Shown: one piece after another, positions 1 to 41,376 of the stretch | How positions within the stretch are numbered: position 1 is the first letter of the stretch | How the letters are laid out: every line of letters starts with the position of its first letter | From: Caldilineaceae bacterium SB0675_bin_29 | GTDB lineage: Bacteria > Chloroflexota > Anaerolineae > Caldilineales > Caldilineaceae | NCBI GenBank assembly: GCA_009843665.1 | Contig: VYDA01000537.1 | Location: 533 to 41,908 of the forward strand | Length of the DNA stretch: 41,376 nucleotides | Direction of reading: 5' to 3' | The notes under the pieces: generated by a model | What the model was told of the DNA's origin: nothing | Seen by the model: only the letters and a program-made list of their open reading frames with translations | Database searches by the model: none | Program-made: the position numbers and the translations under genes

Positions 1-492
1 AGGTAAGTTGTCCTCATGGCCTCTTTTATGGAAATCGCGCCCCCGAAACCGGAAAACTTCCAATTTTGCGCCAACACTTATCTGGATCCCCTGCGCCGGG
101 GGCATTGAGATTGGCAGCAGGTCAACACGTGGATACCCCGCATACGTCGGCCAACAGAACGGCGCCACAGAAAGCGTCTAAATCGACCCTTTAGGTATCA
201 TGGAACCTTGCAGATCGAACTCCCGGGGCGCCACAAGGGCGCCTTAGGCGCCTCGTTGGACGGGCTGCAAAGCCCGTTTTGGCCCCTCTTGCGGATGTAG
301 TACAGTGGAAGAAGAAGAAGTGGCCGAGCGGCGCGAGCACGCCCCCGGCCCGGCCCATGACACGAGGACTCATGGACACACCGCAGCTTATCACCATCCC
401 CATAGCGCACAAATTCAGGTTGTACCCCACCGTCGTCCAGACACAGGCGCCGTCGACAGCCCTCACGCGGGGCTAACCCCAAGCCTGCCAGC
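1..492. other. Region without a convincing gene
   Basis: I see no supportable gene in this stretch. A 30-codon open frame at 16-108 on the plus strand has no family resemblance, and the longer frames have atypical composition. The region holds a GC-rich palindromic patch (GGCGCC-TTA-GGCGCC near 239-253), a small hairpin described separately, and the sequence leading into the conserved leader of the terminase-like gene at 592. Confidence 0.4.
260..280 (+). terminator. Small GNRA-loop hairpin with T-run
   Basis: A 7-bp stem (ACGGGCT/AGCCCGT) closes a GCAA loop and is followed by TTTT, the form of a short intrinsic terminator on the plus strand. No plus-strand gene is seen directly upstream, so it could equally be a fragment of a dispersed palindromic repeat. 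The following 'ctcttgcgga' also occurs near 40367. Confidence 0.3.
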
Positions 493-591
493 AGGGGCGC
501 ACAGTACAGGCGCAGTGGCAAAATGACCGCCCCCCGCCGGTTGCATACAAAGCGCACATGAAGGCGCATAGAAGCGGAGAAGAGGCATATC
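493..591 (+). repeat. Conserved leader of terminase-like gene (copy 1)
   Basis: About 99 bases immediately before the gene at 592 recur almost unchanged before its pseudogene copy (13654-13752) and in degenerate form at 24597-24690. The block starts 'ggggcgcacagtacaggcgc' and ends with a purine-rich run (gcggagaagaggcatat) holding a likely ribosome-binding site. Conservation of a non-coding leader together with the gene suggests the two were duplicated as one unit, or that the leader itself has a function. Confidence 0.7.
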
Positions 592-1119
592 ATGGCAAAA
601 GAGAAGGAAAACACGGGCGCACAGAACGCCATCGTACCGGCAGACAAGCGTCAGCTGCAGCGCCAGCCGGACGAATCGGAGAAAGCGCACAGAGCCCGGG
701 TCGCATATTGCAAGCTGGCTCCGTCGCAGCGCACCATCGCAGCCGCCTACCGCGTTTTCAAAGACATGGAGCCGGACGCCGAGGTGAAAGTTCCGGGGTA
801 TTTCGGCGCCTGGGCCAAGCGATTTCGCTGGAAGGAGTACGCGATCGCCTGGGACGCCTACTTCAACGACATCGTAGCCACCCGCAGAGACGAGCAGATG
901 GCAGCCGCACGCCGGGAGACAGTTGAGCAGGCCGAGCAGCTGCAGACTCTTATCAAGCAGGAGATCGAGCGGCTGAAAGAAGCAGGCCAGCGCCGCCGCT
1001 TGTGGCCCGGCGCCAGCGAAGACAGAACAGCCGACCTATCACACCTGGCGACAGCACTCAAAGACGCATCAGCCGCCCGCCTTGCAGCGCTGGAAGGAAT
1101 AGCTCCCGACCTTGACTGA
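592..1119 (+). CDS. Phage terminase small subunit-like protein
   Basis: This 175-residue protein has, around residues 42-85, the layout of the small-terminase-like family found in many prophages: a serine/arginine-rich helix (PSQRTIAAAYRVF), a second helix ending in a tryptophan/arginine core (WAKRFRWKEYAIAWDAYFND), then a charged helical tail. In that family this part is a helix-turn-helix that binds DNA for packaging or replication. Here no large terminase, portal or capsid gene follows, so packaging is not demonstrated and another DNA-binding role is possible. The ATG at 592 follows the purine-rich end of the conserved leader. A nonsense-riddled copy lies at 13753-14278 and a fragment at 11928-12085. 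Family assignment is by motif only. Confidence 0.6.
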   Translation: MAKEKENTGAQNAIVPADKRQLQRQPDESEKAHRARVAYCKLAPSQRTIAAAYRVFKDMEPDAEVKVPGYFGAWAKRFRWKEYAIAWDAYFNDIVATRRDEQMAAARRETVEQAEQLQTLIKQEIERLKEAGQRRRLWPGASEDRTADLSHLATALKDASAARLAALEGIAPDLD

Positions 1120-1517
1120 CCCGACTCCGGCGCTACAACCTCATAAGGCACATGGCATAAAAAGGCGGCTACCAGCGCCTTGTCGGTCAACTGAAATCAA
1201 ATTGTTCCACCAAGTCCTGGAACCGCCGTACTCTGCGACGGATTTCCCGGGACTTATGAACTTAGTGCAAAAAACAAAGAGAGATACGACGTAACATAAC
1301 ATTATAGGATTGGAGGCTTTTGCCAGAAGAAAGCCCGCGAAGTAGACATGGATGAACTGCGCAAAGGCGTCGAGAAGGTCATCGCCTTCGGCAATCCATC
1401 CACTCCCCAACAGAAAAAAAAACAGAAGAGCAAGCCCACCATCGTTTCGCGCGTAAACGTCGAAAGATGAAGACACCAGTTCGCTGATTCTTGTTTCCTA
1501 GCCTCATTCTGTCTTCG
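1120..1517. other. Intergenic stretch with one possible short ORF
   Basis: The bases just after 1119 are homologous to those after the pseudogene copy at 14278. There, a ribbon-helix-helix gene starts at 14316; here the corresponding ATG reads ATA and the homology is lost after about 40 bases. A 40-codon frame at 1348-1470 encodes a lysine-rich peptide (start MDELRKGVEKVIAFG) without a recognisable family or good ribosome-binding site. I do not call it a gene. Confidence 0.35.
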
Positions 1518-1883
1518 TCATCTTCGGGCAAATCTGCGTTTGCGCCGGTTGTTACGTTTGCGCTGCCGCGCCTGTATACGCTTGGCTCGGATAAGCGCAG
1601 CGATCACGCCGCATGGGGTAAGCGGGAGCTCTAATCGGAGTCTGGCTGCCTGATCTCGTTTTTCATTGAGATCGCGCAGGTAGTCTCTGTGGTAGCCGAG
1701 TAGCATCTCGTAATCAGAGGAGGGATCGATGCCGGCTCTCCAGTAGAGATAATCGGCGTCGTCTTCCCAGTCGGAGAAAATCACCTCTTTCCCTTCCATG
1801 CGGTTGAGCTGGCGCTGGATGGTGTTGAGTATGGCTCTGGTCTCGTTGATTTCCGCCCGCAGATTGAACAAGTCCTGTCTCAT
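1518..1883 (-). CDS. Hypothetical protein, coiled-coil N-terminus and basic tail
   Basis: I do not recognise this 121-residue protein. Residues 1-30 form a leucine/isoleucine-spaced helix likely to be a coiled coil (LRAEINETRAILNTIQRQLNRM). The middle is acidic and aromatic (DWEDDADYLYWRAGIDPSSDY), and the last 30 residues are strongly basic (RQRKRNNRRKRRFARR), suggesting nucleic-acid contact. The ATG is preceded by AAGGGGG at good spacing. It lies about 100 bases downstream of the HNH gene on the same strand and may be co-transcribed with it. Confidence 0.55.
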   Translation of the reverse strand: MRQDLFNLRAEINETRAILNTIQRQLNRMEGKEVIFSDWEDDADYLYWRAGIDPSSDYEMLLGYHRDYLRDLNEKRDQAARLRLELPLTPCGVIAALIRAKRIQARQRKRNNRRKRRFARR

Positions 1884-1982
1884 TGATTACCCCCTTGGGA
1901 AGACGAAACAGATAATATGACCGAAAAGAGCGCCAATTACCTTTGCCGCTCCCAACATTGCTGATCCCAGCTCTCCTCCCTT

Positions 1983-2684
1983 TCAGTCTTTCAATCCTTT
2001 CATTTGCCTGAAGGTTTCGCTCCTTTGCCGACCCAACTCAGCATATTCAGCCTTTAGCTGGCTCCAATTGGCGTTCAGGGGAAGACCGGTCCACTTTCTG
2101 ATGACTGTGGCATTTTTCACTCCCTCAGGAGAATTGATTGGTCTGCCCTGTTCAATGTGTTCGATCTGACGCCTAATGGCTTTGCGGCTTTCTTTAAGAG
2201 CGTGAAGTTGAGCTTGAAAATCAGGCAACCCGGCTGTGGCATTCCTGCCTGAATATGAGTAAACCCACCCCTCTTGTGGAGTTCTTTGCCCAATAGGCAC
2301 ATACCCAAATTTCGCCCAATTTTCTGTTTCGACGGGACCTTTATCTTCAGGAAAGAGCCAATAGCTGAACGCCTCCCTCTTCTGGTAGAAGTTGCTGGAA
2401 GCCCTAATCTCCTTCTCAATCTCGTCAAAATCCGCATCCTTTCTCTCCACCCAGTCTCGAAGCATGGTGACGAGCTCGTGACATGTCGCGCAGAGAGCTG
2501 TTATATCGTGTCCCTGGACTTTCTCATCCAACGGGTAATCAGGCCAAGCCCAGTGATGACCCTCGCTGGCTTTTCGCAGGCCGCAGAACTGGCACTTGCC
2601 GCGAGATCGCGCCATTGCCAGCCTCTTGGCCTTGTTGAAACCGGGACCGTAGATTCCTTCTCTATCCCGCGCAGAGTCGGCCAT
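1983..2684 (-). CDS. HNH endonuclease-like zinc protein
   Basis: The 233-residue protein has an N-terminal zinc-knuckle HNH signature: Cys31 and Cys34 (CQFC), the double histidine His43-His44 (EGHHW), then Cys65-x-x-Cys68-His69 (CATCH). This is the beta-beta-alpha metal fold of McrA-like HNH nucleases, which cut DNA using the paired histidine. Residues 90-233 are helical and charged and I cannot assign them. The ATG has an excellent ribosome-binding site (GGGAGG, six bases upstream). A relic of its middle part (the YxKREAFSxWLF segment) lies at 11825-11932. Such genes are common in phages, defence loci and mobile elements; nuclease activity is inferred from the motif. Confidence 0.7.
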   Translation of the reverse strand: MADSARDREGIYGPGFNKAKRLAMARSRGKCQFCGLRKASEGHHWAWPDYPLDEKVQGHDITALCATCHELVTMLRDWVERKDADFDEIEKEIRASSNFYQKREAFSYWLFPEDKGPVETENWAKFGYVPIGQRTPQEGWVYSYSGRNATAGLPDFQAQLHALKESRKAIRRQIEHIEQGRPINSPEGVKNATVIRKWTGLPLNANWSQLKAEYAELGRQRSETFRQMKGLKD

Positions 2685-3036
2685 ATCTTGCCTCCCGAAA
2701 GCCGGTGAGTGGGGTCTCGTATTCAGTCGTTATACAGCTTGGTTATGATCAGGTCGTCGCCAGTTTGATTGGAATGAGGAAAGGGCGCGGGTAGTCGAGG
2801 ATTATTGACTTGGGCGGTTGGTAGGAACGGGGAGCGTCTCGGCGCTGCACAGGGGTGCCCCCTTGGTGGTAACCGGTAGATGGGTGCCACCACAGCGTCC
2901 AAGAACCAAGTAGTAGTCCAACAAGGGGGCGCGATGCCCCCATCTCTGGCGAGATAATTCCCTCTACTACTTGTGTTCAAACGCTGTGGTTGGGCTCAGC
3001 CTACCCGATGCGAGGAAGAATTACAAACGAGGGTAA
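2685..3036. other. Gene-poor stretch with short palindromes
   Basis: No gene is supported here. A 6-bp GGGGGC/GCCCCC hairpin with a five-base loop lies at 2925-2941. The segment 'aggggtgcccccttggtgg' near 2839 resembles half of the palindrome at 40348-40368. The minus-strand open frame spanning 2723-2980 has no family resemblance and no ribosome-binding site worth noting. Confidence 0.35.
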
Positions 3037-3079
3037 AATCACTGAGGCCGCCAATGTCGAGTTGGCGGCCTCAGTGATT
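3037..3079. repeat. Perfect 18-bp inverted repeat with 7-base loop
   Basis: The arm AATCACTGAGGCCGCCAA (3037-3054) is exactly complementary to the arm at 3062-3079, separated by tgtcgag. On the minus strand the hairpin is followed by GATTTTAC, a weak T-tract, so it could terminate minus-strand transcription. The nearest upstream minus-strand gene, however, ends 470 bases away. A miniature inverted-repeat or recombination site is an alternative, given the integrase relic 230 bases on. Confidence 0.6.
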
Positions 3080-3304
3080 CTAAACAGCCTGGTCTTGCGA
3101 TTGTGGTTACAGAACTTCGACTTCCAAATAGGGATTCTGTGGCATCTTGAACTCGCCTTCTTGGTGGGAAAACCTCAAGTATGGTTGACCTTCCCCTACA
3201 TTACCCTGCATATGCTCTTTTTGCCCCAACTCGACCCTGGGTATCACAAATCTTTTGATCTCCTCTCCCGAGGTCTCGTTGTCAACGGCGTACGTCCGTC
3301 TGAG

Positions 3305-3420
3305 GCGACTTCCAGCGCCCCTGCACCATGACGGCCTAGGCGGGCGCGCTTGGCCGCTTCAGCCATTTCGGCCAGGTAGGCGGCAACCGCGATCCGCGGC
3401 CGGCAAAATAACGTGAAAAC
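3305..3420 (-). pseudogene. Relic of the tyrosine recombinase
   Basis: On the minus strand this segment encodes APA-stop-AVMVQGRWKSPQT, matching residues 275-292 of the intact integrase at 4241-5155 (GAPAQAVMVQGRWKNAGT), with glutamine codon CAG changed to TAG. In a neighbouring frame just before it, IAVAAYLAEMAEAAK resembles the intact ETVANYLAMLAEEGK near residues 56-70. The relic therefore looks like N-terminal and C-terminal pieces joined by a large internal deletion. The C-terminal match is clear; the N-terminal match is suggestive. Confidence 0.65.
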
Positions 3421-3552
3421 GTCCGACCATCGAAGCATGAAGAAACCGCGTGCTACCGGTGACGGGTCCGATACCGCTCCGCAAGACGCTCAATCGCTTG
3501 TTGCATTTCGTCTGTGTTCATCACCGGCGCTTCCTCTTAAGCCCGGCCGCAT

Positions 3553-4164
3553 CTACCCACTTGGAGGGTTCAAAGTACAGGCGTCCAAATTGAAATCGCC
3601 CCATGGTCCCCTGTTCTTACCAACCCCGGTCCCGACAACGACGACGCGATCTCCTTTATTCAAGCGTGTCCATTTATCCACCTGCCCGGGAGCCAGGTTG
3701 CAACGGACATTGTCCGGGCCGCCTTCAATATGAAAAATTATGTAATGTACATCATCTTTTTTCACTCTCGCTATCTCTCCAAACACTTCAAGAACAACTC
3801 CCTTATACTTTTCGTCTGCTTCAGACCGATCTTCGTTGTAGTCGTCAATTATCTCTTGCGCGGCGACTTGTAGAACCACATAGGGCGACGGTGTTGCAGT
3901 CGCTGTCACAGGCTGGGGTGACGGCGATACCTCTAAAATCGCTTGTGGCACTGTGGTGGCAGTTGGAGTCGACATCGTCTTGTCCACTTCCTCGATAGCG
4001 GCACCCGCTGCAGATCTTCCGACCTCTTTCGCTGCACCTTTTCCGGCCTCTTTCGCTGCAACTTTTACGACCTCTTTCGCTATAGGCGCTATAGGTGCTA
4101 CGCAACCAGCGGCCGCCCAAGACCCTGCCAGAACAAGAACAGAACATTTCACGAGAATGCGCAT
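3553..4164 (-). CDS. Lipoprotein with OB-fold (tRNA_anti-like) domain
   Basis: The 203-residue protein begins with a signal sequence whose probable lipobox ends at the cysteine in WAAAGC, so it should be a membrane-anchored lipoprotein outside the cell. Next comes an alanine/lysine repeat helix (AKEVVKVAAKEAGKGAAKEVG), then a low-complexity Thr/Pro/Ser linker. From about residue 100 to the end is a domain with the pattern of tRNA_anti-like OB folds: an aspartate/asparagine-rich helix, then KYKGVVLEVFGEIARV, a central strand pair, GDRVVVVGTGVG and a final strand with cysteine. Despite the family name, binding of nucleic acid by exported members is not established. It lies just downstream of the integrase gene and has no obvious partner. 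Confidence 0.7.
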   Translation of the reverse strand: MRILVKCSVLVLAGSWAAAGCVAPIAPIAKEVVKVAAKEAGKGAAKEVGRSAAGAAIEEVDKTMSTPTATTVPQAILEVSPSPQPVTATATPSPYVVLQVAAQEIIDDYNEDRSEADEKYKGVVLEVFGEIARVKKDDVHYIIFHIEGGPDNVRCNLAPGQVDKWTRLNKGDRVVVVGTGVGKNRGPWGDFNLDACTLNPPSG

Positions 4165-4240
4165 TGTCTATATTTTCCTTATTCCCTTCGAATTAACACA
4201 AGCGTTCAGTAGACGCCGTCGTAACGGACGGCTCCAGCCA

Positions 4241-5155
4241 CTACAGGGCGCCGGCCTGAATTCCCTTCGTATACCGGGCAACCGTGCCGGCGTTCTTCCA
4301 GCGTCCCTGCACCATGACGGCCTGAGCGGGCGCGCCGGCTGCGGTCATCCTCTGTGCCAGGCCCACGCGGCCGGAGTGTCCGGAGAACTGATCCCCCAGG
4401 CCTGCAGCTGCGGCCGCTGCCTTCACCCTGCGGGCAATCGTCGATTCACTCATGCCAAAAACGGAGTCTTCAGCGCCGGCGCCGTTGCGGATCGCATCGA
4501 GGGCCCGCACTGTGGACGCCGTGATCGCCACGACCTCCCATTCACCTTCCTGGTCGGTCTTCGAGCGCGCGACCCGGACGCGCCCCGATCCGTCGGCGGC
4601 GATCTCCACGTCGCCCCAAATTAGGGCGACCGCCTCGGAGCGGCGCAGGCCTCCATCACTCAAAACACTGCACAGCGCGATATCGACTTGGCCGCGCGCA
4701 GTTGCATAATCGGGCGCTTCAGGAACGCCGCGGCGCCCCGTACGGGGCAACATGGCGGTCGCGCGGATCGCATCCAGCGCGGGCGCATCGAGGGCGGAGG
4801 CCTGAGCCTGGGTCTGCCCGTACTGGCGGCTGATCTCCTTCAATGCCATTCTCACAACCGGGCTGCTGCAGGGATTGTCCACGTCGGCGGCGGCGCGGTG
4901 CCCTGCCGAGATTGCCGCCGCGGCCAACCGGATCGTCGCGACCGACTTCCCCTCTTCGGCCAGCATGGCAAGGTAGTTCGCGACCGTTTCGGGCGTGGCC
5001 GGCATTACGCGGCTGGGGCCTACGACTTGGCAGAACCGATCCCAAGCGGCAACGTAAGCGCGCCGGGTATTGTCTGAGTAGGCGACGGCGATGGCACGGC
5101 GGGCCTGTTCGTGGACTTCGGCAATGACAACCGTGCGTTTCTGATCTGTCTGCAT
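4241..5155 (-). CDS. Tyrosine recombinase / integrase
   Basis: The 304-residue protein carries the full catalytic set of tyrosine recombinases: Arg171 (GGLRRSEAVAL), Lys199 (ARSKTDQEG), His260 and Arg263 (SGHSGRVG), Trp286 (GRWKN) and nucleophile Tyr295 (ARYTK). Residues 20-110 form the helical SAM-like core-binding domain. It should catalyse site-specific strand exchange to integrate or excise DNA, most likely the surrounding element. The ATG at 5155 follows GGGGAAG at good spacing. Two decayed relatives lie at 3305-3420 and 11044-11173, so the locus has taken in related elements repeatedly. No tRNA gene or clear attachment site is visible next to it. Confidence 0.9.
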   Translation of the reverse strand: MQTDQKRTVVIAEVHEQARRAIAVAYSDNTRRAYVAAWDRFCQVVGPSRVMPATPETVANYLAMLAEEGKSVATIRLAAAAISAGHRAAADVDNPCSSPVVRMALKEISRQYGQTQAQASALDAPALDAIRATAMLPRTGRRGVPEAPDYATARGQVDIALCSVLSDGGLRRSEAVALIWGDVEIAADGSGRVRVARSKTDQEGEWEVVAITASTVRALDAIRNGAGAEDSVFGMSESTIARRVKAAAAAAGLGDQFSGHSGRVGLAQRMTAAGAPAQAVMVQGRWKNAGTVARYTKGIQAGAL

Positions 5156-5189
5156 GTCTGAACTTCCCCAATTGGCCGCTGTTCGTTTC

Positions 5190-6176
5190 TCACTCCTCGA
5201 GAAACTTTCCTAGATGACTATCGAAAAAGTCTCTGAATTGGATAAGGTTTCCGCGCATCCACTGCATCGTGTCTTCCAGCTTCTCTGAGGGATCGTCTAT
5301 CGACCCGTCTCTCCTGATGCTTATACTGGAAAATAGTTTTCCATTCGCCCTGTTCCAGAACCATTCCGGATCGGGGCCGACTTCGATGGATTCTTCAATA
5401 TCCTTCGAATACGCACTAAGTTTGTCGAAGATCTCTTTGGTCTGAATCTTATCTCCGGTTTCAATGTGAAAGGTCACCCATGCATCGTTACCTCCCTCAA
5501 GAGATACCGCATAGCCTATCCGGTCATCCTTGCGAGAGCGGAACAGCCTGCCCGTGTAATCAAAGCGAATGACAGGTCTGTGGAACAAATGCGCGTCCGA
5601 CAGACCATTTTGCAGCTGTTGGAAAAAATCATGAAACTTCCGCTGCAGGGGCGGCATGGCGCCGCTCGGCAAAGTTATTTCCTTGTTCCAAAAGCCGGGG
5701 GACACGACCCTGCGAAACTTCGGCTCCAGGCATGATGTGTTGACTCGCCTGTAAACTTCCACCTTGACGCCATAAAACGCTATCTCTCCGCTTGCCCATT
5801 CATTCAGTTTGTGAAGAGCGTGCGTATGCTCGTATGTAAACTCGGGAGCGACCCAAATTGCTATGCGCGCGTCGCACTCCGTAGCGTAAGTCAGCAACTG
5901 ACCTAAATGACTAAAATCCGTTTCCCCCAATTGGTTCTCAATGGCGACAACTGCCTTGTTCTCGCCTGCCTTGGCAAGGATATCCAGGTAAAAAGGGCCA
6001 ACTGTTTTCTCTGTTTGAACAAGCTCCAGCTCCAGACCAAGCTCTTCATCCAGAAGATCAAGATTCTTTGCCAGCCAGGGCGTGAAATCGAGCGCCTCAT
6101 TATTCCACTTTAACCGAGGGCTTACCATTTCGATATGCTCTTCTCGAATAACCATGTCTCTGCGCTCTGTCTGCAT
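5190..6176 (-). CDS. DUF4268 / PD-(D/E)xK nuclease-like protein
   Basis: About 330 residues. The N-terminal half has the signature of the DUF4268 family's nuclease-like domain: an aspartate in YLDILAK (about residue 67), then VVAIENQLGETDFSHLGQLLTYA with the ENQ variant of the ExK motif. The C-terminal half matches the DUF4268 region by its WVTFHIETG strand and late tryptophan-rich helices. The family is usually presumed nucleolytic and is common near restriction and mobile genes; activity is not proven. Two start codons are possible, at 6182 and 6176. I prefer 6176 because GGAG lies seven bases before it but only one base before the first. It is divergent from the replication operon. Confidence 0.75.
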   Translation of the reverse strand: MQTERRDMVIREEHIEMVSPRLKWNNEALDFTPWLAKNLDLLDEELGLELELVQTEKTVGPFYLDILAKAGENKAVVAIENQLGETDFSHLGQLLTYATECDARIAIWVAPEFTYEHTHALHKLNEWASGEIAFYGVKVEVYRRVNTSCLEPKFRRVVSPGFWNKEITLPSGAMPPLQRKFHDFFQQLQNGLSDAHLFHRPVIRFDYTGRLFRSRKDDRIGYAVSLEGGNDAWVTFHIETGDKIQTKEIFDKLSAYSKDIEESIEVGPDPEWFWNRANGKLFSSISIRRDGSIDDPSEKLEDTMQWMRGNLIQFRDFFDSHLGKFLEE

Positions 6177-6261
6177 TGCCATACTCCAAATCGCCTGATT
6201 TATTTATTATCGTGCATTTATAGGCAAAACTTACATTTTTACAAATTGCTTGTCAAATATC

Positions 6262-6276
6262 GAATTCTGAGAATTC
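6262..6276. promoter_or_regulatory. EcoRI-type palindrome in divergent promoter region
   Basis: GAATTC-TGA-GAATTC forms a 15-bp near-palindrome that is also a direct repeat. It sits midway in the AT-rich gap between the DUF4268 gene (starting 6176, minus) and the ribbon-helix-helix gene (6350, plus). A plausible -10 (TATGAT, 6300-6305) lies just downstream. Ribbon-helix-helix proteins often repress their own operon through such short symmetric sites, so this is a candidate operator; the link is inferred. Confidence 0.45.
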
Positions 6277-6349
6277 ACAACGTATGAACCAGTGTCGCCT
6301 ATGATACAATGAACTGGTGGACAAGCGGATATAGTGAAAGGAACAGAGA

Positions 6350-6547
6350 ATGAACAAGAAAAAACCGTTGGAGTTGCGCCGCACGGCAGCGATCTCCACG
6401 TCGGTTACGCCCAGCCAGAAAGAGCGCGTCCGGTCGGCGGCATACTACCGCGAGCAAATCCCGGCCGACTTCGTGCGAACTGTGGTGCTGGAAGCCGTGG
6501 AGAAGGCCGAGAGAGAACAGGCCAGACGGGAGAGGGCCAGTAAGTGA
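6350..6547 (+). CDS. Small ribbon-helix-helix-like DNA-binding protein
   Basis: This 65-residue basic protein opens with a strand-like segment (ELRRTAAISTSVTPSQKERV), then two helices (RSAAYYREQIPADFVRTVVLEAVEKAERE), the plan of small ribbon-helix-helix repressors. It is the first gene of the replication operon, so control of copy number or of its own promoter is the likely job. The ATG at 6350 follows AAAGGAACAGAG. Its stop overlaps the GTG of the next gene by four bases (GTGA), implying translational coupling. Fold assignment is from pattern only. Confidence 0.6.
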   Translation: MNKKKPLELRRTAAISTSVTPSQKERVRSAAYYREQIPADFVRTVVLEAVEKAEREQARRERASK

Positions 6548-7731
6548 GTATAGCGGACCGCATCGCCGGCGCCCTCGGCGCCCGCAAGGCGGGCGGCTGG
6601 TGGCGCACGTCTACGGCGCACTGTCACGGCGGCGATACCGCCGACGGCCTCGCCTTCCGATCTCCTGACGATGACCCCGACAAACTGATCGTTCGCTGCT
6701 ACTCGCGGGACTGCCACGAAACTTTGGAGGGCCGCAACCGTGCCCGCGACAACCTGCGCGCCGCGGCCGGACTTCCTCCCTGGCAGCCTTCGAGGGCGTA
6801 CAGCAGCGCACAGGCGGTCCAGGACGGCCAGAAACAGCGCAAGGGCAGTGGACTACCCTACAAGCGCCAAAACGCCGTCACGGACGGCCCCAGACAGCCT
6901 GTGACGGCGCCAGATGTCCTGCAGGGACACTTCCAGGCGCCGGTTGGCGCCAACAAAAGCGCTGAGAGACGTTCTGAGCGAAGTTCCGCTCGCAATCGCA
7001 ACGGCGATTCGGCCGCATGGGGCGCGCATATGCTGCCCTGGGACGATGACGCCGGCTGCCATTCCCACGCCGTGGCCTGTCCTGAATGCGGCAAGCCGGA
7101 CGCCCTGATCGCGTGGACACTGGCCGATCATCCCTTCCCCTACTGCGGCCTGGCCCTGAAGTGCAGCTGCGCCCTGTCCTATGACCAGCTGCACAAGCAT
7201 GTCGCCGCTCAGCTGGCGGCCAAGGGCTACGCATGGCGGCAACAGGCCTTCTATACGCTGCCCGGCGGACGAAGGCGCGCAAGGGTGCGAATCGACCCGG
7301 GCAAGTCTGTTTTCTGGGATACAGCCGAAGGCAGAGGCGCAACCGCAGGCTACGCGCCGGCCTTTTGGAACTCTCGGCGCGGTGTCCGTGCAGACTGCGG
7401 GCGCGCCCTAATCGTCGAGGGAGAGAAGGCGGCGGCGGCTTGCGTATCTGCCGGCATTGACGCGCAACTGGCTGTTTATAGCGTAGGTGGCATGGCCGCT
7501 TTCAAGAGCGCCGACTTCGCAGCCTTCGGCAACGGCTGCGAAGTTACGATATGGCCGGACAATCACGCTGAAGGCAAGGCGGCCGGGAATGTTGCGACCG
7601 CACGGCTGGCAGCCCTCGGCGCCGGCATTCGGATTGTGAGTGTAGTCGCCTTGCCGGAGAAGGGTGACGCCGCCGATATAGCAGCCGCAGAGATACGCAA
7701 ACGAATTCACAGCGCAAGGAAAATCGCATGA
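6544..7731 (+). CDS. Toprim-domain plasmid/phage primase
   Basis: The 395-residue protein has an N-terminal Cys/His segment (residues 18-60, with CHGGDTADGLAF and RCYSRDCHE) resembling the zinc domain of primase-like proteins. A second zinc-ribbon-like part follows near residues 178-220 (CPECGKPD and CSCALSYDQL). A Toprim domain occupies about residues 285-385: ALIVEGEKAA gives the catalytic glutamate and EVTIWPDNHAEG the acidic motif. It should make RNA primers for element replication. The GTG start overlaps the upstream stop, and its own stop overlaps the ATG of the helicase-like gene. The middle (residues 80-170) is poorly conserved-looking and rich in Arg/Ser. Confidence 0.8.
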   Translation: MSIADRIAGALGARKAGGWWRTSTAHCHGGDTADGLAFRSPDDDPDKLIVRCYSRDCHETLEGRNRARDNLRAAAGLPPWQPSRAYSSAQAVQDGQKQRKGSGLPYKRQNAVTDGPRQPVTAPDVLQGHFQAPVGANKSAERRSERSSARNRNGDSAAWGAHMLPWDDDAGCHSHAVACPECGKPDALIAWTLADHPFPYCGLALKCSCALSYDQLHKHVAAQLAAKGYAWRQQAFYTLPGGRRRARVRIDPGKSVFWDTAEGRGATAGYAPAFWNSRRGVRADCGRALIVEGEKAAAACVSAGIDAQLAVYSVGGMAAFKSADFAAFGNGCEVTIWPDNHAEGKAAGNVATARLAALGAGIRIVSVVALPEKGDAADIAAAEIRKRIHSARKIA

Positions 7732-8972
7732 GCAATCGGAATGGAACCGAGGCGGCCGCCGTCGAATACGGTCAGTTGGCCTCCAACTTTGCAAACACGC
7801 TGAAGGCGTGGAACAGCAACCCGTCCATAGGCAACCGACAACAGTTAGAGCAGTTGCGGGCCCGCATTGACGGGGAGCTGGCCAACAACACAGACGAAGT
7901 GGACAGCGACGCGCTGGCCGCTGCGCTGGCCGATGAGAAGAAGCGCGCGGACACGCTGCAGGCAATGGCCGCAATGATTGGAGAATTGCTGGATTCACCG
8001 GGACCGTCGAGCGCGGGATTGGACATTCTGGGTACGCACGATCCGAACCCGGACCCATTGACCTGGTTTGTGGCGTCGGGAGATCCAGCCCAGAACGGTT
8101 TCGGATGGATGCCGGACGCTACGGTTTCGGTGATGAGTGGCCCCGGAATGTCGGGCAAAAGCAGGATTGCGTTGCAACTGGCGGTCGCGACCGCGACAGG
8201 CGCGGCCGACTTTATCTTGCCGTCTGGCAAAAAGCGACCGCTGGCATTATGCGCTCCACAGGTGTTGATAGAAGGGCCGGTCGTCTATGCGGCGTGGGAG
8301 ACGCGCAAGCTGGCTTGGCAGAATCGCTTGGCGGCGGTATGCAGGGACGCCGGCGCCGACACCTGGACACTGCTAGACGAGCGGCTGCGCTATGTGAACA
8401 TGAAACCGACCGGCGGACTGTGGGGCGCCGAGCATGGAAAACACACCAGTACGGTAGGTTTTTGGTTGCCTGGCAGTCTGGAGATGATGCGCTATGCCGC
8501 GGAGTTCGGGGCGCGGTTGTTGATCATCGACCCGCTGGCCGGCGCCTTCATGCAAAACGAGAATGACCGCGCGCTGGTGCGTGCGTTTCTGTCGGCGCTC
8601 GACCAGTGGTGCGAAGACAACAACTGTGCAGTGCTGATCATATCGCACCCGGCCAAGCACGGGGACGATGCACAGTCGGGCAGTTCCGATTGGCGCAACG
8701 GCGTACAGGCCGTATGGGATATGTCCGCCGCGCGGGTGAAGGAAGGGACCAAATCAATACCCGCGCCGAACGGAGAGCGGTGTCTGCGCCTGGATAAGGT
8801 GAACGAGGCATCCGATCGCGCACCAAAAATCTATCTGCAGTGGGACAGCGGTCGCTTCGTGGAAGTGGAACCGCCAGAGGGCGCCGACGAGAGGCAGATG
8901 ATCGGCGCTCAGGCCGAGACGACCAGCACGGGCAAAACGCGGAGAAAACGCACTGATGGAAAGCAGACCTGA
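7728..8972 (+). CDS. RepA-like AAA/RecA-fold ATPase (replicative helicase type)
   Basis: The 414-residue protein has a RecA-type ATPase core: Walker A GPGMSGKSR (about residues 138-146), Walker B LLIIDPLAGAF near 265-275, then NCAVLIISHPAKHG with the sensor histidine, followed by SSDWRNGVQAVWDM. This is the pattern of the AAA_25/RepA family that unwinds DNA in plasmid and phage replication, and it fits its place right after the primase. Residues 1-100 are helical and may mediate oligomer contacts. The ATG overlaps the primase stop (ATGA), and the 3' end overlaps the next gene by 17 bases. Helicase activity is inferred from family and context. Confidence 0.8.
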   Translation: MSNRNGTEAAAVEYGQLASNFANTLKAWNSNPSIGNRQQLEQLRARIDGELANNTDEVDSDALAAALADEKKRADTLQAMAAMIGELLDSPGPSSAGLDILGTHDPNPDPLTWFVASGDPAQNGFGWMPDATVSVMSGPGMSGKSRIALQLAVATATGAADFILPSGKKRPLALCAPQVLIEGPVVYAAWETRKLAWQNRLAAVCRDAGADTWTLLDERLRYVNMKPTGGLWGAEHGKHTSTVGFWLPGSLEMMRYAAEFGARLLIIDPLAGAFMQNENDRALVRAFLSALDQWCEDNNCAVLIISHPAKHGDDAQSGSSDWRNGVQAVWDMSAARVKEGTKSIPAPNGERCLRLDKVNEASDRAPKIYLQWDSGRFVEVEPPEGADERQMIGAQAETTSTGKTRRKRTDGKQT

Positions 8973-10623
8973 TTTCGAGAACGCATGGGACGATCTGGCC
9001 AACAGAGTAGCGGACGACCAGGGACTAGCGGGTGACGAAACGCTCCCGACGCCGGCGGACGTTGCCACCGCACTGGGAGAGGTCGGGATGGCGAGGGCAA
9101 GAGAGAAGTACCGACTCCGGTTTTCCGCTCTGTACGATCTGGTGAAGAAGGAGTACCCGGAAGATCGGCCCGACCTGTTCCCGCAATCCGACCCATCGAA
9201 CCCGCCCGCCAGATGGCACAGCCTGGATATGGAATCTGCCCTGTGGGTCGAGGGTCTGCCGGTATCAGGAATGCTGATCAACGCGGACGGGGAGATCGAC
9301 AGGCGGCTGACCGTCGGCCTGCAAATGTTGAATCTGATCGTGCTCCTCGTAGGCCCGGAGGACACCCTTCGTTCCTTGGGGTCGAAAGATGATCAGCCCC
9401 TGGGGGCGGAGGATAATCTGATTGCAGGCTTCGAAGCGGTGCATATGATCTGGCAGTCTGCCGATCCAGCCAGGCGCGCGGGCCTGGAACACCCCCTCAA
9501 GCCGCTGTTAGCTGGATGGCTGAATCGGCCTGAGGTAATACAGCCCGATCTGGACAAGGGCGGCCGACCCCAAACAAAAGCCTTTATGCCGGATGGATTG
9601 TTCCCGGGGCAACCCTATTCTATACCCGCGCAGCTGCGCAGCGACAACGGGGGCGAACAACTCCCAATCTTGGGGAAAATGGAGAGAGACGGTGAGCAAC
9701 TACCCCTGTTGGCCGATATTCTGGATGATGCCGATCTACCGATCGCGCCCCTGCTGTTGGCGAAGGCCGCAGGATTTCACGGCCTCCAGCCGGGACGCGG
9801 CGCTCGCCTCGACAAACGTATTCTGATTTTCTCACTATTGGAAATGCCCTTAAATCAGCGCAGGCCCGGCGGCCGTTATGAGCTGCGGCGTCCCTTGCGC
9901 TTTTGGCGCGATTTACTATGGCCAACACGCGATGGCAAATCAAGTTATCGACCAGTCAAGCACAAACAAGCGCTGCGAGATGCACTGACCGCGATCAACT
10001 TGGCAGAGATAATAATGCCGGACGGTAGCAGTTGGATCCCTGTCGTTCGCCGTGGAATCCCTGATCTGGATAGCCTGGATTCAGAAGTAATTATACAGAT
10101 CGAGTTGCCATCCGGATCGGACAGAGGGCCTCAAGTTGACAAGGGAGTTTTGGCAGTGGCCGGTGTTGTAAGCGATCCTGCTTTCGATCTGGAATTAGGC
10201 CTCGCGTATCTATGGGATGAGGCGAAGCGCCGCAATGGAGGCTATCGGGTATATGCCACGCGACCCGAAGTTATACGCAACAAGCAGGGACACATAATGG
10301 ACGCGGCCGGCCATGTAATAGTCGAGAGGAAGAAACCGGTTACGCGGTGGGATCATCCGCGGGCAGTGCGGACTGGGCGCATGGAACGTAACCCGGCAGC
10401 AGATAGAGTGCGAGTGCTGGACAGAGAAGCACGGCGACGGCTTGCATACGGATCAGGAAACAGCAAACGGCCGGATCAGCTTTCACGCGACCGTGCCGCG
10501 ACCGACAAGAGGCTGGCTGGCATTGAGAGCGACGGCCGGATCCTCATTGAGCGGGATGCGGTCGATCTGCGAAACGGCGGTGACGGGTGGCGGATTCTGG
10601 AAGTGTGGTCGGCCGATGCTTGA
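8956..10623 (+). CDS. Large unrecognised protein, candidate replication initiator
   Basis: I do not recognise this 555-residue protein. It is the last gene of the coupled replication operon, overlaps the helicase gene by 17 bases, and ends one base before five 22-bp iterons. Residues 1-110 are acidic and helical. Residues 280-400 (RILIFSLLEMPLNQRRPGG, then RFWRDLLWP and KQALRDALTAINLAEI) could form winged-helix-like folds. Residues 400-440 form a long strand region, and 440-520 are very basic. A DNA-binding initiator that recognises the iterons is the simplest reading, resting on position and charge rather than homology. A structural role in the element is an alternative. Confidence 0.7.
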   Translation: MESRPDFENAWDDLANRVADDQGLAGDETLPTPADVATALGEVGMARAREKYRLRFSALYDLVKKEYPEDRPDLFPQSDPSNPPARWHSLDMESALWVEGLPVSGMLINADGEIDRRLTVGLQMLNLIVLLVGPEDTLRSLGSKDDQPLGAEDNLIAGFEAVHMIWQSADPARRAGLEHPLKPLLAGWLNRPEVIQPDLDKGGRPQTKAFMPDGLFPGQPYSIPAQLRSDNGGEQLPILGKMERDGEQLPLLADILDDADLPIAPLLLAKAAGFHGLQPGRGARLDKRILIFSLLEMPLNQRRPGGRYELRRPLRFWRDLLWPTRDGKSSYRPVKHKQALRDALTAINLAEIIMPDGSSWIPVVRRGIPDLDSLDSEVIIQIELPSGSDRGPQVDKGVLAVAGVVSDPAFDLELGLAYLWDEAKRRNGGYRVYATRPEVIRNKQGHIMDAAGHVIVERKKPVTRWDHPRAVRTGRMERNPAADRVRVLDREARRRLAYGSGNSKRPDQLSRDRAATDKRLAGIESDGRILIERDAVDLRNGGDGWRILEVWSADA

Positions 10624-10624
10624 A

Positions 10625-10734
10625 TGTTCTACCCTGTCAATTTCAGTGTTCTACCCTGTCAACTCCAGTGTTCTACCCTGTCAACTCCAGTGTTCTACCC
10701 TGTCAATTCCAATGTTCTACCCTGTCAATTTTTC
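10625..10734 (+). repeat. Five tandem 22-bp iterons, candidate replication origin
   Basis: Copies begin at 10625, 10647, 10669, 10691 and 10713, an exact 22-base period or about two helical turns. All share the 16-base core TGTTCTACCCTGTCAA; only the last six bases vary (TTTCAG, CTCCAG, CTCCAG, TTCCAA, TTTTTC). Direct repeats phased at about 22 bases beside replication genes are the hallmark of iteron-controlled plasmid origins. The complement of each core carries TTGACA, so minus-strand promoter elements are a lesser alternative. A T/A-richer segment and two hairpins follow directly. Confidence 0.85.
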
Positions 10735-10778
10735 CCATTCTTACCAGAGGAAAAACTACTTAGCACAGAAGAACAGAA

Positions 10779-10840
10779 GGGACAGAGAGTCAGTATTCTC
10801 TGTCCCCTTGGCGCTTTTGCGGCTTTGGGCCGCAGCGCCA
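10779..10840 (+). terminator. Two adjacent hairpins after the iterons
   Basis: The first hairpin has 10-bp arms GGGACAGAGA (10779-10788) and TCTCTGTCCC (10797-10806) with an eight-base loop. The second pairs TGGCGC and TGCGGC (10809-10823, with a ttt bulge) with GCCGCA and GCGCCA (10829-10840). They may end transcription of the replication operon or be structural parts of the origin. No T-tract follows, which weakens a simple terminator reading. Confidence 0.5.
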
Positions 10841-11043
10841 GGGGGAAAATCTAAAGACAGCGGGCAAGGACGATTGTAAGCTGGAGTCTCCGCGTGTTAC
10901 ATCGAAGTGCTGGAACTGGTAGCCGGCATTGGGGCGATGAGACCCATACACTGGGGGTACGCTTGGGGCATCTTTCTCTCTGGTCAGGAGTAATTTCCAT
11001 TTATCCCGTTACCCCTGGCGGAGTGACCGCCCCGAAAATCTGC

Positions 11044-11173
11044 GATACGCCCGCGCTGGCCTGGGCTGATATCCGCCGTGCGTCCGGCGTTTCCGGCCGT
11101 CTTACCGTCTAGCAGTCCAAGACCGATCAAACTGGCGCTGACAAGGTCCTCTGGGTCAACCTCGATTCGATGA
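11044..11173 (+). pseudogene. Integrase relic (middle segment)
   Basis: The plus strand encodes LAWADIRRASGVSGRLTV, a TAG stop, then QSKTDQTGADKVLWVNLDS. This aligns with the intact integrase around residues 178-212 (IWGDVEIAADGSGRVRV, ARSKTDQEGEWEVV), including the catalytic lysine. No other integrase parts are visible on either side, so it is a short decayed fragment of a related but not identical recombinase, in opposite orientation to the intact gene. Confidence 0.7.
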
Positions 11174-11271
11174 CCGTGCTCGTCGCTCTCGCCGTACTCA
11201 TTTATCAGTTGCAGACCCTGACAACGCAGATCGATGAGCTGACGGCACGCGTGCAAGGCGAGGAGGCGAAC
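11170..11271 (+). pseudogene. N-terminal relic of the membrane-anchored nuclease family
   Basis: The encoded segment AVLIYQLQTLTTQIDELTARVQ closely matches the membrane-exit and coiled-coil segment of the nuclease at 15259 (residues about 19-46, with QTLSTQVDELTARVQRLEEAN). The homology ends at about 11270, where the lipoprotein gene at 11273 begins. The resulting reading frame is a short chimera and is unlikely to be functional. Confidence 0.6.
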
Positions 11272-11272
11272 A

Positions 11273-11635
11273 ATGAGGATGAAAAGAGAGCTATCGATCT
11301 TGCCCTTGTTGGCGTTGTTAGTTTTGAGTTCTTGCGCTCCTTATGGACATTGGGGCAATTACGCTCGCTGGCACCACAGCTGCCCGGATTTCCCTTCTCT
11401 AGCAGAGGTTGAGCGGGTGTTGGAGGAGAAGAGCGCTATTATCGACGAGTTGCAGGAGGAGGGGCTGATCTGGTCTGCGGACGCTACCAAGTGTCCAGAG
11501 GGCGCATTTATCACGCTGCTTCATGGTGGCGAGTGGCAGAAGGCGCTAGTTTTGGAGATTCTGGATGAAGCGGGAGCGAGGGCGGAGGGGTTGAATCGTT
11601 TTTTTGGCATTCCATTTCGCTTTCTGAACGTTTGA
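11273..11635 (+). CDS. Small lipoprotein, C[A/T]PYGHW family
   Basis: The 120-residue protein has a signal sequence ending in the lipobox LVLSSC, so it should be lipid-anchored at the cell surface. Directly after the cysteine is the motif APYGHWGNYARWH, followed by an acidic helix (EVERVLEEKSAIIDELQEEGLIW) and a conserved tail ending GLNRFFGIPFRF. It is clearly paralogous to the proteins at 33476 and, frameshifted, at 33832, sitting 22 kb away inside mobile-element debris. Its leader (GCGAGGAGGCGAACA before ATG) resembles that of the 33476 copy. I know of no function for the family. Confidence 0.75.
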   Translation: MRMKRELSILPLLALLVLSSCAPYGHWGNYARWHHSCPDFPSLAEVERVLEEKSAIIDELQEEGLIWSADATKCPEGAFITLLHGGEWQKALVLEILDEAGARAEGLNRFFGIPFRFLNV

Positions 11636-11824
11636 GGGGAGGGTGGTGATCTGGCCAGCCTTCCGTGCGCGACGATGCGTTAACCCAGGCTCCTTATCAG
11701 ACTCAGGTATGGTCTGTTGCTACCGGTGGGACGGAAAGCGGCCAGATTGATGCATTATTCCTATGAGAACTGCTACACGGTAAGGGTAAAGGCGATTCCG
11801 ACGACAACGCCAAGTGGCGACTGC
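11636..11824. other. No gene seen
   Basis: This short stretch separates the lipoprotein gene from the relic cluster. I find no feature with support in it. Confidence 0.4.
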
Positions 11825-11932
11825 TAGGACGTCAAATTCCTCCACCTTTTTGTAGAGATCGAGCCTGATCGGTCCTTCATCCGCGAAAAGCCAGCGGCTG
11901 AATGCTTCTCTTTTCCTGTGATACGCCGGCTG
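11825..11932 (-). pseudogene. Relic of the HNH-protein gene
   Basis: The minus strand encodes YHRKREAFSRWLFADEGP, matching YQKREAFSYWLFPEDKGP in the middle of the intact HNH protein at 1983-2684. The N-terminal metal-binding part is absent, so this is a fragment. It abuts a plus-strand fragment of the terminase-like gene, suggesting a recombination junction near 11930. Confidence 0.65.
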
Positions 11933-12085
11933 GGGGCGCACAGCACGCCATCGTACCGGCAGACAAGCGGCAGTTACCACGCCAGTCGGACGAATCGGAG
12001 AATTGACACTAAGCCGGACCCGTCGCAGCGCACGATCGCAGCCGCTTACCGAGTTTGTAAAGGCATGGAGCCCGCCCTTCCTAGG
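11928..12085 (+). pseudogene. Fragment of the terminase-like gene
   Basis: The plus strand carries GAQHAIVPADKRQLPRQSDESEN, a stop, then PSQRTIAAAYRVCKGMEP. These match residues 9-31 and 43-61 of the gene at 592-1119, with the intervening stretch partly lost. It is the third copy of the gene in the window and clearly non-functional. Confidence 0.75.
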
Positions 12086-12106
12086 CGCTGTTGCGCGGCC
12101 GTTAGC

Positions 12107-12457
12107 ATGGGGCAACGCATTGCAATCAATCTGGCAGCCATCTTAATCATTGCTTCCGTGCCGGTGTCGCACTGGGCCTTCGACTTTAAGACCGATGCCA
12201 TAGACATGTTTTTCCCGACTCTATCTACCGACTGGATCGATGTTGTTGAAGGTCAGATTATCTCACCGCCTATACCTGTAGATAGAGTTAGTTCTTGTCA
12301 TTGCCACGGCACAAAATGCCATTGGCATTATGACGATTTTTGCGGATGGAGGTGGGTTTTTGTCAGGCTAAAAACTTATGAATTCCGAGTCAGACTCCCG
12401 GAATTCTGCACCGCAGAGCATTTGTGCAGCAACGACGCTTCGTTCAAGTACAGGTAA
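12107..12457 (+). CDS. Possible small membrane/secreted Cys-His-rich protein
   Basis: From the ATG at 12107 a 116-residue protein could be made. It starts with a hydrophobic segment (IAINLAAILIIASVPVSHWAF) that could be a signal anchor. A patch very rich in cysteine, histidine and tryptophan follows (SSCHCHGTKCHWHYDDFCGW) and might bind metal. I recognise no family. The ribosome-binding site is poor and the frame continues upstream into the terminase fragment, so the start is uncertain and the gene may be a relic. Confidence 0.4.
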   Translation: MGQRIAINLAAILIIASVPVSHWAFDFKTDAIDMFFPTLSTDWIDVVEGQIISPPIPVDRVSSCHCHGTKCHWHYDDFCGWRWVFVRLKTYEFRVRLPEFCTAEHLCSNDASFKYR

Positions 12458-12663
12458 CCATGGAACGGCGAGCGGCATGGCTCCACGAAGATAGAAGCAG
12501 GTCGGGCTGATCTATGCGTTTGAGCGGAAGGTTGAGCCGGGCCAAGTGAGGACAATTGCGGATGCTGAGATGGAACTGGTTGACGCCGAGCGAAACGATG
12601 GATTAGATCGTCGGGGTATTTCTGAGTGGAAATCCTAGAACTGTCCGAAGATTAGACAACCCT
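12458..12663. other. No gene seen
   Basis: Short open frames only, without recognisable products or ribosome-binding sites. I see nothing further. Confidence 0.4.
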
Positions 12664-12939
12664 GTGAATCAGTACATTCCGCACTTCATCGCTCTGCTCG
12701 CCGGCGGGCTGGTCGCCTATGCGACGGCCAGTTATATTTTCGTCATGCTGGAGGGTGAGAGAATATCCTCGCGAGTCAAGATAGCCGTTGTCGTCTTTGT
12801 GATGGCCGGCAGTTCGGGGTTGATTGCCTTCCTGTTTCGAGAGCTGGCATTCGAGATTGTGATGTTCTACGCGCTCGGCTTCACCTTCATGCTGGTTCTG
12901 TTCAGTATGGGAGGCCGCTCCCCAGGCGGTGACAGATGA
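12664..12939 (+). CDS. Small integral membrane protein, three helices
   Basis: From the GTG at 12664 a 91-residue protein is encoded with three clear hydrophobic segments, near residues 7-28, 38-58 and 63-85. Short charged loops lie between them (LEGERISSRVK, FRELAFE). The family is not recognised. No strong ribosome-binding site is visible, but the regular membrane topology argues that the frame is or was a gene. Confidence 0.5.
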   Translation: MNQYIPHFIALLAGGLVAYATASYIFVMLEGERISSRVKIAVVVFVMAGSSGLIAFLFRELAFEIVMFYALGFTFMLVLFSMGGRSPGGDR

Positions 12940-13056
12940 ACCTGGCTTCCAATATGGGAGAATCTGCGGCTTGGTCCTATCGTGACAGAGTCGGGATAGC
13001 TTGCGAGCGATAAAGCGAGGAACAGGGTTGTTATGGGGACGCCGCGATGGGGTTGA

Positions 13057-13161
13057 CCACAGACTGAAGGGCAAATCGGGGCAGAAGTCGCCCGGGCGAT
13101 ATTGCTTGGATTTGCAATCATCTTCCCGCTCCTTGTCATCTTTGTCTCCCAGTGGAACTGA
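13057..13161 (+). pseudogene. C-terminal membrane-segment fragment
   Basis: An open frame without start encodes ARAILLGFAIIFPLLVIFVSQWN before its stop at 13159-13161. This is a typical C-terminal transmembrane helix with no gene body ahead of it. It overlaps the start of the next ORF by ten bases. I read it as the tail of a decayed membrane-protein gene. Confidence 0.4.
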
Positions 13162-13361
13162 CCGAGCAGCCTTCAGAAAATAACGCAGAGCCACGTGGAA
13201 AGGCTAGAGCGATCGCATCACGGTTCCTGGAAGAGATGGAACTGCATCAGACCCAGCAAATTGCAAACGAGCTGCTACTTGCAGCTCGCCATGAGGAAGG
13301 CCATCGCCTGGCAGGTGTTTGCCGGCATCTGGCTGCAATCACCATATCGTTGGAACCGTGA
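13152..13361 (+). CDS. Small hypothetical protein (coupled pair, first gene)
   Basis: A GTG at 13152 opens a 69-residue, mostly helical protein (KARAIASRFLEEMELHQTQQIANELLLAARHEEG) of unknown family. Its stop overlaps the GTG of the next small ORF as GTGA, the same arrangement as in the replication operon. Such coupling of two very small genes is common in toxin-antitoxin and phage regulatory pairs, but no family motif supports that here. Confidence 0.45.
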   Translation: MELTEQPSENNAEPRGKARAIASRFLEEMELHQTQQIANELLLAARHEEGHRLAGVCRHLAAITISLEP

Positions 13362-13537
13362 AAGAAAAGTACGCCGAATTCTTCACCGACAAGGTAAGAA
13401 GTGAACTGGCCGCAGTGAAGTTAAGCGCAGCAGAGAGGCCTTTCACATATAAGCAACGATATATCGGCCGCATTCCCAAAAAAGAGCCTCAACAGAAGGA
13501 CCCGAATTGGAGCTGGGTCCGGGATGATATCGTGTAA
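13358..13537 (+). CDS. Small hypothetical protein (coupled pair, second gene)
   Basis: Starting at the GTG that overlaps the previous stop, this ORF encodes 59 residues. It has an amphipathic N-terminal helix (KEKYAEFFTDKVRSELAAVK) and a basic, tryptophan-containing tail (RYIGRIPKKEPQQKDPNWSW). I recognise no family. It ends 116 bases before the terminase leader repeat, and the bases between show no gene. Confidence 0.4.
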   Translation: MKEKYAEFFTDKVRSELAAVKLSAAERPFTYKQRYIGRIPKKEPQQKDPNWSWVRDDIV

Positions 13538-13653
13538 CATCTGAAAGGAACGTCTCGTTGTCCACCGCCATCACCGCAACCGACGCCGAACGCATTCAGG
13601 CTGCGGCCACCCGTCGTACCTACGATCACGGTCCGGAAATCACGGAAGTGGCA

Positions 13654-13752
13654 GGGGGCGCACAGTACAGGCGCAGTGGCAAAATAACCGCTCCTTGCTG
13701 GTTTCATACAAAGCGCACACAAAGGCGCATAGAAGCGGAGAAGAGGCATATT
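13654..13752 (+). repeat. Conserved leader of terminase-like gene (copy 2)
   Basis: Nearly identical to 493-591, with only scattered substitutions over about 99 bases. It keeps the purine-rich run before the ATG even though the gene behind it is dead. The frame opened by TTG at 13558 (TATDAERIQAAATRRTYDHG) reads into this leader without a stop, which suggests another decayed gene was joined to its 5' side. Confidence 0.75.
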
Positions 13753-14278
13753 ATGGCAAAAAACAAGGAGAACACGGGCGCACAGAACGCCATCGTACCG
13801 GCAGACAAGTGCCAGCTACAACGACAACCGGACGAATCGGAGAAAGCGCACAGAGCCCGGGCTGCATATTGCAAGCTGGAGCCGTCGTAGCGCACGATCG
13901 CAGCCGCCTACCGCGTTTTCGAAGACATGGAGCCGGACGCCGAGGTGAAAGTGCTGGGGTACTTCGACGCCTGGACCAAGCGGTTTCGCTGAAAGGAGTA
14001 CGAGATCGCCTGGGACGCCTACTTCAACGACATTGTATCCCCCCAGAAACGAACAGATGGCAGCCGTACACTGGGAGACAGTTGAGCAGGCCGAGCAGCT
14101 GCAAATTCCTATTGAACAGGAGATCGAACGGCTGAAAGAATCAGGGCAGCGCCGCCGCTTGTAGCCCGGCGCCAGCGAAGACAGAATAGCCGACCTTTCA
14201 CACCTGGCGACAGCACTCAAAGCCGCATCAGCCGCCCGCCTTGCAGCGCTGGAAGGAATAGCCCCTGACCTTGACTGA
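13753..14278 (+). pseudogene. Terminase-like gene copy with three nonsense changes
   Basis: This full-length copy of the 592-1119 gene is disabled. Its CAG codon at 13888 became TAG, and two tryptophan codons became stops (TGG to TGA near 13991, TGG to TAG near 14162). All three are C-to-T or G-to-A transitions. A small deletion near 14040 (tatccccccag against gtagccacccgcag) also shifts the frame. The final stop context is conserved with copy 1. Confidence 0.85.
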
Positions 14279-14315
14279 TCCGACATCGGCGCCACAACCT
14301 CTCAAGGCGCATAGC

Positions 14316-14582
14316 ATGAAAATTGAGATCCACCCGAAAGATCGAAATGCTAAGCACCGCTAGCTGCGCCAAGCTGGTCAGATCGCTGACGTCGAGGCCT
14401 ACATCAAGCAAAGCACGGCCAGCCTGTCGGCCGCGCCCGAGGAACGGCTGCGCCGCCTCATCGTGCAACTGCCGGACAGCAACTACCGCCGCTTCAAGCA
14501 GCTGGCCGCCGAGCAGGGCGTCACCATGTCCGAGTTGTGCCGGGCCTGGGTGGAAGAGGCGCTGGCGGAGCATTTTGATTAA
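14316..14582 (+). pseudogene. Ribbon-helix-helix/CopG-like gene with early stop
   Basis: The frame starts MKIEIHPKDRNAKHR, meets TAG at 14361-14363, then continues for 72 codons. These include LIVQLPDSNYRRFKQLAAEQGVT and MSELCRAWVEEALAEHF, a convincing strand-helix-helix repressor pattern. No good internal start follows the stop, so I call it a nonsense pseudogene; readthrough is not excluded. It lies 37 bases after the terminase pseudogene and 13 bases before the HEPN-like gene, where an antitoxin would sit. Confidence 0.55.
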
Positions 14583-14595
14583 GCGAAAGAAAAGG

Positions 14596-15174
14596 ATGGG
14601 ATTAGTGGCGGAAACAAATTTTATTACGAGCATGTTCTTTTCTGAGTATGATCCTTGGCACCCCCACCACGCAGTCAACGAGATAGAAGTCTATTGTGAT
14701 CTGCTGGAACACCTGCAGAATAGGATTGACTGCTTGGAAGCGCGCGATAGAGATGAAAAGGTCGCGCTGCTAAATGCGCAGGCAGTCGTGAACGGCTATG
14801 CCATCGAGATAGCGATGAAGTCGTTCTGGGCACTGGACCACCCCGGCGAGTGCGTTCCTAAAAAACACAGCTTAGTCATAATATTTGACGGCTTGAAGGA
14901 TGAGACGCAGAAGACACTCGAAGGACTTAAACTGACCCGCCAAGTATTGGAAAGGGCGCCCACGCCTTTCATCAGCAACAGATATTCTATGGAGCACGAC
15001 ATATGCACTACCATTCAAGACGGATACACTGTGGAGCGCGATAGGAGAAGAATCGCACTTTATCATCCGCTACTCCTAAGGAAGCTTGCACAGATATTGA
15101 GAGATACGATGAAAGCTATGGCGGAAGATATCAGCAAGGCACTGTTCAAGACGGTGACATTATCTGGGGAGTAA
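14596..15174 (+). CDS. HEPN-like helical protein, possible toxin
   Basis: The 192-residue protein is all-helical in pattern. The segment NAQAVVNGYAIEIAMKSFWALDHPGECVPKKHSLVIIFDGL resembles HEPN-type proteins, where a helix carrying E-I-A-M-K precedes a conserved His-Ser-Leu. I do not see the classic RxxxxH ribonuclease motif clearly; RIALYH near residue 163 is a candidate (R-I-A-L-Y-H). The start may be ATG 14596 or GTG 14605, the latter better spaced from AAAGG. It follows the broken ribbon-helix-helix gene and is bracketed by two copies of that gene's last 24 bases, which suggests acquisition by a duplication or insertion event. Confidence 0.5.
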   Translation: MGLVAETNFITSMFFSEYDPWHPHHAVNEIEVYCDLLEHLQNRIDCLEARDRDEKVALLNAQAVVNGYAIEIAMKSFWALDHPGECVPKKHSLVIIFDGLKDETQKTLEGLKLTRQVLERAPTPFISNRYSMEHDICTTIQDGYTVERDRRRIALYHPLLLRKLAQILRDTMKAMAEDISKALFKTVTLSGE

Positions 15175-15201
15175 CTTTGGGGAGGCTTTCAACGCGCCCG
15201 G

Positions 15202-15225
15202 GCGCTGGCAGAGCATTTTGGCTAA
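15202..15225 (+). repeat. Second copy of the ribbon-helix-helix gene tail
   Basis: The 24 bases from gcgctggcagag to the TAA at 15223 match 14559-14582, the end of the ribbon-helix-helix frame (ALAEHFD-stop there, ALAEHFG-stop here), with three mismatches. The two copies bracket the HEPN-like gene as direct repeats. Confidence 0.6.
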
Positions 15226-15258
15226 CCGTACCGTAAGACACTATTCGACAGGTTCTCA

Positions 15259-16341
15259 ATGAAGAGTTTTTTCCGATTCGTCTTGCGTCTTTTCCTCTTT
15301 GCCGCGTTCGCCGCCGTACTCATCCTTCTCATCGGGGTCTTTCTCCAGGCGCAAACCCTGTCGACGCAGGTCGACGAGCTGACGGCGCGCGTACAACGGC
15401 TCGAGGAGGCCAACGCCGCCCGGCCCGCGCCCGCCGCGCAGCCGACCCGAACGTCCTCACCCGAGCCGACGGCAACGCGCACGCACAGGCCGACGAACAC
15501 GCCTGCGCCGACCAACACACCCGCGCCAACTAATACGCCCGGGCCGACCGCAACGCCCAGCCTCACGCGCACACCCAGACCGACCAATACGCCCACACCG
15601 ACGCGCGCGCGCGTCCAGCCCACGGCTACACCGTCGAACGGGGGCAACCTGAGCAGCATCAGAATCGAGCCCGAAAATCGCTGCTCGCACTACGATTCGG
15701 ACCTCTATCCCTACTCCCAGAGCGTCGAGCCTCATATCGTCAACCAGCAGGGCGGCCGCATCTACGGCCCGTACACCGGCACCTACTTTGCCAGCATCCG
15801 CGAGACGGACATCGAGCACATCGTCGCCCGCAGCGAAGCGCACGACAGCGGCCTCTGCGCCGCCAGCAGCGCCACCCGGCGCAACTTCGCCAACGACCTG
15901 CTCAACCTCACCCTGGCCAGCCCCAGCGTAAACAGGCACCAGAAGGTCGACAAGGACCTGGCGCAGTGGCTGCCTGTCCTGAACCAGTGCTGGTACGTGA
16001 ACCGGGTCGTGCTCGTCAAGCGCAAGTACAATCTCTCGATGGACCAGGCCGAAGCCGACACCGCGCGCCGCGTGCTGGTCAGGTGCTCCAGCATGCAGAT
16101 GCAGTTCACCGACCCGGGCTCAGCGCCGCCGCTAGCCAATATGCCGACATCTGTGCCGCCGCCGCAGAGCGGCAGCGGGACTGACTGTGCCAGGGATCCG
16201 CTCGGCTGCTACGATGACAACAACAACGGTAGAATCACCTGCGCCGAAGCCCGCCGGCACGGCATCGCGCCGGTGCCGCGCGGTCATCCGGCCTACCAGT
16301 ACATGCGAGACGGCGACAGCGACGGCGTTGTGTGTGAGTGA
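15259..16341 (+). CDS. Membrane-anchored HNH nuclease with excalibur domain
   Basis: The 360-residue protein begins with a signal anchor (residues 4-30), a short coiled coil (TLSTQVDELTARVQRLEE) and a long Pro/Thr linker to about residue 125. Residues 170-275 hold an exported-nuclease core of HNH/DUF1524 type. DIEHIVARSEAHDSGLC carries the catalytic histidine, followed by RNFANDLLNLTLASPSVNRHQK and a motif around DLAQWLP. The last 45 residues form an excalibur calcium-binding domain ending DGDSDGVVCE with paired cysteines. It should act outside the cell on nucleic acid, for nutrient use or competition. An N-terminal relic of a paralog lies at 11170-11271. Confidence 0.85.
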   Translation: MKSFFRFVLRLFLFAAFAAVLILLIGVFLQAQTLSTQVDELTARVQRLEEANAARPAPAAQPTRTSSPEPTATRTHRPTNTPAPTNTPAPTNTPGPTATPSLTRTPRPTNTPTPTRARVQPTATPSNGGNLSSIRIEPENRCSHYDSDLYPYSQSVEPHIVNQQGGRIYGPYTGTYFASIRETDIEHIVARSEAHDSGLCAASSATRRNFANDLLNLTLASPSVNRHQKVDKDLAQWLPVLNQCWYVNRVVLVKRKYNLSMDQAEADTARRVLVRCSSMQMQFTDPGSAPPLANMPTSVPPPQSGSGTDCARDPLGCYDDNNNGRITCAEARRHGIAPVPRGHPAYQYMRDGDSDGVVCE

Positions 16342-16392
16342 GAGGGGGAGAGGGAAGTTTCAAGGACGTTTTCAGCAAGGGGGAGTCACGAC

Positions 16393-16689
16393 GTGGCAAT
16401 GGTTAAACTTGGCTGGAAGAAATTTTACACTGACGATGGTGACACGATTCTCCGGTGTAAAATCAGGGCAAGTAGCGGCGAAGACGCACTGTACATGGAG
16501 GTGTACGACAGGGGACCGGCGATGATCAGAAAATATGACGTCAGTGCCTTCTATTGGGCAGAAAGCAGCCAGCGCCGCATACTGCTCTACGATGAGTTGG
16601 AATTTCGTAGTCTCGGGGACGCGAGGGAAGCGCTGACGCAGTGGTATTTCGACAATGCGCCGACGTTGTTGATGACGCTGGCCGGGTGA
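16393..16689 (+). CDS. Hypothetical 98-residue protein
   Basis: The GTG at 16393 has a strong ribosome-binding site (GGGGGAG, seven bases upstream). The product is a strand-rich small protein (GWKKFYTDDGDTILRCKIRA, then RRILLYDELEFRSLGDAREAL) of unknown family, without a signal peptide. It lies about 50 bases after the nuclease gene on the same strand; whether it is an immunity partner cannot be told from sequence. It converges on hsdR. Confidence 0.55.
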   Translation: MAMVKLGWKKFYTDDGDTILRCKIRASSGEDALYMEVYDRGPAMIRKYDVSAFYWAESSQRRILLYDELEFRSLGDAREALTQWYFDNAPTLLMTLAG

Positions 16690-16756
16690 AGATGGATGGG
16701 AATCCGATCGCACAGGAGGCCGCAAGCGCTGTGGGAAGGGCAACCCGCTGCGCTCT

Positions 16757-19700
16757 CTACACCATGGCCTCGGTCGAAAGCTCAGCCTGCCGCAGAACGA
16801 GGTCCGTTGCCTCCGGCGCGAGGTCAGGCGGATAGCCGTATCTGGCTAGTAAGCGGCGCACGCGGCGTCGCAGATCGGCACGCACGGACTCGCGTTCCGT
16901 CCAGTCGAGCGTTGGCATATCTTTGACCATCTCCGTTAGTTTTCTGGCCATGAGTCGAAGAACGTCATTCTGCATAACCTCCCTGGCAGACTCGTTATCC
17001 GCCAGGGCATCGTATAGCGCGATCTCCTCAGTGCTCAGCCCTAGTTTCTCGCCGCGCTCCTGCGCTTCTCGCAGGTGCTTGGCTAGGTCAATGAGATGTG
17101 TGATCATCTCGGCGGTCGTAATCGCCTTGTTCGTATACCGACGTATGGCCTCTTCAAGCGCCTCACGGAATTTCTGACTTTGTACGATATTCGAACGCTC
17201 GGTGATCCGGATCTGGTCGTTCAGTAGCTTTCGCAGTGTCTCCAAGGCCAGGTTCTTCTGCTCCATTGCGGCGACTCGCCCGAGGAATTCGTCGCTGAGA
17301 ATGTCGATGCGGACTTCCTCAAAGCCTGCAACTGCGAACAGATCGATCACCCTGCCTGCCTCGACCGCCCCGCCGATGACCTGACGCACTGCGTTGTTGA
17401 TGTCGTTCTGTCTGTCGCCGACACCACTGCCATTGGCGTCGTCCGCCAAACGCTTGCGGATCATCACCACAATGTGCTGAAAAAACGCAAGATGCGGCGC
17501 AATCCGTTCCGTCTCCGGCCGCGGCACGGAAAGCGCGAACGCGTCCGACAACTCCTTGACCAGCGTCCTCAGACGTTTCCAGCCGTCGTCTTGGCCGAAT
17601 ACATGGTCGATAGCGCCAAGATATACAGGCAGCGCTTGCTTCGGATCGCCTTGTAGCGCCTGCTCGTAATCGCAGCCGTGGAAAAACGATTTCAGCTTTT
17701 CGAAGGCCGATTCCATGGCTGGCACTGCTTCATCTTGCACATCTTTCACTGCCTCGCCCGTCCCGCCGGCCTGTGTGTAGATGGCCAGCGCATCGGCCAG
17801 CCGATCTGACAGACCAAGCAGGTCCACGATCAGGCCGCCAGGCTTCTCGCCATAGACCCGGTTGACGCGAGCAATCGCTTGCATAAGGTTGTGCGTTGCC
17901 AGCGGCTTGTCCAAGTACATAGTGTGCGCCGGTGGACAGTCGAAGCCTGTCAACCACATATCACACACGATCACGAGACGCAGATCATCGCTGGGATTTT
18001 TGAAGCGTTCGGCCAGCCGTTTACGGGCCGCCTTTGTGCGCACGTGACTGCGCAACGGCTCCTCATCACGATGATCCCCGGTGACGACGACCTTTATCGC
18101 CCCTCGCTCGTCATCCGGATCGTGCCATGCTGGGCGCAGCGCCCGGATCGCGTCGTACAGCCGAGCGGCAATATCCCGACTCATCGTCACGACCATCGCT
18201 TTGCCCTCTATCACGGCGCGGCGTTCTTCCCAGTGATCAACAACAAATTCTGCCAGCCGTTCTATGCGTTCCTGCGCGCCGGCAAGCGTCTTCAAAGGCA
18301 CGCTGATATACTGTTCGGCGTCCTTTCCCTCAGCATCCGCGGTGGCTGCTTTCTCCAACTCCTCTTCCGCTGCTTTCGCGCCCGCCTCGTCTATCGTCAA
18401 CTTGATAATCCGGGCCTCGTAGTAGAGTGGCTTCGTGGCTCCATCTTCAACGGCCTGGCGCATGTCGTATATGTCCGCGTAATCCCCGAAGACATGTCTC
18501 GTGTTTTTGTCGTCTCCCTCCAGCGGCGTTCCGGTGAAGGCTACAAAGGTCGCGTTAGGCAAGGCCAGGCGCATCCAGCGGGCACCGCCTTTTACGAAAC
18601 CGTACTGGCTGCGGTGAGCCTCGTCAGCCATCACAACGACATTCTCACGCTTCGAAATGACGCCGTGCGCCTCGGTGAACTTCTGGATCGTGGTGAACAC
18701 CACTCCGCCCGAAGGGAGGTCCAGCAACTCCTTGAGGTGCTCGCGGGTTTCAGCCTGGACCGGTCGGTCGCCCAGCAGAGCACGGCCAGCCGCGAAGGTG
18801 TCAAATAGCTGGTCATCCAGATCGTTGCGATCTGTGATCATGACGATGGTAGGGTTCTTCATTCGAAGATCGCGCATCAACGTCCCAGCCAACATCAGCA
18901 TGGTGATCGACTTGCCCGCGCCCTGTGTGTGCCAAATCACACCGGCGCGTCCGTCGCCGTGGCCCGACGATGACTTCATCCGATCGAGCACGCTTGCCCG
19001 CATCTTTCGCATCGCTCGAAACTGATGGTAGCCCGCTATCTTCTTGACGATCTCGCCGCGTTCGTCCTCCTCAAAGAGGACGCAGTTACGCAGGTAGTCC
19101 ACTAAGGCTTCTGGAGCGAACAGCCCTCGTATCAGCCCCTCTAGCGTGGATGCGCCCCCTTCCGGCGGACGCCACGGCATGAACCTGTTGCGGTTGCTTG
19201 TGAGCGCGCCAACGCGAGTCAGCAATCCGTCTGACACTACCAGCGCCTCATTCATTACGAACAGGTCGGGGACCAACTCCTTGTAGCGGCTCAGTTGATT
19301 GATGGCAACGTCCAGGCTCGCTTCAGCGACGACGGGGGCTTTGAGTTCGATCACTGCGATCGGAAGGCCATTCAGAAAAACCGTCAGGTCTGGCCGAAAG
19401 CGCTTCCCTGATGGGTCGGTAACGGTAAGTTGCCGTACGACCAATATGTCGTTCTCTTCAGGCTTCTCGAAATCGACAACGTAGGCACGGTCGCCGCGCA
19501 TCTCCCCGCTGGCAGGATCTTGATACTCTACCTCGACACCTTGAGTGAGCAGGCTGTGGAACCAGCGGTTATTCTGGATGAGGGTTGGATGCGGTGGGTT
19601 TGAGAGGTCGCGCACAACGCCTTCGATAGTGTCATGCGGAAACTTCGAGTTGATCCGGTGCAGTGCAGACTCGAGGCGGCCCTTCAGGATGACTTGCAAC

Positions 19701-19816
19701 GTGCCGTCTCGCTCCCCTGCATCATCGATCTCTGTTCCACGTTTGGTAGTTATGCCTAGCGCGCTGAAATGCACGGAGGCAACATCCTCGACGAGCCTTT
19801 CTGTGGGCAAAGACAT
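16757..19816 (-). CDS. hsdR: Type I restriction enzyme R subunit
   Basis: The roughly 1019-residue protein has the full type I R-subunit plan. Residues 140-165 carry the nuclease motif (RPDLTVFLNGL, then AVIELKAP, a PD-ExK site). The Walker A motif is IWHTQGAGKS near residue 300 and the DEAH box MADEAHRSQYG near 400. Helicase motifs and IARVNR follow around residue 650, and the C-terminal part is helical. It translocates DNA by ATP hydrolysis and cuts at a distance from unmethylated sites. The frame could open at a TTG at 19822 overlapping the previous stop, but the ATG at 19816 is better spaced from AAAGG. It is the last gene of the operon. Confidence 0.95.
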   Translation of the reverse strand: MSLPTERLVEDVASVHFSALGITTKRGTEIDDAGERDGTLQVILKGRLESALHRINSKFPHDTIEGVVRDLSNPPHPTLIQNNRWFHSLLTQGVEVEYQDPASGEMRGDRAYVVDFEKPEENDILVVRQLTVTDPSGKRFRPDLTVFLNGLPIAVIELKAPVVAEASLDVAINQLSRYKELVPDLFVMNEALVVSDGLLTRVGALTSNRNRFMPWRPPEGGASTLEGLIRGLFAPEALVDYLRNCVLFEEDERGEIVKKIAGYHQFRAMRKMRASVLDRMKSSSGHGDGRAGVIWHTQGAGKSITMLMLAGTLMRDLRMKNPTIVMITDRNDLDDQLFDTFAAGRALLGDRPVQAETREHLKELLDLPSGGVVFTTIQKFTEAHGVISKRENVVVMADEAHRSQYGFVKGGARWMRLALPNATFVAFTGTPLEGDDKNTRHVFGDYADIYDMRQAVEDGATKPLYYEARIIKLTIDEAGAKAAEEELEKAATADAEGKDAEQYISVPLKTLAGAQERIERLAEFVVDHWEERRAVIEGKAMVVTMSRDIAARLYDAIRALRPAWHDPDDERGAIKVVVTGDHRDEEPLRSHVRTKAARKRLAERFKNPSDDLRLVIVCDMWLTGFDCPPAHTMYLDKPLATHNLMQAIARVNRVYGEKPGGLIVDLLGLSDRLADALAIYTQAGGTGEAVKDVQDEAVPAMESAFEKLKSFFHGCDYEQALQGDPKQALPVYLGAIDHVFGQDDGWKRLRTLVKELSDAFALSVPRPETERIAPHLAFFQHIVVMIRKRLADDANGSGVGDRQNDINNAVRQVIGGAVEAGRVIDLFAVAGFEEVRIDILSDEFLGRVAAMEQKNLALETLRKLLNDQIRITERSNIVQSQKFREALEEAIRRYTNKAITTAEMITHLIDLAKHLREAQERGEKLGLSTEEIALYDALADNESAREVMQNDVLRLMARKLTEMVKDMPTLDWTERESVRADLRRRVRRLLARYGYPPDLAPEATDLVLRQAELSTEAMV

Positions 19817-19818
19817 AG

Positions 19819-20553
19819 TCAATTGCCTTTCTCCTCACTCTTTCCATTCTGTTCGTCGAGGCCCTCACCATCTCCCTCCCCATTGCGTGCGGCGATGAAC
19901 TCCTGCAGTGCAGCTCTGTACGCTGCAAGATCTGTGTAGAACAGAACTTGGCTAGGGATCAGTTCCACTTCGCCCAACCTGATCGGCTCATAGTCGCGGT
20001 CAATCTCCTCATTAAATTCCGGATGATCCTCGTAGTAGACGCGTGCTCCTGGAGTCTGACTACTTGCTTCGCGATGGGTGCGGTAGAGGAAAGCAACGAT
20101 AGTGTCCGCCGCCTGCGCTGCCAGCGTAGCTTGCCGCAGGCCCAGTCGGGCGGCGAAGGCGTCGCGACCGTGGGCGACCATTCCGTAATTATTTCGCAGT
20201 TCACACAGCCCCTGAATTGTCTGCAACATTCCTCGTATTGTCTTCTCCACCGAGTCCCTAGTCTTCGCCGGTGTAGGATTGTCGTCGGGCAATAATTTCA
20301 GGCGATTTGTTGTTTCCCTCAACAGCTTCGGCGAGTCCCAACTTGTACTAGCTGGTTGACCTATGTCTGCGAGTACCGTCTTGCAAACAGTATCGACCAA
20401 CCCCTTCGAAAGATCGAACGCGAAATCGGGAACACTTTCCAACGCATTTTCTATCGCCTCAATGTGCTGTTCAATAGGTTCCGCGACCGGACCGTCCAAG
20501 ATTGCGGAGCGAGCGCCGACCATTTGAAAGCGGGGCGGAGAGGATTCAGCCAT
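19819..20553 (-). CDS. Abi-C (abortive infection C-terminal) HEPN-like protein
   Basis: The 244-residue protein sits inside the type I operon between hsdS and hsdR. Residues 110-165 (MLQTIQGLCELRNNYGMVAHG, then RQATLAAQAADTIVAFLYR) match the abortive-infection C-terminal family, in which LRNxxG..AHG is the hallmark. That helical bundle is related to HEPN proteins, some of which are ribonucleases. The start overlaps the hsdS stop by eight bases (ATGGCTGA), so it is translated with the operon. It may be a backup that kills or arrests the cell when restriction fails; this is inferred from family and position. Confidence 0.8.
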   Translation of the reverse strand: MAESSPPRFQMVGARSAILDGPVAEPIEQHIEAIENALESVPDFAFDLSKGLVDTVCKTVLADIGQPASTSWDSPKLLRETTNRLKLLPDDNPTPAKTRDSVEKTIRGMLQTIQGLCELRNNYGMVAHGRDAFAARLGLRQATLAAQAADTIVAFLYRTHREASSQTPGARVYYEDHPEFNEEIDRDYEPIRLGEVELIPSQVLFYTDLAAYRAALQEFIAARNGEGDGEGLDEQNGKSEEKGN

Positions 20554-21757
20554 CAGCAGCCTCTACGGTAACTTGCCCGCTCAGCAAGTGAGGGAGGATG
20601 TAATCGCGCGTTTCAGCCAGACAGTCATTCTCTTTGACACAAGCGGTGAGTAGGCCGAATAGAGGATCAACCGCCTGCCCATACGCCGCAACTACCTCAT
20701 CAGGCGGCTTCATGATCGGGATTGGACGAAAGTTCTTTTTGCTGATCTCGGGAAATGTTGTGCCGCCCGCCCGAGCTCTTATCGTCTCCATCGAACTGCG
20801 TGCCCAGTTCAGGATGAAGGCAGGCGGTAGCGGACCGTCACAGATCATAGCGATAAACCCTTGGTTGACCGCAGTCGGCACGCGTGAAATTGCTAGATAG
20901 CCAATCGGTGCCCGCGAAGACATTAGAACGGTACCGACAGGAAGCAGGCCAGAGCTAATTTGGTCCACCCCCGCGTTCGTGATGTGGCGCTCCGTATCAA
21001 GCAATACCGGATGCGAGAGGCGCGACAAATCCTTTGGCGTTGCCCAACGATGCTCTCCTCCATCCCAGTAATCCGGCTCCTTTGTACTTGGTGTGCTACC
21101 TCCCTTCACAGTAACAACATCGCCGATGTTCTCCACCTCCCAGCCTTCCGGCACAGGGCCGATCGCGGAATCGACGAAGTTGGTGGGGAGGGCATCGAAA
21201 ACGTGCTGAGGCATGGAAGGGAAGGAACCGGCCCCGGCAGCTTTCGCTTTCATCGGCTCGAAGTCCACGAACCACGCCCGATAGACGGCTCGCGCCAACT
21301 GCTCCAACGTCTGGGCTGTATGACGGTTGTGATCGATCTTATCGTCAAGCGCGCCGAGCACGCCAGCGATGGCCTCCCAAGAATCTTCGTTAGGCAACCA
21401 AAGAGTCCGTGCGTGAGCGGCGTCTCGATTCAGCCCCGGTACGGCACTATCACTGTTCATCTTCTCTAGGCCGGCGCTTTTCAACGCGTAATACATGAAA
21501 CGCGCCTCATCTAAATTTTCGAAATCGATGAAAAAAGTTGTGTCTATCGGCCAGCATGGAATTTTCGAAAGGTGAACTACACCGACCGTCCCCTTACGCC
21601 CAATTACAACTGTTGGTCCATAAGTAAAGGCCTCGTTATGGTAGCCAATGATCCCGTTGGACCCGTATACAGGGATGCTGCCAGAAATCCTCTTGGCCTC
21701 GGGCAATCCTTTCCCGTAAGAAAGCGGTGCGAGTTCTTCTACTGTAAATTCATTCAT
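20546..21757 (-). CDS. hsdS: Type I restriction specificity subunit
   Basis: The 403-residue protein has the two target-recognition domains and conserved helices of HsdS. The first half ends with GVLGALDDKIDHNRHTAQTLEQ and AVYRAWFVDFEP, the classic central conserved helix. The second opens with WEVENIGDVVTVKGGSTPS and ends LLSGQVTVE. It selects the two halves of the DNA site for methylation and cleavage. The ATG overlaps the hsdM stop by eight bases. The first recognition domain (residues 1-125) is shorter than usual, close to the compact MNEF...L(S)YGKGLP type. Confidence 0.93.
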   Translation of the reverse strand: MNEFTVEELAPLSYGKGLPEAKRISGSIPVYGSNGIIGYHNEAFTYGPTVVIGRKGTVGVVHLSKIPCWPIDTTFFIDFENLDEARFMYYALKSAGLEKMNSDSAVPGLNRDAAHARTLWLPNEDSWEAIAGVLGALDDKIDHNRHTAQTLEQLARAVYRAWFVDFEPMKAKAAGAGSFPSMPQHVFDALPTNFVDSAIGPVPEGWEVENIGDVVTVKGGSTPSTKEPDYWDGGEHRWATPKDLSRLSHPVLLDTERHITNAGVDQISSGLLPVGTVLMSSRAPIGYLAISRVPTAVNQGFIAMICDGPLPPAFILNWARSSMETIRARAGGTTFPEISKKNFRPIPIMKPPDEVVAAYGQAVDPLFGLLTACVKENDCLAETRDYILPHLLSGQVTVEAADG

Positions 21758-23408
21758 AGTATTGAAGTCCCGAAAGTTGTCTCCTGACTTCCTCCGCTAG
21801 CCGCTCCCCTTCTGAAAAGGAATCTTCTAACTCCCCCAGGATGTGGGGAAACTTAACCGAGAACGGCTCTTCGTCTCCCCTTCGTTCTTCTGCGCCAACG
21901 TAGCGGCCGGGGTTGAGTACGAAGCCTCTATCCTTGATGCCTTCGACGGTCTCAGCTTTGCAAAAACCGGGGGTGTCGTGATAAAGCCACTCCCCGTGCT
22001 TAGCTTGGTCCCACCAATCTGGCGCGGGCTCACCACGCCACTGGCGGTAGGCGTAGACGATGCGACCGATGTCTGAATCGTGGCCAGGATCATCCTCCCC
22101 ACCGGCGGTAAGCTCACGCTGGGTGCGATTCAGCATAGTGCCGAGCTCGCGAGCATCAACGAACAGCGTCTCTCCTTCACGGTCACGCCCGCCATATTTC
22201 AGGTTCCCGCCTGTTTTGTCCCGGGTGAGAAACCACAGGCACGCGGGGATGGCGGTTGTGAGAAACAGTTGCGCTGGCAGAGCGACGATTGCGTCGACCA
22301 GGTCTGCCTCAACGATGTGCTGGCGGATCTCCCCTTCCCTTCCTGTGTTCGAAGAAAGCGATCCATTGGCCATGACAAAGCCCGCGACCCCGCCGCCTCT
22401 TCCGTTAGGCGGCGCCAGGTGGTGGATGAAGTGCTGGATCCAGGCGTAGTTAGCATTGCTGTTCGGAGGCGTCCCGTAGCGCCAGCGGACATCTTCCTGA
22501 AGCAGGTCTCCTGACCAGTCAGAATCATTGAAGGGCGGATTCGCGAGAATATAATCGGCTTTGAGGTCCGGGTGGAGGTCTCTTAGGAAAGAATCAGCGG
22601 GTTGCGGCCCAAGATTGGCTTCAATGCCTCGGATGGCAAGATTCATATGGGCGAGCCGCCAAGTCGTTGGGTTCGACTCCTGACCGAAAATCGAGATATT
22701 GGTCTTCAGCCCGCCATGAGCTTTGACGAAATTTTCGGACTGGACAAACATGCCTGCCGAACCGCAGCAAGGGTCATACACCCGCCCTTCGTAGGGTTCG
22801 AGCATCTCCACAAGCAGGCGCACGATGGAGCGCGGCGTAAAGAATTCGCCGCCGCGTTTTCCCTCCGCCTGGGCGAACTTGCCCAAGAAGTATTCGTATA
22901 CGCGGCCTAACATATCACGCGCCCTAGACTGATCGTGCTTGAAACCGGCACCTGAGATCAGGTCGATCAGCTCTTTCATTTTCTGCGGTTCTATCCCCTT
23001 GCGGGCATAGTCACGCGAGAGCTTCCCTCTCAATTTCGCCGGGTTGTCTCGTTCAACGGCGTAGATTGCATCGTCAATGAGTGTGGCGATGTCTGTTCGC
23101 GCTGCCTGACTCTGCAGATGGCTCCAACGCGCCTCAGGTGGCACCCAGAAGACATGTTCTGCAGTGTACTCGTCACGATAGTCCAACAGGGATTGCAGTT
23201 GTTCTCCAGTAATCCCTTCCGCCTCCAACTCTCCTTTAAGTTTCTCATGACGCGCCTCGAAAGAGTCGGATATGTACTTCAAAAAGAGGAGGCCAAGGAC
23301 CACGTGCTTATACTCGGCTGAGTCGATTTGGCCACGCAGTTTGTCGGCGGCGTCCCAAAGAACTTTGGCGTAGGATAGGTCGGCGCTAAGTGTATCGGCG
23401 TTCGTCAT
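21750..23408 (-). CDS. hsdM: Type I restriction methyltransferase subunit
   Basis: The 552-residue protein is a type I N6-adenine methyltransferase. Its N-terminal helical domain (SYAKVLWDAADKLRGQID, then HVVLGLLFLKYISD) is followed by the AdoMet-binding motif YDPCCGSAGMFV and the catalytic ILANPPFND. I placed the start at 23408 because AGGA precedes that ATG at good spacing and the family N-terminus begins there; the frame stays open 120 bases further upstream without a better site. It is the first gene of hsdM-hsdS-abi-hsdR, so the modification subunit is translated first. Confidence 0.95.
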   Translation of the reverse strand: MTNADTLSADLSYAKVLWDAADKLRGQIDSAEYKHVVLGLLFLKYISDSFEARHEKLKGELEAEGITGEQLQSLLDYRDEYTAEHVFWVPPEARWSHLQSQAARTDIATLIDDAIYAVERDNPAKLRGKLSRDYARKGIEPQKMKELIDLISGAGFKHDQSRARDMLGRVYEYFLGKFAQAEGKRGGEFFTPRSIVRLLVEMLEPYEGRVYDPCCGSAGMFVQSENFVKAHGGLKTNISIFGQESNPTTWRLAHMNLAIRGIEANLGPQPADSFLRDLHPDLKADYILANPPFNDSDWSGDLLQEDVRWRYGTPPNSNANYAWIQHFIHHLAPPNGRGGGVAGFVMANGSLSSNTGREGEIRQHIVEADLVDAIVALPAQLFLTTAIPACLWFLTRDKTGGNLKYGGRDREGETLFVDARELGTMLNRTQRELTAGGEDDPGHDSDIGRIVYAYRQWRGEPAPDWWDQAKHGEWLYHDTPGFCKAETVEGIKDRGFVLNPGRYVGAEERRGDEEPFSVKFPHILGELEDSFSEGERLAEEVRRQLSGLQYYE

Positions 23409-24011
23409 AGCTATTCCTATTCGCTTTTTTCGGTCATCCCAAGCTTTCGGTTGGGGATTGGGCCGTAGTGTACCCGCTTGACAGCGGTTTTGCCAGTTCA
23501 GGGAGGCGTGGGCGGCCCCCGAGCGCAATCCGGCGGCGAACAGATAGCCTATGCTGACACCGGCACAACTGGTGGAACTCTGCTAACTGCTGGACCTTGG
23601 GGGAAGGCGGCCGAAACCTAGTGCGCGCAGTATGCGGCGGAAACGGGCGCAACACGCGATCCGGCTCATGGCCGATGAAGAGTACTGCATCATCGAGGAC
23701 GTAGACGGCGACTGGCGCCTAATCCCCCTGAAACGACGCCGTTTCGCGTCCTGGACTTGGCGGTCGGGTCCGGACTCTCCCACACGGGCGCTCTCAGGTG
23801 AAATCTGGACTTTACCGTTGCCGATCCTGGCAGTCCGCGGTGTCTGCGATAGGCCGATTAGCGCTCAGAGGGACTTCCGCCGCTAGGTCAGTCGACAGGC
23901 TGAGAGAAAGCGTCTTGTTGCCGTCTCCATAGCGCGTTCACTATTTCCGTCAGCACTTCCCGTCGCAACGTGCGGGGGCAGATCGGCGAGGTGCACCGCG
24001 TCCATGATCCC
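23409..24011. other. Mostly empty stretch with one doubtful ORF
   Basis: Upstream of hsdM there should be a promoter for the operon, but I see no clear -35/-10 pair. A plus-strand frame at 23632-23886 (84 codons, YCIIEDVDGDWRLIPLKRRR) has no family resemblance and only a weak start, so I do not call it a gene. Confidence 0.35.
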
Positions 24012-24062
24012 CTAGGGTTCACTTTCCACCTTTGTCTGCGCCGTGCGCTTGTCTGCGCTCAT
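24012..24062 (-). other. 16-codon ORF coupled to the gene before it
   Basis: Its ATG overlaps the stop of the 24059-24334 gene (ATGA) and follows GGGAGGGACACA, a strong ribosome-binding site. It nonetheless stops after 16 codons (MSADKRTAQTKVESEP). It may be the leftover start of a truncated operon partner or a very small peptide. Confidence 0.35.
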
Positions 24063-24334
24063 TGTGTCCCTCCCTGTTTGGTGCGTAGGTAGTCCATCAC
24101 TTGCGCCGCAATTTCTCTGTTTGGTTTGGCCGGCACTGTGGACGCTTCCGCCGCTTGCATGGCCGCGGCCGCCGTCGGATAGTTCCTGCCCCGTCCGGTC
24201 TCTTGTCCTTGCAGGGTGCGTACAACGAATGCCCACAGGCCGGAACGCTCCAATGACACAACCGCCGCCCGCGTGCGATTGGCAATCTCGCTGTTGATAT
24301 AATCCCCGCGCCGCGTCAACCGCCATCCCCGCAT
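24059..24334 (-). CDS. Hypothetical 91-residue protein
   Basis: Starting at the ATG at 24334, which follows GGAAGGAACA at ideal spacing, this basic protein begins MRGWRLTRRGDYINSEIANR. It continues with an aromatic core (LERSGLWAFVVRTLQGQ) and an alanine-rich helix. I do not recognise the family. The strong start and the overlap with the next small ORF suggest a real operon whose second gene has been cut short. It lies between the hsd operon and the third terminase leader copy. Confidence 0.55.
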   Translation of the reverse strand: MRGWRLTRRGDYINSEIANRTRAAVVSLERSGLWAFVVRTLQGQETGRGRNYPTAAAAMQAAEASTVPAKPNREIAAQVMDYLRTKQGGTQ

Positions 24335-24596
24335 TGTTCCTTCCTGGTGCTTGCCGACGCCGGCCGGTTGCCGCGTCGGCACTTCTTCTATCAAACTGTG
24401 AGTCCCGCACCTGAACGCCTATCAGCCGCCCGTCATTTGGCGCCAGTGTCAGGTGTCCGGCTATGGTACGATAAGGGCAATGGGCGAGGCAACTTTCCGG
24501 CAAATACCTGACCTTCAGGTCCTGTTCGATCCCTTCAATCAAGTCGGTTCCGCTCGATCTGGCGCGTCCGTTTGCGCCCCTCACAGGCATGTCGTC

Positions 24597-24690
24597 AGGG
24601 GCGCAAACCACAGGCGCAGTGGCATAACGGCCGCCCCGCCAGGGGTGCAGACATAGGCGCAGCATAGCCGAAACAGGGGAGAATCATGGC
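24597..24690 (+). repeat. Degenerate leader of terminase-like gene (copy 3)
   Basis: The block 'ggggcgcaaaccacaggcgcagtggcataa' and the following bases, ending with 'ggggagaatcATGGCAA', resemble the leaders at 493-591 and 13654-13752 in order and spacing. No terminase-like gene follows the ATG; the frame from 24686 encodes no recognisable product. The leader therefore survives, or moved, without its gene. Confidence 0.5.
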
Positions 24691-24874
24691 AATAGGGCAG
24701 GCGGATACCGGCGCCATCCTCCTCGCTCGCCTTCTCCGCTCGCCGCGGTGCGTCCGTCCAACCCGCCGGCACTGGCAATCACGGCAGCTGGCACAAAACA
24801 ACATCCCTTTTGTCTGGTATCAACGCGCGCAACCCGCCGGCCCTCCTTTCAATCCCCTCACGATTCCCTAACCC
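24691..24874. other. No gene seen
   Basis: Frames here are short and lack family resemblance. The sequence between the leader remnant and the end of the regulator gene holds nothing I can support. Confidence 0.4.
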
Positions 24875-25753
24875 CTAGCCCAGGCTGGGATTCGGCCAGG
24901 GAGCGAGAGACAGCGCCTGGCCGCCCTTACCCGCCAGCTCCTGGAAAAGAGCGGTCGTGACGCGGTCCTGGGGCACAAACGTGGAGAGATACAGCTCCCC
25001 ATAACCGCTGATGCTGGTGTTGGTAAAGACCGTGTACGCGACCGGCCCGTGCGCGCCGTGCAGGTAGGAATAGCTGCGCAGACGGCTGTAATCGTCGTAA
25101 CCGTCCTCGTGGCTGTCCGCCCACAGCCCGTAAAAGTCGGGATACGCGGACAGGGCGCTGAAAAGCTGCCGGAAGCGTTCAGTGTGCCGGTAACGCAGCG
25201 TCATGGCCCGCCACTGCTGCACATTGGCGAGAGCGATCGGCCGCCAGCCGCGCCCCAACATCTGGCGCAAGCGCCCATCGGGAGCCAGGAGAAAAGCGAT
25301 GTTGTTAGCGCCCGCGGCAGTTTCCCGGGCAGCCTTGAGTTGGGCCAGGTTCAAGTCGTGAAAGGCGAGCAGCGCGCGGTTGACGCCGATGACGTCGGCG
25401 AAGGGGTCCATGAGGAAGGCCGGCGCGCAGAGCGTGTCCAGCAATGCCCAGACCTGCGTGAACACCTCTTCACTGCCCAGGGCCGCGCGCACGAGCGACG
25501 CGTCCGTCACCTCGCTGGCCATGGCAAAGAACTCCCGGCGTTCGAAAGATGTGAGTTGAAAGGCCTGCGCCAGCCCCTCCAGGATCTGCCTGTCCAGCCG
25601 CGCCTGCTCGCCCCGCTCGATTTTGCCCACAATCCGCACGGTCAACCCGGTCTCGTCGGCCAGTCGATGCTGGCTCCAACTGTGTCCGCTGGCAAAGTCG
25701 ATCTGCTCCTTGCGCAACGCGGTCACGACCTGGCCGAAAGCCTTGTGCTCCAC
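24875..25753 (-). CDS. XRE-type regulator with MmyB-like ligand domain
   Basis: The 292-residue protein opens with a helix-turn-helix (about residues 25-75: SQHRLADETGLTVRIVGKIERGEQ, then LEGLAQAFQLTSFERREFF). A long C-terminal domain of the MmyB/MLTR type follows (LLDTLCAPAFLMDPFADVIGVNRALLAF and RYRHTERFRQLFSALSAY). In that family this domain is a PAS-like pocket thought to bind a fatty acid or similar ligand, so it is a one-component transcription factor. The GTG start follows GGGGGAGG. It is divergent from the SIMPL gene run, with about 580 bases between, and may control it. Confidence 0.8.
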   Translation of the reverse strand: MEHKAFGQVVTALRKEQIDFASGHSWSQHRLADETGLTVRIVGKIERGEQARLDRQILEGLAQAFQLTSFERREFFAMASEVTDASLVRAALGSEEVFTQVWALLDTLCAPAFLMDPFADVIGVNRALLAFHDLNLAQLKAARETAAGANNIAFLLAPDGRLRQMLGRGWRPIALANVQQWRAMTLRYRHTERFRQLFSALSAYPDFYGLWADSHEDGYDDYSRLRSYSYLHGAHGPVAYTVFTNTSISGYGELYLSTFVPQDRVTTALFQELAGKGGQALSLAPWPNPSLG

Positions 25754-26180
25754 GCCCTCCCCCTCATCATCGTTGCCGGCGCTCTCGAACTGATGCAGAT
25801 CCCAAAGGAGACCCGGAATCGTAGAACTGCGATTCGTTTTGCTGTTTTCTTCCTTCCGTCAGAAACGCGAGATTGGGGATCCTGATGCTGAACGAAGGTT
25901 CGAGAGTCTGTACTGCCCTCACCCATCCAGGTCAGATCCCCATAAGTTTAAGTCTACCACGTCCGTATGTAATTAGCGTGTCACCTCCCTCTTTTTCTGT
26001 GGCATTATAGTGCCAATATTGGGAAGTCCGTCTCCTTCCAGGACTTTGTACGACATTGCGACACGGAACCGCAGATATTAGCAGTCGAACTGCTTCTTGG
26101 AGGTCTATAACTTCCAACAAGGGAACAGTCTGAACTCCTGAGCCCGCTGATTCCTTCACCCAATGAGCTCCTGTCAAGCT
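25754..26180. other. Long divergent intergenic region
   Basis: About 430 bases between the regulator and the operator-like repeat hold no convincing gene. A minus-strand frame here (25932-26267) has no family resemblance. The region is long enough for promoters on both sides, but I can define neither. Confidence 0.35.
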
Positions 26181-26222
26181 ATATACCGATTTTGGTACAT
26201 AGCCCTGCCGAAATCGGTATAT
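26181..26222. promoter_or_regulatory. 12-bp inverted repeat, candidate operator
   Basis: ATATACCGATTT (26181-26192) is perfectly complementary to AAATCGGTATAT (26211-26222), with 18 bases between, so the arm centres are 30 bases (about three helical turns) apart. It lies about 110 bases before the SIMPL frame at 26332 and downstream of the divergent regulator's promoter region. This spacing suits binding by a dimer or tetramer on one face of DNA. A structural hairpin or recombination site is the alternative. Confidence 0.55.
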
Positions 26223-26331
26223 TTGCGCTGGCCAGTTCCCGTTGCAGGGGCGTAAGCTGTGCCCCACAACCGTATAGCGCCTTTCGCGCCGGCACAGTCC
26301 GGCAACAGCGGCCGAGACAAGGAGTCATGCA

Positions 26332-27043
26332 ATGCCCTACACCAACCCATTCAGAATGGCAGTCGACATCGGCATGATGCTGGCATTCGCCCTGACCGCT
26401 CTCTTCGTACTGCTTCCCGGAACGCAGCCTCTGCTGACAGACGCAGCCTTCCTGACATCGACGGGCACAGCGCCCCCGGCCTCGATGGCCTCGCACGCCG
26501 AGACCGCCGCCGGCAAGGGAGCCGTCAGCATCGAACCGCATGTGGCAACCGCGGCTATAGGGGTGGAAGTCCTGAGTCCAACCGTGAAGGAAGCCAGTTC
26601 AGCCGCCCAGGCCGTAATGACGGATGTCTGGGCCGCGCTCGTCGCCCAGAACGTTGACGAATCGGACATCCGCATCAGTCACCTCAACATCTTTGCCGAA
26701 CGCCTGGGTCCGGACGGCCTGCTCAATGAAAATCAATCGCGTTACCACGCCAGCAACACCCTCCACATCACGATTCGGGACCTGGACAGCATCGACGCCG
26801 TGCTGGATGCTGCGATCGCCGCCGGCGCCAACAACATATACAGCGTCGACTTCAGCCTGCCCGATCCGGCTGCGGTCGAGTCCGAAACGCACGCAGGCGC
26901 TGGCCCGCGCCCGCGCCAAAACTGACGAACCGGCGGAGCTGCTCGGGCTCAGAACCGCAGGCGTGCCGCACATCAGCGTAGTCCTGGGCCCGGGCCGCGG
27001 CTCGCCCCATCACACTCTTCGAGGCCTTCTAAGGGCAGGTTCA
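26332..27043 (+). pseudogene. SIMPL-domain (DUF541) gene, frameshifted
   Basis: The frame encodes a signal anchor (residues 9-36) and a SIMPL domain to residue 183 (AVSIEPHVATAAIGVEVLSP, DLDSIDAVLDAAIAAGANNIYSV), then goes out of frame. Compared with the intact paralog at 28264, the segment near 26890-26920 is two bases short (28 against 30 before GCCAAA), ending the protein at 26925. The rest (ARAKTDEPAELLGL, VLGPGRG) continues in another frame. The ATG has AAGGAG. The truncated 197-residue product could still be made. SIMPL proteins are exported and of unclear biochemical role. Confidence 0.7.
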
Positions 27044-27076
27044 AGGCAGACGAACAGGAACCCGGGAGGAGCACGC

Positions 27077-27244
27077 ATGGCCAGGGATTTCAAGAGTATG
27101 ACGCGTATCGAGTTGGAATCCGAACTGTCTGCCGAGCGCGCCGCAACACGGCGCAGCCATGCAGTGATTGTCATGATGGCCGTATTGGGATTCATGATGG
27201 CTGTGCTGGGAGCAGCTGGCACTCTGATGCCGGCCGCCGGTTGA
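27077..27244 (+). CDS. Small single-pass membrane protein
   Basis: The ATG at 27077 follows GGGAGGAGC. The 55-residue product has a charged cytoplasmic helix (FKSMTRIELESELSAERAAT), then a methionine/glycine-rich membrane helix (VIVMMAVLGFMMAVLGAAG). No family is recognised. It sits between the two SIMPL frames on the same strand. Confidence 0.6.
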   Translation: MARDFKSMTRIELESELSAERAATRRSHAVIVMMAVLGFMMAVLGAAGTLMPAAG

Positions 27245-27366
27245 AGCTGGTGACGCCTATTAAACGAACCCTCATCCTTACTGCCGTTCAAACGGCGCAA
27301 CACAGCATCAGACCGCGATCCCGCTTCATGGCCTCCCAGTAAATCTCTTACGCCAAGGAGGAAAAC

Positions 27367-28008
27367 ATGAGGATGAAACTTTCAGGCAATGACAGGATAT
27401 GGGGACTGGCAACTGCGGGCGTAACGCTGAGTTTCTTCATCTGGGGGTTTCAGGGATCGGGGCCGCTGATCATACTTGCAATCATCTCCTGCATCCTGCT
27501 CGTCCTCTCTTTCGCCGTTCCATCGAAATTCCAGCCGCATCTCTTTTCCTCTGTCATTCTGATGATGGTAGGTGTGCTCGTTGGCGTCTTCCTTGAAAAA
27601 CTGCTTGGCGACATCCCTTACATCTGGTGGGCTGTGTGCGCGTGGCCGCTAACTGCCGCCGCCGCCGGTCTGCTCCGGCCCTTTCCCTTCCTGAAAAGAG
27701 CATTCCCCCTCCTGAGAATGACGGCTGCAGGTGATGCCGGGAAAAACGCAGGAAGAGGGAACGTGAAGAACTACCGGCCCCAGGTCATTTCTATTCTCGT
27801 TCTGGGACTGGCAAGCACGATCGGCACCGCCGTGGCCCACCTGTTCAGCCTCTACACCCCCGACCTGTACGGATCGCGTAAGATGTCCGAGAGCTTTGGC
27901 CCTGTAGGGTACGCCTTCCTTTTCTGGATAGGTTCCGCCCTTTCCGTACTGCGCTTCGGCCCTTTCAAAACATATCTGCCAAAAGACCGGGAGGACGGCC
28001 AAACGTGA
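27367..28008 (+). CDS. Integral membrane protein, about six helices
   Basis: The 213-residue protein has hydrophobic segments near residues 12-28, 32-50, 58-78, 84-103, 136-158 and 175-193. A charged loop lies at 110-134 (LRMTAAGDAGKNAGRG). The ATG follows the ideal site AAGGAGGAAAAC. The pair at 31004 and 31323 looks like a split paralog: the first part shares LLxxxVPxKxxxH and the membrane pattern, the second shares RQPRILTLL-type and AHxLYL sequence. I know of no function. Confidence 0.7.
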   Translation: MRMKLSGNDRIWGLATAGVTLSFFIWGFQGSGPLIILAIISCILLVLSFAVPSKFQPHLFSSVILMMVGVLVGVFLEKLLGDIPYIWWAVCAWPLTAAAAGLLRPFPFLKRAFPLLRMTAAGDAGKNAGRGNVKNYRPQVISILVLGLASTIGTAVAHLFSLYTPDLYGSRKMSESFGPVGYAFLFWIGSALSVLRFGPFKTYLPKDREDGQT

Positions 28009-28104
28009 AGATTCCTGCCCGCCGGCTAGGAAGCCGCGGTCGTGGTTATCGTCCTCACACGCCTGCTCGATTTTCGATCATGGACTGCTCTCGAGAGGTT
28101 GATT

Positions 28105-28224
28105 ATGTCTGTCGCTGTAAGTGTGTTGCAGCCCTTTTCCGCGCCGGTCAAACAGGTTGCAGAGGCCGCCGGCTGTACCCCGGAAGCAGACGGAAACTCT
28201 GTTCCCTCCCCCGTAATTCTGTAA
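28105..28224 (+). CDS. Doubtful 39-residue ORF
   Basis: The ATG at 28105 follows GAGAGG at six bases. The peptide (MSVAVSVLQPFSAPVKQVAE, then a Cys/Pro/Ser tail) is mildly amphipathic and matches no family I know. It fills the gap between the membrane protein and the intact SIMPL gene and may be chance. Confidence 0.25.
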   Translation: MSVAVSVLQPFSAPVKQVAEAAGCTPEADGNSVPSPVIL

Positions 28225-28263
28225 CACAAATCGGGCAAATGCTTACACAAGGAGAACATCCGG

Positions 28264-29022
28264 ATGCAAAGCAGAAAATGGACCAGGACGGCGATCTGCC
28301 TGGCTGCAACCTCAACATTCATCCTGACGGCCCTGTACTTCGTCGCTACCCCCTATATGACGTCCGCCGCCCTGGCAAACGAAACGACGACCGCTTCCGC
28401 CTCCACGCAGTCGGTAACCGTTGTCGGCGAAGGCGTAGTCAACATCGAACCGGACGTTGCCGCCGCCAGAATCGGCGTCGTCGTTCTCCGCTCAACCGTG
28501 AGAGAAGCCAGTTCTGAAGCCGGCGGGATCATGCAAGCGGTTAAGGCCGCCCTGCTCGCGCAGAACATCGAGGAGAAAGACATCCAGACCAGGCACTTCG
28601 ACATTTCCGCCGAGCGCTATGGTCCGGAGGGACTGCTGCAGGAGGACCAGGTGCAGTACCATGTCCGCAATATCGCCTTTGTCACCATTCGCGACCTGGA
28701 CAACATCGGCGGCGTACTCGATGCTGCCATTGGGGCCGGAGCCAACGACATCGGCAGCGTCAGATTCAGTCTGGAAAATCCGGCTGCCGTCGAGTCTGAG
28801 GCCCGTGCCATGGCCGTCGCCGATGCCCGCGCCAAAGCGGAGGAACTCGCCGACCTGATAGGCGTAAGTGTTGGTGAAGTGACCGAAATCAGCGAGATCA
28901 TCGGGCACGGCGGCGGATTCTTCAACAATAGCTTTTCCGAAATGGCCTTGGCCGACTCCGCCTTCAGCATCGGGGAGCTCACGCTGGCGATGCAACTCCA
29001 GGTCACATACAGGCTCCAGTAA
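28264..29022 (+). CDS. SIMPL-domain (DUF541) protein, exported
   Basis: The 252-residue protein has an N-terminal hydrophobic signal (residues 9-37), then a complete SIMPL domain. The opening strand is SVTVVGEGVVNIEPDVAAARIGV, the central parts are NIEEKDIQTRHFDISAER and DLDNIGGVLDAAIGAGANDI, and the conserved helix is EARAMAVADARAKAEELADL, followed by GVSVGEVTEI. SIMPL proteins are usually periplasmic or extracytoplasmic and assemble into rings in some bacteria; their ligand is unsettled. The ATG follows AAGGAGAACATCC. It is the intact partner of the frameshifted gene at 26332, about 1.9 kb upstream. Confidence 0.85.
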   Translation: MQSRKWTRTAICLAATSTFILTALYFVATPYMTSAALANETTTASASTQSVTVVGEGVVNIEPDVAAARIGVVVLRSTVREASSEAGGIMQAVKAALLAQNIEEKDIQTRHFDISAERYGPEGLLQEDQVQYHVRNIAFVTIRDLDNIGGVLDAAIGAGANDIGSVRFSLENPAAVESEARAMAVADARAKAEELADLIGVSVGEVTEISEIIGHGGGFFNNSFSEMALADSAFSIGELTLAMQLQVTYRLQ

Positions 29023-29206
29023 AGATGCAAACAACCGGAGGGGGCCCGGTCGCACCTTCACCGCCTGTTTCGCCCGGTGCGCACTGTACGCAATGACCGA
29101 GGCGTTCGCCTGAACGAAATATGAACCCTGCCTGCACAATTCGCACCGCGGCTGATGAAATCACGGGTCCGTATCGCTGACAAAGCGCAAGGGAGAAACA
29201 TCCAAA

Positions 29207-29464
29207 ATGAATGAATCCTTATTCGGTCTGCTTCCAGGCTATGACGATGGCTACACCGACGACAACCGGCCGTCAAGGCAGCCCAGCCGGCAAACGCTCA
29301 GGAGCCTGATCACCGATTTCCAGACGAACCCGCTGCCCCTGCCCGTCTGGATCTGGAACTGCATTGTCATCTACATCATGATCAGCGTGTCATTGTTTCT
29401 GCTAAAGATCGGGGTCGTCATCCTGGTCGGGCTCCCCTTATTTCTCTTGAGACTTTTTGGATAA
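29207..29464 (+). CDS. Small membrane protein
   Basis: The 85-residue protein has a polar N-terminus (GLLPGYDDGYTDDNRPSRQ) and two closely spaced membrane helices (WIWNCIVIYIMISVSLFLLK and GVVILVGLPLFLLRLF). The ATG follows GGGAG. The gene ends 26 bases before the sulfatase ATG, so the two are probably co-transcribed. The family is unknown. Confidence 0.65.
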   Translation: MNESLFGLLPGYDDGYTDDNRPSRQPSRQTLRSLITDFQTNPLPLPVWIWNCIVIYIMISVSLFLLKIGVVILVGLPLFLLRLFG

Positions 29465-29490
29465 CGGTGAGACCAAATGGAGTCGTGCAT

Positions 29491-30885
29491 ATGTCCTCTC
29501 CCAACATCCTCTTTCTGATGACCGACCAGATGCAGGCCCGCGTCCTCGAACCGGACAACCCCTGCCGGACCCCCAATCTGGACCGGCTTGCCGCCGGAGG
29601 TGTGCGCTTCCGCCGCGCCTACACGCCCAACGCCGTCTGCTCGCCCGCCCGCGCCAGCCTGATGACCGGTCTGCTGCCCCACAACCACGGCGTCCTCTTT
29701 GTCGAGCACACCGTCGAAGCCGATCAGGCCAGGCTGCGCACGCCCTATCTCCACTGGGCCGATCAGCTGACCGCCGCCGGCTACGACACCGGCTACTTCG
29801 GCAAGTGGCATGTGGAGCGCTCCAACAACCTCTCCCGCTTCGGCTGGCAGGAGCAGGGCGCGCTCTTTGATAACCCTGACTGGGACGCCGCCCGCTTCTC
29901 GCTGGAACGCCATCTCGACGGCCCGCCCGGCTACCGGCCCAACCGCTTCTACGGCGTCTGTGATCTGCCCGCCGGCGAACGCGGAATGGGCAAAACGACC
30001 GGCGCCGCGCTCGCCTATCTGGACACGGTCCTGGCCGCAAGCGCGCCCTGGTGCTGTTTCGTCAGCTTCACCGAACCCCGCGATCCCTTCTACTGCCACC
30101 AGGACGCCTTCGCCCGGTACGACGTCGACTCGATCCCGCTGCAGCCAAACATCCACCACGACCTGAGCGGCCAGCCCAATCTCTACAAACGGGCCGCGCA
30201 GGTGTGGCGCGGCTGGACCGACCGCGAACACCGCGAGGCCGCGGCCTGCTACTACGCCTCCATCAGCGAGATCGACCGGCAGTTCGGGCGCCTTCTGGAC
30301 CGTGTGGAACGCGCCGGCCAGCTCGAAGACACGATCGTGGTGATGACGTCGGACCACGGCGAGCTTCTCGGCGCGCACGGGCTTTACTGCAAAAACATCG
30401 GCGCCTTTGAAGAGATCTACAACATCCCCCTCGTGATGGCCGGGCCCGGCGTGGCCGCCGCCGCGGTGAGCGACGCCCGCGTCGGCCTGCAGGATGTCGG
30501 CCAGACACTTCTGGATCTGGTCGGCGCGCCGCCGCTGGATGACATCGACGGCAGCTCCTTTGCCCCCCTGCTGGCCGGTCCCCATGACACCTCCGCCTGC
30601 CGGAAGGGATTCGCCGAATACCACGGCGGGCGCTACACGCTCACCCAGCGCATCCTGTGGGACGGGGACTGGAAATTCGTTCACAACGGCTTCGACTATG
30701 ACGAGCTCTACAACCTTGCCGTAGACCCCTTTGAGATGAACAACCTGGCGCAGGATCCGGCCCATGCCCGCAGAATCCAGGCCATGACCCGGCACATGTG
30801 GTCTATCGCCGTTGAATCCGAGGACCACAGCCTCGCCAACACCCACGACCCGCCGCTGCGTATCGCAGCCGCAGGACCGGGATAG
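29491..30885 (+). CDS. Sulfatase (arylsulfatase/choline-sulfatase type)
   Basis: This 464-residue protein is a type I sulfatase. The formylglycine motif CSPARAS starts at Cys50. NILFLMTDQ supplies Asp12 and Gln13 as metal ligands, GKWH gives Lys105 and His107, and SDHGELLGAHG gives Asp288 and His289, with Lys301 after. It hydrolyses sulfate esters once Cys50 is converted by a formylglycine-generating enzyme, which is not in this window. No signal peptide is seen, so it is probably cytoplasmic unless exported otherwise. The usual HxPF is replaced by RDPF near residue 197. An upstream GTG at 29467 is in frame, but GGAG suits the ATG at 29491. Confidence 0.92.
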   Translation: MSSPNILFLMTDQMQARVLEPDNPCRTPNLDRLAAGGVRFRRAYTPNAVCSPARASLMTGLLPHNHGVLFVEHTVEADQARLRTPYLHWADQLTAAGYDTGYFGKWHVERSNNLSRFGWQEQGALFDNPDWDAARFSLERHLDGPPGYRPNRFYGVCDLPAGERGMGKTTGAALAYLDTVLAASAPWCCFVSFTEPRDPFYCHQDAFARYDVDSIPLQPNIHHDLSGQPNLYKRAAQVWRGWTDREHREAAACYYASISEIDRQFGRLLDRVERAGQLEDTIVVMTSDHGELLGAHGLYCKNIGAFEEIYNIPLVMAGPGVAAAAVSDARVGLQDVGQTLLDLVGAPPLDDIDGSSFAPLLAGPHDTSACRKGFAEYHGGRYTLTQRILWDGDWKFVHNGFDYDELYNLAVDPFEMNNLAQDPAHARRIQAMTRHMWSIAVESEDHSLANTHDPPLRIAAAGPG

Positions 30886-31003
30886 AGGGCGTCGACATTT
30901 GGAAACGATTGTCCAATATGTGACCAGAACGGGACGCCTGCGGGCAAAATCGGACTGCTTCGCATACGTTTATAGTACTCTGCATGAGTGAAAGGAGATT
31001 GGG

Positions 31004-31360
31004 ATGCACAAGACAACCGTTTTGACATTTGTGCCATTTGTGGGAATGGCAATTGGCCTGATATGGGCAGGATTAATGTCATATGTCGCCGTTGCCGTAA
31101 TGCTGACGGCTGCTCTCCTTCTCCACTTCCTGGTGCCGGCCAAATATAATGGACACTTCGCTACGTTTGTAATTGTGTTTTTTGGCGGGTATCTATTGGC
31201 AGTTCTGGCAGAAAACATGCTTGGCGAGATTCCAGCTTGGACAGCTTGGACGTGGCTGGCGCTTTCACTCACTGTCAGTGTGTTTCTTCCTGTCCCGGAT
31301 TTCACCCGGAGAAACAACAGCAATGAAAAACCGCCAGCCCCGAATTCTCACACTTCTTAG
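31004..31360 (+). CDS. Small membrane protein, related to 27367 gene
   Basis: The ATG follows AAAGGAGATTGGG. The 118-residue protein has four membrane segments up to residue 102 and a polar tail. Segments such as LLLHFLVPAKYNGHF and LAENMLGEIPAW match LVLSFAVPSKFQPHL and LEKLLGDIPYIW in the 27367 protein. It therefore corresponds to that protein's N-terminal half; the C-terminal half appears in the overlapping ORF at 31323 in another frame, suggesting a split gene. Confidence 0.65.
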   Translation: MHKTTVLTFVPFVGMAIGLIWAGLMSYVAVAVMLTAALLLHFLVPAKYNGHFATFVIVFFGGYLLAVLAENMLGEIPAWTAWTWLALSLTVSVFLPVPDFTRRNNSNEKPPAPNSHTS

Positions 31361-31439
31361 CCTTGGAACAGGAGGCGCCATTGGCATCACCATCGCCCAC
31401 ACGCTCTACCTGGACGTTTCCGGCTCAGCCTGGCGGTGA
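31323..31439 (+). CDS. Small ORF, C-terminal-half homolog of 27367 protein
   Basis: The 38-residue product (MKNRQPRILTLLSLGTGGAI, then GITIAHTLYLDVSG) matches residues about 134-166 of the 27367 protein (NYRPQVISILVLGLASTIGT, AVAHLFSLYTPDLYG). It overlaps the 31004 gene by 38 bases in a different frame and ends early. It is either a separate membrane peptide or half of a gene broken by a frameshift and truncation. Confidence 0.45.
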   Translation: MKNRQPRILTLLSLGTGGAIGITIAHTLYLDVSGSAWR

Positions 31440-31615
31440 TCGGCGGCGGGCGGCCGTTTGAAGGAGCAAGCCCATGCGTGTACAACCTCAACCTCCGCAA
31501 GCAGGTCGGATTCACACCTGGCGCTGCCAGACCCGCGTTTCCAGGGACGACGCATGTCAATCGGGATTATGTGCCGTGCAATGCGGGTTAATGGGAAGAC
31601 AAAGGAGAAAACGCC
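31440..31615. other. Short leader region before lipoprotein gene
   Basis: No convincing gene. The last bases hold the ribosome-binding site of the next gene (AAAGGAGAAAACGCC). The open frame starting at 31474 runs through the lipoprotein gene in another frame and is not supported. Confidence 0.4.
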
Positions 31616-32161
31616 ATGTTGAAGAAGCTTCTGATTGCCGGGCTCGCGGTACTGATTACTGCCTGTGTGCCCATACCGCAGGAGACACCGGTAGCATTGA
31701 CTTCGACTCCGATTCCGCAACCTGTCCATACGCCCACTGGAACCGTTCAGCAAGGCGATTGCGTTATGCACGGTGGCAGCCCTGCTCCCACTCTTCCTGA
31801 CACGGATTGCAGAGCTTGGGAAATGCTCCACTCATTACTGTTTATGGCCGATATGATGGCGAACAAAAGTCAAGGCCCTACGGCATCAGAGCTCGTCGCT
31901 TTTGAAGAGGAGCTGTATCCCCTCTTTTTCCAGGCTCAACGCAACTGTGGCGAGTGGCTTGAACCATATGTAGATTACGAACCAATTACAGACTACCTTG
32001 GCATCATCATGGCGATAGGCAAGCAGGAGTATGATTATGACCCGCCCTCTTTACTCCAGTTTCTGATCGAGGGAGCTTCTACCGAAGAGTTTGCAGATCA
32101 ATCTGAATCGACCGGTTGCGTGAAAAATCTTTTCCTCCTTTTTGTCGCATACTCTGAATGA
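31616..32161 (+). CDS. CVPIP-family lipoprotein (duplicated copy A)
   Basis: The 181-residue protein has a signal sequence with lipobox LITAC, then VPIPQETPVALTSTPIPQP, a threonine/proline linker. The globular part has six cysteines (GDCVMHGGS, TDCRAWEMLHSLLFMADMM, QRNCGEWLEP, STGCVKNLF). It should be anchored at the outer face of the membrane. It is almost identical to the protein at 35522, including bases beyond the stop. No function is known to me; helical packing with disulfides is likely. Confidence 0.75.
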   Translation: MLKKLLIAGLAVLITACVPIPQETPVALTSTPIPQPVHTPTGTVQQGDCVMHGGSPAPTLPDTDCRAWEMLHSLLFMADMMANKSQGPTASELVAFEEELYPLFFQAQRNCGEWLEPYVDYEPITDYLGIIMAIGKQEYDYDPPSLLQFLIEGASTEEFADQSESTGCVKNLFLLFVAYSE

Positions 32162-32260
32162 CCGGTCATACATAAAGATGGCCCCCATCCCGAGAGCGCA
32201 CTGCTGTCAGGCAAGAGGCCGGCGGCATGGGAGAGTTCAGGAAGATATTTTTGGGACACG
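31616..32260 (+). repeat. Long direct repeat, copy A (about 645 bp)
   Basis: This segment is nearly identical to 35522-36166, 3906 bases downstream, covering the whole lipoprotein gene and about 100 bases after it. Differences cluster at the first few codons and near the 3' end. Beyond 32260 the copies diverge abruptly, exactly where a dispersed 'gatccgcggaggacgcgg' repeat begins here. Confidence 0.85.
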
Positions 32261-32345
32261 GAGAACGGCAACACCTTTTTGATCCGCGGAGGACGCGGAG
32301 GGGCGCGGAGAACGGCGAAACTTTTTCAGATCCTTGGAGGGGCGT
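32258..32345 (+). repeat. Dispersed 'gcggagg' repeat
   Basis: 'cacggagaacggcaac', then 'gatccgcggaggacgcgg' and 'ggcgcggagaacggcgaaac' form a purine-rich repeat. Its complement recurs at 40385-40490 and more loosely at 37795-37860. Here it interrupts the small-membrane-protein frame beginning MGEFRKIF (32227), which is intact for longer in the second duplicate at 36133. Confidence 0.6.
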
Positions 32346-32386
32346 CCTGCGGAGGATGCGGCGGGGCTGCATTTGTCACATATTGA

Positions 32387-32560
32387 ATGGCATTCGCCCA
32401 ATGTCAAGGCTACCTGACTTTGCCGCGCTGGATTGGCGATGCGTTCAGGCCGTATGCGGTCGATTCACGAGAACTGATTCTCATGCTCGTGCTGCCGTGG
32501 CTATGTGTTCAGTTTGCGTGGATACAGGTCGGGACAAATGAGAGAGGAAAAGCAAGATGA
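32387..32560 (+). CDS. Small membrane protein, coupled to next gene
   Basis: The ATG at 32387 opens a 57-residue protein (MAFAQCQGYLTLPRWIGDAF) with one clear membrane helix (ELILMLVLPWLCVQFAWIQV). Its stop overlaps the next ATG as ATGA, so the two small membrane proteins are probably translated together. It is too short for many gene-finders. Its own ribosome-binding site is weak, which lowers confidence. Confidence 0.5.
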   Translation: MAFAQCQGYLTLPRWIGDAFRPYAVDSRELILMLVLPWLCVQFAWIQVGTNERGKAR

Positions 32561-32751
32561 ATGACGATCTGTGGAGGTTTCCTTGGGGAACTTTTACGGG
32601 CGAGCAGGTGTGGGAGTTCACGAACTTCATCGAAAGCATTGAGGTCATCGTCCTGCCCGCTGTCTACCTTATTCTCGTTGTTATGGTTCCATCGGTAAGA
32701 ACATTGATCAATATCTGGTATGCCATCGGAGTATGGCTATTGGGCGGCTAA
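32557..32751 (+). CDS. Small membrane protein
   Basis: The ATG at 32557 follows GAGAGGAAAAGCAAG and overlaps the stop of the preceding small ORF. The 64-residue product has a polar aromatic start (DDLWRFPWGTFTGEQVWEF) and one or two membrane helices (IEVIVLPAVYLILVVMVP, TLINIWYAIGVWLLG). I recognise no family. Confidence 0.6.
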   Translation: MNDDLWRFPWGTFTGEQVWEFTNFIESIEVIVLPAVYLILVVMVPSVRTLINIWYAIGVWLLGG

Positions 32752-32959
32752 GAGCCAGAGATACGTACAGCCAAGTATATAGATCCCATATTTTTGGGAT
32801 GGAACCATTTCGGCACAACGGGCGTTGTTATCCGAGAGTCAAAATGGTCGGTCTCGAATGAATGGAATCCCGGTACCGCCAGAAATCCTGAGTGCCAGAG
32901 ATTCTATGAATCTCATTTCGCCCAACGATTAGCCATCTGTTTCAGAAAGGAAAAGGAAG

Positions 32960-33367
32960 ATGAAGAGTCGCAACGTAGCCTTTATAGCGTTCGTGATCGC
33001 CGTTCTGGCAGGTTGTGTGCCGATTCCGCAGGTAGAGCCGCCGGTTACGAGACCCCAGGAATCGAAAGCTGGACTGTCCGACCTCGCCAGTCTTTTCGCT
33101 AAGTGGGATGCGCACGACGACCCGATAGAATACCTGGATTTACTGAAAGAGCTCGAGGGCTGTATGGCCCCTTTCTCCGATCCTGAATTCAAAGGCGTCT
33201 TAACTGACGGAGAATATTCTGCTTTTCTTATCTACGCCGTCTCTGTCTCAATGGCAGCAGCCGGTGAAGAAATCAGCAAAGAGCACAGGTCAGAAAGAAA
33301 ATCTGACAATCACAGACTCGGCTTTCAATACCTGACACGAGTGATGGAAACTTGCGACGAGGACTAA
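32960..33367 (+). CDS. CVPIP-family lipoprotein
   Basis: The 135-residue protein has lipobox VLAGC followed by VPIPQVEPPVTRPQ, then an all-helical body (GLSDLASLFAKWDAHDDPIE, LKELEGCMAPF) and a late helix ending VMETCDED. The ATG follows AGAAAGGAAAAGGAAG. It aligns with the protein at 34188 (GLLDLASVFARHD, TEYVDVLLSIRDC), which carries extra heptapeptide repeats that this copy lacks, so this one probably keeps the ancestral form. It is expected to be lipid-anchored outside the cell. Confidence 0.7.
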   Translation: MKSRNVAFIAFVIAVLAGCVPIPQVEPPVTRPQESKAGLSDLASLFAKWDAHDDPIEYLDLLKELEGCMAPFSDPEFKGVLTDGEYSAFLIYAVSVSMAAAGEEISKEHRSERKSDNHRLGFQYLTRVMETCDED

Positions 33368-33475
33368 GGCTCGTTACGTAGCTCTAATCCTTGGGCTGCA
33401 CCGAATATGACATTGCGGAGGTTGTCGAAGCGGCTTCGTCCTTGAAAACTGACTGCAATACGCAAGGGGAGGCCA

Positions 33476-33835
33476 ATGATGAAACAATCGCTACTGTTTG
33501 TACTGACTCCGACGCTTCTGGTCCTAGTATCCTGTACGCCTTATGGACACTGGAGCAGTTACAGTCATTGGCATTACAACTGTGAGGAATTCCCTACGCG
33601 TGAAGAGGTTGAAGCGGTCCTGGAGGAGAAGGCTGATCTTATTGAGAGGTTGGCGGAGGAGGAATTGATTTGGTCGGCTGACGTAAGTACGTGTCCGCAA
33701 GGCGCTTTCATCACGCTGTTTCATGGCGGCGAGTGGCAAAAAGCATCTGTTCTGGAGATTCTCGATGAAGCCGGAGCCAGGACCGAAGGGTTGAACCGCT
33801 TCTTTGGCATACCATTTCGATTTGTCAACGTATGA
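33476..33835 (+). CDS. C[A/T]PYGHW-family lipoprotein
   Basis: The 119-residue lipoprotein has lipobox LVLVSC, then TPYGHWSSYSHWHYN, an acidic helical middle (REEVEAVLEEKADLIERLAE) and a tail (GAFITLFHGGEWQKASVLEI, GLNRFFGIPFRF). It matches the 11273 protein over nearly its full length. The start has GGGGAGG, with a second ATG one codon on. Its stop overlaps the ATG of the next, frameshifted paralog (ATGA). Confidence 0.75.
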   Translation: MMKQSLLFVLTPTLLVLVSCTPYGHWSSYSHWHYNCEEFPTREEVEAVLEEKADLIERLAEEELIWSADVSTCPQGAFITLFHGGEWQKASVLEILDEAGARTEGLNRFFGIPFRFVNV

Positions 33836-34177
33836 AAACAAGACTGGTTGCGCTGTTTCTGACGTCTCTGGTCCTGGTCTCCTGTACGCCCTATGGACAC
33901 TGGGGCAGATACGACTGGTGGCGAGACAACTACCCTGACTTCCCATCCGACGAGGAAGTCGAGCAGGTCGTTGAGGAGAAAAAAACTCTTCAAAGAGTTG
34001 TTGGAAAAGCGGCTGATCTACAAGCAGGTGATTATAACCCCATGTCTGGATGGAGCCTTTATCACTCTCTATTCCAAGAACAAGGCGGGTGCGCTCAAAG
34101 TGTTGAATGGAGCCAACGCCAGGGCCGAAGGACTGACAATGTTCTGGGGCGTTCCTTTTCGATTTATCAGAGACTAG
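33832..34177 (+). pseudogene. C[A/T]PYGHW-family lipoprotein with A7 frameshift
   Basis: The first frame gives a signal, lipobox LVLVSC, TPYGHWGRYDWWRDNYPDF and the helix EEVEQVVEEK, then meets a run of seven A at 33979-33985. The family tail (ELLEKRLIYKQ, GAFITLYSKNKAGALKVL, GLTMFWGVPFRF) follows in another frame. Removing one A restores one continuous protein of about 114 residues. This is either a real pseudogene, a slippage-controlled gene, or a sequencing error in the homopolymer. Confidence 0.75.
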
Positions 34178-34187
34178 GGGAACTGCA

Positions 34188-34721
34188 ATGAAATATGTCA
34201 TCCTGATTGTCTCTCTGGCACTGCTGGTTGGATGTGTGCCGATACCAGCCGAGCCTCCTCCTGAGCCTGTTCCTGATTTTCTTGATTCCGCAGTCGAAGC
34301 TGGCTTGCTCGATCTCGCTTCTGTGTTCGCGCGCCATGACAGCTGGACTTTCACGCGCCATGACAACCAGTTCGCGCGCCATGACGGCCAATTCGCACGC
34401 CATGACGGCCAGACCGATGTAACGGAGTATGTGGATGTGCTTCTCAGCATACGGGATTGCATCACAAATGACTTGGGAGACTTTGCTGCGGACCTCGGTC
34501 TGGAAACCGAGGCAGGACATACGGGTTATGTCGCCTATCTGGTAGGAGTGCTCAGGTCGGCGGTGATGTATCACCGGCACATGGCGGTTGAATCGGGTGA
34601 AGTGAGCTCATACATTCCAGACGACAATCCCTGGAGAGGCCAGTACCACCTCTTACATTTGAAGTGGACACTGGCCTACTGCGAAGACAGCGGGGAACAT
34701 GAATGGATGAAGACAGAGTGA
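34188..34721 (+). CDS. CVPIP-family lipoprotein with heptapeptide repeats
   Basis: The 177-residue lipoprotein has lipobox LLVGC, then VPIPAEPPPEPVPDF. After GLLDLASV it has four FARHDxx repeats (FARHDSW, FTRHDNQ, FARHDGQ, FARHDGQ), then the body matching the 32960 protein. The repeats would extend a charged helix or stalk away from the membrane. The start follows GGGGAACTGCA at modest spacing. The next small membrane protein starts 19 bases before this stop. Confidence 0.75.
   Translation: MKYVILIVSLALLVGCVPIPAEPPPEPVPDFLDSAVEAGLLDLASVFARHDSWTFTRHDNQFARHDGQFARHDGQTDVTEYVDVLLSIRDCITNDLGDFAADLGLETEAGHTGYVAYLVGVLRSAVMYHRHMAVESGEVSSYIPDDNPWRGQYHLLHLKWTLAYCEDSGEHEWMKTE
34326..34412 (+). repeat. 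Intragenic 21-base tandem repeat
   Basis: Four copies around 'ttcgcgcgccatgacggccaa' encode FARHDGQ-type heptapeptides; the last two are nearly identical. The 21-base unit keeps the frame, so copy number can change without breaking the lipoprotein. Confidence 0.8.
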
Positions 34722-34957
34722 ATGTCCAGGCTTCGTCAGACCGGACAGACTGGTTCGAGTTGGCGTGCAAACTCGTGTTTGTCTTCATTTTCTGCGTGTT
34801 CGTCAGCTTCATCGCGGGCTTCACTTCCAGTCTGTTTTGGCACGCCCACTATGAGCCATTTCTCTACCCTTGTCCTGATGCGAATAAAGGCGGACTATGC
34901 GAGTACAAGCACCAGGCGCCGCCTCCACGCGATGAGCCCATTTTGTTCTACAGCTGA
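34703..34957 (+). CDS. Small membrane protein with YPCP motif
   Basis: The ATG at 34703 lies inside the previous gene's last codons. The 84-residue product has a membrane helix (LVFVFIFCVFVSFIAGFTSS) and an outward tail (EPFLYPCPDANKGGLCEYKH). Its short EP-[FM]-L-[YF]-PCP-x-D-cysteine tail is shared with the next small gene (EPMLFPCPYTDDP, ending ACS), so the two are probably paralogs. Confidence 0.6.
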   Translation: MDEDRVNVQASSDRTDWFELACKLVFVFIFCVFVSFIAGFTSSLFWHAHYEPFLYPCPDANKGGLCEYKHQAPPPRDEPILFYS

Positions 34958-34974
34958 GTAGGCGAGAGCGCGAA

Positions 34975-35142
34975 ATGCAGAAGATAAAACGCAGCTTGTT
35001 GCCAGTGACGATTCTGGTCGGCCTTACTTTGGGCTGGATTCTAGGCAAACAGACTCTCATGTACTACATCTTCGTCGGTTCGGAACCGATGCTTTTCCCC
35101 TGCCCGTATACCGACGATCCAAACACCATTGCCTGCTCCTAA
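34975..35142 (+). CDS. Small membrane protein, paralog of the previous one
   Basis: A 55-residue ORF starts at 34975, 18 bases after the previous stop. It has one membrane helix (LLPVTILVGLTLGWILG) and the tail EPMLFPCPYTDDPNTIACS, matching the cysteine/proline pattern of the 34703 product. Being under 60 codons it is easily overlooked. GGCGAGAGCG precedes it as a weak ribosome-binding site. Confidence 0.6.
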   Translation: MQKIKRSLLPVTILVGLTLGWILGKQTLMYYIFVGSEPMLFPCPYTDDPNTIACS

Positions 35143-35148
35143 AGGCGG

Positions 35149-35361
35149 TTGGAGCCACCCCCCAAACTCGCCGTTCGCTGGCACGGCTGGCCGCACCAGG
35201 AAGGTGTGCCTACATATCCACGGTCGAGCGGTATCTGGTTGATTGACTTTCTGTTTTTCGATCCGGATCATCTGCCTGACACGACACTGTCAGGCGTTAT
35301 CCTGGCGGCGCTGATTGTGGATGTCGCGATTGGTTTTGCCAGCGGCTTTCCGCTTTACTGA
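35149..35361 (+). CDS. Possible small membrane protein
   Basis: A TTG at 35149, six bases after the preceding stop and behind AAAGGCGG, opens 70 codons. The product is aromatic at the start (VRWHGWPHQEGVP) with a membrane helix (LSGVILAALIVDVAIGFASG). The start codon is unusual, and no family is recognised. Confidence 0.45.
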   Translation: MEPPPKLAVRWHGWPHQEGVPTYPRSSGIWLIDFLFFDPDHLPDTTLSGVILAALIVDVAIGFASGFPLY

Positions 35362-35521
35362 GGCGTCCTTTAGGCCATAACCGAGCCCCTGCTCTCGATG
35401 CCGAGCCCGGCTTCTCTGCGCGAATTTCTTTTCGCCGGTCCTGTGACGGAACCGCCGTCATGGGGAACGTTTCGCCCTGACGGGTGACGCGGCAGCCAAA
35501 CAAACCACAGGAGACAACACC
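35362..35521. other. Short intergenic leader
   Basis: No gene is seen. The sequence ends in the ribosome-binding site ACAGGAGACAACACC before copy B of the duplicated lipoprotein. It does not match the leader of copy A, so the duplication starts close to the start codon. Confidence 0.45.
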
Positions 35522-36067
35522 ATGTTGAGGACACTGCTGATTGCCGGGCTCGCGGTACTGATTACTGCCTGTGTGCCCATACCGCAGGAGCCGCCGGTAG
35601 CATTGACTTCGACTCCGATTCCGCAACCTGTCCATACGCCCACTGGAACCGTTCAGCAAGGCGATTGCGTTATGCACGGTGGCAGCCCTGCTCCCACTCT
35701 TCCTGACACGGATTGCAGAGCTTGGGAAATGCTCCACTCATTACTGTTTATGGCCGATATGATGGCGAACAAAAGTCAAGGCCCTACGGCATCAGAGCTC
35801 GTCGCTTTTGAAGAGGAGCTGTATCCCCTCTTTTTCCAGGCTCAACGCAACTGTGGCGAGTGGCTTGAACCATATGTAGATTACGAACCAATTACAGACT
35901 ACCTTGGCATCATCATGGCGATAGGCAAGCAGGAGTATGATTATGACCCGCCCTCTTTACTCCAGTTTCTGATCGAGGAAGCTTCTACCGAAGAGTTTGC
36001 TGAAATGTCTGAATCGACCGGTTGCACTAAGAATCTCTTCCTGCTCTTTGTCGCATACGCTGAATGA
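35522..36067 (+). CDS. CVPIP-family lipoprotein (duplicated copy B)
   Basis: Nearly identical to the 31616 product: lipobox LITAC, VPIPQEPPVALTSTPIPQP and six conserved cysteines. It differs mainly at residues 3-5 (RTL against KKL) and near the C-terminus (EEASTEEFAEMSESTGCTKN). Substitutions are few and mostly conservative, which suggests a recent duplication with both copies still under constraint, or gene conversion. The expected location is the outer membrane face. Confidence 0.75.
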   Translation: MLRTLLIAGLAVLITACVPIPQEPPVALTSTPIPQPVHTPTGTVQQGDCVMHGGSPAPTLPDTDCRAWEMLHSLLFMADMMANKSQGPTASELVAFEEELYPLFFQAQRNCGEWLEPYVDYEPITDYLGIIMAIGKQEYDYDPPSLLQFLIEEASTEEFAEMSESTGCTKNLFLLFVAYAE

Positions 36068-36166
36068 CCGGTCATACACAAAGATGGCCCCCATCCCGAG
36101 AGCGCATTGCTGTCAGGTAAGAGGACGGCGGCATGGGGGAGTTCAGAAAGATATTTTTCGGGTACG
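35522..36166 (+). repeat. Long direct repeat, copy B (about 645 bp)
   Basis: Partner of 31616-32260, with the same order and a near-identical sequence through the lipoprotein gene and about 100 bases beyond. Downstream it continues into the frame at 36133 without the 'gcggagg' insertion seen after copy A, so copy B probably keeps the older flank. Confidence 0.85.
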
Positions 36167-36314
36167 GCACAATATTTGGGGTAGGTTATGTGCTCCTGGA
36201 TGTGGCGAGCCGATTACGGATTGGTGGGGCGACGTCTTGACCGCTTATGCAGGAGCCGGTCTCGCAGCAGCGCTCATGTACGTAGCTTCTAGGCGAAACC
36301 GTTCTGGATCGTGA
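36133..36314 (+). pseudogene. Small membrane protein gene with frameshift
   Basis: The first frame gives MGEFRKIFFGYGTIFGVGYV, then LLDVASR, and stops at 36238. In another frame, from about 36205, EPITDWWGDVLTAYAGAG continues to a second membrane helix (LAAALMYVASRRNRSG) ending at 36314. Joined, they make a plausible two-helix protein of about 60 residues. In the other duplicate (32227) the same start is cut by the dispersed repeat. Confidence 0.5.
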
Positions 36315-36409
36315 CAAAGGAGAGGGAAAAAATGAGCCAGGCAACTCCCAATTAGTAGCTAGGGGGTTGCGTACCCGTTAACTGTTCAATCGATGTATTC
36401 TAAGAATTC
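36315..36409. other. No gene seen
   Basis: A good ribosome-binding site (GGAGAGGGAAAA) precedes an ATG at 36332, but the frame stops after seven codons (MSQATPN). It may be the remnant start of another small gene of the array. Confidence 0.35.
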
Positions 36410-36604
36410 TCAGCGCAGCCTCTTGCAACCTTCAGATGTGACAATTGCGCCAGAAAAAATTAAGGCCGGAAGCCAGCAGCAGACCGGCTCCACGATGGAC
36501 TCCATGATGAAGACCCCTGCAAAATCGTCGAAACCCAATAGTCCCATAAGAACGATGATAATCGAAGCTACCAAGGCGAAACTAGCGATGGTTTTTCGTT
36601 TCAT
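36410..36604 (-). CDS. Small two-helix membrane protein
   Basis: The ATG at 36604 follows AAAGGGATGTC. The 64-residue product has two hydrophobic segments (ASFALVASIIIVLMGLLGF, then VEPVCCWLPALIFSGAIV) and is of unknown family. It runs opposite to the lipoprotein array. Confidence 0.55.
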   Translation of the reverse strand: MKRKTIASFALVASIIIVLMGLLGFDDFAGVFIMESIVEPVCCWLPALIFSGAIVTSEGCKRLR

Positions 36605-36719
36605 GACATCCCTTTGTGGAACGGATGTGGGTTTGTCGGGAGTTTGGGCTGGTGGAAAATTGACATGCACGGCAATAGAGTTGAGGAGTAACAGAAGATG
36701 GCCTGAATGTGTCAGGCGG

Positions 36720-37229
36720 TCAACGGGAGGTCGGGTTTCCTCTCTGCAAAGTAAACTTCCACGGTGTAGATTTGCAGGACGGGCCACTTTTGGGACCGTC
36801 CCGCATTGACAGCCGCATCCCGTTGGTTACTTTCTCTTCAAAGCAGGTGAACACGCCCATATCGGCGTTTGCCTGCTGTCTCGCTCCGTTGAAAGCCCGT
36901 ACATCCAACGGCCCCAGGCCGCTCGTGCCGCCTTTGACTTGGGAAACCACGCCCACAAATACACCCTTACGCAATGGATACCGACCGCGCCCGTCTATGG
37001 CGCCGTCGGCAACCTGTTTCTTATCGGCCTCCATGCCGGGCGTCAGCGAGGCCGCCCACTTCTCAAATTTGGGCTTGTCGTGTTCTGTAAGCGTCTTGGC
37101 ATCATCGACCGTCTTAGGCATACCCACGAACTCAATATCGTCCCAGAGGCTGGTCAGAAATGCGTTAAGCCATAGGCGCGATCCTTCTCCGGGCAAATCG
37201 ATAAGGACTTCGAGAGCCCCGTATATCAA
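36720..37229 (-). pseudogene. Mrr-like/methyltransferase-linked nuclease domain, truncated
   Basis: From a TTG at 37229 the frame encodes a hydrophobic start, then MPKTVDDAKTLTEHDKPKFE and KWAASLTPG. A nuclease-like core follows: DGAIDGRGRYPLRKGVF, VVSQVKGGTSG, RAFNGARQQANADMGVFTCF. The D-G-x-I-D-G and Q-V-K motifs match Mrr-type restriction domains that in Chloroflexota-type proteins follow a DNA methyltransferase. No methyltransferase part is present upstream; a stop lies just before the frame. I read it as the stranded C-terminal part of a larger restriction-type gene. Confidence 0.45.
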
Positions 37230-37884
37230 AATGACGATGCAGAAGCAGTTCGAGAATCGGCCCAGCTGCCTTTCTTTTGGAGGTCATATACAAAAATAAC
37301 ATTAGAATTTCAGCGCAGGTCAGTTAAGAACCATCCCGGTGACCGATAAAATCGGCAGATCGATTGCACCGCTTTGTCGAGTTGAGAGGTGTTCATACCA
37401 CGAGTCGGTTGCCAATCCTCTTGTCCTTCGCAAGTCCTATCCTTCTCTATCCCTGTCAGCATCAAAGAAAAAACGGTAGGTTGGTTCATAGAGCTTAATG
37501 AACGGCAATGCTTAGATCAAAGCGGGAGAAATATTATTTCTGGTCAGACAGTACCATCAGCGATAGCAAATTGTTCAGTTTTCTCTGTGGTCTTTGACGT
37601 CGCCTGGCCTTCCAAACCAATCAGGGTATTCTCCAACACTTAAGTGTTACTTTGGTATATAATCCCCAAAAGATCCACTGATCATCGAAGGGCCGCGCAG
37701 CTGCGCACAGAAAATCCGATACGCCCTTAAGGCCCTCCGCGGCCCACTCCGGCATCATTTCTAAAATGCGACCGCTCTACAGCCCGGACAATCCCCGCGC
37801 CCTCCGCGGATCAAAGGCAGTTAGCAGTTCTCCATGTCTCTCCGTGGACAAAGAAGCAGTTAAACCAAGAACTGAAAACTGCCG
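37230..37884. other. Gene-poor region beside the kinase gene
   Basis: No gene is supported in these 650 bases. They hold the palindrome GCGCAGCTGCGC (37695-37706) and a loose copy of the dispersed repeat near 37795-37860. Sequence resembling 'aaaactgccgt' is shared with the other side of the kinase gene. A plus-strand frame at 37389-37643 has no family resemblance. Confidence 0.4.
37795..37860 (-). repeat. Dispersed repeat, loose copy
   Basis: 'ctccgcggatcaaa' followed by 'gttctccatgtctctccgtg' resembles the complement of the repeat at 32258-32345 and the block at 40385-40490. It lies just beyond the end of the kinase gene. Confidence 0.45.
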
Positions 37885-40257
37885 TCACCCCTCCCCCTCT
37901 CTCGCCTTCCCCTTCACCATCCGGTAACCGACCCCGCGCTCGGAGAAGATATACTGCGGGCTGTCGGCCTCCTCGCCCAGCTTGCTTCGCAGCCTCTTCA
38001 CGACCGTGCGAACCGCCCCCCTCCCCACATAACCCTTCCACACCCTGCTCACCAGCTGTTCGTGGGACAGAACCCGCCCCGCATTCAGCGACAGCGTCTG
38101 CAGCAGATTGTACTCGATCCCCGTCAGCTGCAGCGGCCGGCCGTCTACCGTGACGGACCGGGCTGCGTAGTCGATCACCAGGTCGCCGTGCACGTAGGGT
38201 TGGCGCACGCCGGCGCCGTACGGCTCCACCTGCCTGCGCAGCGCCGCCTGCACGCGGGCCACCAGCTCCGTCGTCGAGAAGGGCTTCACAATATAGTCGG
38301 AAGCCCCGGTCTCAAACGCGCGTGCGATGACCTGGTCCTGCCCGTACGCCGACAGAAAGATAACGGGCACGCTGGCAATGCCGAAAAGGGCCTCCATCAG
38401 TTCGATGCCGTCGCTGCCGGGCATCACCATGTCGAGCAGGACCAGGCCGGGCCTGTGCTCCTCCATCAGACGGCGCGCCTCCGCCGGGTCGGCGGTCACG
38501 ACCGGGTGGTAGCCCGCCTCGGACAGGGCGCGGCGCACGAGCCGCAGGGTCTGGGGGTCGTCGTCCACGGCCAGGATGCGCTCTGCGGCGGCGGGATGGC
38601 GCCTGCGGTTTGGCGCCTGCGGCCGCTCGTTCAGGCTCTCTGCCGCGGCCGGCAGCGTGAACGTGAAGCATGCGCCCAGCTCCAGCCCCGCGCTCTCCGC
38701 CCAGATGCGCCCGCCGTGCGCCTCCACGATCCCCTTGCAGATGACAAGCCCCAGGCCGGTATCGCTGTCCTGCTCCCCGCTCTCGCGGCGCGAAAACTTT
38801 CCGAACAGGCGCGACAGCCGCTCGGACGCAATGCCCCGCCCCTCGTCCGTCACCGCCACCGCCATCTCGGCCCCCTGCCGCACCGCGGAGACGCGGATGA
38901 CCGACGATTCCGGCGAGTGCCGGGCCGCATTCGACAGCAGATTGCCCACCACCTGCACGATGCGCCGCCGGTCCGCCATCACCAGCGGCAGGTCCGTCCC
39001 CAGCTCGATCTCAAGGTTGCTCCGGCCCCCTCCGCTCAGAAACGTGCTCCGGGCCCGGTCCAGCAGCCCGAACACGTCGGCCGGTTCGGGGTTGACAGGC
39101 AGCGTGCCGCTCTCGATGCGCGCCACGTCCAGCAGCCCCCCGATCAGCTCGCGCATGCTGTCAGCCTGTTCGACGATGATGCGCAGGAACTGGCGCAGCT
39201 CAACCGGGTCCATCTCCTGCTCCGCATCCAGCACCGTCGTGGCCGAACCGCGGATCGCGGTCAGCGGCGTGCGCAGCTCGTGGCTGACCATGCCCAGGAA
39301 CTCGGCGCGCATCAGCTCCAGCTCCTGCAGCCGCGTCATGTCCTGCATCGTCACCACAAAGGACGCCGCCTCGCCCTCTTCGCCGTCGATCGGCGTCGCA
39401 TTCATCAGGACCGTGATGCTGGGTCCGCCCGGCGCCGCCAGCGTGATCTCCTCCACCCGCACCGTCTCGTTGGCCTGCAGGGCCTGCGCCACCGAGATAT
39501 CGGCAAGCGAGAACTCGCGTCCGTCGCCCCGCCGCACCGTCAGCACCTCCAGCAGCGCCTCCAGTTCCTGCTCCGGCTGCCGCAGCGCTTCTGCGATCCG
39601 TCTGGCCTCGCGGTTGAAGGAGACGGCTGCGCCCGTGCGCGCGTCCAGCACCACCACTCCGACCGGCGAGGTGTTGATCAGCGTCTCCAGCGAGGTGCGT
39701 GCGCGCCGCTCCTCGCGGTGCCGGCGCGCGTTGGCGATGACGAGCGCGGCCTGCGCCGCGAAGAGAGACAGCGTCTCCTCGTCCTCCCGGCTGAAGGTTT
39801 CGCCCGGCTCGCTCTTGGCCGCGTAGATGATGCCCAGGCTGTCGCCCTGCCGCCGGATCGGAACGGTGAGGAAGGCCCGCGCCGGCACCGCGAGGTCGAA
39901 GCCTGAAAGACCCAGCGTGCGCGCGTAATCGGATAGATCCTCCACCCGCAGCGGCCCCGTCAGGCCGCTGAGATGCTCAAAGAAAGCCAGGCCTCCGGGT
40001 ATCTGCTGCAGCCTGCTGAACTCCTCCGGCGTCAGATTGGAGGCCAGCAGCTCCTCCAGCTCTCCAGCCTCGTCGAAGGTGGAGAGCACGCCGTAGCGTG
40101 CGCCGGTCAGCGCCCGCGCGCTGTCCAGTGCGCCCTGCAGCACCGTCTCCATCTCCAGGCTCTCATTGCTGCGCAGGCTGGCCTCGCTCAACCGCGTCAA
40201 GCGCGCCCGCAGCGCCGCCGCCTCGCTCTCCCGGTTCACCTCGCCGTCTCTCGCCAT
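37885..40257 (-). CDS. Soluble hybrid histidine kinase-receiver-OmpR DNA-binding protein
   Basis: The 790-residue protein has no membrane helix. Its parts in order are a GAF sensor (about residues 35-180), a PAS-like domain (190-312), a kinase with H-box His326 (MVSHELRTPL), N-box (VVGNLLSNAARHS) and G-boxes (DEGRGI, GLGLVI), a receiver with Asp609 and Lys658 (VLLDMVMPG, IVKPF), and an OmpR-type winged helix (685-785, EQLVSRVWKG, RSKLGEE). A cytosolic signal could thus be relayed to DNA by one chain. The frame is open up to 40383, but the ATG at 40257 follows AAGGGGGGAG and precedes the conserved part. Target genes are unknown; no cognate response regulator is adjacent. Confidence 0.92.
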   Translation of the reverse strand: MARDGEVNRESEAAALRARLTRLSEASLRSNESLEMETVLQGALDSARALTGARYGVLSTFDEAGELEELLASNLTPEEFSRLQQIPGGLAFFEHLSGLTGPLRVEDLSDYARTLGLSGFDLAVPARAFLTVPIRRQGDSLGIIYAAKSEPGETFSREDEETLSLFAAQAALVIANARRHREERRARTSLETLINTSPVGVVVLDARTGAAVSFNREARRIAEALRQPEQELEALLEVLTVRRGDGREFSLADISVAQALQANETVRVEEITLAAPGGPSITVLMNATPIDGEEGEAASFVVTMQDMTRLQELELMRAEFLGMVSHELRTPLTAIRGSATTVLDAEQEMDPVELRQFLRIIVEQADSMRELIGGLLDVARIESGTLPVNPEPADVFGLLDRARSTFLSGGGRSNLEIELGTDLPLVMADRRRIVQVVGNLLSNAARHSPESSVIRVSAVRQGAEMAVAVTDEGRGIASERLSRLFGKFSRRESGEQDSDTGLGLVICKGIVEAHGGRIWAESAGLELGACFTFTLPAAAESLNERPQAPNRRRHPAAAERILAVDDDPQTLRLVRRALSEAGYHPVVTADPAEARRLMEEHRPGLVLLDMVMPGSDGIELMEALFGIASVPVIFLSAYGQDQVIARAFETGASDYIVKPFSTTELVARVQAALRRQVEPYGAGVRQPYVHGDLVIDYAARSVTVDGRPLQLTGIEYNLLQTLSLNAGRVLSHEQLVSRVWKGYVGRGAVRTVVKRLRSKLGEEADSPQYIFSERGVGYRMVKGKAREGEG

Positions 40258-40344
40258 CTCTCCCCCCTTCAATCCAAGCGCCCAACCCCTCCCGCTCCGA
40301 AGCCCCAAAAAGCCAGCTCTCCGCGCTCTCCCGCCGCCAATCCG

Positions 40345-40370
40345 TAGGGGCACCCCTAGTGGGTGCCCTC
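40345..40370. repeat. Palindromic repeat (GGGCACCC/GGGTGCCC)
   Basis: Arms GGGCACCC (40348-40355) and GGGTGCCC (40361-40368) pair across CTAGT. Sequences of this form (gtaggggcacccc...gggtgccc) occur dispersed in many bacterial genomes. It lies just upstream of the kinase start, so regulation cannot be excluded. Confidence 0.55.
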
Positions 40371-40384
40371 TTGCGGACGTCATG

Positions 40385-40490
40385 AATCAAAAAAGGTGTC
40401 CTCCGCGTCCTCCGCGGATCAAAAAGATGTTGCCGTTCTCCGTGCCCCTCCGCGTCCCTCCGCGGACAAAAAAGCGGTCCCCGCGCCCCC
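40385..40490 (-). repeat. Dispersed 'gcggagg' repeat, copy beside kinase
   Basis: The complement of this segment reads as two tandem units with 'gatccgcggaggacgcgg' and 'gcacggagaacggcaac', matching 32258-32345 in order. It lies between the kinase start region and the gene-poor stretch beyond. Confidence 0.65.
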
Positions 40491-40989
40491 GGCAGTTCAC
40501 CAAAAACGAAAAACTGACGACTAAAAACTGCCGTTCTGCCGTTCCGTCAACCTGGATCCCATGAAATCACAGTTCAGACAATCCCACAAACTGACACCAA
40601 ATTGGTACAGAAAACGCCCTTCTGTCACCCCGTTGCCATGAAAAGACTGCTAAGCTGTTTGGCGGATGTAGATCCCGCGCGAAGCCGCGAACGTGCGGAA
40701 CGGCTCGCAACCGGAACAAGGAAGTTCCCCCTGCCTTTCCAAAAGACAGGAGCTCCTGGTCCCGCTTGGGATCTGCATCCGGCTATATGTTTAAGAGGCC
40801 TTCGCCCTCAAGCCGCCCTGGAGACGGACGGATGACTGCCCGCATTCAGTCGTCGCTGCTTGCCGGCATGCGCGCCGTGAACGCCCACCTGGAGAGCCTG
40901 AATCTGCCAGCCTGCACCGGCGCCGGCTGAGCGAAAGGCCTGGCTGACAAAGATACGATTAGGGACGCATTCTCACGGAGTTCGATCCT
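40491..40989. other. Region with no convincing gene
   Basis: A plus-strand frame to 40835 and a 32-codon ORF at 40831-40929 (MTARIQSSLLAGMRAVNAHL) are seen but match no family. The latter may be a remnant. The end of the region should hold the promoter of the secreted protein gene at 40990; no clear promoter is seen. Confidence 0.35.
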
Positions 40990-41376
40990 ATGCCTTACAA
41001 ACGCAGTTCTCTGACCCCTGCCCCGGGTGTGTGGCTGGCAGTGGCCCTTCTGGTCGTGATCGCCTGCCTGACCTACCCAAACCTGGTCTCGGCGCAACAG
41101 GACTCCTCACTCACTCCGCCGACGCTGAGCGGACGCGCGACCGCAAACGGGGTGGAACTCAGCTGGACCGCTATAACAGGGGCAGCCCGTTATGAGTTGT
41201 GGGTATGGGACAGTGTCAACGGTTGGCTGCAGCTTGGCGGTAACACACTGTCCGGCACCAGCTACACGCACACTGACGCGGCCGACGGCACTACCTACTG
41301 GTACGCCGTCCGTGCCGTGAACGCCGTCGAGCAGGCAAGCGCATGGTCAGAATACGTGACCGTGGCCGCGAGCGGT
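40990..41376 (+). CDS. Secreted fibronectin type III-like protein (partial)
   Basis: The gene starts at ATG 40990 and runs off the window after 129 codons. The product has a signal sequence (hydrophobic segment residues 14-33, cleavage likely after NLVSAQ). It is followed by a fibronectin type III-like domain: LSGRATANGVELSWTAITGA, then ARYELWVWDSVNGW and TTYWYAVRAVNA, ending SEYVTVAAS. Such domains often occur in tandem in surface or secreted proteins as spacers or carbohydrate-binding modules. The rest of the protein is not visible. Confidence 0.8.
   Translation, partial: MPYKRSSLTPAPGVWLAVALLVVIACLTYPNLVSAQQDSSLTPPTLSGRATANGVELSWTAITGAARYELWVWDSVNGWLQLGGNTLSGTSYTHTDAADGTTYWYAVRAVNAVEQASAWSEYVTVAASG

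Follow-up and report, generated by a model that had tools for sequence, protein, structure and literature searches.

What is the function of a 555-residue protein that profile searches place in no family, encoded behind primase and helicase genes and directly followed by short direct repeats? The question was raised by a 41,376-nt stretch of DNA (positions 533-41,908 of contig VYDA01000537.1, assembly GCA_009843665.1, Caldilineaceae bacterium SB0675_bin_29), here called the window. The original prediction was an undescribed iteron-binding replication initiator. Array context, predicted fold, and co-divergence of iteron and protein all support it, and we consider it highly probable that the protein is the origin-binding, iteron-type initiator (Rep) of a plasmid-type replicon, DNA binding and replication being predicted functions.

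Gene organization of the replication module

The putative initiator gene, so named from fold and context, runs from ATG to TGA at 8956..10623 on the forward strand, open and intact over all 555 residues as first described. Upstream on the same strand, a GTG-started gene at 6544..7731 encodes a 395-residue, Toprim_3-type primase-like protein. It shares 4 nt (7728-7731) with the gene at 7728..8972 for a 414-residue RecA-like AAA_25 protein, apparently an IncQ RepA-type replicative helicase, whose reading frame, ending at 8972, overlaps the initiator gene by 17 nt. The two overlaps bear out the claim of coupling behind primase and ATPase genes, and the gene does adjoin the iterons, the array starting one base past its stop codon. 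The "very basic C-terminal third" once attributed to the protein was an overstatement, as residues 371-555 are mildly basic (33 Lys/Arg vs 30 Asp/Glu, pI 9.3). The sole clearly basic part is residues 440-555 (26 Lys/Arg vs 18 Asp/Glu, pI 10.9), and the protein overall has a slightly acidic pI of 5.8. Scans for sigma-70 promoters and terminators gave results near chance level.

The helicase matches Pfam AAA_25 (E=2.4e-22) and, among solved structures searched by sequence, a single PDB entry, 1g8y, 'regulatory protein RepA' (E=1.8e-4), the RSF1010 helicase. With RepA of the IncQ1 plasmid pMS260, in which repA overlaps repC in the same gene order as helicase and initiator here, it shares 26% identity over 210 columns, and it finds 9 of 72,556 records in a plasmid collection, several of them annotated as RepA-family helicases. 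The primase-like protein scores under the Pfam cut-off for Toprim_3 (E=5.9e-4) and matches PHROGs DNA primase families with E-values down to 7.7e-6.

A sequence family with a predicted Rep fold

Searches with the initiator agree with the earlier statement that it resembles no Rep family that can be named. Pfam and NCBIfam profiles returned no family, PHROGs a single weak one (E=0.076), and no match was found among the 72,556 plasmid records, 50,697 phage records, solved structures searched by sequence, or IMG/VR viral contigs (three queries). The Rep3_N profile (Rep_3, PF01051) is not matched by the initiator; one of 150 relatives does match it, and none from the genus. The IncQ RepC profile, PF06504, is matched by RepC proteins themselves but neither by the initiator nor by any of ten homologues scanned. 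When 23 homologues were aligned by hhalign to five IncQ RepC sequences, the score was 29.9, colinear over 147 columns and covering both of the winged helices described below, at a probability of only 7%; controls reached at most 19.6 in 60 column-shuffled alignments and 11.9 for a reversed RepC alignment. With the eight closest sequences alone, the probability was 0.3%. A remote similarity of this family to IncQ RepC is suggested by these sequence comparisons.

The full-length structural model is weak (pLDDT 54), with low confidence in places over the N-terminal part (residues 1-247, 8956..9696), and the C-terminal part was therefore folded alone. Even so, when the full-length model was compared by VIA-align, residues 259-387 had Pi and RepE as their top hits (Z 5.0-5.8). 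For residues 248-555 (308 residues), the best model had pLDDT 74 and pTM 0.71, the other four having pLDDT 45-64. The best model consists of two winged helices, predicted from models and fold comparison at residues 285-383 (9808..10104) and residues 480-549 (10393..10602). The best 40 of 998 chains aligned to it are all Pi or RepE/Rep-type initiators, with Z of 8.2-9.4 and alignments that span both winged helices (198-211 residues, rmsd 4.4-4.8). The row after these has Z 6.6, and RctB, which initiates replication of the second Vibrio chromosome, stands at 6.4. Foldseek gave no significant match for the full-length or C-terminal model (best E 0.17), nor any against viral structures; its two best rows for the C-terminal model were RepE54, with non-significant E-values. 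The structure prediction that had been proposed as a check thus returned winged-helix domains in the Rep arrangement, and neither it nor the homologues revealed an unrelated enzyme when one was looked for. These models support viewing the protein as a new sequence family that carries a known fold, rather than as a new fold.

Iterons and putative origin

The iteron array at 10625..10730 has a 22-bp period, 4.8 copies and 95% matches. Its core, TTCTACCCTGT, has five exact copies in the window, vs 0.01 expected. A genome-wide search with TGTTCTACCCTGTYR found six matches, five in the array and one in apparent coding sequence on another contig (C557). The iterons run on into an AT-rich stretch at 10700..10799, a candidate unwinding site, with 36-40% GC in 50-bp windows vs 58-66% in windows from 10400 to 10624. 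Within it, an ACCAGAG motif at 10743..10749 on the forward strand recurs near homologous arrays on either strand. Two hairpins follow, at 10779..10806 and 10809..10840; the folded stretch has z of -6.1 / -6.5 and is more stable than all of 200 shuffled versions on either strand. Rfam and tRNA scans of the window found nothing.

In 30 homologue loci, whose initiators are as little as about 20% identical, we determined which period was strongest in the 600 bp next to the initiator stop codon. A period of about 22 bp, or a multiple of it, exceeded threshold after 23 of the 30 homologues vs 2 of 430 other long-ORF ends in the same loci; the loci are related, so these and the following counts are not independent events. 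The seven misses include L028 (period 43, just below threshold), L044 (44-bp spacing, 0.61) and L024, where an array exists about 1.4 kb from the gene. An inverted-repeat score of at least 8 occurred within 300 bp of the stop at 21 of 30 homologues, as opposed to 46 of 431 control ends. The motif ACCAGAG or its complement was present near the stop at 13 of 30 (20 of 431). When the genes of 27 loci, several of them cut by contig ends, were clustered, the initiator cluster was represented in all 27, the helicase cluster in 20 and the primase cluster in 17. Primase and helicase genes precede even homologues of only about 20% identity. A pattern of homologues lying away from replication genes and iterons was sought in this survey of neighborhoods and did not emerge.

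Several other features of these loci were observed. In L044, positions 9200-10080 hold about 12 copies of a GCGTTAGCGCAAAACA-like repeat, spaced about 44 bp apart behind a SAR202 initiator, that the repeat finder had missed. Locus L035 (oriented 12499-13567) has a 319-bp tandem repeat of 3.4 copies behind another initiator; its unit seemingly combines a repeat of that replicon's own with a TTCTACCCTGT core resembling the window iteron, and the same genome, G001, has a close relative of the window initiator. The contig of the closest homologue carries a second primase-helicase-like gene (Toprim, DUF5906; L021:1665-3779).

Co-divergence of iteron and protein

Repeat sequences vary widely among loci. 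Over 24 loci, iteron similarity, crudely measured as the best circular shift on one strand, follows protein identity with rho 0.40, a value reached in none of 2000 permutations; L024, L044, L085, L086, L088 and L094 are omitted, no unit of about 22 bp being extractable from them. Five SAR202 paralogues in one MAG, 69-83% identical, form ten pairs with iteron similarity little above chance, 0.36-0.64 (95% null 0.55), vs 0.73-0.95 for seven cross-genome pairs whose proteins are 65-94% identical. By eye, the SAR202 repeats do have short common cores. Among the five SAR202 initiators, 21 of 37 positions in the predicted DNA-reading helices vary, vs 51 of 168 in the rest of the domain (one-sided p = 0.0025), a weak test because the helices are model-derived and the table of variability was viewed first. 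We suggest, tentatively and at a little under an even chance, that this family constitutes a large, naturally occurring collection of mutually orthogonal Rep-iteron pairs separated by incompatibility. Coexistence in one cell would then drive reading helix and repeat to change rapidly and in step.

Distribution and genomic context

Relatives of the initiator occur in 9 of 61 genomes near the source and in 8 of 46 genomes of the family, all of one genus. Across Chloroflexota they are rare, with 2 of 400 genomes, the source counted in. Among named genome records, seven loci were found, labelled Caldilineaceae, SAR202, Binatia and Gemmatimonadota; binning errors could account for the odd phylum labels. 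The Caldilineaceae bin5 and SAR202 bin90 records come from the sponge Aplysina aerophoba, according to PMC5649159. One SAR202 MAG has initiator matches on 11 contigs. The remaining named genome records presumably derive from sponges as well.

A 212-residue ParA-like ORF was found on five contigs, three of them rep-bearing, where some 10-12 kb separate it from rep. Copies of the window's SIMPL-sulfatase block (28264-31000) are 86-92% identical on seven other contigs, of which four also carry a rep match (G014:C18, G004:C102, G005:C89 and G012:C16); its closest copies are on other rep-bearing contigs. Three single-contig genomes have neither rep nor the ParA-like ORF, and their SIMPL-sulfatase copies are only 77-81% identical. 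The ParA-like ORFs and the shared block fit large plasmids, and the module could conceivably lie in an integrated element instead. Terminal overlap indicative of circularity was absent from seven of eight contigs checked. The exception, L043, has a 53-bp overlap that sits within a 24-bp repeat and proves nothing. This 15.9-kb contig, labelled Gemmatimonadota, encodes a serine resolvase, its title gives a coverage of 744, and it is possibly a high-copy plasmid.

Other features of the window are noted for completeness. Direct repeats of 670 bp (494-1163 and 13655-14322), 90% identical and 13.16 kb apart, flank the recombinase-primase-helicase-initiator-iteron block, and a similar pair flanks the block in G001; the repeats are too diverged to be taken for attachment sites. 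A second pair, of 662 bp and 95% identical, lies at 31600-32261 and 35506-36167. A protein with GmrSD_C (nuclease) and Excalibur domains is encoded at 15259-16341, and a type I restriction set (HsdR, S and M) at 16757-23528, whose R and S genes are separated by an ORF (19819-20553) with an Abi_C domain. Beside the restriction genes, at 23512-23727, is a decayed remnant of an initiator C-terminus with internal stops (E=5.6e-12), which we read as the trace of an earlier replicon.

Comparison with known replicons

The module resembles IncQ repBAC (RSF1010, pMS260) in that the helicase gene overlaps the initiator gene and the helicase is, by sequence, related to RepA. The candidate origin, with iterons, an AT-rich stretch and two hairpins, also recalls IncQ oriV; iterons, an A+T-rich region and two palindromes are described for IncQ-3 origins in PMC7557826. 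It differs in that the iterons lie directly behind the initiator gene, the primase is Toprim-like (by Toprim_3 similarity only) and not RepB, and the initiator, at 555 residues vs 281 for RepC, has no PF06504 match and weak profile similarity. With Rep_3 initiators (Pi, RepE of F, TrfA of RK2) the protein shares the predicted two-winged-helix fold, and the systems share adjacent direct repeats of about two helical turns with an AT-rich stretch beside them. Unlike them, it has no Rep3_N match, an extra 247-residue N-terminal part, and an insertion before the second winged helix that is lacking from short SAR202 versions, and its module brings its own helicase and primase. SGI1, an island with its own replicon, likewise appears to join recombinase and replication genes in one element (PMC7433901); for the window module, a large-plasmid context is more likely. 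On the models, then, the initiator appears to represent a new family adopting the known Rep fold; it may work as RepE or RepC does, yet fails both profile tests.

Proposed mechanism and alternatives

We propose that Rep uses its two C-terminal winged helices to bind the 22-bp iterons immediately downstream of its gene, with one Rep monomer per iteron, the winged helices occupying one major groove each and the two grooves being spaced by roughly two helical turns. Once bound, Rep would open the AT-rich stretch at 10700-10799 and recruit the co-translated IncQ-RepA-like helicase, and the co-translated Toprim primase would start new strands, for which the hairpins at 10779-10840 are possible sites. 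Copy number and incompatibility may also be set by the iterons. We infer all of these steps, from iteron binding, opening and helicase loading to hairpin priming and copy control.

Tandem winged helices with tandem repeats, taken alone, would also suit a DNA-binding regulator or a centromere-binding partition protein, the repeats being operator or centromere and replication starting elsewhere; generic winged-helix regulators are indeed present lower in the fold list. The fold match, however, takes in the two Rep domains in their proper order and outranks every other fold. Across homologues the gene comes after those for primase and helicase, and the repeats are found downstream of the operon rather than at the promoter. 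ParA-like genes, where found, are separate and usually some kilobases away. We regard such a role as very improbable. Alternatively, the module might serve to replicate a phage or a phage satellite and not a plasmid, as a tyrosine recombinase is encoded nearby on the reverse strand (4241..5155; Phage_integrase, E=1.9e-13), and helicase and primase have weak PHROGs relatives. The cluster of this recombinase covers six loci, and it lies near the module in some loci besides that of the window. Set against the lack of initiator relatives in phage records and IMG/VR, the ParA-like genes near five loci, Replic_Relax in a cluster of three SAR202 loci, and a non-phage gene block shared by large contigs, this origin seems unlikely.

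Pi and RepE work with host factors. So does TrfA of RK2 (PMC4980987). These fold neighbors lend some weight to a reading in which the protein is an initiator but drives ordinary theta replication with host DnaA, DnaB and DnaG, the primase and helicase being accessory. DnaA-box-like sites show no excess (13 vs 15.4 expected), with none up to 250 bp downstream of the iterons, and a dedicated helicase and primase are conserved alongside the initiator; we find dependence on host factors rather doubtful, though a real contender. An iteron-type initiator served by its own helicase and primase is the reading we prefer.

Significance

Through this protein, a central class of plasmid proteins gains an initiator family absent from the catalogues, and the finding points to plasmids in Chloroflexota, a subject for which a literature phrase search returned no paper. 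Its paralogous Rep-iteron pairs, some of them within one MAG, could show which residues govern recognition and how incompatibility evolves, and if the pairs are truly orthogonal, a specificity code would be readable from sequence. A vector for uncultured sponge symbionts might also be developed from the module.

Follow-up and report, generated by a model that had tools for sequence, protein, structure and literature searches.

In Caldilineaceae bacterium SB0675_bin_29, an element of virus-satellite-like or plasmid-like type, residing in the chromosome, very probably has its replication origin at a tandem array of five 22-bp direct repeats. The five repeats are very probably the iterons bound by the initiator protein (here termed Rep) encoded immediately upstream, because the Rep gene ends directly before the array and because, among related loci, the sequence of the iterons tracks the C-terminal half of Rep. 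More specifically, we consider it likely that the array represents the initiator-binding part of the origin of an integrated, integrase-bearing mobile element having a satellite-like (PICI-like) layout. The stretch of DNA analyzed (termed the window; 41,376 nucleotides) corresponds to positions 533-41908 of contig C189 (55,541 long), from a 4.56-Mb assembly that is 81% complete.

The array (10625-10734, forward strand) comprises five copies of the core TGTTCTACCCTGTCAA, a sequence of 16 bases identical in each, starting at 10625, 10647, 10669, 10691 and 10713. Tandem Repeats Finder returned a period of 22, with 4.8 copies and 95% matches, in agreement with an initial annotation of this DNA that described five phased 22-bp copies with an invariant core. 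The phasing of the five cores stands, while the extent given there does not hold to its final bases: the 6-base spacer of the last unit (10729-10734) is unlike those of the other units, and the repeat proper stops near 10730. A single base separates the array from the TGA stop (10621-10623) of the 555-aa Rep gene, placing it, as the annotation had also stated, one base past the last of four coupled genes. It thus shows the arrangement by which iteron origins are recognized, a replication initiator gene adjoined by tandem direct repeats of ~17-22 bp. A search of the window with the core, allowing up to 2 mismatches, retrieved exactly five matches (0.02 expected from shuffles), and across the 4.56-Mb assembly the five copies in the array are the sole ones present; recurrence at many unrelated genomic sites, which the annotation had named as evidence against its reading, was therefore not seen. 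A 76-aa ORF spanning the array (10624-10854) was rejected as a gene; its length and frame vary among relatives. Elsewhere, the core TGTTCTACCCTGTTGC was noted at L269:6270 and L276:4686, in genomes G010 and G005, within homologous prophage genes close to those for portal proteins; these two copies are probably one inherited chance match.

The four genes of the operon overlap (6350-6547, 6544-7731, 7728-8972 and 8956-10623, all on the forward strand). They encode, in order, a small protein of 65 aa without a family match; a Toprim-domain primase-like protein of 395 aa, with a GTG start; a 414-aa helicase of the RSF1010-RepA type (AAA_25); and Rep. Domain matches to Toprim and to AAA_25 confirm the earlier assignment of a Toprim primase and a RepA-like ATPase to this operon, and a family profile of the helicase matches RSF1010 RepA in the PDB (1g8y; E 2.9e-16). 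Rep itself matched nothing in Pfam, in PHROGs (above chance) or in NCBIfam, and no sequence match to Rep_3 (Pfam) was obtained with Rep or with 20 homologous C-terminal regions; it constitutes a new initiator family, absent from the family libraries used. Structure models nonetheless suggest its affinity. AlphaFold2 models were of medium confidence (mean pLDDT 67 for whole Rep and 76 for the last 405 residues) and predict that the C-terminal ~350 aa form a pi/RepE-like double winged helix. When the models were compared with the PDB using VIA-align, the top entry was the R6K pi protein on iteron DNA (2nra; Z 10.0, 220 residues, 4.5 A), followed by entries for RepE of F (Z 7.4-8.3), the next unrelated rows being single winged helices (Z <=6.5); the model of whole Rep ranked RepE first and then RctB, also an iteron-binding initiator. 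Foldseek searches of the PDB with the Rep models returned no significant structure match. As far as these models go, pi of R6K and RepE of F, both of which bind iterons, come closest to the fold predicted for the C-terminal half of Rep.

Homologues of Rep occur in eight of the 100 relative genomes searched, all from the same genus, and the named relatives of the helicase and Rep are mostly metagenome-assembled genomes (MAGs) of Caldilineaceae (Chloroflexota). When the region behind the Rep stop was read in 28 loci from the genus and from other groups, nearly all revealed direct repeats with a period of 21-23 at the Rep 3' end; the first repeat usually overlaps the Rep stop or begins no more than about 60 bp from it. 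The exceptions are a locus with one copy only (G014), one in which the first copy is separated from the remainder by an inserted transposon-like gene (G016_C42), two with irregular or spread-out copies (L075 and L077), and arrays lying about 115 bp away from the Rep stop (G009_C85/G001_C141). The gene inserted in G016 (L033:1183-2400) is transposase-like and, judged by eye, of the TnpB type. Contigs from MAGs bearing the names Binatia, Gemmatimonadota, SAR202 and Pseudomonadales show arrays at the Rep 3' end as well, as does one viral contig. The association with replication genes is accordingly kept in relatives, the second point on which the annotation had proposed that its reading be checked. 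The repeat sequence, by comparison, is type-specific, as exemplified by TGACTACATTTGCGGTGAACCT, CTACTACATCTGAAGTCACACT, TGCGTATCAGTGTCCGAAAAC and GTTGTTGACGGAAACGGATCAG; this hypervariability of iteron sequence under a fixed period is newly recognized here, and a search of the literature library used found no paper on these elements. In alphaproteobacterial satellite- or prophage-like loci, tandem repeats of 21-24 bp resembling CTTCCAACCCC (L168:11059-11173, L174:10645-10751, L213:12025-12088 and L204:7197-7250) were observed ~250-1100 bp behind the gene for a distant RepA helicase, and are possibly the origins of those loci.

Specificity of the repeat for its cognate initiator, a further feature of iteron origins, was indicated indirectly by Mantel tests on sequence. 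Across 23 loci, the more alike two Reps are, the more alike are their iterons (rank r 0.42, permutation P 2e-4; partial r 0.41 with the helicase taken into account), in permutations over related loci that do not fully remove shared ancestry; similarity of the helicases shows no such relation to the iterons (r 0.05, P 0.24). For Rep, the relation is with the C-terminal 350 residues and not the N-terminal 150, and a 14-locus subset gave the same outcome. Natural swaps point the same way, toward Rep and not the helicase as the probable reader of the iterons: at locus G012 the helicase is distant from that of the window, whereas Rep is related and the iteron nearly identical, and G005_C89b and G009_C85 have helicases related to that of the window with unrelated Reps and iterons.

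Further candidate parts of an origin follow the array. An A+T-rich gap (10735-10778; 63% AT, the 99th percentile of its locus) lies between the iterons and two hairpins, and is a candidate melting region in the subfamily of the window; it is not kept in all subfamilies. Within it is a conserved, partly palindromic box, CTTACCAGAG (10740-10749, forward strand): of 25 arrays, 17 have ACCAGAG or ACCAGTG, in either orientation, no more than 45 bp away, compared with 2.6% of random windows, and the motif is missing in the SAR202, Pseudomonadales and viral examples. Folding predicts a first hairpin of 10 bp (10779-10806) and a second of 12 bp (10809-10840), both on the forward strand, the latter with a 3-nt bulge on the 5' side and no T-run after it. 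Hairpins in relatives likewise often bulge by 2-3 nt on the 5' side, and they lack a T-run. Twin adjacent hairpins were found by folding at 16 of 20 loci, compared with 21% of random windows, these loci being related and their counts not independent. A test requiring perfect stems detected them at one locus of the 20, a failure attributable to the bulges. In alignment A6 the stems are supported mostly by conservation, covariation in the misaligned A5 being uninformative. The twin hairpins are therefore no more than suggestive as a conserved origin part, and a test for their coevolution with the Toprim protein, made with a primase site in mind, gave no specific signal. A strict DnaA box was sought near 20 arrays and none was found; the Rfam search gave no match, and a tRNA search of the window none. 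The occurrence of a conserved ACCAGAG box with twin hairpins beside the arrays is a new observation.

The surroundings bear on what kind of element this origin would serve. Divergent from the operon is a gene for a tyrosine recombinase (integrase; 4241-5155, reverse strand), recognized by domain match and found in the same place in G001_C96 and L068. Between the two lies a gene for a DUF4268 protein (5190-6182, reverse strand), also recognized by domain match, which is not in that position in L068 and is probable cargo. On the integrase side is a gene for a terminase-small-subunit-like protein of 175 aa (592-1119, forward strand; phrog_6299, E 1.4e-4, a weak match). Downstream of the origin, on the same strand, are a fragment of such a gene (11935-12073; contig 12467-12605) and a second, frame-broken copy (13753-14275; contig 14285-14807); other modules examined have no terminase-like genes. 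Searches of the assembly for capsid and portal genes were negative, as would also be expected of a PICI. Searches of phage records gave no match to Rep. Among the proteins scanned near the module, which are a subset of the ORFs there, no relaxase or partition genes were recognized. A comparison of the integrase side with the origin side in each of G000, G001 and L068 revealed no shared attachment-site repeat, so that integration of the element is something we infer. A search for an empty site with the flank from G016 showed only that an orphan array abuts an ABC-transporter gene; this chromosomal gene, along with the length of contigs carrying relatives (up to 115 kb), supports the earlier description of the region as chromosome-like. 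Depths given in the contig titles of relatives include nothing to suggest a multicopy element: in MAG SB0662_bin_25 (G001) the contig with the window-type element is at 39x, compared with 141-159x for three other module contigs, and in bin5 two module contigs are at 18.3x and 18.8x.

The replication module of the window also exists free, in L147 (IMGVR_UViG_3300002448_000120, 1-9762), in which an exact 43-bp terminal repeat indicates a circular or terminally redundant molecule of 9,719 bp. It is a satellite-like or small-phage genome, which we take to be an example of the capsid-forming (cf-PICI-like) satellites. Like the window, it has RepA, Rep, 22-bp iterons (here overlapping the Rep stop) and an integrase; unlike the window, where none of these adjoins the module, it carries genes for a terminase large subunit, a major capsid protein and a protease, in addition to an HNH gene recognized by eye. 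Distant helicase relatives in Alphaproteobacteria also adjoin terminase and capsid genes. Taken together, the integrase, the terminase-like gene and the capsid-coding circular relative favour, on sequence grounds, an integrated, satellite-like element.

Searching the origin ends of 20 modules against all module regions uncovered a feature not previously described: 29 further iteron clusters lacking their own Rep gene, located 0.2-3.2 kb downstream of an intact module and all (29/29) on its strand. Many are of a type other than that of the resident module, and in several the final codons remain of a Rep gene otherwise lost (e.g. G005_C89a and L072). This stack of orphan origin ends is most simply read as the product of elements integrating repeatedly at one place and then decaying. 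That they are instead retained as decoys, titrating the initiators of competing elements and serving as a DNA-encoded memory that blocks rival replicons, we regard as quite improbable. Integron-like cassettes, considered on account of the spaced same-strand copies, were rejected; conserved genes are missing from the units, which represent what is left of origin ends.

The same origin mechanism might alternatively operate in an integrated or decaying plasmid of IncQ-like descent rather than in a phage satellite, a reading that is possible though doubtful. It draws on the resemblance of an RSF1010-type helicase, a primase-like gene and a separate iteron initiator to the IncQ helicase-primase-initiator set, and on the several decayed elements in the area, to which the integrase and terminase-like genes could belong. 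However, no match to Rep or the helicase was encoded among 72,556 plasmid records at the threshold used, the module shows neither recognizable relaxase nor partition genes in the searches made, the alphaproteobacterial helicase relatives have phage-type neighbours, and the only circular relative found (L147) is phage-like. The initial annotation had taken the array for the iteron origin of an integrated plasmid; the iteron-type origin is upheld by the replication genes, and the plasmid as main reading gives way to these plasmid-record results and to the satellite features present.

Three other readings deny the repeats an origin function. As arm or attachment sites of the integrase, which is improbable, they would fit with the divergent integrase nearby, with the orphan iteron-plus-box copies confined to one place and one strand, and with the conserved, partly palindromic box beside the arrays; but their sequence tracks the C-terminal half of Rep, their position is tied to the Rep stop and not to the integrase, arrays are present in loci where no integrase was found, and the search for an attachment-site repeat was negative. 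Initiators of the pi/RepE type often repress their own genes, and on this general ground the repeats might be operators through which Rep or the small first protein controls the operon; in nearly all relatives, however, the array is behind the last gene and not at the promoter, and the hairpins, lacking a T-run, are unlike intrinsic terminators, leaving operators without origin function a very unlikely explanation. We assign the lowest likelihood to terminase-recognition (packaging) repeats of a satellite. The terminase-small-subunit-like gene in the window and the single core copies near a portal gene in the homologous prophages of G005 and G010 could be so construed, yet those copies lie within a homologous coding gene of moderately conserved sequence, the other modules do without terminase-like genes, and the coevolution is with Rep.

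The preferred reading, an iteron origin of a satellite-like integrated element, can be placed among known systems. IncQ plasmid RSF1010 has iterons of 20-22 bp, and the hairpins near the iterons of the window recall its single-strand initiation sites. The two share a RepA-type hexameric helicase, a primase-like gene of their own and a separate iteron initiator; in the window, unlike RSF1010, the primase domain is Toprim, the element is probably integrated and bears an integrase, and no mobilization genes were seen. Iterons are 22 bp for R6K pi and 19 bp for F RepE (PMC4980987), so that the window shares its iteron length with R6K, and, as far as the medium-confidence models go, with both systems the predicted double-winged-helix fold; it differs from them in that Rep has no Pfam Rep_3 match and has an N-terminal extension of ~150-200 aa, the iterons are behind the gene rather than before it, and a helicase is encoded by the element. 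In PICIs the integrase is divergent and the origin is directly 3' of the initiator gene (PMC6092414), SaPIs and SCCmec have an iteron origin behind the initiator or helicase gene (PMC7581432), and the excised circle of SGI1 replicates from an iteron origin downstream of rep (PMC7433901). A position behind the operon, described in the annotation as less usual, is thus not unusual, being the rule in PICIs and SGI1. The window shows this same layout, and further resembles PICIs and SaPIs (PMC6092414) in its probable chromosomal integration and in primase and initiator genes followed directly by the iteron origin; some of their members also have a terminase small subunit, to which the weak terminase-like match here may be compared. 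Unlike PICIs, in which two iteron sets flank an A+T-rich region, the window has one set, then the A+T-rich gap, box and hairpins; its helicase, primase and pi/RepE-like initiator are separate genes of other families, and its terminase-like gene lies toward the integrase. SGI1 is likewise an integrated island, differing in its RepA_C initiator, 17-bp iterons and conjugative-plasmid helper (PMC7433901).

We envision that the element would be excised by the divergent tyrosine integrase; that Rep, by means of its C-terminal double winged helix, would attach to the 22-bp iterons, melt the adjoining A+T-rich DNA and bring in the RSF1010-RepA-type helicase encoded by the element; and that the Toprim protein would then prime synthesis, perhaps at the two hairpins. 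This defines a replicon type in Chloroflexota (Caldilineaceae and SAR202), Gemmatimonadota and some Proteobacteria, whose initiator is not in the family libraries used, and a single replication module that links satellites and chromosomal islands of uncultured bacteria. With the ~22-bp period kept while the iteron changes along with the DNA-binding half of Rep, these loci offer a natural series for learning initiator-iteron recognition, and such self-contained origins, bearing helicase, primase-like and initiator genes, might serve as vectors in bacteria lacking genetic tools.

Several other features were noted in these regions. A Type I restriction-modification operon (16757-23528) in the window includes an Abi_C-domain gene between the specificity and restriction subunits. 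In the closest relative outside the genus (L068:2-5211), genes for a cytosine methylase, an HATPase and a Z1-domain protein lie beside the integrase and are likely defence cargo. A 24-bp tandem repeat (4006-4081) corresponds to an 8-residue repeat within a 203-aa protein (3553-4164, reverse strand), and is longer in G001. A dispersed repeat of ~170 bp (L029:16719-16892 and many sites in the genus), up to 98% identical and present on both strands, is perhaps MITE-like, and a tandem sequence with a period of ~405 bp (L029:17199-17700; e.g. G011:C1:195414-196923) that occurs throughout the genus is probably a repeat-protein gene.

Follow-up and report, generated by a model that had tools for sequence, protein, structure and literature searches.

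Genus-restricted lipoprotein genes clustered at a variable chromosomal site in a Caldilineaceae genome

INTRODUCTION

Does a tight run of lipoprotein and small membrane protein genes on one strand of a Caldilineaceae contig encode a new envelope system, as a sequence-only reading had proposed, or is it a locus of another kind? Sponge-associated Chloroflexota are abundant and uncultured, and this Caldilineaceae group is presumably sponge-associated. The run lies within the window, the whole stretch of 41,376 nucleotides analysed here (G000:C189:533–41908), which derives from a MAG of 4.56 Mb (729 contigs, 81% complete). Our results suggest, with a probability of roughly 0.65, that the array is a collection of accessory surface lipoprotein genes, restricted to the genus and in decay, which occupies a variable site on the chromosome beside a conserved SIMPL-sulfatase block.

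RESULTS

Layout of the lipoprotein array

A scan for lipobox-bearing ORFs that also have a signal peptide and reach 80 aa or more identified six lipoprotein genes or gene remnants on the plus strand between 31616 and 36067, all within 4.5 kb. They fall into three sequence-unrelated families, namely LpA (starts at 31616 and 35522), F2 (LpB at 32960 and LpC at 34188) and PYGHW (33476 and 33832), and a third PYGHW lipoprotein lies outside the array, 20 kb away. Applied to 20 random stretches of 20 kb from G011 and G015, the same scan found at best 0–2 lipobox ORFs on one strand in any 4.7 kb, while 296 of 300 first-order Markov simulations contained none and the other 4 contained one. The earlier count of six lipoprotein frames on one strand within 4.7 kb is thus upheld. 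The features are:

11273–11635, plus strand: PYGHW0, lipoprotein of 120 aa, preceded by an element replication module
31600–32261, plus strand: direct repeat copy 1, with 31688–32072 identical to copy 2
31616–32161, plus strand: LpA1, lipoprotein of 181 aa with a CVPIP leader and an all-helical mature domain
32557–32751, plus strand: small one-TM ORF of 64 aa, matching only itself, reality uncertain
32960–33367, plus strand: LpB, F2-family lipoprotein (CVPIP) of 135 aa
33476–33835, plus strand: PYGHW1, intact lipoprotein of 119 aa, 68% identical to PYGHW0
33832–34191, plus strand: PYGHW2, frameshifted, with its C-terminal half in the frame 33893–34177
34188–34721, plus strand: LpC, F2-family lipoprotein (CVPIP) of 177 aa with FARHDGQ-type repeats
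34325–34412, plus strand: 21-nt tandem repeat in LpC, four copies, expanding the FA[KR]xD core of the F2 family
34703–34957, plus strand: S, small one-TM membrane protein of 84 aa, EPxLYPCP family
34975–35361, plus strand: M, membrane protein of the same family as S, in ORFs 34975–35142 and 35149–35361 with an in-frame TAA at 35140–35142
35506–36167, plus strand: direct repeat copy 2, with 35594–35978 identical to copy 1
35522–36067, plus strand: LpA2, second LpA copy, protein 96% identical to LpA1

Within this stretch, small membrane proteins with relatives are limited to two genes, S and M. At least five had been counted previously; S and M stand, but the two halves of M are one gene, the small ORFs at 32557 and 36133 each matched itself alone, and part of the ORF at 32227 runs through a dispersed repeat behind LpA1 (32253–32301, 96% identical to 40400–40448, the second occurrence extending over 40400–40474). 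The reported ATGA overlaps are also partly retained: that at 33832–33835 is real, as is the overlap at 34703–34721, whereas the one between PYGHW2 and the gene at 34188 belongs to a broken frame because the 33832 gene is frameshifted. The G+C content is 0.51–0.55 over 31–38 kb, compared with 0.59–0.64 over 28–31 kb and 0.69–0.70 over 38–40 kb, and other parts of the window are equally low.

Duplication, repeat expansion and broken genes

The duplication suspected from the paralogs corresponds to a direct repeat of 662 bp that carries LpA1 and LpA2, with copies 3.9 kb apart and 95% identical. All 32 differences are confined to the outer 88 and 189 bp (the ends are 88% identical over 277 bp) and the central 385 bp are identical; by hand arithmetic, the chance of a difference-free stretch of such length is ∼2e-10 under an even spread. 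Constraint alone does not explain this identity, since LpA orthologs also differ from LpA1 within the central part of the repeat. A putative gene conversion step would be the simplest reading of two copies with an identical centre and differing ends.

Repeat expansion and frameshifts, also proposed earlier, are seen in LpC, with its four 21-nt copies, and in PYGHW2, which changes frame near 33980 within an A run. The relatives of M are mostly single open frames of 106–117 aa, and the window copy is cut by its in-frame TAA. Conserved readthrough of this stop was considered and rejected, the TAA in a second copy from the same genome (C189:48.5k) being the normal end of an intact gene. S ends in the window copy with a TGA at a tryptophan position; as no conserved sequence lies past this stop, the copy is read as a short form.

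Distribution of the families in related genomes

The CVPIP leader does not mark a family. The pattern C-x-P-I-P after a lipobox occurs 99 times in 17 genomes of the genus (9 for a backward-pattern control) and 47 times in 29 other genomes of the family (control 19), these counts having been added by hand with 54 further scanned genomes outside the sums. Within the source genome, 11 of 14 matches are lipoprotein leaders and 3 are not, and the leaders front M28-like peptidases, repeated-domain proteins, an SH3-like protein, F5 and F2 (mature-family names read from sequence, with no database basis). CVPIP as a family marker is ruled out, the pattern being common to unrelated lipoproteins across the genus, and what had been taken for a paralog mark of the array is a genus-wide leader feature.

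The four families of the array are themselves narrowly distributed. PYGHW was detected in 8 of 200 relatives, of which 7 belong to the genus and one, matching weakly, to a different family within the class; when named genomes were searched with the PYGHW alignment, the four loci recovered were all from Caldilineaceae bacterium (SB0662_bin_25, bin5, jk18xAbins.67). LpA matches came from 7 of the 46 genomes of the family; each of the 7 belongs to the genus, and in G015 the leader alone matches. F2 matched 16 of the 46 at E 0.001, where many matches, including both of those outside the genus (G020, G023), span the leader alone, and matches extending into the mature domain are restricted to the genus; LpB and LpC are 27% identical and could be aligned with eight relatives. 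S/M matches came from 10 of the 46, each a member of the genus; the two genes stand in tandem at 15 of the 16 places that hold the family (one pair partial), and their reading frames share a few bases where the locus is intact. Values of dN/dS were 0.12–0.58 across pairs of the four families (0.16–0.32 for LpA1 against its orthologs and 0.12 for PYGHW1 against PYGHW0), with a single M pair at 0.90 on few changes; dN/dS <1 gives signs of purifying selection in all four.

The make-up of the array did not recur. The full gene set is absent from all 39 related loci, among which only the S–M pair and F2 with S–M are found again, F2 lying near S–M at 5 of 19 F2 loci; none of the 13 scored loci of LpA or PYGHW showed these families together with the rest of the array. 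The best locus of the 39 holds 4 lipoproteins per 4.7 kb, and these belong to other families. Clustering of homologs elsewhere is therefore seen in part, in the tandem S–M pair, but LpA and PYGHW occur singly and scattered. With unrelated families, two of them single elsewhere, and no locus of the same make-up among those examined, the idea of the array as one system is not supported.

A variable site and its mobile and defence neighbourhood

The array follows a conserved block, and an integrative element containing PYGHW0 lies earlier in the window:

4241–5155, minus strand: tyrosine recombinase of the PYGHW0 integrative element
6544–10623, plus strand: Toprim–AAA_25–RepP replication module of the PYGHW0 element (RepP is our label for the third gene)
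26332–30885, plus strand: conserved block SIMPL1–MP27367–SIMPL2–orf29207–sulfatase (sulfatase named from sequence), preceding the variable site

The HTH-SIMPL-sulfatase block is kept in G004, G005, G009, G014 and G016. In G004 the sulfatase is followed by a TPR gene and an element replication module, in G014 and G016 by ABC transporter genes, in G005 by a cache-like lipoprotein and others, in G009 by stomatin-like genes and later LpA, in G012 by small TM genes with MP31004, and in G003, which has a more distant sulfatase, by yet other genes (downstream gene names in relatives are our readings). Because the genes after the sulfatase differ between genomes, the array lies at a variable spot. An Rfam scan of the window gave no match, and an attachment site, tRNA or element boundary was looked for at the array itself and none was found. 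The description of a rapidly diversifying surface locus survives insofar as duplication, sequence exchange, repeat expansion, frameshifts and differing content between related genomes are concerned, but not as a single system.

Scoring of the 39 loci (10–20 kb each, several mutually orthologous) placed mobile or defence markers, often integrases, IS remnants and restriction genes, near 13 of 19 F2 loci and 5 of 7 PYGHW loci, two of the latter (L029, L030) being circular since several marker queries were drawn from loci beside the families (L021, L028, L029, L030). Markers were near 0 of 6 LpA loci, 1 of 7 S–M loci without F2 and 0 of 20 random windows, the controls coming from two genomes; LpA and probably S–M may therefore be resident genes. 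The PYGHW locus of G081 (L033) and part of the LpA, LpC, M and F2 search matches lay outside this scoring.

In the window, as in two elements of G001, PYGHW is located after repP. Toprim, AAA_25 and RepP of the element in G001:C96 are 93–96% identical to those of the window; in the diverged element of G001:C198, the replication genes are 28–55% and PYGHW is 92% identical. PADLOC matches adjoin PYGHW in G006 and G012. The PYGHW0 element encodes another lipoprotein (3553–4164), for which PHROG 8545, 'superinfection exclusion Sie-like', was a match at E 8e-7. Type I R-M genes (16757–23528) lie 8 kb before the array, HsdR being assigned by a PADLOC match and HsdS and HsdM by sequence only.

Database, structure and literature searches

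The array lipoproteins gave no PADLOC or NCBIfam match and only weak sub-threshold rows in Pfam and PHROG, each library having been searched with some or all of the members; the three of six compared with PHROG 8545 (LpA1, LpB, PYGHW1) did not match it. PYGHW1, PYGHW0, the PYGHW alignment and S/M found no match in phage, plasmid and viral collections. PDB searches with predicted models of PYGHW0 and LpA1 (mean pLDDT 81.4 and 75.4) gave nothing at E ≤0.001, and their best VIA Z scores of 5.7 and 5.9 are in a range that means a common arrangement only. Against a viral library, the PYGHW0 model weakly matched phage proteins that are small and uncharacterised (best E 0.03; none at E ≤0.001). Open PMC papers yielded nothing on these families, nor on Caldilineaceae, sponge and lipoprotein combined.

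DISCUSSION

Three unrelated families that mostly occur apart in relatives point to an accessory gene patch at an often-rewritten site and not to a new cell-envelope machine. In such a patch, the genes may have arrived separately via mobile-element traffic, LpA has been duplicated and its copies would have been homogenised by recombination between them, and recombination between repeats together with slippage would continue to reshape the genes. The array appears to be partly decayed, with PYGHW2 and M broken, and the intact lipoproteins, judging from the lipobox, probably undergo export and lipidation and then face outwards from the membrane.

The alternatives differ in what they make of the same layout. 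If the lipoproteins and small membrane proteins formed one complex with the array as its operon, the single strand, tight spacing and two real start-stop overlaps would be expected, and the tandem S–M pair and the proximity of F2 at five loci would fit; however, LpA and PYGHW stand apart from the rest wherever they were scored, two members are broken and the set is missing from every other locus examined, which makes a coordinated system quite improbable. The proposal of a new envelope system finds no support; the locus is real, but it is a composite of lineage-specific genes not described before. We consider it hardly more plausible that the identical LpA block let the assembler join unrelated stretches, so that the array order is partly false. 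A MAG in so many contigs and a repeat of 385 bp leave room for such an error, but the differing ends of the repeat mark two true copies, and F2 near S–M, the inner part of the array, recurs at five other loci. Immunity lipoproteins or toxin-immunity pairs directed against neighbouring bacteria could also take the form of small paralogous surface proteins in a variable array; with no toxin or secretion gene recognised beside the lipoproteins in the gene lists inspected, and no family match, this seems very improbable.

It is also unlikely that the array consists of resident, fast-evolving lipoproteins of the genus without mobile origin, the closeness of integrases and IS remnants reflecting generally variable regions. 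The restriction of the families to one genus and the scarcity of markers near LpA and S–M alone agree with a resident origin, but the frequent markers near F2 and PYGHW compared with none in the control windows, and the conserved PYGHW behind strongly diverged replication genes in G001:C198, argue against it.

The array is comparable in layout to the vSa-alpha lpl island of S. aureus, but it is not a member of that family. The S. aureus island is reported to be variable and to combine a cluster of lipobox proteins with hsdM/hsdS; its paralogs differ at their ends around a conserved middle, an arrangement held to promote shuffling (PMC4470592). Clustered lipoproteins and nearby restriction genes are shared, and LpA1/LpA2, only two copies, are the sole counterpart here to paralogs with a conserved centre and variable ends. 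The lpl genes are one expanded family with hsdM/hsdS between its clusters, whereas the array combines three unrelated families with small membrane proteins and its R-M genes precede it; the array lipoproteins and F2 members had no DUF576 match in Pfam scans.

What might these proteins do? We would tentatively suggest, while rather doubting it, that they change how the cell surface is recognised, for instance by keeping out phages or rival elements in the manner of Ltp-type lipoproteins; this role would fit the mobile and defence gene company and the Sie-like match of another lipoprotein (3553–4164) in the PYGHW0 element. Ltp-type superinfection-exclusion lipoproteins of S. thermophilus phages, which block phage DNA injection, consist of a lipid anchor, a spacer and a small folded surface domain (PMC3952083). 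The array proteins resemble them in a predicted lipobox signal peptide and lipid anchor, in a predicted spacer and small folded surface domain, and in PYGHW as a mobile-element gene (element or defence genes lie near most PYGHW loci; the array is without boundaries found). Ltp proteins are encoded by phages, whereas the array is a cellular variable locus. The Ltp repeat domain is named lipoprotein_Ltp in Pfam; it was absent from LpA1, LpB, LpC and PYGHW0, 1 and 2 (E up to 1) and from ten F2 members (E up to 0.1). A more specific proposal, which we regard as improbable, is that integrative elements of this genus with a tyrosine recombinase, Toprim, AAA_25 and RepP carry undescribed excluding lipoproteins (PYGHW, perhaps F2 with S–M), the array being a store reshaped by gene conversion and slippage.

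The locus yields four families, LpA, F2, PYGHW and S/M, that are unmatched in the family libraries searched, and it offers a variable site at which genes for surface proteins and mobile elements replace one another. If the lipoproteins do affect the entry of phages or elements, they would provide a handle on surface defence in this group.

Repeats and accessory genes of the window and its integrative element

The following features of the window are considered here.

494-1163 and 13655-14322, 670-bp direct repeats (90%)
3553-4164 (-), lipoprotein gene within the integrative element
5190-6182 (-), DUF4268 protein gene, adjoining the recombinase gene
10625-10730, 22-bp tandem repeat, 4.8 copies
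11934-12072, third fragment of the 670-bp repeat
32253-32340 and 40400-40474, copies of a dispersed inverted repeat (GCGGAGGACGCGGAG type)
37885-40383 (-), hybrid histidine kinase gene

The two 670-bp repeats, in which a terminase-small-subunit-like gene is present, enclose the segment carrying the recombinase, Toprim, AAA_25, RepP (the third gene of the replication module) and the lipoprotein gene PYGHW0; on contig C96 of the related genome G001, which carries a close relative of the element, terminase-small-subunit-like copies likewise lie at either side. The 22-bp tandem repeat follows repP immediately, as does one of 3.9 copies on the G001 contig (L026 16281-16365), and these iteron-like repeats are a possible candidate for the replication origin. 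For the two contigs with PYGHW elements in SB0662_bin_25 (L099 and L102), the record titles give read coverages of 158 and 39.5, which may reflect either multicopy DNA or mixed binning.

The lipoprotein at 3553-4164 matches both the Pfam family tRNA_anti-like (E = 1.1e-11) and a PHROG of the superinfection-exclusion Sie-like type (E = 8e-7), and the DUF4268 protein matches PDC-S11 (E = 4.9e-67), a family of candidate defence proteins in PADLOC.

Membrane protein pairs, histidine kinase and lipoprotein leader

A second, intact pair of the small membrane proteins S and M is found on the window's own contig (C189:48219-48841, equivalent to L021 6311-6933), with a further HNH-like match ∼1 kb and a second tyrosine recombinase ∼2.3 kb away. 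The hybrid histidine kinase belongs to a strongly amplified family, which at E 1e-200 gives up to seven matches per genome, in 13 of 17 genomes.

The C-x-P-I-P motif straight after the lipid cysteine is enriched among unrelated lipoproteins of the genus (99 matches vs 9 for the control, n = 17 genomes), and is possibly a genus-specific leader or sorting feature.
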